Source of the DNA: Fragilaria crotonensis
Lineage: Eukaryota; Bacillariophyta; Fragilariophyceae; Fragilariales; Fragilariaceae
Assembly: GCA_022925895.1 (NCBI GenBank)
Contig: JAKSYS010000004.1
Coordinates: 338,768-402,767 of the forward strand
Length of the DNA: 64,000 nt
Direction of reading: 5' to 3'
The notes under the pieces were generated by a model. The model was given only the letters and a program-made list of their open reading frames with translations. It had not been told where the DNA came from and searched no databases. Shown here in pieces: positions 1 to 64,000 of this stretch. Each line of letters opens with the position of its first letter. The first letter of the stretch is position 1. The position numbers and the translations under genes were made by a program.

Positions 1-1043
1 TCTCATGAGGTGCACGATCTCATCGTCATTTTGATTTTGAGATTGTCGATTTGAAGCAAGATCATCGACTTCCACGTGGCATGTAAAAGCCATGTACTGA
101 TTCCGCCGTAGATTTCCACAGAAGCAAATCTGTCGTCAACGATGTTGGTTTGGACAGACAAGAATCTCATTGTCAAGCGTCCAAAACAACGTGTACGCGG
201 ATGATTTGCAGTCAAATAACATGTAGAATGTCTCACTTGACAATTATGTAGTCAATGTTTTCAATGTTGTTAATTGCAGAAAGATTGCAAAGGGCGTTTT
301 AGGGATGATAGCACAGTGATTTTGATGGGCAAAACCTCTTGTTGCGACGGTAACAAGTACTTGGAGGACTCCAGTACAAGTAATTCTAACGAGTTCGAGC
401 AAGAAAAAAATTTAACGTCTGATGTAAAAAAATCAATGCTTTCTACCTCTCCATATAAATACATAAGGTGAAAGGCGTTGATTGAAAGTTACACAAGAGC
501 AATTTTTTATATAAAATTGCGGCACATAACCAGTGATTGGTCCACCTCTCCAGAGGTCGAATGGTCTGTAGTGCGTCTGTCTCATGCTCTGAAATGCCAG
601 TTGGCGAAAAAATCTCCGGGATCGACAACACGTGTTTTAAAGCGCCATGCTGCAAGTACTGTACCGCCTGGCTGTAAAATTTACATAAAAGAACCCGGAG
701 TCGTAGCAGCATTCGAATTTCCAAGACTTCACAAGATGTCATGTTCAGTCGTGAGTTGGGGTTTTCACACGGCTGCTCGCATGGTCCCCTTGACAATAAA
801 TGATATCCTTGTCCCACGTACAGAGAATTAATGCCACTCCTACGACAGTCTGGGAATCATGTGAGACGAGTGCAAATACAGCACGATCCCGAGACTATGT
901 ACTCTCTCTAGAGTTGTCGAGAAGCCAAACATCACTTCAGTCCTACATTCCACAATACGCAAAGTACAAAGTACAGAATAGTTCTCGTATTCATCAACTC
1001 TCACCTCTCGCAGATATCACTGCGACTAAATCACCGTCAACAT
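1..1043. other. Leading intergenic region, no gene recognised
   Basis: Open frames here are short, overlap on both strands and show no motif or domain I recognise. The stretch probably holds the upstream region of the ATP-grasp gene that starts at 1044. Nothing in it resembles a tRNA, a repeat array or a transposon end. Confidence 0.5.
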
Positions 1044-2690
1044 ATGCCTCCATCAACTGCCATGGCCGCCACTTTGGAACCGCCTCCCGACACACAGAAT
1101 GCGCTTCACGATCATCGGGAGTTTGAGCCGTCATTGGATGACCATATTGCCCTTTTCGAGCTAATGGAAGATAGTTTCAATCACGCCTTTCAGGGCGACC
1201 CGTCATCCAACGCGTTGGCGGAGCTGATAAGCAAATATTCCCAAGCGTCACCCTTGCCGCTATTGTTATCACCAGCACCCTTGGAGATCCCAATCGATGA
1301 TGAAAAGGAAGTAGACGCAAACGTTTCAATGTCGATAAAACCGCCATTGTCTGACTCAGCATTGTCAAAACTTGACATCACGATAAAGGAATGGGATGGC
1401 ACGAAATTCTTCTCAGATTTTATCAAGGCAGGCATCGAATACAACAACAACAATCCTGACAAAACCATCATGCTCTTTGAGAGTCCCTCCTCGTCAGCAG
1501 TCAATACCAGCTTTCATAATTGTGGTACGTGCTTTTCACCATGGTTTTTGCTCGTGAATGCGCAGATAGGTACCCACGTCTGACCTCGCGTCTTGAACCT
1601 TCGTGAATATGCAGAGCAATTCAGATTCCACGATTACCCAGCCCCAAATGACTACAAGGTCAAGGCTGTGCTGGGTCCATGTCGATATTCCCTAATGAAT
1701 GGGTCTGCCTTGCCAGTCTTTTTGCGTGGTGGAGTTCCCCCACCTGGGTTGCTGGAACACTGGTCCAAGACTGTTCCTGGTTTTGTTTTGCCAACGTTCG
1801 TGTCGGAAATTTCTGACGATAACACGGTGTATGCGTATCTTCCAGTCGAGGGAATCAAGAATCATGTGAACGACCCCAACATCCATTATCACCTGGTGGG
1901 AAAGGACACGATTGGTCTCATGACTGAAAAGACCACCAAATGCTTTGCCGATACTCGGGAATACCGTCCCTGCGTCGTCAAGACGACACATTCGATGGGA
2001 GGCAGAGGCATCTTTGTCATTCGAAACGATGACGATGAGGCCAAAGTCGAGCAGTTCCTCGCCGAGGCGGGCAATCCCAGCTACCTCGTGACCGAGCTTG
2101 TGGAGATTGAGCGCAATGTGGCATGCCACTTCTTCATGCACCCCAATGGCAAGGACGTAACCTGGTTTGGTTCCAATGAGAACAAGCGATTGCCAGATGG
2201 AAGCTTCTGTTCCGATTCGTATTTGGACACAGCCGACCAGGAGAATCTCAAGAGAATGCAATTACCATTCGTGATGGACGTTGTTGAGTATTGCAAGTCC
2301 CTTGGATTCTGGGGATTCTGCGGAATTGATGTCTTGTTTGATTCCACTGGACGCGGATATCTGGTCGATGTCAACCCTCGCGTCACTGGTAGTTGCCCTG
2401 GACTCATGACGCTAGCACTGATGCGGGAAAATTTCGGTTACCAAGTCGCGCTCTTGCGTCGCAGTGGGAACATCAACTTTTACGGAACTCCCAAGGAGTT
2501 GTTCGAGCAAGTGGATGCTTACAATGCTGAACACATGGGAAGCAGTCGAGTTGTGATTCACAGCATGTATGAACCAGAAGAAGGTGGACGAGCCCTTTGC
2601 CGCATCAACATTGCTGTCTACGGCAATGACATGGACGAGTGTCGCACTGTCTTGAATCAATTTGCGAAACCTCCAAACGTTCCTTTGTAA
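1044..2690 (+). CDS. ATP-grasp domain protein, one intron
   Basis: Proposed coding sequence joins 1044-1524 and 1615-2690 (about 518 aa). The intron begins GTACGT at 1525 and ends TATGCAG at 1614. This is the acceptor that restores the phase (codon split g|ag), whereas AGs at 1565 and 1569 lead into a stop. The second exon is a clear ATP-grasp fold: a lysine in the strand before a glycine-rich loop (K about 283, then HSMGGRG), an acidic hinge (ELVEIE, about 320-325), and a C-terminal metal site GIDVLFD (about 397-403) followed by LVDVNPRVTG (about 410-419). ATP-grasp enzymes join a carboxylate to an amine or thiol through an acylphosphate. The substrate cannot be read from the sequence. The usual Glu of the ExNPR motif is Asp here. 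The N-terminal 160 residues are not recognised. The gene stands alone, with a minisatellite 280 bases downstream. Confidence 0.85.
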
Positions 2691-2971
2691 GAAGACTCCG
2701 CGTGGCATTTCCTGTGGTGATTAGAGATATTTAACGAATTTATACTGTTCGCGTTTATTCATTTCGATGATCAATTTCATCACTCATACGATTCATAAGG
2801 ACTCTCTCGTCATAAAAGTATGTCATGAGCAGAACGAATTGTGACCTGTGAACATCATCACTGTAAAGCGTAAGTTGTCCATATGTTCATATGAGATACA
2901 CTTTTTTTTTGAAGCAGTCAAAAATGAAACATCGGAATCAACCTTGATACATTTAGATCTTACCGGCGACC

Positions 2972-3091
2972 GGCACCTGGCACCTGGCACCTGGCACCTG
3001 GCACCTGGCACCTGGCACCTGGCGCACTGGCCAGTGGCCAGTGGCCAGTGGCCAGTGGCCAGTGGCCAGTGGCCAGTGGCCAGTGGCCAGT
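2972..3091. repeat. Two adjacent 7-bp minisatellite arrays
   Basis: Seven exact copies of GGCACCT (2972-3020) are followed by an 8-base bridge and nine exact copies of GGCCAGT (3029-3091). The two units share GGC and length 7 but differ otherwise. The array lies between the ATP-grasp and NCA2-like genes. The short open frames that cross it are repeat translations, not genes. The rest of 2691-3797 is rich in GTAC words and holds no recognised gene. Confidence 0.95.
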
Positions 3092-3797
3092 TACGAATAC
3101 AATGTGACTCGACAAGTACGACATTCTACAGTACCTGTTACTGGAGTACTGGTACCTCGTACCCTACTGCGTCTTCTCTATGCCGCTATACGCCGTGTTG
3201 TAAGTTGTGATGTATTTGGGGTTTGCAGTTTGCACAATCCCCATATCTTGAGATCCAACACTACCAGTACTGTAATAGCCGTACTCCGTCAGATACCAAG
3301 AGCTCAGTGCTCACGAAACGGATTTTGGACTTTCACAGTACGCACGTCACCGGTTCTCGAAGTTGGAATCCTGACACCAACACGTCACCTAAATCCGAAC
3401 TCTGAATTTATTCGATTACGACGTAGACAGCTCGCGTGTTGTACTGGTACCTTGTACCGTAATAAGGTGCCTTTTTTGGTGTACGACTGCTATGTTCATA
3501 TGCGTTGTGAAAGGTCAATGGAGCAGAATGCATGCTTATACATACGTCACATATTTAGTTCGCTGAAGGTATAGCCACTACGAGTACGTTTGTATTTACA
3601 GTACATGTACATGTATGTGATGTGTGATGTCACTGTTGATTGCTTTGTGTCTCTCTCGATCAGGTCAGGCTGCCATCAAGAAAAGGAAAAAGATAAATGA
3701 GTCGAGTGCACAAGGATTCTGGACGAAGCGACTTGTCAGATTGAGGCACCAGCACACTACAGTATTCATTACCAATCGGAAGGGTCTGTAATACATC

Positions 3798-6700
3798 ATG
3801 GTAGCAACGCGTTTGAATGAAATCACATCCAAGGGCTTGGATTGGTACAATCAAAGCACCGATGCTGCTGTTGTGAACCGACCGACCCCGGGAGAATCTG
3901 CATCTGAATCTTCTGGGCCATCCAGTGTGAATGGCACTGGCAACAGGTGGGACTATGCATCCAATTCCATTAATCATGCGGCAGAACAGGCATATTCTAC
4001 ACTTTCGGGAGTTGTATCCTCCTTTTACACGGAGTGCGCTGCGGCTCCTCCTCCTCCTCCACAACCACCAGCTACTGTCTCGAATCAGGAGACTGCTCCT
4101 GAAACCCGACAATCGTTCACAGCAAAGACGAACAAGGCAACGTTCATGGCCATTCGTAAATATCCACACCTCATGTCATGGATGCTGAAGAATCCTTACA
4201 GCAGTGTCAGAGGGAGACATCATCAACCGTCATCCATGTCGGCAGTCAGATCACTCTTGACACTGGTCCCATTCGATAAGAACCAGGCGATCTACAGTCA
4301 TCAACGCATGGATCCGGAATCTTGTCTCGTACCAACTGATGCGCTGAACGATGCATTACAACCGCCAGAGCCGCAAGGCATTTCCATCGATGATACAACA
4401 ATCGAGACAAGGGCTCGTAGTACCACGGAAACACCAGATGTTGTTGGCATATGGAAATCAAGCAGGTCCATCGTTAAACAACAGCATTCACATGAAATTC
4501 CGTTGGACGTTTTTAGTAATAATAATAAATCGGCATCGAGTGCCGAGACGGCATCCCAATTGGCGGAGGGGGCGGTACGTGCGCTCCGAGATATCGCTCT
4601 GGAGGAAGGCATGGAACTCCATGGTGCCCTGAGACATTGGACTGATCGTTGGGAGAACCCATTCTTGTCCTGGTTGGAAGCCGGTCCATGGGGTACGTAA
4701 ATCATTGTATTTATGGGATTTTTACTCGTGTGAGCGCGGCTGGAACTTAACAATTTGATGACTGCTTTACCGACGCGAAAGTCGGGTGAAGAAGTGGTAG
4801 ATTTGCTCTGACACAATCGTTTTCTATATAGTTTGGTTTTCCAACGAGGGATACAGTCATCAGGAAGTGGGACGCAAGGTATCCCAGATTCAGGCGGTCT
4901 TGGCTCGTCGATGTTCGACGATTGGAGAGCTGCAACAGCATTTGCTTCGCGCCGGATGGCAGAGAGGGGTGGCCCAATGGGGTGTCCTCGGCGAAGGCGG
5001 ACAATGGGCTCAAGTGACTGGATGCGATGGTGCCATGGAGCGAGATTTATCACCACTGCCAGATACCACTGCATCAATTCGAGACAATGCCTATCTTCGT
5101 GGTCTGTCATCCGACTTTGACCAGTCTGCACTGAATCTCCCCGAAGTTTCAAACAACGACAATCTTCGCAGTCCAGGTATGCAACCTACCATTTCTAATT
5201 TAGGCGAACATGTCAAGGGTCATGATAATGAGAAAGAAACAAAATACTATGGCCACGGCAATGTATTCGTTAACAACACAGCGGACGGGACTATTTTTGC
5301 GGATGACTCTGCCTTGGCGGAATGGTCCATTGATGCAATTCTTTTGATTCGTAGCCAACTCTACAGGGCCGGAAACGGAAAGGTCGAATTACCATTTGCA
5401 GATAATTGGACTGAATATGACAAGTCGCCGAGTACAGGCGAGGATAGCATAATTTCGTCGGCATTGCTCGATAAAGATGAGGCACGGACGCTTCCCAGAT
5501 GGGCTGATCTTCGTACACAACAGGTTGAAGATGGAGGTGGACAAGGCATCGACGCCCCTCGAAAGAAAGTTGTCATTTCCAATCTCCCTCTTTTGGCCGC
5601 GGAAGTGTCCGAGTTATTGAATTCGATGGAGGAGATCATGGAAGTACAACGCGAGCGTCGGTTGAACAAGTTAAAACCTCCACAGTGGGCTCGGAGAAAT
5701 TGGTACATTACAACAATGACTGTGCCAGCAGTTGGTTACTTCTTGATCAAGGTGTTTCGCGATGGCTACGGTAGGATGCTTGCCAAGTTTATTGTGGAGC
5801 AAGTAGGATCGTTTGTGAAAGAGCATGTTACCGATCCCCTCGCATCCATGTAAGTCATGAAAAATCCTATTCTTCCACAGATGCTTCGTTTTTAAAAAAA
5901 TGCTCATCGTCGATTTAGCTATGTTGAATTGTTCAAGGGGCGCGAGAGTATAAGCGATCGAGAAGCAAGAATGGTGGCCATCTTCACTCTTAAGAAAATG
6001 ATTCGAAGCTGGTTAGATGAGACGTACCCGAACATGCCGGAAGCCGAACGTGAACGGCGTGCTGAAATTATGGATATCTCGTTGCTCGAGGAGAAGAAGG
6101 AGCAGAATATGAAGAGTCTCTATGAGATCAATAGCGTCATTCGAATGTCCTTTATTGAAATGCAATTTATCAAAAAGGTAAGTCGCGTCACGTACGAACG
6201 TCTACTAGGCCGATGTCGACTGGGCAAACTAACTTCATTTCAATCCACAGGAGCTGTTGAATGCACTTGTTGCAATCGATGACATGGTGCAAAGTAACGA
6301 GATCAACATGAATCTGGCTGCGGTTACACCCGCTGTGTTGCTGATCTACCTTGCTCAGCGGGGAGTCAAGTTCTTATTGTATGCGTTGCTCAAGATCGGG
6401 AAAAGTCGTGCTGAGACTTACTCGTCATTTCGACAGATCATTCTTGACATTGAGCGTCTGCTTGTCATGCGGCACAATCCTCCATCGTCACCTCAACCCA
6501 TCAGCTGGGGTGCCAAACCAGAGCGTTCACAAGAGAGTGTTGTTTCGAAGAACACGGGGCTGATACGTTAAGCGCTGACGACACTGGTATGCTCATGCTC
6601 CATATTCATGAGTGCCGTACAATTCTGTGGCTTGATCGCTCCCGCTTCTCAGCGGCGACTCTCCGAAATGTCGCTGAGGACCTAGCTGAGCTTGCAGGCG

Positions 6701-6910
6701 AACGAGGTATGTATCAGCTGCCGCATATCTCACAATCTCTAGTCACATTTGCAATCTTTCTCACTTCTGTTCTATTATTTTTCAGGAGCGGTCAGCGTCC
6801 AGCAACAACTTCTCATCGTCACGCGCATGGGTAGGACGTACCCTTTCTTGAAAGTTCTGAGTACTGGAACTCCTTTTCAACTAACGCGGGTTCATTCCCA
6901 AGTGGTGTAG
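3798..6910 (+). CDS. NCA2-like mitochondrial protein, five exons, one apparent frameshift
   Basis: Proposed exons are 3798-4692, 4832-5849, 5919-6177, 6251-6706 and 6786-6910, all with GT-AG introns (GTACGT, GTAAGT, GTAAGT, GTATGT) whose phases match. The product is about 917 aa. An in-frame TAA at 3789 supports the start. The second half matches the NCA2 family (nuclear control of ATPase 2, a mitochondrial membrane protein affecting ATP synthase subunit expression in yeast). It has a hydrophobic stretch after WYITTMTVP, then EHVTDPLAS and YVELFKG, the ELLNALVAIDDMVQ / NEINMNLAAVTPAVLL segment before a second membrane stretch, and a closing QQQLLIVTRMGRTYPFL. Within exon 4 the frame changes at a G run near 6557, where a stop at 6569 would otherwise cut off the conserved C-terminus. 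One missing base explains this. The N-terminal 300 residues are poorly conserved and proline/serine-rich. Confidence 0.75.
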
Positions 6911-7555
6911 AGTGGGTAAATTTGAATTGCCCGGCTTGGTCAACTTTTTTCAGTCACTTCGAACAAGGTGGTGCTCGTTACATGAAGTAGTCAGTGCAAC
7001 GCGCATCCAAACACGGCGACGCGGTGCTAATGGCTCCAAGATAGGGGCTCGCGCGTAGGTGATTCAATGGTAGAGCATTACCTCCCCTTGTGAGAAGTCA
7101 CCGCCAATTGGATTTTCATTGGTATGTTGTTCCTGCATTTGAAATCCCCATGGCGTCAGTTAGGACCAAAATTCCCAACCGTTAACCCGTCAACGACGAG
7201 AACTGGTGCCGACTTTTCAAAGTCTATTGCAGCACCTATGCTATTACTTCGAGAATAGCAGTGAATGCTCGTCGTCGCCTAAGAATCGGCAGCAAGAGTA
7301 GAGATAAGAAACTTGCAGTGCAGTCCGATTTCCCTACTCGTAGTAACATACAGTGGATATAACGACTGTAGGTTTTCTGCCTACCGTACCGGTAGATAGT
7401 ACCCCTGCATACACGGTACAGGTGCATTGATCGGTTGAGATTAATCGCACAATGTCACTTCCAATCGGACAGTGAGGACGATGACCTATAACTGTGATGA
7501 ATCGAGGGACAGCTTTTCCTAGCTTCAGAAGCCACCTGTCACCGGTGATCATAGG
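6911..7555. other. Intergenic region with a tRNA-like A-box stretch
   Basis: No protein gene is recognised. Around 7060-7075 a stretch resembles a tRNA D-arm / internal A box and near 7135 there is a weak B-box-like string, but no clover-leaf can be folded. The stretch just before 7556 is probably the ALG5 promoter and 5' UTR. Confidence 0.4.
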
Positions 7556-8554
7556 ATGTTCACTCTCCCGCATTTCCTTTACAGTGTTTCGTGTCTCTTC
7601 ATCTGTTCATTGGATGCCCCATCGTTCATTTCCGCATTTGTTCCAGTTTTTCCCTCAAGATATCGCCGGTCGCTACTGTTCACAGCTCATACAGCGACAG
7701 CAAACTACCACCCAGTCGATCTGACTGTCGTTATTCCTGCCTATAATGAAGTTGATCGGATCGGTGACACGCTTCAAAGCTACACAGATTACTTCAGAAC
7801 CAACGCATCACAATTACCCCTCAAACGACAATGCAAAATCCTAGTGGTCGACGATGGATCCCTCGACGCGACTGCCGAATTGGCTCGTACCTATCCAGGA
7901 GTCGAGTGTGTGTCCCTCCCTTCCAATCAAGGGAAGGGTGCTGCCGTGTCCCATGGCATCGTTCAGCTCAAACCAGGTGAATTGTGTTTGGTGGCAGATG
8001 CCGATGGCAGTGCCACCCTACAAGATCTGCCAGCCATGTTGATGCAGTTGGTGCAGACGATGGAGTCATCCACCACTGACACACAACCGCCCCTTAATTC
8101 CTCTTTCTGGTTGATGCCGGCCATTGTGGTCGGTCATCGAATCTCGACTGCTCGTGATGGTGGTGGCGATGAGTCGACAATGCGAGGATCATCTGCAGTA
8201 CCATCCATCCGGAGCATCCTCCGATGGGGGTTCCGTACTACGGTCCGGTGTTTCGCTGGAGATTTGCGAGTGCGTGATACGCAATGTGGTTTCAAGCTCA
8301 TGACTGTCACGGCCGGTCAATTGCTATACCGAAATTTGAATTTGCAAGGATGGACGCACGATGTGGAAGTCTTGTATCGAGCCAAAATGTTGGAGATTCC
8401 CGTGGCGGAACACGATATTCAATGGCAAGATAAGGAGGGATCCAAACTGATTGAGAGTCCAGGAGGGACGATTGGTGTCAGTATTACAATGTTGCTCGAA
8501 GTGTTGCTCATGAGGTTGGCCTATGAAACTGGGTCGTGGACAGTGCTACGATGA
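7556..8554 (+). CDS. ALG5: Dolichyl-phosphate beta-glucosyltransferase
   Basis: A single-exon frame of 332 aa, the usual ALG5 length. The enzyme moves glucose from UDP-glucose to dolichyl phosphate at the ER membrane, giving the donor for the last steps of the N-glycan precursor. The N-terminus is hydrophobic (about residues 1-32), consistent with a signal anchor. Family 2 glycosyltransferase motifs follow: VVIPAYNE (58-65), LVVDDGS (96-102), NQGKGAA (124-130) and the metal-binding DADGS (148-152). Later segments typical of ALG5 are VGHRIS, DTQCGFKL, GWTHDVEVL and IQWQDKEGSKL. The ATG at 7556 is the first in frame and gives the membrane anchor. The neighbouring genes are unrelated. Confidence 0.92.
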   Translation: MFTLPHFLYSVSCLFICSLDAPSFISAFVPVFPSRYRRSLLFTAHTATANYHPVDLTVVIPAYNEVDRIGDTLQSYTDYFRTNASQLPLKRQCKILVVDDGSLDATAELARTYPGVECVSLPSNQGKGAAVSHGIVQLKPGELCLVADADGSATLQDLPAMLMQLVQTMESSTTDTQPPLNSSFWLMPAIVVGHRISTARDGGGDESTMRGSSAVPSIRSILRWGFRTTVRCFAGDLRVRDTQCGFKLMTVTAGQLLYRNLNLQGWTHDVEVLYRAKMLEIPVAEHDIQWQDKEGSKLIESPGGTIGVSITMLLEVLLMRLAYETGSWTVLR

Positions 8555-9520
8555 GATTATGGTTTTGAGGGTTTGTACGTGCAGCTGTTGGTGAAAAAAG
8601 AACAATGAGCTGTCGACAATCGTTCGATGCGACAGCTCTCGATGGCGAGATGCGCCTATGGCTACGCAAAAGAATGTAACATAATCTAGCGCTGCGTCGG
8701 AGTGAAATTGTAGGTAGGAGGTCGCCTGTTCGAGTCATATTGTATACCTCATAACTCTGCCTCAACTGTTAGCTCTCAAGTATGGATTTCGTAGTGCTGT
8801 CGTAATTAAAAGTAATAAAAGGGTTTTGGGGTTGCCCACTAGGGGTTGGTCAAAGATTCGATCAAACCTTTCGGAAATCTCAGTTACGCAGTTTTGTTTG
8901 CAATCAGCAACACGCGGTCATCAGCTAAGCTTCATAGACTCACGTTCTGCCTCTGAACAAGAATGTGTGTTTGCGAATTTTCTAGCATTATAAACCCTTG
9001 CAAAAGTCGTTCTGTTGTCTTGTACTATTCCAGTGCACGTACAACTAACCATAGAAATCTAATGCGGTACTGGTACGGAGTATTCGCAGTACTGTACGGC
9101 TTCGGACGACTGCACCAGATGAAACTATGGCTATAATTATCTTTCGATGTGGTTTAGTAGCATACTGCTATACGGAGTACACACTCACAAAGTCGGACGG
9201 GTCACGGTGCTCGGGCAAACGCCCAACGTCGCGGTCGCCTTCGTCATCCATAGGCACATAGGCGCATGTGCCTGCGTTCATCGTGGCGACTCGGATCTCC
9301 GAGTACAACAAGTACCATACGCAGTAGGCAGTAGTACGCAGTACTCAAGTATTCCTCAACGGTGGTCCGTGACCAGCGCAGCGAGACTCCTTCGCATAAG
9401 CAGATTGCAGCGCAAGGGCCTACGGGTAGCAACAGTCAAGCTGTCTGTCAATTCCACATCTGACAAGCATACATTTTACTCGCAGTACTGCACATCGGTT
9501 GTAGTTGTAGTAGTGACACC
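8555..9520. other. Intergenic region rich in GTAC words
   Basis: No gene is recognised. The stretch 9060-9350 has dense GTAC and CAGTACT words, seen again in several intergenic parts of the window. A T-loop-like string near 8730 does not fold into a tRNA. Confidence 0.45.
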
Positions 9521-10742
9521 ATGGGCAAGTCCAAGGTTGACGATGAGCTAACTGAGCTTCTTACCAAGCTGTATACTATGCAGGAGGATGTTGGTGCCAA
9601 GCCCAAGACGTCAGATGAAGAGAAGAAGAACAAAGCGGAGAATGTAGCAGTCATGGGAACGGGACGGAAGGCCCAGGCCAAGGGATCTCGCTTTCTTGAA
9701 TTGCGATCCATGATTATTCAACGAATCAAGTTGATTCATCGAAAATTGTCAGAAGTCAAGGACTTGGAGAATGCTGGGTATGGAGGAGATAATCCTACTC
9801 AATTGATCAAATTGCAAGCGGAAACGCGCGAAGAGATTCGTCAAGCCAACGATGAATGGAAGGAGTTGGATGCCATTTACAAGAGGGAAGCGCGCAAGAA
9901 GCGATCCAAATTTACTCCGGAAGAACTGGAAACACAGGCCCAACTGGTGCAGCAGTTGTATGATCAGATTCAAAAGATTCGAGAGGCGCAATTGGCCGGC
10001 TTTGCTAGGGCTGGTCGACCGGATCACGATGCTGCCGCGTCTATTTTGGGAGGAATCAAACAATATGGTATGTACACGGCCATTGCTATCGAAGCCCAGC
10101 CTAGCCTAGAATATATGCAACTGCACGACATTCAAAATTACTCCAGGAATCTCACTTAGTGTACTCTCCGCTTTTGAAGCTCCTGGTGGTACTGGCAAGC
10201 AGGGTGGTGGCGCCTGGAATGCTGGAGGAGGCGGCGGCAGCGGCCCTGGTGCTTCCTTGACAGAAGGACAACGTGTCCAAATTCAGGAATTGGAGCAACG
10301 TGATGCTGATTTCGACCGACAGCTTGATGAGATTGGGGAAGGTATCGCCGACCTGGGTGAGATTGCAGCTCTGCAATCTGAAGAAGTAAAGCATCAAAGC
10401 TTGATGCTGGATCATTTGGAGTAAGTTGTCACGGTGCCTCTTAAAGTTTGGATATCATCTTGCTTGTGTTCTCGTTCTCAACTAACGCAATGCTCTCAAT
10501 CACACTCACACAGCTCCAAAGTTGATCGAATCAACGATCGAGTCACCAACGTGAACAGCCGCATGAAGGAGACTCTGGATCAAGTTGGGCGAAGCTCCGA
10601 TAAGTTGATTGTTGATATCATTTGTATTGTGTTGGCAATTGGTTTTGCTGCTGTCTTTACAACCTTTTGCAAAATAGAGAGTATAATATACTTGCCTCCA
10701 TCTCGCCGAGTCCTATTAATAGTACAAATGTTTTTCTTGTAA
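9521..10742 (+). CDS. Qc-SNARE of the SYP7 type
   Basis: Coding sequence joins 9521-10067, 10180-10420 and 10514-10742 (338 aa); introns start GTATGT and GTAAGT and phases agree. The N-terminal half is helical and charged (ELTELLTKLY, SRFLELRSMIIQRIKLIH, KFTPEELETQAQLVQQLYDQI), as in the plant/protist SYP7 group. A glycine-rich linker (GGTGKQGGG to GGGGGSGPG) leads to the SNARE motif, from about RDADFDRQLDEIGEGI to NSRMKETLDQVG. The central layer glutamine lies in EEVKHQSLMLDHL. A membrane anchor follows (LIVDIICIVLAIGFAAVF). Such proteins act in ER, plasma-membrane or endosomal fusion. After the anchor the frame adds about 20 more residues, which is longer than usual for the group; a further unseen splice could remove them. 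Confidence 0.85.
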
Positions 10743-11225
10743 TTTTTTTACTCCTCATCACGATTATTACCATTATTCTGACAGCTACTATACGTGCATA
10801 TGAATACCAACTACCAACGGTTGTTGATCCACTTGTCGTTCTTGTCATGTCATTTTCCACCCCTGGACCTGTCGATGAAGACCTTACTCCACCAAAACCT
10901 TCAACCCTTGCTCTGTGGGAACACGCTCCAACACTCCACCCAAGGTGGTTGGTGATGGTCATGATCGTGGTGAATGTGGGCCCCATCACGGTCATTGTCA
11001 ACCGCTCCGTGGTCATTTTTCTCCTTTACGTTCTTATGTAATTTCATCAGGCTCGATGAGAGTTGTTGTGAAAATGCTTCGCACGTTTCTGTACATTTCG
11101 CTTGCAACCCTAACACCCAGTTGTTGTGGTATAACATCATGTCTCTACTTTAGAATATAGGGAAAAACTACGACTATAATAGGGTAGTATGTTCCACGAC
11201 TTCTTCCTCCCACTGACATGCTTTT
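10743..11225. other. Gap between convergent genes
   Basis: This is the 3'-to-3' space between the SNARE gene and the minus-strand UPF0652-like gene. Open frames of up to about 139 codons cross it on both strands, but none has a motif. It probably contains the two 3' UTRs. Confidence 0.45.
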
Positions 11226-13112
11226 TCATTTAAAGTCACCGTCAAAACCTTGAAAGCCGGACATCATGAACGCATGATAGTATTTCTTCTTGGCAATCAA
11301 CGAGGTCCAATTCCATGACGATGTGAGCCGTCCATCAATGCAGCTACCACCATCATCGCCGGAACCATCAAAACCATGTTTGAAGTAATCGCAGAGTACC
11401 AATTTTCGGAGTCGATCAGGAGTACCAAAGTTGGTGGTAATGTAATTTTTGAAGACAACGTTGGATTCCCCCGCCTCGTCGGCTGTGACCGTGTCCAGAT
11501 CGTGCAGGAAGGAACAGATGGGATTGAGGAATCTTGGAATTTGAGTGTACTTGTCAATAAAGACCAGGGCGTTGGGGACGTCGCGATCTCCCAAATGGAT
11601 GACCGATAAGCCAACCCAAGGTGCTCCTGCTTCTGACTGCGTACTGGTCAGGAGCGAGCGCATGACCTTGGCGACTGAGGGACATGATTGGACGCGATGG
11701 AGTCCCTGTCCTGTATTGTATAGTTGGTAGGATGTGGATGTACTCAGCAGGTCTTCATCGGCACAAACCCACAACTTGTGCATGTGTCGTTGTACCTTTT
11801 GCCACAATCTGAGGGATTGCCAGCAAAAGGTGTATTGAGTGGAATGCGAATGCGACAGGGTCGGGCCGGTACTTCCGGATGTGCTAAAGGCAGAAAATCC
11901 GTAGCGAAGGTTGTTGTTGCTGGAGTATGGGGACATGCGCGATCCACCTGTGAGTTGGAGAGACAATTCCGACGATTCAGGAGCGTGAGGGTCAAAGTTG
12001 TCCTCCAGGTACTCCAACATGGTTTGAACTGGGCGAACGTTGGCATCCACGTAGGAAATGGCATCGCGGATACTCTCCAAAACACGTTCGACTTGATCGG
12101 GTGAAAGTTTCGAGTGAGGTGTCGAGTATTCTTGTACAAGTTCTTGTCTCATTGCTCTTTGACGCGAATGAATTTCATCAATTTCCTGTCGAGACAGCTT
12201 TGCCTTCGACCCATTCCCTCCATTCATGCGGCGACCATGGCTCACACCGACGACCCGTGTTGATTCAATCAATCGCGGATCCTTGAGCAATGCGTCACAA
12301 TCGTGATCCTGTAGGTATGGTGCCACGAGGAGTAAGTCCTTGTGCAATGAAAATCCAAGTGACTTTGCGACCGTTGGGGATTGGGCATCTTGCAAGAGGT
12401 ACATTAATTTTCCATAGGTTGTTCTCATGGAAGATGGATTCAAGACTTTGTTCCGACGACCAACTTCAAACATGGCTTGCAGAAGGACAGCATTTTCTTT
12501 GGGGTGTTTTGAGGCAGCGTTCCCCAGGACAATTGGTGGTTTGCCCGACCCCTTGCCACGAAGTAACTTGGCAACTGTACCATTTCGTTTTGGTTTTGAT
12601 TTTGCTTTCATTTTTCCATTTCTGCTAATCTGGTCCTTGCCACTGCCTTTTGCGTGACTGTGACTCGCGGTAGTAGAATCGGTCGGCGTTCCAGATGACG
12701 TTGCTATAGCCGTCCCAGGTGCCATGGATGTGATGAGAAAGTCACACAGTGCTGGTTCCTTCCCAGATGCGACAATCAAACCAGTGGCAATGTGTGCGGC
12801 TTCCAAGATACCATCCAAGATCCGTCGCACTTTGTTACCACGGCGTCCCGCCACGTCGACATGATCGGTATATTCACTAACATTCAAGCATTGTTCCATA
12901 ACTTGTAACAAGACGCGTTCTTCTGGAGAAAGACGTAGTGGTACGTACTGACAAAATGTAGCAAATTCCAAAACGTCAGCTTTGGAAGGTGTAGGCGTAG
13001 TTATGGACGCAGCTGTAGTTTCAGAGACAAGTATGTCGTCGCTGGCACTTTCATTGGCTTGCGTTTCATGTTCAGTCGATTCCATGGTCATGCCGCAAAA
13101 TGACTTTAACAT
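11226..13112 (-). CDS. UPF0652 / DUF2009-type conserved eukaryotic protein
   Basis: An uninterrupted 628-aa frame with the full look of a real gene. From memory, the C-terminal block (LSVIHLGDRDVPNALVFIDKYTQIPRFLNPI, described here by its central DVPNALVFIDKYTQ) and the middle block (AMFEVGRRNKVLNPSSMRTTYGKLMYLL region, key words NPSSMRTTYGKLMYLLQD) match the UPF0652/DUF2009 family found in plants, fungi and protists, whose function is not established. Residues about 150-185 are a low-complexity Ser/Lys-rich insert (HAKGSGKDQISRNGKMKAKS), possibly a nuclear or nucleolar signal. The start is uncertain: the ATG at 13112 has a weak context, while the ATGACCATGG at 13091-13085 is better. It is divergent from eIF3f and convergent with the SNARE gene. 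Confidence 0.75.
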   Translation of the reverse strand: MLKSFCGMTMESTEHETQANESASDDILVSETTAASITTPTPSKADVLEFATFCQYVPLRLSPEERVLLQVMEQCLNVSEYTDHVDVAGRRGNKVRRILDGILEAAHIATGLIVASGKEPALCDFLITSMAPGTAIATSSGTPTDSTTASHSHAKGSGKDQISRNGKMKAKSKPKRNGTVAKLLRGKGSGKPPIVLGNAASKHPKENAVLLQAMFEVGRRNKVLNPSSMRTTYGKLMYLLQDAQSPTVAKSLGFSLHKDLLLVAPYLQDHDCDALLKDPRLIESTRVVGVSHGRRMNGGNGSKAKLSRQEIDEIHSRQRAMRQELVQEYSTPHSKLSPDQVERVLESIRDAISYVDANVRPVQTMLEYLEDNFDPHAPESSELSLQLTGGSRMSPYSSNNNLRYGFSAFSTSGSTGPTLSHSHSTQYTFCWQSLRLWQKVQRHMHKLWVCADEDLLSTSTSYQLYNTGQGLHRVQSCPSVAKVMRSLLTSTQSEAGAPWVGLSVIHLGDRDVPNALVFIDKYTQIPRFLNPICSFLHDLDTVTADEAGESNVVFKNYITTNFGTPDRLRKLVLCDYFKHGFDGSGDDGGSCIDGRLTSSWNWTSLIAKKKYYHAFMMSGFQGFDGDFK

Positions 13113-13581
13113 ACGATTGGAACAGCAGATGTAGGAGAGAATGGTTGCGTAGTGAACGATGGATACTGTTGGATGATGTCAGATGCAAGATGAATGATGT
13201 GTGATGTATGTTGTATGATGAACGTTATTGGTTGTTGTGCCTCCTATCTCCTATCTGAATAAATGGGGAATAAAAGGGATTGGAATGGAACATGGAACCG
13301 TACCAGCAGAATTGGTGCAGGTGCGTATTTTAAAGTCGACCGTTGTACCACGTAGAAGACTGTACTGTCGTATGGTACCGATACACAGACATCTTTTCAC
13401 AAAGTCACATGCACGCCCACCGCCACCGACCAAGCGGACGACCAATTGCCGAGAACGGATGCATTTTTAGTTCGTGTCTGGTGCGCCAATTGCGGTTGGC
13501 GACAGACACGTCAGTTGTCGAAACGGCGGCCAGCGGGCTCCGGACACGCGCTCGTCGGATCGCTCTTGTCTTCCTCTCTTG

Positions 13582-13842
13582 CTACTGTCTACCTGGTACT
13601 GTTCGTCTTGCTAACAGTGCTGCAACCACAAAGAGTAAGATGGAAACCAAATGAATGACTTGAACTATAATCACAGCCAAACGAATGAAAAGCTTGGTTG
13701 TCCGGGCATGAATGTGGACAGCCTGCAAGACGTTCTGAAGCTTGGACCATCTACGACGTTGTAGTGCATCCCATGTCAATACACTCCAACTCTCCTTACC
13801 TCCAACCCTCCAGAGCCATTTCACGTATCGTCCATTGTACAA
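13582..13842 (-). CDS. Possible small membrane protein, hypothetical
   Basis: An 86-aa frame starting only 30 bases from the eIF3f ATG on the opposite strand. It has a basic, tryptophan-rich N-terminus (YVKWLWRVGG) and one strong hydrophobic segment (IIVQVIHLVSILLFVVAALL) followed by arginines. I do not recognise a family. It could be chance coding in the shared promoter region between eIF3f and the UPF0652-like gene. Confidence 0.2.
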   Translation of the reverse strand: MYNGRYVKWLWRVGGKESWSVLTWDALQRRRWSKLQNVLQAVHIHARTTKLFIRLAVIIVQVIHLVSILLFVVAALLARRTVPGRQ

Positions 13843-13872
13843 CTCCGACTAGAGATTAGAATTGGTTTGACC

Positions 13873-14979
13873 ATGGTATCGAGCATGACAAGTATTGCGA
13901 ATCCGACAAATGCGACAACAACTAGCAATAGTACAAGCAACCCGGCCCTTCTTCTCGACGGAGATGTTGCGGCAGCAACTGTCGTGACAGTTCATCCTCT
14001 CGTCTTGTTGAGTGTCTTGGATCATCACACTCGACGACAGGAACCAAATGGACGTGTCATTGGAACTTTGTTGGGACGACGAAATGGAAACATGGTACGT
14101 TTGTGTTGCTTTTGTATAAATATGGCGAGATCCCATACTACCTTGTTGAAGTTACTAATTCCCACACACACACTGCTACTACTACGTTAGGTTGAAATTA
14201 CCAATTGCTTCGCTGTTCCACACGCCGAACGCGGTTATGAAGTTGCCATTGGCAAGGATTTCAACAAGACCATGTTGCAATTGCATCGCAAGGCAAACCG
14301 AAAGGAGGTGGTTGTCGGTTGGTACGCCTCGGCCTGTGACAGCACAACCGGAACCACGGATGCCAATGGTTCGGAAGATGCTGGTGAAAAGTCACCAGCT
14401 GTTGTGACTCCACTCGTCTCGGATACGTCCTCTCTCATTCATGATTTCTATGCCACGGAAGCGGAAGATGGAGATCCAATTCATTTGGTCGTTGATACGA
14501 GACTGCTGGATGATTCGATTCAGATCCGGGGATACACGTCGAGTCCGGTTCTCATTCAGAATGAACCACTAGCCAATCTCTTTCATGAAATTAAAGTTGT
14601 TGTGCAATCGACCGAAGCAGAAGCCATTTGTCTCCATGAAATGCACAAACAACATGTCACCGCAGACGACAACACTACTAGTGACGACAAGAACCCCGTA
14701 TCACAGCTTCAAGCCAGCATGGGACAGTTGCTTCAATCGTTGGAAACTACCTCGTCGTATGTGGATGACGTTGTGGATGGCCGCCGTCCTGCCGATCCCA
14801 CGGTGGGACGGGCCATTTCCAATGTCATGGCACAAGTACCACGCATCCTACCCGCAAGTCGATTCGAAACTGTCTTTCATGAGAATTTACAAGATTTGCT
14901 CATGGTGACCTACTTGTCCAATTTGACCCGGACGCAATTGGATATTGCTGAAAAGTTACAGACGAGTTTGGGAATTTGA
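13873..14979 (+). CDS. EIF3F: Translation initiation factor eIF3 subunit f
   Basis: Coding sequence joins 13873-14094 and 14191-14979 (336 aa); the intron begins GTACGT, ends ACGTTAG, and sits in phase 0. The ATG at 13873 has a good context (ACCATGG). The protein is an MPN-domain subunit of the eIF3 complex, which loads the 40S ribosome. Visible landmarks are VTVHPLVLLSVLDHH, GRVIGTLLG, VEITNCFAVPH, FNKTMLQLHR, VVVGWYAS, SSLIHDFY and DPIHLVVDT. The JAMM zinc ligands of active MPN+ proteases are not evident, as expected for eIF3f. The C-terminal helix (VGRAISNVMAQVPRI to AEKLQTSLGI) is repeated as a broken fragment at 21,718-21,870. An Asn/Asp/Thr-rich insert lies between residues about 245 and 260. 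Confidence 0.93.
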
Positions 14980-15486
14980 GATTTTGGCGGGGTCGTCAGC
15001 CGCGGACTGCGTAGTACAGTTTTCGGAGCATGTATGACAGCAAGAGTTCGTGGACTGTGAGATACGAGTTACGAACAAAACGCATCCGCGATTGTGGCGA
15101 TGAATCTGCTATGTTAGCAGACAAGAGGGTGCTAGATCCCAAGCAAAGTAGAATGACAATTTACTGATGGCGTAGAATGATGCTCAGGCAAGGTTTTGCA
15201 GTACTGCTATCCAACTGTGTTGTCAAGTATTACTATGAAACACAATTGTATACCCCGAAGTGCTATACATGCGTCGTCACTCTCGAGCCACCGATTGATA
15301 CTTGTAATTGTGGTACTGCACATTCAAACACAACCGGCTAGGGCGCCTGCCCGAAATGACGAGGAAGTGGGTTGTCTTGTTCATTTGGACGACTGGAACC
15401 AAGACGGAAACTGCGAAGACGCTGGATGTTAAAGTTTTGTACTCGTAATGAACTATGGTACCTTCGTTATCTCCCTACCTGACGGC

Positions 15487-15760
15487 CAATAAGAAGTTTT
15501 GACCACCTCCTATCTCACTGGTCATGCCACCGTTGCCGCCATCGCTTCCCCCCTGGAACGTCAGTGGGCAAGTCACCATGAATTTGTGAATCGCACTTCC
15601 ATTCCCCTTGAGGATTGGACTTCCATAACTGGACGACACCTGCATCTCCACTAGTGGCAAGGACAGTCCCAGTGACATTCCATTGGCATTTCCAGGAGCC
15701 ATGTGATGGCAACACCTGGGTCGAGGTCAACTCCAACTTCTCATTTGATTCAATCCAAGC
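15487..15760 (-). pseudogene. SEH1 remnant: only the last WD repeat kept
   Basis: The reading LELTSTQVLPSHGSWKCQWN onward, through TGTVLATSGDAGVVQLW and GEWKC, equals the end of the intact SEH1 at 22,383. Immediately before it comes PAFAWIESNEK, which matches DNA upstream of the SEH1 start in copy B (near 23,590). An internal deletion equivalent to about 22,630-23,590 of copy B therefore removed the start codon and the earlier WD repeats. A further frameshift lies near the end (the GGSDGGNGG reading is in another frame). Confidence 0.88.
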
Positions 15761-16090
15761 AAATGCTGGAAGTGTTTTGGTTTGAGTAGACAGAGTAGAC
15801 ATCATGTACGCAATTCCAACCGTCGGACGGTAGACGTACTGCCATCCATGATACCAAGTTGCCTAAAACACAGTGGTGTCCGGGTTGCAGGTTGTGGGTC
15901 GCGGTTACGAACGTCCGATTTCTGCCAGGGAGTATGAGGACGAGTACGCAGTGTCCATTCCGGAAGACCACCTGCACAGTAGACAATTGCAGGGATCTGA
16001 CGGTCTCAAGCTTGAACAGCGTTGATGTGGCTAGTTTTCAATGTCCGTCCACAGCCCGCACCAACCCGTTGCTTACTTGTAGAGGCCATA

Positions 16091-19000
16091 TCAACGAACG
16101 TCGACGTCCCTCTTACAAGCATCAACAATCGAATGGATAAGAGGGCCAGGTTCAGGTGTGGCTTCTTGCCTTCCCAAAGCACGATCGCTTTGTTCGACTA
16201 ACCAATCGTGTCTCGCAATGGAACCACAGGTGTTCCAGAGCAGATCCAGAGCCTTTTGAAAATAAAAGGCAGCGTCATCGTAATTGCCAAGTCTGGCATG
16301 AAAGAATCCTGCCCTCTCGAGAGCGTATGCTTCCATGTGGGGAAGCCCGCAGAAGCGAGCTTGCCGATAGCGGCGTTGTAGGCGGCAGAAACAGCACCGT
16401 GCTTTGCTGATTTTCGGATCACCAGGTCCTCGGCATCCAAAAACGACAGATATGGCGGAGAATTCGGACAACCACGCGATACGGCGGTTGCAAGTCGCCT
16501 GCGATACCTTCTTGCCAGCTTGAGGTGCTTTCGTTTCCCATTTTGCTGGTAGCAACAATAGGATGCGATTCCGCCATAGAGGGAGTTTGAAGGTGTTCCG
16601 TAGCTGTAGAAGAAAGCCTTGCCCATCGACGTCAATTCGATCAGAACAGATTCAGCCAATGACCAGAATCCGAAACAGCATGCCAATATTGCCTTATAGT
16701 TCAAAGTCATCATCACGAGTATTCGATGGTTTGATGCCAGCGCTCGGCGAATATACGTTTCTTCATCCATAAATTCACCAGTGAGGATCGTCAACTCCTG
16801 CCAGCTCAGCGATCCATCGTTCCGTAAGTTCAGGACGAATTGTATGACTGGTTGCGTCCACATATCCATTGCCTCCTGAGAAGAATCACCGATTAACCGA
16901 GCATCTGCCCTCATTGAGGTTTCCAATTTCTCGATATTCGTGCCCAGAACGGCTTGTGTACCATACATCATGGCGAGGCAATAGGTCCCGTAAAGGACAT
17001 CACCGACTTCAAATCCAATGCTCGCCGCTCGTCGGAGAGTCTCTGGCATACCCCGGAGTGACTCGTACCAATGTATCAGTAACGTGAGTGACAAGACAGT
17101 CGTAGTACACTCCGCATCTCTGACCTGCATTTTGTCGAGAAGGGCGAGGGCAAGCTTGCCGAATCTGTATGCTCCACGGAAGTTGCCACTGGATAGCTGA
17201 GCAACACCATACATCGCTAACGCACATGCCGAGTACGCGTTGAGTCCGCCATTGAGTGTCGATTGTAACGCCAAAAGCGCTGAGTAGACACCGAGATTCG
17301 CCTCATCTTTTAGGAAGCAGTAATTGGACAAATTAACCAATATTCGTGATGTGGCTGTTGCAGCCTCGTCTTTCATTAAGGGCAAGCTCAAAATGTCGTC
17401 GTCAGACTTCCGACCTAGCATCCACTTGACCTTGAAAAGCTTCGAACCGATGAGCCGAAAGGATACCTTTCGTGGTACAATTATTCCCAGTGAACACAGT
17501 GCACGAATGGCAGCAGCTATTGACGACTCCACATCATTCTGTGCCATGACACATTCTACCCCGACAATCAACGCGTTGATCCTCATTCTGGTTGCCTTAG
17601 CACGATCTAGAACTTCGTTCGTCATCTCCGTGCATGCGTCATGATTGCCAACGATCAGCTCCATTCTTGCAAGAGTCTCAGTCATTTCAAAAGCCAGGTC
17701 ATAGAAATCAGTCCACTTTCGCGCATCATCCAAGAGCGAGAGCCCACGACGAAGTGCCGTGGCCGCATCAATAAATGCACTTTTTTCTTTGCAATACTTG
17801 GCTGCTTCAAGATGAAGACGAGCCAACTCCATACGATTTGTGTCGTCACGCACGAAATGAGGCGCATGAAAGAGGTGAACACATGCACGGTACCTGGATT
17901 CAGCACCACCAATCGCCAGTAAGACAGTTCCAATCGCCAAATGAATTCGTCCTTTCTCCTCCTCATCAATCAAGGACCGAAATTCAGTTTGGATAGTGTC
18001 ATGGCTGAATTGATATCCTTCTGTGATCTTCTCGACAAACCCTCCGCGTACAGCGTCCTGTATTGCCGTCGATATCGTGTGCTGTAATAGCGTTTCGCTA
18101 GAATGCCTTTTCTCGTCCGACTCGTCGTCGATATCTTGATCATCAAGCGACAACCTAACGCGCACCACAAGATCTTCAGTGAAGCGATATCCAAGCAGAG
18201 AGGCAATCTTGAGACTTTCTTGAACCGTAATTGGGAGCGACAGTACCTTCCTCGCCAGGATTTCTGCTAGAGTGATAGAGATCATGACTTCCTTTGAATC
18301 TGGTCCACGTCAAACTCCCACGATCCCGTGTTCGAATTCTGCACCAGCAATCCCTCCCACTGAAGAAATTCGATGAGCTTCATCACATGATACGGGTTTC
18401 CCATCGTTTTCTTGGCAATGATGCTGCTCAACTCTTTTGTCGAGGAGGTGGATGTTCCAATTATGCTGGAGATCAGCTCAAGAACACCCTCGCTGTCAAG
18501 ATTATCCAGTGATAGATCCAAAGCGTCCTCGTTACTCTTCATCTCATCGAAGATATCAGCAACACATGCAGACTCCTCGTCGCGGTAGGCCAGGATGATC
18601 ATGATGTTCGAAAGCTCATGGCCATGAAGCAGGACCTCAATCAGCTTCCTTGAGTCGTCGTCCATGCGATGTATGTCATCGATGAATAGCACTATCGGAT
18701 GCTTGTCGCAAGACACGGCTTGCAAAAAGGTTTTGATGGCTACCTTAAACTTGGCATATGCCGCGACATTCCTAACTGACATGTCAGAACCTCCACTGTC
18801 CTGTCCCGGTGCGTTGTCGAGGAGGGGAGATAGGTTGGAGATGCACTTCTCCAAAACGCGTCCATATTCAACTCCCAGCTGCTGCTGAAACTGAATTCGT
18901 CGTTCTTCAGTAAAGTCTGGCGATTGAATAAGGAGATCGCACAAATCCGAAAGTGCTGCCATGATGGCGGAGTTTGGTTCTTGGACTGACGAATTCTGAA

Positions 19001-19341
19001 AATACCTTCCCGACGCAAAGAAGCCGTTGCTTTCGAATACATGCTTTCGGAGGTGATCGACAAGCGATGTTTTTCCAGACCCAGCATCACCATGGACGAT
19101 AACTTTCGTCACCTTCTGGCGTTGATCATTGTTAGACAATCGGGAATATGCGTCCAGCAAAAAGTTTTGTCTCTCGACTCCGGCCGTACAGCACCACTTC
19201 ATCAATGGCTGTCGAGAACTCCAAAGCATCGTCATCCTCCTCGCTGCGAGGGTAATAGCTGTCCGTGACGGAGCTCAAATCCACACTAGCCGCAGTGCTT
19301 TTATCAAGCGGCACTTCTGAATATCCGTGACGAACTGGCAT
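16091..19341 (-). pseudogene. AAA_16/STAND-type ATPase with TPR-like tail, copy A (frameshifted)
   Basis: The start reads MPVRHGYSEVPLDKSTAA, and the reading frame changes three times. The first change is near 19,160 (one base more than copy B). The second is near 18,293 (a T run one shorter than copy B). The third is near 16,340 (a G run one shorter). Domains in order: Walker A (VHGDAGSGKTSLV), Walker B with tandem acids (PIVLFIDDIHRMDDDSRK), a sensor-like strand (NIMIILAYRDEES), the GNPYHVMKLIEFLQWEGLL helix of AAA_16 proteins, a winged-helix-like stretch (VQESLKIASLLGYRFTE), then about 600 residues of TPR-like helices ending in AFYFQKALDLL. This resembles the ATPase module of multi-domain signalling ATPases (STAND class). 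No kinase or cyclase domain is attached. With the present sequence it cannot be translated whole. Confidence 0.8.
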
Positions 19342-19429
19342 GATGACAGATGATTTTGTGAACCCTTCTTTTACCAATCGGGAGGTTTTGGTTGTGTTCG
19401 AAGTTTGAAGTTTGAACTCGAACTTCATA

Positions 19430-21717
19430 GCAGGTACTATGTACGACTACTAGAGTACTAGTAGAAGGCTCACACGAGTATGCCATGTACAAGTACTAGG
19501 ACCAGCGAGTTGTGCTGATTCTCTTTAAACATAAAACTTGATGAAAGATGGTATCGAGTTCCGAAAATGAAACAACATGTGCTCCGGTACTTGTAGGACA
19601 ATCTGTCTTTAAAGGAGATGAATCTGAAATATTCCACTACGTATTCCAAGTACTTCTATGACACGTGTATTTCGCCCTCTAGTACTACATATCGAACGTT
19701 GTTATGTCAAACGTCCACATATTTCACATGGCATCTACGTGGTTTACTTAAGGAGAAGCAGTAATCTTCCAATCCAAAATCCACTTCATTTGACGGAGTT
19801 TCTCTGTTGTCTAAAGCGAGGTCTTTTACACCCAAGTTTCCAAGTACGATGTGCACATAAGCAGTCATTCAAGTTTTGATTTTCTTGAAAATGAACTTGT
19901 GTCTTGTGTCCATGCGAAAACTCTTTTGCCGCCGTTTCGAACTCCCATGAAATCCCGTCGAAGTTCAAAGTGGAAACGCGACATGACTCCTGTGTACATG
20001 TAGTGGTGTGGATTTCTTGTAGCAATTGAAGTGAAGATGTCCTCAATACGCTGAGGCATTGCTGGAGAAAGTTCTGCTACTTGTTCGTAGGAACAACAGT
20101 TGACAACAGTATGAAAATCAACATGACAATTGGATGTGGGGGGCAGCAGGCAGGATTAAAATCACTTGGATGGTTCCATAAATCAGCAACGGTTTCAAAT
20201 ACAGTCTTTGGTCTGTTATGAAGGACAAGCAGTACACCACCGGAGGAAGGGATGATGATGAAGAAGTGAGTCATCAGTTATTTTCTTGGTGTTCACAAGC
20301 AAGAACAACCACCAGCAAACAATCTGCCTTCTGCATCTTGCTTACCTAGTATAGCTATTAGTACGCCCATCTATCTCTTGTCACGTTTGAATGTTTGCTT
20401 GAGTACTAGTACACGTAAGAAACTGGCATTTCAACTGGTCCTCACCAGCTCTGCCCACTTCCACTGCCTGGATTCGATGCAGCAGCAGTTGCTTGCTGCA
20501 CTAGCTGGGCTCTTTCCATCATGTCACAAAGTCTCAATATCTCCTTTGTTAGGAAGTTAATCATATCTTGTTGAGGATTGCAAACTGAATTCACTTGGAG
20601 CCAGCACTCCATGGTTGACTTCTTACTCCAGTAGCGTGGATGTAGGGTAGTTAGTAGTTTGTCATATAGCTTTGCGCAATGATCAATTTTGATTCCAAAG
20701 TCCGTGTTCTTGGGACGATGCACCAGCAGTGACGTCGTTGGAAGTCTTGACCATGATTGCGTTAGTACTTCTAACAAGAACAGAGGTGCATCATTATGAT
20801 TGAGACATCAAAAACAATACCTTCTTATTGTTTCTGGAGTCCTATGGGAGAGGGGATGGATTGATGAGGGAAGTCTTGAGAGGTACAATATGGATCCCCT
20901 GACCAGGATTTTGATGGCAAGCTGTTGTCTCAATTTTGCAGAGGAAATGACAGCAGCCCTCCAACATGCTTGATGTTGGGAAGGAGCTGCTGGGTGTTTC
21001 AGTTGTCATTACCCCTAATACAGCTGGGGTTTCATGAAAGGTTGCTACAGATGAAAGCCTCTGAACTCAAAAAGGAGCTAGGACAGATTTAAAGAGTTAG
21101 TTCTTGAATGTACCAGCAGACATTTGTTGGACTGAGACCCCCATTCAAAAGCTATCGAGACAAGCAAGGGCGTACGTAAGCTGTGCATACTAGAATTATT
21201 CTCTTAACCAGAGCAACAGCAACACAGCCGATGACAGCACCCTAGTAATGCTTATGCTGCCACTGATTTAGCACCTTCACTGCAGGCTGTTCAAAACCCA
21301 CAGGGCTGCAATTGACTTTGATGCCTGCTTTGTGAATGCTTTTGTATCCAAGCTCGTGAGGGATGTCTTGTTAAGGAACACAAAAGAGGTGGTGTCAGAA
21401 GAATGAGACAAGGAGGGTGTGGATCGAGTTCAGTGAGGAGGATGGGGCATCAATCAAGTTTTTAGATTACTGAGTCTATGTGCCCCAATGATACGCACCA
21501 GTCACAGGACAAACCAGCCATACAAGATTTGCTCACTGGCAAAATTTACATACTGAGTTTGCTTACTGCAAAGAAAAATTGCTTACAACAGACCTTCCTG
21601 ATGTTACTGTTGTTGTTTGTTCTGCATTCTCTTGCGCAGTCCAATGGCCTTGCTCTCCAAACTTGTTACACTAATCCTATGGAATTGAGTACCAAAATGT
21701 TCCACCAGCAAGTAAAC
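19430..21717. other. Spacer between the two duplicated segments
   Basis: No recognised gene. The start (19,437-19,500) is dense in GTAC words. A 111-aa minus frame at 20,777-20,442 (ends PGSGSGQSW) looks weakly coding but matches nothing I know. 20.8-21.5 kb shows no open structure. Confidence 0.45.
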
Positions 21718-21870
21718 CATGGGACAGGCCATTTCCAATGTCATGACAAAAGTACCAGGTACCAATATCCTTCTCACATGTCGATTCAAAACTGTCTTTC
21801 GCGAGAAGTTGCATGATTTGCTCATGGTTCCCAAGTTTTTGACCCGGAAGCAACTGGATATTGAGACACT
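21718..21870 (+). pseudogene. eIF3f C-terminal fragment
   Basis: The translation MGQAISNVMTKVPG followed by CRFKTVFREKLHDLLMV and LTRKQLDIE aligns to the last 55 residues of eIF3f at 14,810-14,979. It lacks all of the MPN domain and carries small indels, so it is a dead by-product of the duplication. Confidence 0.88.
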
Positions 21871-22382
21871 TGTATGGGAACGTCAGACGCGCACCGTACT
21901 GCAGTGTTTGGATTATGCGTGAGAGTGAGCGCGCGTGGACTGTCAGGTATGATATTCATTACGAACAACATTTGTGGTTGTGTGGTAATGCTTTGTTGGG
22001 AAGGCAAGGGTGCTAGAGCCCAAGCAAAGTAGAATGTTAATTTACCGATGGAGTAGAATGATCTTCAGTAAAGTATTGATACTACTGCTATCGAACTGAA
22101 TTGTCAGTGGACTTAAGCACAATTGTATAGCCCTAAGTGCTACATGTCGCGACTCGCGACCCACCGTTTGATACTACGATATGGCACATTCGAACACAAC
22201 CGGTTAGGGCGCCCACCCGAGACAACGTGAAACTAGGGTGTCTTGTTCATTTGGACGACCGGAACCACTTGACAAGTGCTGGATTTGACACCACTCGCGA
22301 CTGTCGTAGCAAGATACTGGTAGTACTGAACTAACTATAGTTATCACTCCACCTGACTGCCTTCATGAGTCTTGACCACCTC

Positions 22383-23522
22383 CTATCCCTGCATGATTTC
22401 ATCACTACTAATACCACCGTTGCCACCATCGCCACCCCCTGGAATGTCAGAGGGCAAGTCACCATGAATTTGTGAAACGCACTTCCATTCCCCTTGAGGA
22501 TTGGACTTCCATAACTGGACCACACCTGCATCTCCACTAGTGGCAAGGACAGTCCCAGTGACATTCCATTGGCATTTCCAGGAGCCCTGTGACGGCAACA
22601 CCTGGGTGGAGGTCAACTCCAACTCCTCATCATCCAGGCGATTGAGTTGATACACCCGAAGAGGCCCACCCTGCTCCGTCGCGGCGATCCAATGAAAGCG
22701 ACGTCCCACATTGGGAGCCCATGCCACATCCAACACAGGACCAGCATGTTTGGGAAACTGCAACGACATTTGCGTCCACTGTCTCGATGCCGCAATGTAC
22801 CTCCAAATCGCCAAATGCGTGCTCCCACCCACCACCAAGGTGGGAGGTTCGAAACGTCCCGTGCACCAACTCAACGACGATATCCCCCCACTTCCCGAAA
22901 ACGCTTGGAAGCTCCCCTGCAGGGGCCACTGACTAAGATTCTGCAAATCCACAGCCTCATAGATCCGACAAATACCATCGGCACTGGCTGTGGCCAATTG
23001 CAGTCCGAAATGGCGAGGTGCGAATTCGACTCGAGTCACGTGCGTCCTCGCGTCCGTGAGATTCGTTCGGACCAGCCAGTGCGTCCCCTGTTCTTCCCAC
23101 ACCTTGACTTCACAATCGCTGCTACCGCAGGTCGCAACTAACGTTCCGAATTCGGCATGCGACCAACTCAAATGTGTGACTGCTCCACGATGGGCCTGGA
23201 AGTGAGATGCCACGGCCCATGTATTACTGGTATTGTTGTTATTGTTGTTGGTTGTGGTTCCGTCGTGTGCATGATCGCCATTGCTGGTAGTGGTAGTACT
23301 GCCACATGGTTGTAAATTCCAAATACGTACGTGACGATCACCACTGCAGGTGGCCATACGGCGACCGTAAATATCGAAACTGACGTGATGAATGTAATCG
23401 GAATGGAGGGACGAAAGAATCTGAGTCGAGGACTCGGTTCTCACTAGAACTTTGTTGTTGTCCGTCATGATAACATCGTTCTTGACACTGCCGTTACTAT
23501 CGGATGAGATCATTGAAGACAT
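22383..23522 (-). CDS. SEH1: Nucleoporin SEH1 (WD40), intact copy
   Basis: A 379-aa WD-repeat protein. I chose the ATG at 23,522 (MSSMISSDSNG) because family similarity begins shortly after (SSLHSDYIHHVSFDIYGRRMATCSGD, key words DYIHHVSFDIYG). The longer frame upstream to 23,819 has matching DNA in copy A outside any gene. SEH1 landmarks are RHVRIWN, HRGAVTHLSWSHAEFG, DCEVKVWEE, TRVEFAPRHFGLQLATASAD, GICRIYEA, LSQWPLQ, VLDVAWAPNVGRRFHWIA, and WKCQWNVTGTVLATSGD with VVQLWK. SEH1 belongs to the Y-complex of the nuclear pore and to GATOR2. An Asn/Thr-rich insert (HDGTTTNNNNNNTSNTW) lies in the first blades. The C-terminal tail is glycine-rich. Confidence 0.9.
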   Translation of the reverse strand: MSSMISSDSNGSVKNDVIMTDNNKVLVRTESSTQILSSLHSDYIHHVSFDIYGRRMATCSGDRHVRIWNLQPCGSTTTTSNGDHAHDGTTTNNNNNNTSNTWAVASHFQAHRGAVTHLSWSHAEFGTLVATCGSSDCEVKVWEEQGTHWLVRTNLTDARTHVTRVEFAPRHFGLQLATASADGICRIYEAVDLQNLSQWPLQGSFQAFSGSGGISSLSWCTGRFEPPTLVVGGSTHLAIWRYIAASRQWTQMSLQFPKHAGPVLDVAWAPNVGRRFHWIAATEQGGPLRVYQLNRLDDEELELTSTQVLPSQGSWKCQWNVTGTVLATSGDAGVVQLWKSNPQGEWKCVSQIHGDLPSDIPGGGDGGNGGISSDEIMQG

Positions 23523-23914
23523 GATTAGACGTTGTATTCTTGATGATAACTTGATCAATACGCACACACTCGACTCCGGATGTGCTTGTTCAAATGATTC
23601 CATCCATGCAAATGCTGGATCGGGTTCTGTTTGACAGTAGGCACAGTACGTGTATGGGCTTTTAGGTTGCACTGCAACCAGTGTAACTCCAGTAGAGAAT
23701 TTACTGAATGTACTAAAGGTAGAGTACCCGATACTTGTGCCGTAATCCGTGATACTGGTACAACGGTACAAGTACTCTAACTTCAAAACCTGCAGTACTG
23801 GAGTAGCTATACCAAACACTATGCAATCAGCACACTAATGGTTGTACTCCTACTGCTACTACCTGGTAGCTGGTACCAATTCATTTGCATGAAACAGAGT
23901 GCTGAGTGGTGCCC

Positions 23915-23942
23915 GGGTGGCGGGTGGCGGGTGGCGGGTCGC
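23915..23942. repeat. Short 7-bp array, GGGTGGC
   Basis: Three exact copies of GGGTGGC and a fourth with one change (GGGTCGC). The matching place in copy A (about 15,885-15,902) has a degenerate, non-repeated version, so the array expanded in copy B after the duplication or decayed in A. Confidence 0.8.
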
Positions 23943-24153
23943 GGTTCCTTACTACATCGTACCGGTTCCTGCCCGGGAGTGTGCGGAGAAGTATGCTGTA
24001 CCCATTCCGGAAGACCACCTGCACCGTAGACAATGATGTATCCCACATCGAAGGGATCTGAGGGTCTCAAGCCTGAACAACGTTGATGTGGCTCGCCTTC
24101 AATGTCCGTCCACAACCCACACCAACGGTCGCTTGCTTGCAGAGGCCATATCA

Positions 24154-27100
24154 TCAAACGTCGACGTCCCCCTTACAAGTTTCAACGATGGAATGGATTA
24201 GAGGGCCAGGTTTCGGCTTGGCTTCTATACTTCCCAGAGCACGTTCGCTTTGTTCGACCAACCAATCATGTCTCGCAATAGAACCACAGGTGTGCCAGAG
24301 CAGATCCAGCGCCTTTTGAAAATAAAAGGCAGCGTCATCGTAATTGCCAAGTCTGGCTTGAAAGAATCCTGCCCTCTCGAGGGCGTACGCTTCCGTGTGG
24401 GGGAAGCCCATCGCATTGAGCTTACCAATGGCAGTGTTATAGGCGGCAGAAACAGCACCGTGTTTTGCTGATTTTCGGACCGCCAAGTCCTCGGCATCCA
24501 AAAGTAACAGATAGGGCGGAGAATTCGGACAACCACGTGAAACGATGCTTGCAAGTCTCCTGCGAAACATTCGTGCCAGCTTGAGGTGCTTCCGTTTCCC
24601 ATTTTGTTGGTAGCAAGAATAAGATGCGATTCCACCAAAGAGGAAACTTGACGGTGTTCCGTAGCTGTAGAAGAAGGTCTTTCCCATCGACATCAACTCC
24701 ATCAAAATAGATTCAGCCATTAAGCAGAATCCGAAACAACATGCCAATATGGCCTTATAGTTCAAAGTCATCATCACGAGTATCCGATGGTTCGATGCCA
24801 GCGCTCGGCGAATATACGTTTCTTCATCCATAAATTCACCGGTAAGAATCGTCAACTCCTGCCAGCTCAGCGATCCATCATTCCGTAAGTTCAGGACGTA
24901 TTGAATGACTGGCTGCGTCCACATATCCATTGCCTCCTGAGAAGAATCACCTAATGACCGAGCATCTGCCCTCATGGTAGCTTCTAATTGCTCGAGATTC
25001 GTCCCCAGCACGGCTTGTGTGCCATACACCATCGCGAGGCAATAGCTCCCGAAAAGGACATCACCGACTTCAAACCCAATGCTTGCGGCTCGTCGTAGAA
25101 TCTCTGTCATACCCCGGAGTGACTCGTAGCGATGTATCAACAACGTAAGCGATAAGACAGTCGTGGCACATTCTGCATCTCTGACCTGCATTTTGTCCTG
25201 AAGGGCGAGGGCAAGCTTGCCGAATCTATATGCACCACGGAAGTTGCCACTGGAAAGCTGAGCAACACCGTAAATCGCTAACGCGCATGCCGAGTATGCG
25301 TTGAGTCCGCCATTGAGTGTCGATTGTAACGCCAAAAGAGCTGCGTAAACACCGAGATTCGCTTCATCCTTGAGGAAGCAGTAAGTGCACAAATTAACCA
25401 ATATCCGTGATGTGGCTGTCGCAACCTCGTCTTTCATTAAGGGCAAGCTCAAAATGTCGTCATCCGACTTCCGACCTAGCATCAACTTTACCTTGAAAAG
25501 TTTCGAACCGATGAGTCGAAAGGATGCCTTTCGTGGTACAATCATTCCCAAAGAAAACAGTGCACGATTGGCTGCAGCGATTGACGCCTCCATATCATTC
25601 TGCGACATGACGCATTCGACACCGATTAGCAGCGCATTGATCCTCATGCTGGTTGTCTTGGCGCGATGTAGAACTTCGTTCGTCATCTGCGTGCATGCGT
25701 CATGATTGCCAACGATAAGCTCCATCCTTGCAAGAGTCTCAGTCATTTCAAATGCCAAATCATAGAAATCAGTCCACTTTCGCGCATCAGCATCCAACAA
25801 AGATAGCCCACGGCGAAGTGCCGTGGCCGCATCAATAAATGCACTTTTTTCTTTGCAATACTTGGCTGCTTCAAGATGAAGGCGAGCCAACTCAATACGA
25901 TTCGCGTCGTGACGCACGAAATGAGGCGCATGAAAGAGGTGAACACATGCGCGATACCTGGATTCAACATCTCCGATAGCTAGCAACACGCTGCCAATCG
26001 CCGTATGAATTCGTCCTTCTCCTCCTCATTCATCAAGGATTGAAATGCAGTTTGGATAGTGTCGTGGCTGAATTGATACCCTTCTTTTGTCTTCTCGACA
26101 AACCCTCCGCGTACAGCGTCTTCTATTGCCGTCGCCACCGTCTGCAATGAAAACGTTTCACTAGAATGTAGTCTCTCGTCCGACTCGTCCTCGAATACCT
26201 GATCATCCAGGGACGACCTTACACGTACCACAAGATCCTCAGTGAAGCGATATCCAAGCAGAGAGGCGATCTTGAGACTTTCTTGAACCCGATTTGGGAG
26301 CGACTGGCCAGGATTTCTGCTAGAGTGATGGAGATCATGACTTCCTTTTGAATCTGGTCCACGTCAAACTCCCATGATCCCGTGTTCGAATTCTGCACCA
26401 GCAATCCCTCCCACTGAAGAAATTCGAGAAGCTTCATCACATGATACGGATTTCCCATCGTTTTCTTGGCAATGATGCTGCTCAACTCGTTTGTCGAATT
26501 GGATGATGATCCAATAATGCTGGAGATCAGCTCAAGAACACCCTCTGTCAAGATTATCCAGTGATAGATCCAAGGCGTCTCCGTTACTCTTCATCTGATC
26601 GAAGATATCAGCAACACTTGCAGACTCTTCGTCGCGGTAGGCCAGAATGATCATGATATTCGAAAGCTCTTGGTCATGAAGCAGAACCTCAATCAACTTT
26701 CTTGAGTCTTCGTCCATCCATTGAACGTCATCGATAAAGAGCACTATCGGATGCTCGTCGCAAGACACCGCTTGCAAAAAGGTTTTGATGGCTACCTTAA
26801 ACTTGGAATACGCTGCGACGTTTCTAACAGACACATCAGCGCCTCCGCCGTCCTCTCCACGTGCGTGATCAAGGAGGGGAGATAGATTGGAGATGCACTT
26901 CTCCAAAACACGTCCATTTTCAACTCCCAACTTTTGCTGAAACTGCATTCGTCTTTCTTCAGTAAAGTCTGGCGATTGAATGAGGAGATCGCACAAATCC
27001 GAAAGAGCTGCCATGATGGCGGAGTTTGGTTCTTGAACTGACGAATCTTGAAAATATTTTCCTGACGCAAAGAAGCCGTTGCTGTCAAATACCGGCTTTC

Positions 27101-27392
27101 GGAGGCGATCGACAAGCGATGTTTTTCCAGACCCAGTATCGCCATGGACGATAACTTTCGTCACTCTCTGGAGGTGATCATTGCTAGAAAATCGGGAATA
27201 CGCGTCCAGCAAAAGGTTTGACTCCCGATTCCGGCCGTACAGCACGACTTCATGAAGGACTGGCGAGACTTCCAACGCATCTTCACCCTCCTCGCTGCGA
27301 GGATTAAAGCTATCCGTGACAGAGCTCAAATCAACACTAGCCGCCGTGCTTTTTTCAAGCGGCACCTCTATAACACCACGACGAAGTGCCAT
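24154..27392 (-). pseudogene. AAA_16/STAND-type ATPase with TPR-like tail, copy B (frameshifted)
   Basis: Same gene as at 16,091-19,341. The start is MALRRGVIEVPLEKSTAA. Walker A is VHGDTGSGKTSLV and Walker B is PIVLFIDDVQWMDEDSRK, closer to the AAA_16 consensus than in copy A. The frame is lost near 26,545 (two bases missing relative to A), near 26,300 (about ten bases missing) and near 26,015 (one T missing from a run). From 25,989 to 24,154 the TPR-like tail is one open 611-codon frame and covers the point where copy A is broken. Each copy is intact where the other is broken. The 2- and 10-base losses are not homopolymer artefacts, so this copy is probably a true pseudogene. Confidence 0.8.
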
Positions 27393-28571
27393 GATGATTG
27401 ATTTGCGAAATCTAGGTTTAAGAAGCGGGAGGGTTTACCGCTTATTGTTGCGTTCGAACTTCGTGGAGTATTTGATGTATGCATACATTGTATTGGAATT
27501 CTTGTTTTTGCGAAGTACATTACATCTTGTACGAACATACATGTATTTCTTGTGTAATTTCATAACGTCGTTGGTCTTGGAACTTGGAACGTTGATTCTG
27601 GCACACGAGCGGCTTAAATGAACCGAATAAATGTTGAAACCGGAGTATTCCTTTTGCTTTTAGACATCGAAATCCATCTAAACAACACATTCTTCGCCAG
27701 GTAATGGACGATTGACTGTTAGCGCGAAGGTGCCCCTGTTCGTATGACAACTGACAACAGATATCCGTCGTAGACGTTGCATAGAGTAGAGAGTACTACC
27801 GGTAGAACATAGTAGATTGTGTTTTTATGATGCCACGATGCTTTAGCTGACACGAATGACCACTTCTCGAAGAATAAATGCGTATTTGTCATCATGTTCA
27901 CCAACACTATTTCCAAAAGGTCGATATATAGTAGAAGTAGCTATAATATGTATATATACGTATGACATCAATGACTCAGACATTTGAATGTCTTCTTCTA
28001 AAATATACGACAGTGGGAAAAACTATTACTGGAAAAACACCTTTTTTCGGATCAAGGAAGTTGTTTATTCTTTTAATGTATAAAAACAGTAAAAATAGGG
28101 TGATTTTTTGCATGAAAACACCTTTCTGTTTCTACGTGTACTGTACATTCTTACCGTACACTACAGTACGGCAAAATTCTATCACTGTAGTTGAGTTAGG
28201 GTACCAGGTAGCTAGTAGGCGCAGCTGCAGTTTTCAATATACCAGGTTGCAGACCTCATGTGTTGATAGCATTTTAAAGCAACCTGCACCTGCACAAGAC
28301 ATGACGACTTCCATCTTAAAGCCAAACATGGTGATCACTTCAAACTTGTTGCTTCCAAGTTGCTCTCCCAGCCACTTAAGCATAAAATCTTTTCAGAAAG
28401 CTGAATAGTACTCATTCTTCTTGCAAATAATCTGTGCTTGGCTTTGCAAGCATATGTGCAGCATAAGCAATCCAAGGACAGAATTCTTTCAATTTCTTAT
28501 TGACTTTCAAGCACTAGAGAATGTCAACAGATTCCACCAGAATCATGCAAGGAATGCTGCACTGGACATCA

Positions 28572-28761
28572 TCTAACCTCCTAACCCCTAACTCTAACAA
28601 TGTAGGTTTCGTAAAAACATCTTTCTGGAATTTTGGCCGGGAAGTGGCTTTAATCAAAAAACACTGAACAATTTTGCATAAAAACACCTCCTTGCCAGCC
28701 CTGGGAAAACCAACACCACTAGGATTTGTGGTGACCTCTAAGCCCTAACCCCTAACCCCTT
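28572..28761. repeat. Degenerate telomere-like CCCTAA words
   Basis: Two short clusters, CTAACCTCCTAACCCCTAAC (28,572) and CTAAGCCCTAACCCCTAACC (28,738), resemble the CCCTAA telomere repeat with an occasional extra C. They lie about 140 bases apart and on the same strand, and are too short to be functional telomere. Confidence 0.6.
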
Positions 28762-31700
28762 GGCTTGCTGCTCTCCTGGATGCTACTACATGTCGTGAAT
28801 GGACTTAAGTCACAAGGAAGGCCAAGACTGGAAGGCCAAGACAAGAAGACCAGGATTACCTCCCAGCATGCAGGGATCTACACAGAGATCTCAAGAGGCA
28901 TCACATGTGAAAGAAATGGAGACCTTGCAGGATTAGAACCTACTGGGAAGGTATTTGAGGTAAGGTCTTTGGGATTAGTTTGTTGTGTGTAACCTACTCC
29001 TTTTTATGCTCTCGCTCATCAGTGATTGAATAATGACTTTACAAGTAGTTGAACAACCAAATTAAGCACATAACACAAGAATCTAGAAAGTGAGTTGAGG
29101 TCATCTACTGTCACATTTCAGCCAGGGCAGACAAGCATTTTTGAGGCTAGTGTAAAGAAAGTACAGAGCCGTGATTTAACAAAGATCCACATTCCACACC
29201 TTAAAACTTCACTTATCATCTATCCGTCAGCATCACAGTCTAGTATAGTGTGAATAGAATCATTAGAAGATTTAGGGTGGTACAGATAAGTATGTGTGAC
29301 ACTAAGTCATCACAATGTAAGACACTTTTTCAGCATATGGATCATCTGTCCGAATCTTTCTTCCCTCAAATTAACATTTCATTTTGGTTAACGTTTTAAA
29401 ACATCATTTCCTGCGTAAGGAACAGGGTAGTTTCTGGGCATACAACCAAAATTGACCATTTGTAATGTTAATTGCCACTTTCCACAAAATCAAGTAATAT
29501 CTGTAGCCGAATTGCACGAACGATCGCATTTTGTTTCATGAAGAATTTGTTATTGTGCAATTTCAAGCTCCAGAAGCATTCAATTGCTGCCTTTTAGTCT
29601 GATTTGTTGTACTCATCTGTTGTGGCAAACAATGCAAGGGAAGCAACAGTATCATGTCGCTCATGACTCCTAAAAAGCTTCCCCTCGTGCATGTTCTCCT
29701 CATGTTGATGATTCCATCAACAAGATCAGTTGATACTACCATGAATCTTACCCCGTACATGTGATTATATTTCTTTCTTCGTTGGAGGTACCGGTGTTGC
29801 GTGAACGCTTTCCTTATTCATTCAAGTCTGCGTCCGAAACCCCTTGGATCATCATCCAGAGTGTGATGGTGATTATCCAAATGCTTGTTTTGATCATGAT
29901 GACAATCCCATTGCATGTTTTGACGATGATGATTTGATTGAGCTCACCACTCCTGTTGACAACAATCTCTCAGTTACATTATCTTTGACCTAGATCAACC
30001 CTCTATCTTCCCCTTCAGCAGAGCAACTTAATCACAAATGGAATCTATCAAAGTATCCTCTCATAGAACTGTTCAGGTTGACCCACTCACCATGATGCTA
30101 AAGAAATCATTGGCTCCAATCACAGCATACTATTCACAGCAGATTATAAAATGGGTAGTTCACTTTCATTTTTTGCGATGGCTCCTGAACCGCACATTAG
30201 ATCCTGCTCCGACAAATGATGCTTATACTAGCCCCTGGTACCTTTGGAAACGGCTATTCTATTATTGCCGAAGATATCAGTCAAGTACTTCGATGTCAAA
30301 GCTATTTTCCAATCCTTTCTGACATGCCCCAAGTTGAATGTAGATGAAACCTTTTTCAAATCCTGTGTGATCCCTACTTTGGTGATTATTCTCCAAGCCA
30401 TCTTCTCATATCCTCAGAGATATCAAAAAGGGCAAACAAGCCAATCAAAGAGCACATGATAAACTCATAAAAAACCAATGGGATACTTCTCCCATGCATG
30501 CCTGCAATAGACAAACAAGACAGCATGCAACATAAGTGGCCGGGTAGCCTGCAGGTTGAACCAATCACAACTTCCTATGTTCTTTTGAGACATCCAATTG
30601 TGATACATGTTCTTCAAGTGCGGTATCAACGCAGAAAGTTCTTCCCACAATTGTCCAGGTCCCCCATCAAACAGGGATGTCAGCAATGCAGCACAGCATC
30701 TCAGTAATCAGCAGGATCATCTCCAGCCAGATTGACATAATCCTTTGTGGTGAATTCAAATATGTACTAGTATAAAGACAGGAAATTGGTCTTGCAGTGG
30801 ATTTGCCTGGGAGCTCGGGAATAATCCCCAATTTCATCTCATTCCCTTCATTGTTGGTGACATCAAAAGTCATGATCAGTTATGCGGTCACTACAGATGT
30901 TCACTCAAGAGTCAAGCAGCTTTGCCAATACTCTAAGTGCCCAGCCATGTTGTCCTTGTGTTCGAAGTTATGAGCATACGCTATTTGCCAGGCACCCCCT
31001 ATGCAATGTAGTCTCTTGAACTTTGCAACAATATCTCAAGAATTCATTTGACAATGTCGTATTCGGTCTTAATGATAAGTGAGGCAGATTTGGGGCATGT
31101 CCTGCAGAGATCCTTCACCTTGTCCTGATTGGGTGGCTCCAAACTGTTTTGGCCTCTTCTTTTGACAGGCTTGGTGTACCAGTCATGGTGCGTGTAAAGG
31201 AATACAATGCAGTTGCTTTGCATTCAGATCAGTCAGCATATCAAACGCAATACTAGCAATCTCGTGACTGCCCCTGACATTTTTTACAACGGGTTTACCC
31301 ACAATTACAATCCTTCATGGGAATGCGTATCGTAGTGATCTTACAGCGATGCAGCTCCTTTCTGTCCCACAACTTGCTTCTGCAAAATGAAGGAGCTAGA
31401 AGAGTTTGGTGACGTTAACTTTGTTGAGGATTGGCAGCAACATGTGTCTTTTCTTTTGGATTCGTAATCTTTGTAAAGCCAAAGAAATGCGATTTATTGC
31501 TTTCAAGGTTAACCAGTAACCAAAAGCCAATCCTCCACCTTTTCAATGTAAAAGGGGCTTTGCATGCCTCAATTACTTCATGAAAGGGATGTGGCTGGTG
31601 AAGACAGATCATACATACTAGTGCAACTTGTAGATCCCGGCTTGGTGGTTTTCATCGTGATGTATCTTCGGAAGGTTTTTGGCTGGTACATAGGAGGAGG

Positions 31701-34269
31701 ACTTCATTGCTGTTCAACATCCTTAGGCTTTTATCGCTCAACGGATGAAAGCAAGGCTGATACCAAAAGCAGGTGACGGCAATTCCAGAGATGAAGGCAA
31801 GGCTGTAGCTGGTGACACTTATTGATGCAGCTTACAGCATGACTATATTTCATCCACAGTCATGCTGATGACCAAACAGTAGATGTAATTTTCAATAGTA
31901 TCATGCTACCCAAGCTTTGAAACAGCCAACATCAGCACCTCCTCCTGTCCATTTTGATTGCCCACCACGTCCACGTCCATCATACAACTCGTGGCCTCCA
32001 AGGGAGCTTGCTTTCCTTTCAACCCCACCACGGCTTTCCAGGAAGCCCAGATTGAGTCTTCCAGTCCCATCTCCATCGTGATGATACTTCTGTCTGTTTT
32101 GATGGCCATCGTGACGTCCTCAACTTTGATTCAATGAAGATTACCAGCCAGCAGGTAATGATAACCAAATATTTGATCTAGATACCCTTCCTGTTGCTGG
32201 AAGTGCAAAATCATGTTGCTTCCATGTTGCCTTTGCAGAGTTCTTTTTGAATTCCATGTGACTTGCTGAAAGTGGCAGCATGGCGTTTCTTTCCCTACAT
32301 GTCCATTGATGCACTGTCAATATTGGCATGTTTCATATGTTGAACAAAATTGCCTTGCAAAGGCTTCTCTCAAAGACTCACTTTGGCGTGCAGAAGACAG
32401 CATTCCAATTGATATCAATCAATGATCAACATGATTGGTGCCTCAATGGTGCCACCTAGTTGTTGCAAATAAATGCAACATCACCTTTTATCTTGCGTAG
32501 CATCCAGAAAGCACACAATTGGGAAGGAATACTAATGCAGTCAGCTAATGCTAACTACTATAAAGCAACGATATTCACAACCATAATCCAAACCTGACCT
32601 CAAAATATGGACAAGATAGGTAACAAAATGCCACAGCCTGCCTCAATGAGATGCTACAGGTGTAGACCACTCGGAACATGCACGTGCTGCCTCCTGCTGG
32701 AAAACAACAAATGTCTGATAAAAGCCCCTCCAACATGATGAAAAGTCCTCTTCGTAAATCCGGTTTTGGAATGAATGATACCACATCTGCCGGCTTGGAC
32801 AATCCCGCGATTTGCGGTATACCAGGTACAAATCCATTCCTTCTCGTCCTCTTGCTTTGCATCAAAGCATGGAAGTCATTCATTGTTTACCGACAAGAAT
32901 GAGCAAACTCACCTCCACTCCAAAACTATTTGTACTAAGCAGAGGTCAGCCATGCAACTTGTGTCAATCATCCCTGGGGACACCCAATTTCAAGTTATGA
33001 TTCAGAGAGTTCTTCCTTTCACAATGCCACTATTCCCAGCAGAGGTAATCACGAATACACCTTTGTCTGCATGGAAAGCAACAGATGGGGCAGTGACATG
33101 CCCTGGTGATTCCCACAGCTGCATCAGCAGGGACTACTGCCAACAGGCAAGCATCATTTTCAGTTGCTGCAGAAGGCAAAGCTATCACTTGTTCATCCTC
33201 CTCTTGCAATGCCCGCGAAACCAAATGCTCCTTTGTGATGTTGCATCTGGTGAGCCACACCAGCAACAGTTAGTATCATCTCAAAGGCAATTTTGGTCAC
33301 AGCGGTGATGGCGTTTTGCAGCGGAGGCAGGAAGCAATGATAATGTGTATTGCCTCATCTTCCCTGACCAGCTGAAGTAACACCCATTGGAAAACATTTG
33401 ACCATACTGACCCATCCCTGAACTTCCCCTGCCCTTCCAACCATAATGCACTTTGCGATTTCGTAAGGGAGTGCTTTCAAGAAGGGAAGCGCATTCCCTC
33501 CCAACGATCGAAGGTGACAATCTGTTCTACAGCATTAAGAACACAACAATGGAAACGCCACCTTCCACACCGAGTAAACAGCTAATTGTATTATTACAAC
33601 TGCTTCATGTGGACGTTGTGACCTGGGATGATTGGCAGCTCCCTTCTTATCAAGGAGGCCAATTGATCTCATGATTCTTCTGGTTGGTAGAAGGTTTTAG
33701 AGTGCTTGACAAGCAACTGTGAAACTGTTTGTTTGTAAGCTTTCTGGCAATGCAAACTTGAGCTGCCTGCTGCAGGAGGAGGCAATGGGTCCTTGATGGT
33801 TGGTGAACCAAAATCTTCTGAAGACTTTGAGTCATCAATCTTCATTTTGCCCGTCATCACCATGAAACATACATGAAGAGTCAAAACGCCAAAGTTCCTC
33901 GAGAATACAAAGGCTGTCTCGAATATGTTCAGGTATGAGTTTTATTATGTCCTCAAAATGAACTCTTCTGCACACTCTGCATCCATTACTCATCAGAACT
34001 TTTCAATATCAAGCAAGAGTTATGAAAGGCACAGCATGTTTTTCGCGCCTTTTCCATAGACTTATGACCATGATCTCAAATCCCGCTCTTTAACACCTGT
34101 CAAAAACCCTTGAGTATGCAAGATGTATAGTACTCAACATCATTTTGCATTCAATACTCCCTTGAGAATTATTGTGTTCTTGAATGATGCCATCATGATA
34201 GTGGACCAGTTAAGATACACATTCCCTCATTGGTCAAGCTAGCAGCTCAAATTCAACATCATCATAGAG

Positions 34270-34464
34270 TCAAATTTCGTGAATCCCTAGCACAAAGTCC
34301 TCATCAAACAGAACCATTGCCTTATCATTCCAATGTCCTGGATGACCAGTGGTGCTAAACATTTGCTGCCTTTCATTGATGGCAATGTTGCATGTTTGTG
34401 CTGTATTTTTGGGACTTAAATGAGACTTTTTCAATAAGTTGCTTGCTAGTACTACTTGCAGCAC
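34270..34464 (-). pseudogene. PIF/Harbinger transposase scrap
   Basis: The translation CNIAINERQQMFSTTGHPG followed by HWNDKAMVLFDE lines up with YNLTVNHRRQILHTTTGHPG and RWNDKALIRFDS of the Harbinger transposase at 61.7-61.85 kb. Only this part of the DDE domain is left, on the minus strand, with nothing conserved on either side. Confidence 0.75.
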
Positions 34465-35561
34465 TTATCCATTGCAAGCAATTTGCATAGCAATCACTTG
34501 ATGCAACTGCACCATGGCATCAAGCAACAATATTGATTTGTGTGTTTGATTGTCAAACAAAGTCTCCTGCTCCATTGGCTTTACTACGTACCTGAATACA
34601 AATTCTCAATTCCGTAAGCAATACACACATTAAGAATTGATCGTGTACATTGGAACGGACTCCTCCTGTTGTGTTCTCCCACTAGTCATCACATGACCAT
34701 CCGCAACCAAGATATTGAAGCTCAGCCGAATCAGTATCTCCAAGAAAGGGGAGACACTTTCCCTGGTGGCATTTCTCAAATCCAAGCCAACAATGGTTAA
34801 AGTATATTGGGCATGCCTTTGCATTGCTTGGCCACCAGCCAGTTCCATGCATTGTGGGCACTGGATAAGGGAGGCAACCACTAGTTCAGAATATTTTCAA
34901 AAACCTTGGATCTTCAATCTCAGTGCAATAACACCATTGAGCCAGATTCAAATTCTTGGCAACAAGCGTGCCACTATCAGCCCAACAATGTTTCCCCCAT
35001 CATCTGTTGTTTTGAGGGACAAGCCCTTCCTTGCCGGCCAGCGGCTACTAGGTATGCTTTCTGGGACCCTGCTGATTACCATTGCTATTTGCATTGTTAT
35101 TCACACCTGCTTCATTGTAGCCCTGATCCCTGATGATGATTCAGCACAAAGAAGTAATCAAGGACTTGAAGTTATCTGCATCCCACTCGTCATCAGTGTC
35201 GGCACAATGACGACACAATGCAGACACGATGACATCACAAATGAAAGGGCTCTAGACGGCATTGAGATTTGTTTCGTCTGAAGATCAATGTCAACTACCG
35301 GTAGAGGTTGAGCTCCATTTAAAGTCAGTTTTGCAATTTTGCTCTTGTGTTTGCATGACTGTTTGGGATGGCCTACATTTTAGTTTCCCCAGATGCCATT
35401 TGAAGCAATGCAGTGAATTGACCTCAGACATCAATCTTTAAGTCAGACTACCGATTACTGATACCTTCACCTACACGACCTACAGTGATACAGTGATGCA
35501 GTAATCCGGTAAGTCAGTTACAGTACATACCGAAAGCATGATGATTGGTACTACTTCTACA

Positions 35562-36874
35562 AAAGTACGGAAATTCCACCGAAGTGGTATTATGTAGCGG
35601 AGTGTAACGGGGGTCCCCGTATAATTTTACTGTACTCTAATTGGGGTGGGTATAATTTAGGTAATTTTTGTTGCACAAGTGGCGCTGAGAGTGGATTTTT
35701 TCCTTCGTAGAGCCTCCTATTAAAAATCCACTATTCCACTTGTACTGGATCTCAACATCCTACGCGCATTTTGTTCACAGTACTCCGATCATAAAGGATT
35801 ATATTGGTACCACTGTCATCATCTGCATCATCACCCTCATTGTCATAAGCGACTGATCTTGTTGAATACAACAACTACCCGGTTGGGATGTTTTTGGGAT
35901 GCTGTTTAGTTTGATGGTGGCTGAGGTCATGATGAATTGCTGCCTTGGTTAGATGGAATCCGAGTTAAGATGTTGGTGGGCATCTATGTTGGTGCATGGG
36001 TTGCTTGAGGCAACTGCAGGCCTGTCAACAACATGTTTTGCGCTGTATACGGAGGCTTCATTGGAGAAGTCATGGATGTACAAGTACTGGTTTGTAAGAA
36101 TGAAGTGCTTTTCATGCTGGTTGGTCCATTGGTTGGTGCATTAGAAGCATTGAGCAAGATGTTGGCTGGCGGCATCAAAGTTGGTGCAACCAATCCGCCG
36201 CCCACAAACCAGCAGCTCACGTATGCAGTCTCAACAACATACCCAACAACAAGAAGCAAGTATTGATGGAGATGCCAGGTAAATGGTGGACTTCTCTGTC
36301 AGAGCAACCGTGGGATTGCTGGCTGTTGTGATGGCAAATGCATCAGTAATTTGGAATCGGTTGTACCGCTGTTCTCCGGAAATTGTGTTGTTATGTTATC
36401 ATTGCTGGGCATACTGTCAGGACTGCATAGGACTGGTTTACAGGCATGCTGGTTGGTGATGTTGTTGGAATGCCATCAAGGAGATGGGGCGTCATCACAA
36501 GCTGCAAACTTGAATTGCCATGGCTACCCTGCCTAAGGACTGCAATTGAGTGAAATGGCCACATCTAGAGATGTTTAGTTGCTACTTGTTGGGTTGTGGT
36601 GAGCAATCATCAAAGGTGAAGGTAAACTGCAATGTGAGCTAATTGATAACAACATCTATCCGGATAGTCAGCGTTCAGAGTCCGCCATAGATTTCGTTTT
36701 ATCTTCACGTTAAAAATACTGTACTGAGTATGTACTTAGAAGTCCGTAGCCGTAGCACAGTAGGCTATATACCGTACGACCTGTAATCGAGCAACACTTG
36801 AATGCACGACATCACGACCTCACGACCCTTATCCGTGGTGGTACTGAGAGTGGAATTAAAAGGACTACTATCAC
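35562..36874. repeat. 1.31-kb tandem repeat, unit 1
   Basis: First of three head-to-tail units, each starting at AAAGTACGGAAATTCCACCG. It carries matching open frames on both strands: plus 36,033-36,266 (MFCAVYGGFIGEVMDV, with a hydrophobic FMLVGPLVGALEAL) and minus 36,259-35,984. Unit 1 is the most diverged, including a 3-base in-frame difference (GPLVGALE here, GPLVALE in units 2 and 3). I recognise no family, and it may be non-coding. Confidence 0.92.
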
Positions 36875-38185
36875 AAAGTACGGAAATTCCACCGAAGTGG
36901 TATTATGTAGGGAGTGTAACAGGGGTCCCGTATAATTTTACTGTACTCTAATTTTGGGGTGGGTATTATTTAGGTAATTTTGTTGCACAAGTGGCGCTGA
37001 GAGTGGATTTTTCCTTCGTAGAGCCTCCTATTAAAAATCCACTATTCCACTTGTACTGGATCTCAACATCCTACGCGCATTTTGTTCACAGTACTCCGAT
37101 CATAAAGGATTATATTGGTACCACTGTCATCATCTGCATCATCACCCTCATTGTCATAAGCGACTGATCTTGTTGAATACAACAACTACCCGGTTGGGAT
37201 GTTTTGGGATGCTGTTTAGTTTGATGGTGGCTGAGGTCATGATGAATTGCTGCCTTGGTTAGATGGAATCCGAGTTAAGATGTTGGTGGGCATCTATGTT
37301 GGTGCATGGGTTGCTTGAGGCAACTGCAGGCCTGTCAACAACATGTTTTGCGCTGTATACGGAGGCTTCATTGGAGAAGTCATGGATGTACGAGTACTGG
37401 TTTGTAAGAATGAAGTGGTTTTCATGCTGGTTGGTCCATTGGTTGCATTAGAAGCATTGAGCAAATTGTTGGCTGGCGGCATCAAAGTTGGTGCAACCAA
37501 TCCGCCGCCCACAAACCAGCAGCTCACGTATGCAGTCTCAACAACATACCCAACAACAAGAAGCAAGTATTGATGGAGATGCCAGGTAAATGGTGGACTT
37601 CTCTGTCAGAGCAACCGTGGGATTGCTGGCTGTTGTGATGGCAAATGCATCAGTAATTTGGAATTGGTTGTACTGCTGTTCTCCGGAAATTGTGTTGTTA
37701 TGTTATCATTGCTGGGCATACTGTCAGGACTGCATAGGACTGGTTTACAGGCATGCTGGTTGGTGATGTTGTTGGAATGCCATCAAGGAGATGGGGCGTC
37801 ATCACAAGCTGCAAACTTGAATTGCCATGGCTACCCTGCCTAAGGACTGCAATTGAGTGAAATGGCCACATCTAGAGATGTTTAGTTGCTACTTGTTGGG
37901 TTGTGGTGAGCAATCATCAAAGGTAAAGGTAAACTGCAATGTGAGCAAATTGATAACAACATCTATCCGGATAGTCAGCGTTCAGAGTCCGCCATAGATT
38001 TCGTTTTATTCTTCACGTTAAAAATACTGTACTGGAGTATGTACTTAGAAGTCCGTAGCCGTAGCACAGTAGGCTATATACCGTACGACCTGTAATCGAG
38101 CAACACTTGAATGCACGACATCACGACCTCACGACCCCTTATCACGTGGTGGTACTGAGAGTGGAATTAAAAGGACTACTATCAC
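36875..38185. repeat. 1.31-kb tandem repeat, unit 2
   Basis: Nearly identical to unit 3, with mostly one-base indels in G, C or T runs. Its frames are plus 37,343-37,573 (76 aa) and minus 37,566-37,294 (90 aa). Those peptides are identical in unit 3. Confidence 0.93.
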
Positions 38186-39485
38186 AAAGTACGGAAATTC
38201 CACCGAAGTGGTATTATGTAGGGGAGTGTAACGGGGTCCCGTATAATTCTGTACTCTAATTTTGGGGTGGGTATTTTTAGGTAATTTTGTTGCACAAGTG
38301 GCGCTGAGAGTGGATTTTTCCTTCGTAGAGCCTCCTATTAAAAATCCACTATTCCACTTGTACTGGATCTCAACATCCTACGCGCATTTTGTTCACAGTA
38401 CTCCGATCATAAAGGATTATATTGGTACCACTGTCATCATCTGCATCATCACCCTCATTGTCATAAGCGACTGATCTTGTTGAATACAACAACTACCCGG
38501 TTGGGATGTTTTTGGGATGCTGTTTAGTTTGATGGTGGCTGAGGTCATGATGAATTGCTGCCTTGGTTAGATGGAATCCGAGTTAAGATGTTGGTGGGCA
38601 TCTATGTTGGTGCATGGGTTGCTTGAGGCAACTGCAGGCCTGTCAACAACATGTTTTGCGCTGTATACGGAGGCTTCATTGGAGAAGTCATGGATGTACG
38701 AGTACTGGTTTGTAAGAATGAAGTGGTTTTCATGCTGGTTGGTCCATTGGTTGCATTAGAAGCATTGAGCAAATTGTTGGCTGGCGGCATCAAAGTTGGT
38801 GCAACCAATCCGCCGCCCACAAACCAGCAGCTCACGTATGCAGTCTCAACAACATACCCAACAACAAGAAGCAAGTATTGATGGAGATGCCAGGTAAATG
38901 GTGGACTTCTCTGTCAGAGCAACCGTGGGATTGCTGGCTGTTGTGATGGCAAATGCATCAGTAATTTGGAATTGGTTGTACTGCTGTTCTCCGAAATTGT
39001 GTTGTTATGTTATCATTGCTGGGCATACTGTCAGGACTGCATAGGACTGGTTTACAGGCATGCTGGTTGGTGATGTTGTTGGAATGCCATCAAGGAGATG
39101 GGGCTCATCACAAGCTGCAAACTTGGAATTGCCATGGCTACCCTGCCTAAGGACTGCAATTGAGTGAAATGGCCACATCTAGAGATGTTTAGTTGCTACT
39201 TGTTGGGTTGTGGTGAGCAATCATCAAAGGTAAAGGTAAACTGCAATGTGAGCAAATTGATAACAACATCTATCGGATAGTCAGCGTTCAGAGTCCGCCA
39301 TAGATTTCGTTTTATTCTTCACGTTAAAAATACTGTACTGGAGTATGTACTTAGAGTCCGTAGCCGTAGCACAGTAGGCTATATACCGTACGACCTGTAA
39401 TCGAGCAACACTTGAATGCACGACGACCTCACGACCCCTTATCACGTGGTGGTACTGAGAGTGGAATTAAAAGGACTACTATCAC
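38186..39485. repeat. 1.31-kb tandem repeat, unit 3
   Basis: Third unit, ending at GGACTACTATCAC, after which the sequence leaves the repeat. Frames equivalent to those in unit 2 are plus 38,651-38,881 and minus 38,874-38,602. A further plus frame (38,262-38,474), with a hydrophobic end TTVIICIITLIVISD, is open only in this unit. Confidence 0.93.
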
Positions 39486-39630
39486 AGTACTATAGTAGGA
39501 GAGATCCTATATGACATACGCTTATACATTATACACCATACACACTACGGATGTGTCCAGTTTTGGTGAACCTTTTCACTACAAGGTACAAGGCGGTACT
39601 TGTACCTTGCATATGCATAATAAGATATAA

Positions 39631-40368
39631 GAGCATCCCCACCCGTGAGGTATTTCTCAGACATTTTGGCTTTTAGCGTCATTTAGCGTCTTTTTGAAAT
39701 CGGCACACCACCGGTTGGGCCCGATGGACATTTTCGTAAAAGTTCATGGAATATCTTGGAATATGACGCTATTCATTCTGCCATATGGCAGAATTAATAT
39801 GATTTCTGCTTCCTGGCTATAAAATAGCGTTGCTTGATATGTCCTATTTGATCAACTCGATTCAAGACTTTTGATCTATTCAACGCTGGATTCAGGCATG
39901 GTGCGCCATACTTTGTTGTACTGTAGTACAGTACTTGACTACGTTTCAAAATCGCAACGAAATTGACGTCATTTGGGATGACAATGGCGACCTCATCGAC
40001 CTAGTGATGTGTTGTTCTTCACACCAGGAGGTGATTTCACGCCTGAAAACGAAGTGCTTCATGAGCAAATTGTCGTTGCTGACATGTGGATCCATCCTAC
40101 AACCATGATGATGATCACATGATGATGATAGAACGCGAAACCACGATGACGACGAAAGAATGAAATCCGAATATCGTACTGTACTCGTATACTGGTACTG
40201 AAGTATTCTACGGCGCACGGGTCCGCGCCCGTTTTGAACAATAATAGCGCATCGGGTGGGAATTGGAGAGTGCATCTAATCGGACATATCGGAAATGTCC
40301 TAAATAAGCTTCTCATGACGCTACTCAAAAAATAGCGTCCCAAAAAGACCCGACAGGTGGGGATGCTC
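39631..40368. mobile_element. MITE with 13-bp TIRs, PIF/Harbinger (Tourist-like) type
   Basis: The element starts GAGCATCCCCACC (39,631) and ends with its exact reverse complement GGTGGGGATGCTC (40,356-40,368). Both sides are flanked by TAA (39,628-39,630 and 40,369-40,371), the three-base target duplication of PIF/Harbinger elements. It is 738 bp long and encodes no transposase. A Harbinger transposase at 61-62 kb shows the family is or was present in this genome. Confidence 0.85.
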
Positions 40369-40519
40369 TAAGATATGATATAGGAGAAAACTAAAGGTTA
40401 CAGTACAAACGAGCTCCGTTGGAGTACAGTACTTAGGTTTGAAGACGAGGAGAGAAAATGTTCTACAGGACTACGATACTGGTGATACCATTTCATACCA
40501 ACATCTCTATTAAAATCTA

Positions 40520-40943
40520 GGGGAATTTGCAATTTAGTCCATAAATAAGTTTAAAGATTATAAAGTACAATGACCCTCTATCTAGTTTTGTACACTATTG
40601 CAATATAGTACATAATGATTTCACTATTTCAATAAAGTACACATGTTTTGGCCATGTTTGCTATGTAGTCCATTTTTTAATTATAACACCCATTTCTCAA
40701 TTTCCGCGCCCGCCACGCCAAGGTTCCACTGAAGATATGGTACCCCGTTGTGTAGATCAAACATAAATCAACCATGGTCACTACTTTTTCATGGAGCCGT
40801 TCTCCATCATTTATTTTCTGATGATGGCATTGTTGGTTACAAACCTTTTCATTCTGACCCTGTCCATCAACTTTAACAGTGGTCATAATTCACCTTGGTG
40901 CGATGCTCTTGTCACATTGTGTGATATCCATGGTGTGTCAAAG
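40520..40943. repeat. MULE left terminal inverted repeat
   Basis: Begins GGGGAATTTGCAATTTAGTC and matches 44,443-44,022 in reverse complement up to GGTGTGTCAAAG. Contains a 69-aa frame (40,886-40,677, minus; MTTVKVDGQGQNEKV) identical to the one in the right repeat. This probably reflects repeat identity, not a gene. Confidence 0.92.
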
Positions 40944-41666
40944 ATCACTGACAAACAATTCAAGTTTAGAACCAGTATTCTACACAACTTCTCGTATTCA
41001 GTAGAGTGGAGGAGATCTTTGTGCTGGAAAGCGGGGCACAATGACAATTGTGCAAATTGAAACCAAGTGGCCATGAACAACTTGACCGTCATGAAGAATA
41101 GTATTGGCCGTGAAGATGTTGATTATATTAAGGAGTCTGGCTGATGAACAAAGACATGACAATTCCAACAATGAAGCCAATTCCAATGAAGCTGATGAAG
41201 ACTACGTCATCAAGGAGGATGATGTAGCTTTGGACAACTACGGCAAGGTTGACATGGAAAGAGTCTTTCCAAACGCTGATCATGACAACCCCAGCCAATC
41301 AAGTACATCCACACCAGGGACAGGGCTGGTACTAGCTAGAGTTCTTTGTTGGATTTTGTCTCAAGGTACCTCGAAATGAGGTAGACTTAATTCACAGTGG
41401 TTGCGATGATAATGGTGGCGTCCTCGTTGATGTGGAATGCCGTTTCAAGAAAACGGAAGAAGATGACATAACACACAGCAAGTAACATAGATGCTGCGGG
41501 ACATGTAACTAGTAGTACTAGTAACGTTACTTTTGTCATTTGCTTATTCTTGTTCAAGAACTTCTCTTTGGTTACTTGAGTTGTCACTTTCCTCTTAGTG
41601 CGACTAGTGCATCTAGTGCGTCTTCATATCTTCACTATGAATGTGTTTTAGTCTTCCTCCTCTTCA

Positions 41667-43673
41667 CTATGAATGTGTTTTAATCTTCATGTTGCTTCTC
41701 TTTGCTATGCTCGTAATCAAAGTTTTTGTCGCTTCCTCAGCCTTCGCGTCGGAAGCAATCTCTTTCCCGGGCGTTAGGGGCCAGGAATTTGGAAATGTCC
41801 TCTTATTGTGACCTCGGCGGTCGCAGTTCAAACAGATGATTCGAGAGTCTTTACCCAGTTGGTATTCAGCAGTTCGATGCCAAATTCTCTTGGTTTTGGG
41901 GCGCGCAGCTCCACGCTTCTTAACAATTGGCTGGCGGAAGCATTTTGCCATCAGATTTCAAAGAGTCCGTGCTCACCGGATAAATGTTCTGCTTGGTGAG
42001 CGTCTTTTGCACGTACCCAAACTTATGACAATCACCCACTAGCTCTGACTGTATACTAAAGGTCAGGTCATTTCGTATCCCTAATTGTGGTGGATACTGA
42101 TGCTGCCAACTAAGCCACTGCGATGACTTCCACAGAACACCGCTTTCCTCAATATCTTGGATGCAGTTTGCTGCCTGCGGTTTCAGTCAGTTGATTTTGT
42201 CAATTAGCAACTCAACAGCCTCATCGCCGGGCCGAGCATGTTTTGGCAATTGCCATAATGTTGTAGTATTGGGAAGTGTTTCTTCCAAACCTCTGTGTCA
42301 CGTTTACTCATATGTGCTGATCACAACTGAATTCCAGATTTGTTGGAAACACTTGTTTCACCAAAGACAAATGGTGTTTCACAAAGGGAGCATCATCATC
42401 AGCCATGCCTTGGCATCCTTGTCCCTGCTGACAAACAATGGGGCGCTTCCTTTAGAAACGTCAACATCTGAACCCACGCTTGCCGATCCTCATTGCTGGC
42501 AATCATGAAACCAATGGGGAATACATTGTTCTTGTCCCTGATGTCAGAACAGATGCAACATATAATGTTCCTTGAATTCACTGCGAAGGTGGGTAGCATC
42601 AAGGAAAATCACCGGTCTCACACTTAAGAGCATATTTCACAAATCCACGAAGGAGGTGAATGCTCTGAATCTCAAAGGTTGGCAAACATGTGAACCCAAT
42701 CAGCACTGACCCTGGCTTTGTTCTTTCAAGCTCCTCAATGCAAGATCCAACCAGCTGAATGCTCTTGCAGTCCAACCTTTGGTTATCAGCCATGGTGGTG
42801 TCCCGGTTGACGGCACGCCATCATACTGTGTTGGACAAAACGACCTGGGAATCCTTTTTGTTTGTTGCCATTGTCCTCACCACAACGTGATTTCCTTCCA
42901 TCCGCTGCGAGTGGTGCACAATGAACTCCAGCATGGATTGTCTTCATCCTCCTAGAGATAGCATACTACATACCATCACTCCTGGTGTGCCTCAAGGCAC
43001 GAATCCCAAGCAAATGGACAGTTGATGTGTTCCTGCATTGATACAACCAAAATTTTCCATTGATGGAACACTTGATGCGCAAGATTTTGCCAGTTTTTAC
43101 ATAGATTTCCACGAGAGGGTTGATGTGTTCCATCTTTGCAAAGAGTCAACGTTGGCTTCCGCCATCACCTTGTAGAAGGTAGCTAGTGTCCGACAAGAAT
43201 CATGCACCCGTTAGATCACTTTCCTCCGTCTTGAAGAAGTGGACACCACTGGGGCATTGATGACAAGCTCATTGGGAAGTTGTTTTGCCTCAATATGCTG
43301 GTTGACGGCTTCCTGCAACAACTCCTCCATCTCTCCGGACTCGAGGGACACATCGGAGTCATGATGTCCGTTGTTGCACTCTTTGTGTTCAACGGCTTTC
43401 CTGCTGGGGCTCTTCGAAACAACTTTGTCGGCTCCACCTGCTCGGTTTTGCCAGTTTGATCAATAAGCAACGATATCGGCATCAGAATCTGATGGATGGT
43501 AACCAGCCAGCCCGTTGAATTATTGCATCATGAAGGTGAGTGCTGAGCCATTCATTAGTACGTTTCAAAGCGTCAACATCACCTTGTTCAGAGGGAATCA
43601 ACAAATAGCCGTGGACGCGAGGATCACCAGGAAAATGGCCGCCATAAGGTTCGTCATCAGGCATACTGACCAA
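41667..43673 (-). pseudogene. MULE transposase, frame-disrupted
   Basis: Pieces in order on the minus strand are as follows. N-terminal frames lie at 43,673-43,216. At 42,793-42,599, SIQLVGSCIEELERTKPGS leads to LLRGFVKYALKCETG. Near 42,640-42,560 another frame reads RPVIFLDATHLRSEFKEHYM, containing the catalytic-type aspartate (LDATH). At 42,602-42,399 comes the MULE core DIRDKNNVFPIGFMIASNED with a following WVQML. At 41,951-41,667 lies a zinc-knuckle tail CLNCDRRGHNKRTF, in which the expected last cysteine is Phe. Several frame changes prevent one continuous reading; introns might explain some. Confidence 0.8.
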
Positions 43674-44021
43674 TCAGCCAGGTGATGGAAGATACAGGAA
43701 TCCGTCTCCCGTCACTAGTCTCCTCTTGTCACCTGCCTGTCACAGTTGACTGTTTTCTTGTCGATTTGTACTGGATGGTACCCTATCAGACAATAGGCAG
43801 TGCACTGCAGTGGAAGGACAAAGGACAAAAGGAAGGGGAGGAACTGACTGCTTTGTTTGCTTGCTTGTTGTTGTTTGAAATGGTGTGTGTGAAATGGATT
43901 ATGGCTGGATGATAATGGATGAATGTGCGATTGTGCAAAGTTGAGGCGCAGTTACTTCTACGTAAGTGTATACCGCCAGTAGCGTTAGTACTAATTGCGC
44001 GCAAATTCTTTTTCAAGGGAA

Positions 44022-44443
44022 CTTTGACACACCATGGATAGCACACAATGTGACAAGAGCATCACACCAAGGTGAATTATGACCACTGTTAAAGTTGATG
44101 GACAGGGTCAGAATGAAAAGGTTTGTAACCAACAATGCCATCATCAGAAAATAAATGATGGAGAACGGCTCCATGAAAAAGTAGTGACCATGGTTGATTT
44201 ATGTTTGATCTACACGACGGGGTACCATATCTTCAGTGGAACCTTGGCGTGGCGGGCGCGGAAATTGAGAAATGGGTGTTATAATTAAAAATGGACTACA
44301 TAGCAAACATGGCCAAAACATGTGTACTTTATTGAAATAGTGAAATCATTATGTACTATATTGCAATAGTGTACAAAACTAGATAGAGGGTCATTGTACT
44401 TTATAATCTTTAAACTTATTTATGGACTAAATTGCAATTTCCC
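44022..44443. repeat. MULE right terminal inverted repeat
   Basis: Reverse complement of the left repeat with a few base changes. The same 69-aa frame lies at 44,079-44,288 on the plus strand, pointing outward. The outermost bases are GCAATTTCCC. Confidence 0.92.
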
Positions 44444-44452
44444 TAAAATCTA

Positions 44453-47400
44453 AGATTGCTGGAACTCAGAGTCCCATTTTTTCTATCCCCTTCAATCCAT
44501 TGATATGTTCGAACAGAAGTGTGCCCACACACCATAGATTCTATCTATGCCTGCATCTGCTGTGTGGCCTTGCCTGGCAAGTCCAACAATCCCACACAAT
44601 CTTTCACCTGTAACACCGATGCTTGGAATGACCATGCTCAGAGTGGAAAAAGCCTCGTGGCTTTCTCCAACCTACCCCATGCTGACACTCCTGCCAGAGG
44701 TCATGAATTCTCCTGGGGTCAGCATCAGGGTTGCAAGCATCATTGCATGGTCGCACCCAGCAGCAGCAGTACCTTGCTACTGCGGTGGTGGCACTGGTTC
44801 TTGCTGTCCCACCATTGCTGTTGCTGTCGCCAAATTTCTCACGGGTTGCATTGCAAGTTGTCGGATATTTCTACTCACCATCTGAAAGTTTGGCTCCATA
44901 TTCCTCACCTTCATTAAGTTCATAGCATTCTTTAATTCCAGATTCTCTTGCTCACCAACAATCACTTCCCAGCAAGCACCTTTGCCCTCTAAATTGCCAA
45001 TCTTATCAATAAGTCAGCTCCATGGTCACCTGACACGGTCACTGCCACCTGTTGTATTGAATTGATTTCTCCTTCATCATTATCGCCATTGTTAGGCAGA
45101 TCAACATCAGCCTTGCCGCGAACATGAGCCCAATCTGCCAGCACCTTTTCCTTGTTCATGTCGGCTGGAACATACTCATCCACCATGAGCAAACAAATAA
45201 GCCACTCTATGCTATTCCCAGAACAAGGCAAGCAGATTCAGGAAGTCTCTCCTTCACATTCGGAACAACATGGTTCAGGATGAACAAGTTCAACATAACC
45301 TGTCGTACATGGGTGGTTAGGCAAATAGAAGGAAATACCACCACCGCACAGTTTCTCTGCAACCTTTGCATTAGCAGGGTAAGGTAACTCAACATCAGCA
45401 TACACATCAGAGGCTCTACATTTGCCTCTTCATCGGCCTCAAATGTCTCTTTCATCCTTCGTCATTCCACATCTCCGCCCAACAAAGTCGCATAGCACTT
45501 TCAACACTGTGACTGCCCAACAACAAAGACTTTGCCTTGCCATTGTCCAGTTGGAATTCCTCCAGTTTGAACATCTTTGCTACTATCTTATGAATCTTTA
45601 CCTTTACTTCTGCTGTCCCTCTTCTGGAATCCAATTGTCATCAGTGAAGCATGAGCATATGGAGAATCTAGTATTGCTGGCGGGTGCATCTTGATATTCA
45701 ACTCGAGCCACAATCTGAGTGAGCAAAGGACACAACATACAGGATTGAGTGCTCCCAACACAATCTGCCACAGTGCCTCTTGTTTGTCTTGAATATTCTG
45801 TGACCAATTCTACCGTGTCTTGAGAGCGAGAGGAAGCTGTCATGGACCCAAATGTGCTCAAGCCCTACCTGCTGTGTGGCTGGATTCATCAACACGAGGA
45901 GCAATCAAATGAAATTGAAAATTTTACCATTGCACTTATACCATACCTTGGCCAATAAATTGCATGCATTACTATAGCCAATGTTGAATTCCATTGTATT
46001 TGCATGGAGAACAAATCAACTTCAGGCACAATGAACCGTTTTGTATCGGAATTGCTGGAACTATTCCCAGGAATTCGTATTCTACACGAAAACATACAAA
46101 ACCGTTGTCATAGTTCCCTACTGGGAGGGGAACCAGGCCGTTAGTCTTGTGCAAACCTAGAAATTCCATGAGCAGAGATCCCAAAAGAGAAGTTCAACAT
46201 GGATTGTATTTGACAGGTAATACTGGAGTACTCCAGTTCACCTTCATACGTACTGGAGTTTACCACCCTGCCTGCCCCGATTATGCCTCACAGAGGCATT
46301 CTCATCACGAAGAAGTCTGCTTGTCGCAACGTACGACACTTAATGTTTTGTACCATACACGTCGCAAACATTGATCCTCATGATTAACAGGAGTTTATCA
46401 CTTTACCATCATAGCAAGCATCTGGAGACCCATAGGCTCATCCAACCTGCAAGTTCATGCTGTGGAGTGAATCTTTCCAGAACTTCTACTTGCTGTGCTG
46501 CTCTTCAGGTGATGAAGCTGCTTCTGACACCTTTCTTGCATTTTTTGTAACTTGTTTGTCAAGGATTGCAGTGCTGTTACTCCCTTCAAGACACAAGTAT
46601 CTTCATATCTTGGCTGCATAAATTTGCTACATCAAGGAGAGTCGTCATCAGGATTGTCTGTTCACACAAGAATCATCCCATCTTTATCATCTTTATCAAG
46701 GACACTATCTTGTTCATACAAAATGCATGCTCATCGACTTGAGACTACCCTTTGCCCCATTAGACCAAAAATCCTTGCATAATTGATAAACAATCTTCCT
46801 TGCATAATTTGATAAACTCTCTTGTTCTGCAAGGATTGTCAAGAGGTGATTTTTGAGCACCCTTGTTCTATAATTCCACAACAATATAAAAGATGCTGAA
46901 GACAAAGATGGGTTGTGGTGCAGCTCCTTTCAAAACTGTTGAACAGTAAGCAAAAGTTGTCATGACAATGAATCTCAATCAGCACAGTGTGCCACTGAAC
47001 AATTCTCCTCCAGCAGAGCGAAGTCCTAATACCCTCCTTAAAGGTGAGGCAATCAATCCAAAAGAATGTCTATCTGGTACTCACAACCATCATGTGGTCT
47101 GGAACTTTGTTGAAAGTGCCCTGCAAAAGAGGGTTCCAGCTGAGTAGCCAAGAATGGTCTGTTCTATTTCATTCAAGCTTTAAAGAAGTCCCTGATATTG
47201 ATGCTCACTTCCAACCATTCAGCACAGAGGCAACAAGGCTTTCGCAAACAACCACATCACTCACTGATCTTAGCGATAATCTTTCATTGCACACATTATC
47301 AGTACAAAATAGGAAGTTGAAGCAATGGCAAGAAGATGAGACAACTTCTGCAGTTGCAACTTCTGCATCTACTAGTAGCACCAACGCATACTTTGACAAG

Positions 47401-50135
47401 TCTGCTGATGGTAACCAAGCTGTATTACTGGAGGATTGTGTTTCTGACACTGTACGGGACGACAGGAAACAAAGATTGACGAAAACAACACAGAAAAATG
47501 GAAAGTAAGGCACAGCGAAAATGAGATTAAATGAGCACCATTGATTGGCGAGAGGATTGAAGGAACTCACCATATTGCTAGAGGAGGCAAAATTGGATAT
47601 GACATATGACGAATGATGACTCCCCCCAGGACAACGAGTACTTGGTGCAGTACAATCAATTATTAAAAACTGCCACTGCTTGTATCAGGGAGTAGTATTA
47701 ATCATCATTGTTACTTGATCGTACAATCAAGAGGCACTTGCATCTGCTGGATCTCTGGTGAGTTCGGGTCTGCGCAAATGCTTCAATCTCCTGCTGGCCT
47801 ATCCTTTCTCGGTTTGAAAAATATGGATCATCTTAATCCAGCTCAGTATCATTGTATTCCCTGTAAGCAGCATCTCTCAGACATGCTCTGCCCGTGCATC
47901 AAAGCAAACGTTCTGAGGTGTAAACAACATATATCCAAGCATCACCAAGCTTGTCAGGGCTGCACAAATCATGTTGTGTTGCTCTCAAATGTCAGCAACG
48001 AACCAGAAGTTGTGAAACTGATTGATTCATATCATGATGTGTTTCCCATGCTTCAAATTTTATTGATGATGGACCACTAAATATTCCTCATTTCTTAGTC
48101 ATACACCAACGGCTATATCAATTCTATTTTGAAGTTGCAATGCATGGAAATTTTGGTAGCACGGTGATGTAGCCTCTGCACTTTTCTTTAGGGATTTGAA
48201 ATGCAGTCTCCTGTGACACAGAATACAGTCCGGTGAGAGAATGGATCAAGTTGTGGATTACAACTCGTTTCGTGGCATTAACATGATTAAAAAATACAGC
48301 TGGTTCTGCAATACTGAAAAAGACGAAACAACAATGGTGGTCAAAGGCGCCGTGTATGTGCATATTATAGGTCTTGAATTGTCCAAAGAAAATGATCAAA
48401 CAGTCCTTGTTTCCGTCCGCCACTGGCAGCATTGTTGTCTGAACTTGAGCAATATCCATCTATGACAATAGCGACCAAAGGAAAAATGACCTTGTTGGAT
48501 GTCTCGACCATTTCGGAAATGCCTCTTTATAGGCATATACGCATCGGAATATTTACAGTGTCTTAGTTAACCACAATTACCGGTGATGTTAAGTAACTCT
48601 TTTTTCGATTTAACCCCTTTTAACCATGTTCATCTAAGTGAATTCTGGAAAATGATTTAACGGTTTTGTTGTCGGAGTGACCTTGAAGCCTCAGTTGGGA
48701 TTCGGCAAACATTCGCAGTAGTCGGAGTACAAAATGCTAGCGGTATGTCATACATTGCTCAATGGATCGCCTTTGCATCTCTTCCACACCCACATTATGG
48801 CAGCAAATTGGAACCTCGCTGGATTGACACGACGGTTGAGCCCCAACCTCCTTATGAAAACTACTGAGGGGGAGGAGTGCTCCCTCCATGCTAATCAAAG
48901 CTGAACCGATTGCTCTACAACAAGAGTCATACTTGCACATACGAGCATGGCAAAAGCCCTAAACAGCACCAGAGCCTGCCTCCATCGGGATCAAACCAAA
49001 CTTCTGCTAAGGGGATTCACAGCATTCACAAGTCCATGCATGATTATTTAAGTTGACAAGGTCGGCGAAGGAAAATGTGGAGAAATAATGAATGCATGTG
49101 AAGTCGGTGCTCTTTCTGTGCTAGGTTCAATTGGACGCTCATGTTGTCAAACGGTGTGAGCTGGCTATTGTTTTCTGTCGTGCTATCTTGGGTTGGTCGC
49201 CTCGGAATTGCAATTGTTTGTGGTTTATGTTGGTCGCCTTCAGAATACCTGGTTTGATATCCTTGGCGTCATTCGTACTCATGTATTCCCCTGCTGTTGG
49301 GTACTATTCAACTGTGATGCAATGTAATGGATGCGATGAGTAAGACCGAGATCAACAAACTTGCCGGGACACTTGAATTATATCATTGGAGGGTGCAATC
49401 AATATTGCTATCAACGGTGTTTGTGGTGCTGCTGCCTGGCCAATATTTGTGCCTTGCTGATAGATGGCGACGTGGAAGGTGAAGAAGGAAGCTTCACCAA
49501 AAGCTCCGATTCTGATTAGTATGCAATCTTTTTTGTTGTGACGCAATGTTTCTCCTCTGCAGTATTAATTCATGTAAACAAGGCATGTGCAAACATGTGA
49601 TGGTAAAAGCACCACCAGCCAAGACGAGACTCACGAATACGCAGTGATGACTTCAGTGCATCCGGACTTGCATTGTCACACAAGAAGTCAACTCATTTTG
49701 TTGAGGAGAAGGACATAACCGCATGTATTCAAAATTTATACAATGGAATCTTTGACTTCATTCTGTCAGCGAGCGAGAATAACAAACTCATGTCAAGAGG
49801 AGGGGATGGCTTGTCGATATTAGGACCTATCCAAACATGGACAACGAGAGCAACTGCGTTGCAATTAGCATAGGTTACTAGGCTGTAAATGGTACCCCAA
49901 AAAGTATGATGTATTTTGCTTTTGCAAAGTACTCAGCTGATGCAAAGTACTCATAACATCATTGTGGGATGTAGTTGCCTCGTATCCTTTGTTTTCGCGT
50001 GTTGGTTAGTAGAGACCTCATCAAAATTGACATTTGGAGAATGACCCTTACGTAGAAAGGATACCGGAAAATCACGACTAACCCGGATTTACCAAAATTT
50101 TATTGATGACCGAGGGGCTTCAGACCGAAACGTAC
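44453..50135. other. Gene-poor region with weak coding-like fragments
   Basis: On the minus strand 45,904-44,777 a chain of short frames looks like one decayed gene: QIVARVEYQDAPASNTRF, KIHKIVAKMFKLEEFQLDNG, EYVPADMNKEKVLADWAH, and a coiled-coil-like end NLELKNAMNLMKVRN with VSRNIRQLAMQP. I suspect a multi-copy diatom family but cannot name it. A plus frame 47,044-47,508 is Ser/Thr-rich with no motif. The rest shows nothing I can support. Confidence 0.4.
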
Positions 50136-50287
50136 TTTTGCACCCAGCCGAGTAAAGTGGAAACGCTTGTAATGGGAGCTTCCTATACGCAGCCGAGTAA
50201 AGTGGAAACGCTTGTAATGGGAGATTCCTATACCGTATAGGAAGCTCCCATTACAAGCGTTTCCACTTTACTCGGCTGGGTGCAAAA
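50136..50287. repeat. Perfect 54-bp fold-back with an internal direct copy
   Basis: The left arm 50,136-50,189 (TTTTGCACCCAGCCGAGTAA onward) is the exact reverse complement of 50,234-50,287. Between the arms lies a third, direct partial copy (50,190-50,233), whose end CCTATAC meets the right arm as CCTATACCGTATAGG. The DNA could form a long hairpin. No target duplication is visible at its edges. Confidence 0.95.
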
Positions 50288-51467
50288 TTAGAGCAGGTTT
50301 AACTTACTTAGCAAAATGGTTTACTTAGGGTGTTCGCGACCGTTACTGAGCGCGCGTTTTCGGTCATCCGTCCTTTGGTCGCTATTGATCATCAGTGATG
50401 GCAACAACACCACAGTTTGTCAGCATGCATTCATCACTGCTTCCACTGTTGTTTGAAAACCTACAGACAATTCGCAACAGGTGTGAATAACCCTGATAGA
50501 GTTCCAAATAACCTAATTGAAAGAGGGGTTTGACATTCCTTTGAGGCAAAACACTGAATGTGAGTACTCTAGTAATTAACTGCTGGTGACACATTTTGTT
50601 GACTTCACTCCTCTACCTGTGAACAACCAAATGCCTAACCGGTGAACAACCAAATGCCTAAGTAAGAACAACCAGCCATGAATTGCAAGCACATATAAAG
50701 CAGAGCTTGTGATGAATCAGAAGAACACCTCTTCTACTCTGAAATTTCACTTCATACTTCATACAATGGCTGAATGAAACCTATTAGCAATTCTGGAAAG
50801 CCTTTGTTTAGTACTTCTAAATATGTCTCTTGAATTCAGTCATGTTGCCACATTTCCCAATAAACAACTCCCACTGGAGATGGACAATGAACAGTCAGAT
50901 TCTTTCATAGTAGTATCTCATAACCTAGACCTACTCCTGATCTCCTTGTTCTGCCTGTGATCAAATCAGAGCGTGATAATTGCCTGCTGGTTAGAAGCCC
51001 CTGCCTCCATCATCACACTGCAAAGCAACAGCTGCAAGCTGTGAAATTTAACACTACAAGGTTTATGGGTAAGCATCAACTGCGGGTGGAAGCAAACGAA
51101 AATCATGGATTGCCGACGTGGTGTCCATATAAAAAATCACATCGAAGTATCGAAGTTCGGTAGCTACTCCCAAGTTCCACTTGAAAGTCAATGGTGAGTA
51201 CAAGAACTCGAGTACTTCTACCGGTATTATGCTGTGGTAATTCGCTCATGTTACTAAGATCAATGTAGGAAATCCCTTCACGCTTTCACCGCGTAAAGTA
51301 ACTCGAGAAGTACCAAAATTATACAGTCGTGCACAGTATTCTAATGGCATGAAATAATTGCGAGCAACTTTGTTGACCTCTCATCACTACACCTCCTCTA
51401 TTTGACCTGATTGTCATCCACTCTTCTGTTTGTTCTTCTTTGCCATTGTTCCCACAATACTGGCTTG
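50288..51467. other. Intergenic region
   Basis: Apart from the 23-bp duplication, nothing recognisable is seen. Short frames on both strands lack motifs. Confidence 0.4.
50616..50661. repeat. 23-bp tandem duplication
   Basis: CCTGTGAACAACCAAATGCC plus TAA is followed directly by the same string with two changes (CCGGTGAAC...). A third shorter echo (AGAACAACCA) follows. No gene is associated. Confidence 0.85.
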
Positions 51468-51830
51468 ATGTCTCTCAGTTGCAAGGACTCACGGGCATTT
51501 TTGGACAATCTGCAACGTGATCAAGCTCATAGAACTGCAACAGCAGCTGCCACCAACGCCGGCATCAAAAGGAAAAGGATCCGGAGGACAACAACTACAT
51601 CAAAGGACCGCGATAGCGACGAACTTGAAAATTCCTTGACCCCACCTATGATGCGCAAAGCACAATCGAATGCGTCGGGATTGCCTCCCAAGCCATCAGT
51701 GTTTGCAACAGCTGCTGCACCAGTTGTCGCGTTCGGCATCATTGCCGGGTCCACATCATCGTTGAGCACCAAAAGTTGTCATCAACGAAGTCTTGGGTTG
51801 ACGGATGGAACAGGCATGGCGAATAGTTAA
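51468..51830 (+). CDS. Hypothetical protein, low complexity
   Basis: A 120-aa frame beginning MSLSCKDSRAFLDNLQRD. It is rich in Ser, Thr and Ala, has a basic cluster (GIKRKRIRRTTTTSKDRD) that could act as a nuclear signal, and an alanine/glycine-rich tail (VFATAAAPVVAFGIIAGS). I do not recognise a family. It could be an exon of a larger gene or chance coding. Confidence 0.25.
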   Translation: MSLSCKDSRAFLDNLQRDQAHRTATAAATNAGIKRKRIRRTTTTSKDRDSDELENSLTPPMMRKAQSNASGLPPKPSVFATAAAPVVAFGIIAGSTSSLSTKSCHQRSLGLTDGTGMANS

Positions 51831-52869
51831 GAAGGATGACGAGGCAACTCATCATCCTTGGACATAGCTTTGTAGAGGCAAGGCGGGTTGCTTGGCCAAT
51901 TTTGCCAGAGGGGCATCCAAGACGCCCTGCAAACACATTTCAGACTTGCCCAATGGAGGGGCGGGCATCCTTCTATACCATCTTCACATTGGGCGCATCA
52001 TTGCAAAACGAGGAGTGTGTTAGTGATAACATCTAATGAACCAACAAAAGCAGGCACATGCAATAAATGAAACAAGAATGAAGTTGTATGAAAAATGTTG
52101 TAGGTCAAGTGCAAAACATGTGGCCAAAACACCACAGGTTGATCAGGTAATGAAACTTGGATTTGCAAACTTGGCTAAAATATTTTCGTTAACTTGGATG
52201 TCCAAGTTAACAAAAGACGAGTCCCACTAAAACACAAATCGAAGTTGAATCACGAGTTGATTAGTTCGACCACTTGGAATCTTGGATCGAATAACTTTTG
52301 TATGGACACCACCTAAAGTACATTTACAGTCCAAGGTATGTTCATACAATCACCTACTACAGTACTCCTCCGTACCACCTTGCACCTGATCATAGATTAT
52401 ATGGGCGGCGTCTGCGAGTAATAAGAAGGAACCAGGAACTTCGACACACCGGTAGAACTCGACTACATGTACCATGTACTATCGTACTACTAGTACGTCG
52501 TACCACTCTCGTTTAAAAAAGCCCGTGCACCAGATTCAGTATGCAGACCTCAGTGGCAAAATGTTCCGTTAATTTACGGACACGACACACCTTTGGGATT
52601 TAATACAGCCAAGAGAGTTGTCAGTCGCCCTGTCTAAATCTCCAACCTCCTGACATCTCTGGGCAATTGAACATTTTTCATTTTTATACGGATCGCATCC
52701 AATGATTTCGAAAAGACTTTTTCACCAATGGAGGTCACCAGCTGTTGTTGAAATTAATTTCCGGGTGCCTGCAAACAGATGGACAGGTTGTGTCTCGCGT
52801 CATAACAACAGCAGCGAAACAGACAACAACGAAGTAATACGTTTCATCCGAAATAGGTTTGCCAGAATA
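51831..52869. other. Intergenic region upstream of the bZIP gene
   Basis: No gene is recognised. 52,350-52,505 is dense in GTAC words. The last part probably contains the promoter and 5' UTR of the bZIP-LOV gene. Confidence 0.4.
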
Positions 52870-55800
52870 ATGACGGACCCTTATGGAGAGTTCGAAGATA
52901 GCGACGAGATGGAGGTAAGATAATGATGTGAAAGAGAATGAGAAATAAATGGAAAGGGCGCTGTGAACTTGATTTTTCGTCATCATGTTCCCACCACTCG
53001 TTTGCGGGCCGTGCTTGAGAATTGAGAAAATTGCGTTCGTTGCGGACTGGCTTCCCCTCGTGATGTCTATGATGACAAACCTCGTGAAGCCCTTGAACAG
53101 GATTGAAAGTAAAATCATTGATTTATTGGCGACATGTTTGGCTTTTCTTTCATCTCGTGGCCGTCATCGAGATTCTCGCTCGCTTGAAACCCCGCGTCAC
53201 ATCAGCAGCAAGAGTAATATTCGCATTTGCAACGAGCTTGATTTCGCAAGCTGCTGTGTTGGGTCGTTTCTGGGACGTCACACGTTTCGACCATGTATTT
53301 CTGCAATATCAATTGCCCGATGTCATTCGTTGTCATATTGCAAACCATGTTTGGGTTCGCCCTGGGGTTACCTCCCAGATTCGAGTCATTTTTGAATTGC
53401 CCTTGCTGTTTTTGTTTCTTATGTACAAACCATGTTCCTCAATGTCATTCTTTCTCTTTCTGTTGCTTTTGATTCCAGGAAAACGATGACGAGATTGGCG
53501 CCTTGGGGTCAATACTTTCTTGGGATGACGAAGATGAAGCTGCTGGTTCGTCTGCTGCTGCAGCTACAAATGGATCAGCGGTGGGCGATGGGGATAATTT
53601 ATCCTCTCTTCCACCACTACCTCCCGCGTTTGCTTCCTATCCACAGCAAATCTCAATAATGGCAATGCAAGCGAACAACCAAGCCATTCAAGCCCAAATA
53701 TCCCAGCAACCGTATCAGATGATGATGAAGAACGTACAGGGCTACGATGGACAGCAGCAGGTTGGCTACGCTCAGCAGAATGGACAGATTCAGCAGCAGC
53801 GAATACAAATGCCTGCTGGTCAGGGTCAGAACCAGCAGCAAGTGTCGCAGCAGTCTCAACAGGTACAAGCATACAACGTTCCGGCGCCAGCACAACAACA
53901 ACAACAGATGATGCATGTTCAACAGGTGAACAACTCTGTGCCAACCCAGAATCAAGTTCAGCAACAGCAACAAATACAAGCTCATATGAACCAGCAGCAA
54001 CAGCAACAGGTTCAAGCACAACAAGTTGCGATTTCCCAGCAACAACAAGCAATGTCGACAGGGCGACAAATGCTAGGAGTGGATCACAAGCTGTCCAATA
54101 CACGCCTGTTTACCAGCCACAGATTTATACAAATGCAACACCAGATCAGGTTTCGATGTCAATGATGCAAGGCCAAACACAGCACACTCAAGATCCGAAT
54201 GCCTTTCTTCGTCAAATGCAATTCCAATATCAGCAAGTTCCGGGTACAAATGCATCATCAAGAACATTGCAGCAAGCGCCAATTATGATGCAACAGCCTC
54301 ATCAAGTTATGACACAACAGTCAGCACCGATTCCACCTGTGCCCGCCACCAGGCGACCTCCGATCAAGCGTAAGGCGATGGATGTCAAACCACCAGCAGC
54401 ACCGAAATCCTACGTTGTGACTTGCAGTGATACCGATGGCGAGACTAGAGCCAGCAGCGAGTCCAGCAAGAAGGGGAAGAAATCCAGCTTGGAATCAATC
54501 GACGATTTCGACGAGGACATGGCTAACATGACCCCCGCTGAGAAGGCCAAGGCGAATCGCGATCGGAACCGTGAGCATGCCCGTAACACAAGGTTGCGAA
54601 AGAAAGCGTATCTTGAGCAGCTAAAAATGACCGTAGACGAATTGTGCCTCGAAAGGGATACCCTGGTGTCTGAGCGAGCGGGTGCATCACATCTCTTGGT
54701 CGAAATGCACAACACTCGGACTGAGGTTTTGATGTCGTTCTTCGCTCTGAGGTCTGTGTTCGAAAAACAGCGAGAGCTGTGGGCGAGTATTCTTGACGAG
54801 AGCTGCTTCGCTTGTGTGATGCCAGTCACACCTTATCGATCATTTCCTGCGAGCGAAGTCCAGGTGTCGAAATGTCAACGAACTGTTCTTGGTATCGATG
54901 GGATGATGGCCGACACAGCTTCTCTTCATGTGTTGCTCAACAGCCTTGTGGACAGGTCGAGGTATCCAACGGCTGAGATTCAGTTCCGATACACGTTGGT
55001 TACGGAGGATGCTGTTGTGGCTGGTAACCAAATGATGGCGCGATGGGTCATGTCTACTATCAACGCGACCCAACTAGGCGCTCGAATGGAAGTTATGAAA
55101 CAAGGAATGCTGTGTTGCAAATTCAACAGTGCGCACAAAATCATTGGGCTTGAGCTTATGTTCGATGTTATGGCATTCATGTTGCAGCTCAAGCAGGCGA
55201 CCGGCTCTCACGAGTTCGCAGTTGTTCCCAACACTGTCCAAACCTGCCAGCGTGCGTTCAAACTACCAATGGTGATGACACTGGCTGAGCCTCCTTACAC
55301 AATTGTTCAAGTGAACAAGTTGTGGGAGGAGATGACTGGCTATAAGGCGGAGGATGTCGTTGGCAAGGCATCTTGTCGTATTCTTCAAGGACAAGAGACC
55401 TCCCGGAAGAGTGTCGACGACCTCATGTCAGAAGTTCGGTTCAAGCGACCCACTGCCGCCGTCCTTGTGAACTACACCAGTCAAGGGAAGATGTTTCGCA
55501 ATTACATGAATGCGTATCCCTTGAGTACGGATTCGAAGATTACCCACTTCGTCGCCCTTACTGAGCATTCCGAGGCCGTCGACTCAGTGGCTGATCAAAA
55601 AGTTGCTGCGGCAGAACAAGCGACACATCCTGCCCCAGCTGCGATTTCTGCACAAAGTATTCTCCCATCTGGGTCTGTAGTAAAGCCCACCCCGCAGCTG
55701 ATGCACATTCAACCAACACAAAACACACACCCAGCTGCTCAATTCACGATTCAAGGTCAGCCGTCCCTCGCTGCTGCTGGCGTCCCGCTGCCAATGACCG

Positions 55801-55958
55801 GAGGAGCTCATGTTGTGTACTTTCAATCGCAGCCTGGAATACTACCACAGACTCCACCAGGCATACCTGTCCTCCAGTCAATCACTAGAGCTCCCGCCGT
55901 GATCGCTCCCAGAAGCACTCAGCCCAGTCAAATTGCACCACAGCCTCGGATTTCATAA
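52870..55958 (+). CDS. bZIP transcription factor with C-terminal PAS/LOV-like domain
   Basis: Proposed exons are 52,870-52,914 (MTDPYGEFEDSDEME) and 53,479-55,958; the 564-base intron starts GTAAGA and ends TTCCAG in phase 0. The product is about 841 aa if one apparent one-base loss near 54,040-54,075 is allowed for (reading changes from QQQQAMSTG to the frame giving SQAVQYTPVYQPQIYTNATP). Order: acidic start, a long Gln-rich activation-like region, a basic zipper (about 375-410; NREHARNTRLRKKAYLEQL, with the N-x7-R signature), a conserved middle block (FRYTLVTEDAVVAGNQMM, RWVMSTINATQLGARMEV, LELMFDVMAFMLQL), then a PAS/LOV-like domain (about 607-705). This order, bZIP then LOV, is that of stramenopile aureochromes and bZIP-PAS factors. 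The LOV-like core keeps a cysteine in SCRILQGQET (codon at 55,374) and the Asn pair of LVNYT and FRNYM. Other flavin contacts differ. Confidence 0.82.
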
Positions 55959-58900
55959 GGCTGAGAGGTGTCATGGGACTGCTTATGTACATACCGTCAG
56001 CTTGCAACCGCTCTGACCACAGGGAATTTTCATCCTAAGTGCGTGGTTCTCTGCAAACTGGAAAGGGACAGATTAACTGTATCTCTTCGTATACATACAT
56101 CCTAACCATAGTTACTTTTTCATGCTATTATATCGCTGGAGCTGTCCTGTGCCTGTTTGCCATTAGTTGTTACGAGCACAAGTGTCTCAACGCTGTGTTC
56201 AGATCGAAAAAGTTAAGCTTTAGTATGGGGCCTAACTAGAGGGGCATTGGGAACTGGGATTCGGGGCTCCCGTCCATATATGACGATTTAGCATCAGGCA
56301 GCTTGGGATTTTGTTTTAGATTTGCACGGAATTGCAGAAGACCAAAATATGCTCTTCACTCAATCATCAGTATCAGGTATCAGAGGATCATTTCGGATTG
56401 TGCCCAACCTCTGCAATGGCAGTCTGATTGTGAGCAATGCAAGGAAATGTATCAGCTGCTAAGGCATCAACGTAAAGAACATATTCCTTCCAGATCGAAG
56501 GGAATTCCATGGCCATTTACTAGAACAAAAATGTTCTAAGTATCAATGACCTGACAGGTCTTGCCAATCATGACATTTATCAAACCTTTGATGATGCTTC
56601 CTGCATACGAACATTTGAGGAAATAACCCTTAACTACTATGTGCACGAGCATCCTGCTGCTATCACCTGAAATTTCGCAGTAATCTTGGTTGTAATAGAC
56701 AATTCAGACTATTTCTTATGACCATAAACCTCTTGAGGGTATGTTTCTCAAGATCTATCTAGGTGCATGGAGACCTTGCCAGAGGAAACAAAGGAATGGA
56801 GATAGAAATTTGTGTATTGAGAGCGAACTGTTGAATGTATGATTGGAATTAGTGTGTGCGTTGGTGCTGTTGCAGGCGAGGCATCATCCACTTGACTTGA
56901 ATTTCAATCAGCAAGCTCCTTTACAATCTTTTCTCCGTCAATAATCGACTTCATGAGGTGATGATGAGTAAAAGATTTATTGGTGCTTTTGTCCCAGCAA
57001 GTTGAGTTATCACTGCCATAAGGTATGGCTCACACTGGTTGCCTTCTTTACTACTTGATATGTTAAACCGAAATGCTGAGAAATGTGATTACAAGCAGCG
57101 CCTAGCAAAGCTGAACTGCGCACAAAGAGACATGTTTCAGTGTCAATGCGTGATCAAGCCCTCAACCTCGTCACCACGGTACACCAAGCAGACAAAACGC
57201 ATATTGCCAACCAAACTAAACACCAGTATGCCCGTGAAATGGTTTTTAGCTTGTTTTCCAACAATCTCTATAAGCAGAAGGCCATTTTCACTTTTTATAA
57301 ACATGGTGTTCAGAAAATGATATTTTGCTCACGCAGAAATAAGGAAAGTAGGAGGAGATGCAAGTGTCTTCACATATATGGTCTCATTGATGCTGTTCTT
57401 TGAAGGCATTTGATCGGGCTCATTGATTTCTTCAGAGGCCATTATACCTATAACATTGTGGCACCCTAATCAGATCCATATTTGAGTCCATGTAGGTTCA
57501 GTCGTGAGTTCATTGAGCTTATTCGAGACCTCCTCTACATCAAACCAACATCCTTGACCAATCTTTAATGCAAGTCAAGAACAGAAATTCTCTCCAAGGA
57601 GGAAATTGGTGTGACAAGTGAGTGTGGGTGTGATACTTCTACTTTCATTAAAGTACTAATTACAAGTAGATAGACTCTCTGAGGAATTATATTGCTTGTA
57701 AGTGTAGAATAGATTCAAAGAAGCCAAAATGAGGACCCCCCCTTGATCAACTGATAAGGAGCATGAATTCACCTTCTACCAAGCTTGTAGTGCAGGACAT
57801 CACATTACTAGCAAGGCAACAACCACAATACTCTTTACTAGCATTTTCATCTTTTTCTGAGTGGGAGCCGACCCAACAGTTTCTGAAGAAGTGAACTTCA
57901 TTTTGTCAACAAAGCACTTCCAAGCTATCTCATCTTCAATCCTACTTGTTGCTTCTTGTGGTAGGTGATTCTGATATCATGTTGGAATTGGGCATCAATG
58001 TCCGTACAATGTCTAACTCTGACACCTTTGCCAAGAGGCAATCCCACTTGTAGCTATTAGCTAAATCCAATACAGACAAGGCCCTGTGCATCTTCCTGAT
58101 GCAAGCATTTCTTTGTGAGATTGGCTGTTATTGCCTGATATGGTGAAGGTGTCCAAATTTAGTACCAACCACTTTCCCCCTGATATCCATACTTGTCTTG
58201 CTCTTCCTTCACAAGAATGGATACATTTTCTTGCATGGCAAGATTAGATTCTGATGGCAACAACTTTGCAACAAGGTTAAACAAGGTGAGTGCACTAGCT
58301 ACTTGCACTCACAACATTGATGCCATTGTCAACTTAAAACATTCGTCTCAAACATTTTCATAACTCTTTTCTTGTCCACCAACAAACTTGGCGGAACAAA
58401 GATGATGTTGGTGAAGTCATCATTTTCAATGCCTTCCTTTGTTAAGAAGATGATTCTCTTGACAATGGTGGTGTGATCCTCCTGTTGAATCATGTGCTGC
58501 AAGAAGAGCCAACATCATCTCCACAACTGATTCTCACTGTCATCATCACTAGGAAATCAGCATTTATTTTCTTGACACAATTTATTCATCGGCCAATATC
58601 AAAGAAGTACCACTTAAGTTTCTTAATTTTTTTGGGCAGTTACTCTTGTATTTGGTTGTAGAAAAGACCAATGACCATGGCAGGTGTTTCACTTGTGCCC
58701 AAGTATGATGAGAGACTTGTGTAGTAGTACTACTGATGCAGTGTCTCATAATCCTTCCATGGTATTGATGCATTTGACTTGCATAGATGGCTAACACAAT
58801 TATCAGTGTGTAGCTTGGAGCTGTTTAGCATTAGCCATCCTTTTAGTCAGGAGTGTCACCATTGTTACGGCCAAAACTATGTATGCATCAAATGTACCAC

Positions 58901-60800
58901 AATCCATGCATTCTTGTTTGACACCATTTCACATACACAAATCTGTAGAACATCCTTCAGGTACCAATCTTGATGCAATTTCAAGGCACCCCGGTCTTCT
59001 TGGTTGTCATGGTGAGAAGTTTTGTCACTCCAGAATTGAACATATAAAATATGTTTGCATCATCTTTTGACTGACAAAGTTTGACCATTTTTAAAGGCTG
59101 TGGTACTGTGTATACCAAGGAATACGAGGGAAAGGCCGTACGTCGGGATTTTTGCAAACTTGCTAACCTTGGAAAATTCCACAGAACAGGAAGGCCTGCC
59201 TGCGACTTGCATCTTAAATCTTAACTGCTGACAGCATACTCATATCATAGCGTACTGTAGTATAAGGCAGGGATTGGAAAATAGTTATTACTGGTACCGG
59301 ATACCAAATACCGATGGTAGTATATACCCCCACCAAAACTGAGATTTTCCCACGGTATAGTATCCGATAACTGAATTCACATCGGTACTGGTTCTATGCA
59401 TACCTACCAGGGTGCTTTCGAGTAAACCAACCAGTAACCCTTACCCATTGGTTATTATTTACCAAGGAAGGGCGTTGCTATGTCGAAAGGCGGTATTAAG
59501 ACATACCGACGTAAGGATGTACATTCAGCAATGCATTTTGAAACACGCATGACGGCACATTTATTATTTTTGCAGCAAATGTCTAAGTAAAAGCCAGTTC
59601 CGTTAGACGTTTCAGTACTGTATTGCACCCTACAGTACGTTGCAGTAGTACCGATACCTACCAGACTGGAATAAAAGATACCGGTCATTTACCCGATCTC
59701 GAAATAAATGGGCAATATAGTTTATGCCTACCATTAAGGTGCATATTATCCGGATGAAAATTGTACTTAATTGTACTTTTGTACTTTCAAAAGTACAAAA
59801 CCCGGAAATTAAACCCGGAAATGATGTACTTTTGTTTCCGGGTTTTGTACTTTCAAAAGTACAAAAAGACAATAACATTTTCAATAACATCTTTTCGATG
59901 TTAGGCGAACCCGGATTGTACTTTATATACTTTTTGCGAGATTTGGGGTGTGTTGTCGTAAACGTTTGTCCGGACTGACTTTCTTCTATGTATGACACTA
60001 TGCAGTACATCAGCACCCGTTGATACAGTCGTAGCAGTACAACAACGAAACATCGCATCATGTCGTTGGAAAAGAAGTGGCGTGCCCATGCAGAAGTTTA
60101 CATTTGAAAAGCTGCGAGTGCCACTACAATGAGACAATGCTGTTCATATACAACACAACTCTATAGTGGCGCCAACCACCGATGCAATTTCCGTTTCTAC
60201 TACAAATTTGACGACGAACGACGATGCCTATTTGCTACTAGTATGATTATGTGAGTGCACGTTCCGTAATATTTGACGGATCGTGACAATTAGCTATGGT
60301 GCGGTTCTTCGCCTTGTTTCACGGGACCGTTGCACAGTGAAGATCCAAGAGGAGGAGGGTATGATTGGTTTGCACAATCTCCTGGTGATGTGATGAGCAG
60401 CGAGCAGGAAGTGATGAGTGGTGTGGGTGATCTTGTTTGCGCCTCACAGTTTTGACGGGCGCATATTCAGCTGAATGACACATGAACCCCAAAACGTTTA
60501 CCGAAACGAAATTGCATAACGTAGAAATTTCTTTTTGCCCTTCCGGGTGAGGCCGGTGCTTTCAGCCAACAAAACGTCTCGCAAAACAAACCGTAGTAGT
60601 CTTTTCTGTGAAAATATGGTCCTTGCAGCCACAAAAAGTCCACGCAAACGGGCATGCTCGCTTTGTGAACCGGGTTTTTAACAAACCGTTTTCGAGAGTT
60701 TGTGAACAGCCGGATTTTTTACAAACCCCATCACTAAAGTATTCCTTAATAGGGTTTTAGAGATGCATCGGATGATGTTTTGTAGAATTGCAACCTTCCA
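55959..60800. other. Gene-poor region of 4.8 kb
   Basis: No gene is recognised. The translations are short and without motifs. 59,240-59,870 is rich in GTAC and GGTACC words and contains a compound palindrome listed separately. At 60,650-60,745 two similar strings (AACCGGGTTTTTAACAAACC and CCGGATTTTTTACAAACC) may be subterminal repeats of the Harbinger element that follows. Confidence 0.45.
59778..59866. repeat. Nested palindrome of GTACTTTCAAAAGTAC units
   Basis: A 31-bp arm (59,778-59,808) matches 59,835-59,865 in reverse complement with two mismatches. Each arm itself contains a near-palindrome (GTACTTTCAAAAGTAC) and the string ACCCGGAAA, which also recurs in the loop. Confidence 0.85.
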
Positions 60801-60841
60801 ATGACAACGGCATTGGCGGCGATTTCATCATATCACATCAC

Positions 60842-62714
60842 TAGACATAGCAACAACCCACATGGAAGGATGGACACTAATGATGCTCTGAACGCGTTCT
60901 ATGAAGGTTTTTGGATGAAGATGGATATTTCGGCAATGAGGACGATTGTATCGATGATGATGGCGCGGTCGACGACGACAAGCTTGAAGAATACATGGCA
61001 CAGCAGGCGGCAGCGGATGAGAGGAAAAGAAACGTTCTGCTAACGATGATGGGTATGGTTGAGCTGGAGGATGAGGAACAGAAAGAATTTGACGCGATAG
61101 ACCTCAGGCGTCACCGTGAGAGATTTCGCGGTCGCAGGAAAAAAGACGAAAGATGAAGAGGCAGTGGTATTGCGACCCAACCACTGGAAAATGAGTAGAG
61201 TGTGCCCCAAATGAGTAGCTGGTGGATTGACTATGTGAGAATCCTGAACCGGACTGCCCCTTTTGGAATAAGGTTTTGACAGAGGTTCAGGTTGCCGTAT
61301 GTGTCATACATACAGGTGTTGGAATGGGTCTGTGGTGACGATTGCGATGGTTTGTTTGACCGATGGCGGACAGAAGTCGATCATGGCTTCACTGGAAGGC
61401 AAAACAACAAGAAAGTTTCGCCCCTTGAACTTCTCCTTTAGGCTCACTTCGGTACTTGGGCAGGGGTGGACTTTTGATGACATCGAAGAGGCCACCAAAG
61501 TAAGTCGCGATGTCCATCGCTGTTTTTTCACGCTTTCACGACGTATGGCGCGAAATTTTTGTACCCTCGCTTCGTGCAAATGCCTCAGAGTACGGCCGAC
61601 TTGCGAAGTTGTGAATCGGAGTATGCGTTGGCAGGATTTGGATGTATTGGGAGTACCGACGCGACGCACATTCCGTTGGACAAGGTCACTGCTGCGTTTC
61701 GACAAGCGCACATTGGCTACAAAATGGGGTCAGATGCAACAACAAGGACGTATAATCTGACGGTCAATCATCGCCGTCAGATACTACATACTACCACAGG
61801 CCACCCAGGAAGGTGGAACGACAAGGCTCTCATTCGTTTCGATTCGTTCATGTCCGATCTACGTGATGGTGCTTTCGATGAGATGATTGATTTTTCGTTG
61901 AAAAGGGGAAGAAAGGACAATACTGGTACTGTGATAACTGGCGACGAAGTAGAGGACGTGACGATCAAGGGCGCATACGTCATCGTCGACAATGGGTACC
62001 TCCGATGGCCGACGACGATTCCTCCAATGAAAGACACGTGCAATCGATCGGAACTACGCTTCTCCCAGTGGCTCGAAGCACTTAGAAAGGACATAGAGTG
62101 CACGTTTGGCATCCTTAAAGGTCGTTGGAGGATACTAAAGACGGGCATCCGCGTCCACAATACTGAAGCAAGCGACAACATATGGCTGGATGACTTGCTG
62201 TGCTTTGCACAACCACTTGTTGGATGTCGACGGATTGTCACACAAATGGGACGATGGTGTCCCATCAAGCTATGAGAACGACGATGGAGAATTCCAAGAC
62301 GAGGATATCCCTGCTGCGATTCGACGTCTAGTGGATCCTATTGGAAACGAAGGTCATAGGTTGCGAACGTTTGATAGTTCGCGATTCGGATTTCAGACGA
62401 ATCACGAGGATGATGCACGTGATTCTGACGACGACGATGACGGCAACGGCGACATACTAGATAATGAAGCTCGCTTGATTCGATCGGGAACAAGCGTGAA
62501 GTCGATTGAATTTAATCGATTCAGGGCGATGTTGATTGAGAATTTCAACATCGCCTTTCATGAGAACACGTTGTTTGCCATCGCGAATCAATTGTTGATT
62601 TGCAACAGTTTGCGTGCTAAAACACGCGTTGCACCACCAAACATTTTCATGCTCGCGCTGACCACAACACAACGAGCAGACACACTTCTTGCACTTGCGG
62701 CAAGAGTGATTTGA
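60842..62714 (+). pseudogene. PIF/Harbinger transposase with several frame changes
   Basis: Pieces in order are as follows. An acidic N-terminus DALNAFYEGF continues one frame over as LDEDGYFGNEDDCIDDDGA. Next come SSWWIDYVR (near 61,210) and FRLPYVSYIQVLEWV with LFDRWRTEVD (61,280-61,385). GWTFDDIEEATKVSRDVHRC follows, leading through a T run near 61,525 into FHAFTTYGAKFLYPRFVQMP. The DDE core has GSTDATHIPL (first D), IVDNGYLRWPT (second D) and KDIECTFGILKGRWRILK (E). After a frame change near 62,185 it reads TCCALHNHLLDVDGL, ending FRAMLIENFNIAFHEN. The catalytic triad is present, but at least five frame changes break the reading. Several lie in homopolymers, so assembly error is possible. 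Confidence 0.85.
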
Positions 62715-63943
62715 TGGTGTACTGCATTCAATACACCATCCTTCGTTGACGATCGTTTGCATCGCCGCGGCCGCCGCCGGAGTTACATCGACAACGTCAT
62801 CCTCATCATCGGCCGAATCCGCAGAGGAGGATTGATTGTTGTGATCGATTCTACTAGCAATTGTTGTCGCCGCATCCGATGAAGACGACGTTGCCAGAAT
62901 CTCCAAGCGGCTTCGTTACGTGATCATGTCGCTGTGTCGACGATATTCGTCAGTTTGCAACGCGTCGAGCTTTTTTCGAGAGACGCGATTTCTATTTCAA
63001 GCGCATCACGTTTGTCAAGCAAAGCCTGACCAGGCTTCTTTTTATGTTTCGCAAATCGATCGAGCTCTCGCAGAATCGAATCCTCGTTCCGACGACGCGC
63101 AGTCAACTTGTCACGAACGTTTCTAATCATGAACTGTGCATTCTTCTGCCTTTCCTTTTCCAAGGAATCGGCATTCAAATATTGCAACGTCTTGGCAAGA
63201 ATCAACTTGCTGGACGAATCGACTAACGGTGCAGGCACAGGCAGCACTTCATCCTCAGTGACGCGACGCTTCCTTCCTCGACGGTTATCGACACTCGCCG
63301 CACATTCTGCAATCATCAACTTGCGCATCTGCGCACGAGACGCTACGTTTCTGCCGACCGACGCATTTTTTTTGAGGTCGCCAAACGAATCTGATTGCAT
63401 GCAAGCACTATTGTGGATTGGTATGTGTCCCCATAGGGCCCACGCAAGAAAGCCGACACCACACCGAAAGAACGTCTTATCTGGGTACCGGTCCGCCTCG
63501 TCTGAATCTTCGCTCGAGTTGGCAAGTATACTTGGTGTATCATTCTGCTCGTTGTCGTCCTCGCCCAAGAATCCAACATCTCCTCCTCGTGCTCGTCCGT
63601 TTGCCTTCTCCCCTTCGACGACGTTACTATTGGTGGCGACGACGACAACAGAATCTATCTTCTCCGCTTCCGCACGATCGCATTCCTTGCCCATTTCGAT
63701 GAGGCACCACAATATGTAGTCCTCCCAGTTCGTTCCGGATGGAAACTTACCATCTCTATACGGCGAACCTTTTCTCGTTACAATCGCCATCATCTTCTTG
63801 CAATTGCACAAGACCGTCTTGGCATTGCGATGAAGCGTGCGGCCCGAAATCTTCTCTCCAACCGAAAGCAGCGACTTTTGCGACAGTATCGCCTTATCAA
63901 TCGAACCTTCACCAACGTAGATAAAGAGCTTGTGGCGGTGCAA
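62457..63943 (-). CDS. Harbinger companion protein with four CXXC pairs (two frames)
   Basis: Frame one (63,943-62,924, 339 aa; first ATG at 63,793) contains GTNWEDYILWCLIEMGKE, an acidic serine-rich stretch, basic clusters (RRGRKRRVTEDE, DKLTARRRNEDS) and a coiled-coil-like end. Frame two (62,906-62,457, 149 aa) holds CIEC, CRKC, CSLC and CNAC pairs within 38 residues, fitting a double zinc site. They are out of frame with each other, and a small intron or a base error near 62,920 could join them. By position and orientation this is the second gene of the Harbinger element, which in other eukaryotes supplies a DNA-binding partner for the transposase. Its 3' end overlaps the transposase 3' end by about 250 bases. 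An independent gene is not excluded. Confidence 0.55.
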
Positions 63944-64000
63944 AAGCTGGAATCGAAAGAATCACTTCTCCAGTTGATGACGTTGGCCCTCCTCCGGCCG

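Follow-up and report, generated by a model that had tools for sequence, protein, structure and literature searches.

A three-gene segment present in two direct copies

We analysed a window of 64,000 nucleotides from Fragilaria crotonensis (contig JAKSYS010000004.1, positions 338,768 to 402,767 of the forward strand); all coordinates given below are those of the window. Self-BLASTN and alignment of the window delineate two homologous segments, copy A at 14,804-19,389 and copy B at 21,720-27,436, neither of which is assigned a strand. The match is made up of two direct and collinear blocks. In the first, 14,804-15,744 is 73.7% identical to 21,720-22,630 (E 7.6e-167); in the second, 15,881-19,389 is 87.2% identical to 23,921-27,436 (E 0). 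These E values rule out chance similarity between A and B. The first-pass annotation had described 14.8-19.4 kb as duplicated at 21.7-27.5 kb, and the two blocks bear this out. In a global alignment, the copies are homologous throughout except for gaps. The homology sets in at about A 14,801, inside exon 2 of the eIF3f gene, and dies away past A 19,389 and B 27,436; on the A side, faint similarity perhaps extends to about 19,415.

The unit spans three genes: the 3' end of eIF3f on the plus strand, then SEH1 and a gene for an AAA_16 ATPase, both on the minus strand. Retrocopying is ruled out, because the segment includes intergenic DNA as well as genes on both strands. A segmental duplication in direct orientation is supported. 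The copies do not abut. Between them lie about 2.3 kb of DNA (19,416-21,715, no strand assigned) in which self-comparison revealed nothing convincingly similar to other parts of the window. This spacing calls for either an insertion after the duplication or a more complex origin, and leaves the left edge of copy B unproven as the original breakpoint.

Intergenic positions of the two copies differ at 127 of 481 sites (Jukes-Cantor K 0.325), in agreement with a Ks of 0.32 between the two ATPase copies. Together, these two values point to a single neutral age for the whole unit. In all substitution counts between A and B, codons touching indels were left out. For the ATPase, short stretches around each frameshift were also left out, and each of the eight segments was read in the frame with the fewest stops. 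The eIF3f comparison was limited to codons within A 14,801-14,945, and that of the SEH1 tail to A 15,547-15,744.

eIF3f and SEH1 in the two copies

On the A side, eIF3f is intact, with two exons on the plus strand (13,873-14,094 and 14,191-14,979) separated by a 96-bp GT..AG intron and ended by a stop codon. The open frames match the Pfam families JAB and MitMem_reg, and the best PDB match of exon 2 is an eIF3f chain (7.8e-39). The gene is therefore identified as eIF3f by its MPN (JAB) and MitMem_reg domains together with its top match. In copy B, a C-terminal fragment is found at 21,716-21,862 (plus strand) by tblastn and alignment. It corresponds to a 51-column match, 61% identical, to residues 204-252 of exon 2 in A, and, owing to a 29-bp gap, neither its final residues nor the aligned stop are in frame. 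Left of 21,716, neither eIF3f exon 1 nor any upstream gene could be traced by window self-comparison or tblastn, and tblastn at E 0.1 gave no further eIF3f match in the window.

The substitutions in this fragment resemble those of a sequence without constraint. Over 43 codons, a small sample, 5 synonymous and 15 nonsynonymous changes were counted (omega 0.93), and 12.8-15.3 nonsynonymous changes are predicted if the fragment never functioned. This load fits a fragment dead since the duplication and suggests that eIF3f-B was cut by the breakpoint. The first-pass annotation had read eIF3f as intact in A and reduced to its C-terminal part in B, and had explained the loss by the breakpoint; the gene model, the 51-column match and the substitution counts all speak for that reading.

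SEH1 is intact in copy B (22,386-23,603, minus strand). The surrounding open frame, 22,386-23,834 on the minus strand, encodes 483 residues and has candidate starts at 23,603 and 23,522. It matches WD40 in Pfam, and Seh1 is its best PDB match (5.8e-63), whereas the best chain named SEC13 reaches 4.7e-29; the frame thus encodes a WD propeller closer to SEH1 than to SEC13. In copy A, tblastn and alignment recover the last WD repeat alone (15,578-15,745, minus strand), which is 93% identical to residues 402-457 of the 483-residue B frame. No further SEH1 match was found in the window by tblastn at E 0.1.

The main gap in A measures 963 bp and is equivalent to B 22,632-23,594. Beyond it, toward the ATPase, A has smaller gaps of 2, 157, 25, 14 and 14 bp. 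The first-pass annotation had already placed a whole SEH1 in B and its last WD repeat in A, as the PDB and tblastn matches now indicate, and had drawn the deletion at 22,630-23,590, a few bases off the measured span. As the 963-bp deletion is in frame, it joins sequence upstream of SEH1 to the SEH1 tail in a fused open frame (15,518-15,862, minus strand), found by alignment across the deletion. This frame has 115 codons, 96 of them from the first ATG.

Budding yeast is viable without SEH1. In the cells studied in PMC5992584, SEH1 is dispensable for Y-complex formation, according to the passages of that source cited here. Both genes had been called essential in the first-pass annotation. For eIF3f, this agrees with the cited statement that the gene is essential in fission yeast (PMC1173091), whereas for SEH1 in the present organism the term is not backed.

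Constraint and probable decay in the ATPase and the SEH1 tail

The third gene of the unit makes up most of the duplicate and had been overlooked by the first-pass annotation. About 3.2 kb of each copy, 16,095-19,342 in A and 24,154-27,390 in B (both minus strand), encodes an AAA_16 ATPase, for which STAND-like is our own label. The AAA_16 matches, 8.6e-22 with 78.8 bits in A and 8.6e-25 with 88.6 bits in B, are well above the Pfam cut-off of 32.6; matches to nSTAND_NTPase5 fall under the Pfam cut-off, as do weak TPR matches in the second half of ATPase-B. Three frameshifts are present in each copy, near 19,164, 18,292 and 16,338 in A and near 26,544 (2 bp), 26,303 (10 bp) and 26,016 (1 bp) in B. 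None of the sites is shared, and at each of them the frame of the other copy is unbroken.

Comparison of the two ATPase copies over 1,034 codons gave an omega of 0.218 (bootstrap 95% 0.175-0.271), and no in-frame nonsense codon was found across the compared segments. These values were set against 60 simulations in which one copy was unconstrained from the start and the other took synonymous changes alone. The simulated omega had a mean of 0.434 and was never less than 0.332, while the dead copy collected a mean of 13.5 nonsense codons and never fewer than 7. Since both observed values lie outside the simulated range, purifying selection evidently acted on the two ATPase copies through the greater part of their history.

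This past constraint in both copies, with no nonsense codon, would also be expected if the frameshifts were sequencing errors and both ATPases living genes, and four of the six frameshifts are single-base events within or next to short homopolymer runs. Against such errors, two of the ATPase-B frameshifts are losses of 2 bp and 10 bp. In addition, about 6.4 kb of ATPase sequence has six frameshifts and about 6.5 kb of four other open genes has none (P 0.015), a comparison biased by the fact that these four genes were picked for being open. Overall, we regard sequencing error as a possible but doubtful source of the frameshifts.

The SEH1 tail left in A bears on the time at which that copy was lost. 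Over 65 codons, it has 4 synonymous and 5 nonsynonymous changes. A tail dead from the start would be predicted to carry 19.6-23.5 nonsynonymous changes, so that the 5 observed are too few (P 1e-4 or less), and the nonsynonymous rates of the eIF3f-B piece and the SEH1-A tail are different (Fisher P 0.0013). The deficit, 5 changes against the 20-24 expected of a tail dead from the start, argues for a late loss of SEH1-A. Judged from these counts, SEH1-A was presumably either lost late or had its tail overwritten by gene conversion. The view of the first-pass annotation that a later internal deletion took SEH1 from copy A is upheld to this extent, with the caveat that conversion gives the same pattern.

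Gene conversion has to be weighed because Ks in the tail is low, 0.097 as compared to 0.32 (Fisher P 0.011); the similarity may thus come from conversion and not from a long life of SEH1-A. On the tail's own Ks clock, 5 nonsynonymous changes are not below the neutral expectation (P 0.17-0.32). In this scenario, SEH1-A would have died early and SEH1-B would later have overwritten the tail. The 9 differences in 195 bp agree with it, in that only 0.0004 of codon-shuffled ATPase draws match so low a number, but equally few differences are seen in 1.6% of real overlapping ATPase windows. The longest identical run of the tail, 65 bp, is not exceptional either, as the ATPase has a run of 68 bp and 10% of shuffles reach 68. 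Moreover, the remnant stops at the edge of the deletion, so that a converted tract would have to sit just inside it. An early death of SEH1-A followed by conversion therefore has a real but minor chance of being right. A near-identity tract was considered as proof of tail conversion and rejected, the longest run of the alignment being in the ATPase.

Proposed history of the locus and related cases

We consider the locus to be best explained by a partial segmental duplication with its breakpoint in eIF3f, after which the left SEH1 copy was lost at a late stage (probability about 0.8). A segment running from inside the last exon of eIF3f through SEH1 and the AAA_16 ATPase would have been duplicated alongside in direct orientation, the breakpoint within eIF3f leaving this gene whole on the left side only. 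After the duplication, purifying selection would have acted on the two ATPases, and probably also on the two SEH1 genes, over most of the elapsed time. The 963-bp deletion would later have wrecked the left SEH1, leaving SEH1-B as the gene, and the ATPase copies would have acquired their frameshifts independently. The net result would be a shift of SEH1 by about 7 kb to the right. The surviving eIF3f and SEH1 are predicted to work and are presumably the sole copies.

A relocation of SEH1 is in keeping with two homologous segments of which B holds the whole gene and A its last repeat. That copy A adjoins the whole eIF3f suggests that the remnant-bearing place is the ancestral one; as no outgroup was found, polarity rests on which copy retains the open frame. 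Searches of prokaryotic contigs with SEH1, and of viral contigs with SEH1, eIF3f exon 2 and one ATPase-B frame, gave no relative, a result that is uninformative on sister eukaryotes.

The first-pass annotation had described the locus as a reciprocal loss. In the strict sense, this would mean that eIF3f and SEH1 were both duplicated in their entirety and that the left part of eIF3f-B was later deleted or replaced, with the intervening 2.3 kb as the replacement. The edges of A and B are indeed not directly joined, and the DNA between them is unmatched. However, eIF3f-B is partial, its nonsynonymous load is as high as in a piece that never functioned (within the small sample of 43 codons), and window self-comparison and tblastn showed neither exon 1 nor upstream genes beyond its left edge. 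We therefore find a strict reciprocal loss unlikely; on present evidence, SEH1 alone of the two genes ever had two full copies. The description of a dead partner flanking each gene omits the ATPase, which was long constrained and is frameshifted in both copies.

The tail of the fused frame in A is more alike between the copies than its surroundings, but it is highly improbable that this frame persists as a small chimeric gene or is held similar by ongoing gene conversion with SEH1-B. An assembly artefact, with two haplotypes placed one after the other, is scarcely credible given that neutral sites differ by 26%, far above usual allelic divergence, that the flanks of A and B are unlike each other, and that each haplotype would be without one entire gene.

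Under a partial duplication followed by late loss, about 13 kb would hold a segmental duplication that moved one conserved gene while its neighbour stayed put. The three genes of the unit act as mutual clocks, with a fragment probably dead from the start, a gene probably lost late and a gene apparently long kept twice. If sister species have a single copy, the locus would be a clean example of gene-order change via duplication and loss. That a gene changes place when it is duplicated and its first copy disappears is a known route, of which SEH1 would be a further example, and a new mechanism is not required.

A 2006 study reportedly found that whole-genome duplicates were lost differently in separate lineages. 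As in that case, different duplicate copies survive in different places, but here both survivors are on one chromosome and one of the genes was probably never fully doubled. The functional human gene DPY19L2 was relocated within low copy repeats and, in the account given in the cited passages (PMC1475853), a segmental duplication was likewise followed by silencing of the ancestral copy and retention of the descendant, so that the working gene changed place. In contrast, DPY19L2 went to another locus and mouse shows the old place, whereas the tandem shift of SEH1 spans about 7 kb and lacks such an outgroup. Alternate retention after duplication is also described, in the cited part of a preprint, for Cenp-C in the Drosophila montium group (PMC12724597). 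There too, a conserved gene is single-copy at a new place after the ancestral copy was lost, but that case covers 23 species and ours one locus in one genome. In yeast, duplications of linked gene sets with partial or chimeric terminal genes resemble the present unit in that neighbours were copied jointly and the terminal gene in part; the sets described in the cited passages (PMC2728529) have low synonymous divergence, unlike the present copies, with a neutral K of about 0.32 and advanced decay.

In the surroundings of the unit, 28,000-53,000 has few long open frames and a G+C content below that of the gene-rich left third of the window. Copy B thus borders a stretch that is poor in genes and bears repeats. 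Self-BLASTN shows a unit of about 1.3 kb repeated in tandem about three times at 35,562-39,486 (97-98% identical) and an inverted pair of 440 bp at 40,521-40,960 and 44,004-44,443 (97.7% identical, about 3 kb apart). Self-inverted matches in the same comparison mark imperfect palindromes at 50,133-50,290, 59,770-59,873 and 3,019-3,091. On the minus strand at 8,835-8,964, a U4 spliceosomal RNA scores 47.4 bits, barely over the Rfam gathering score of 46; together with the spliceosomal intron and eIF3f, it marks the DNA as eukaryotic. An open frame of 786 codons at 53,598-55,955 has a PAS domain over the Pfam cut-off and a bZIP match under it, and another at 61,481-62,272 contains a DDE_Tnp_4 transposase domain (E 4.5e-15).
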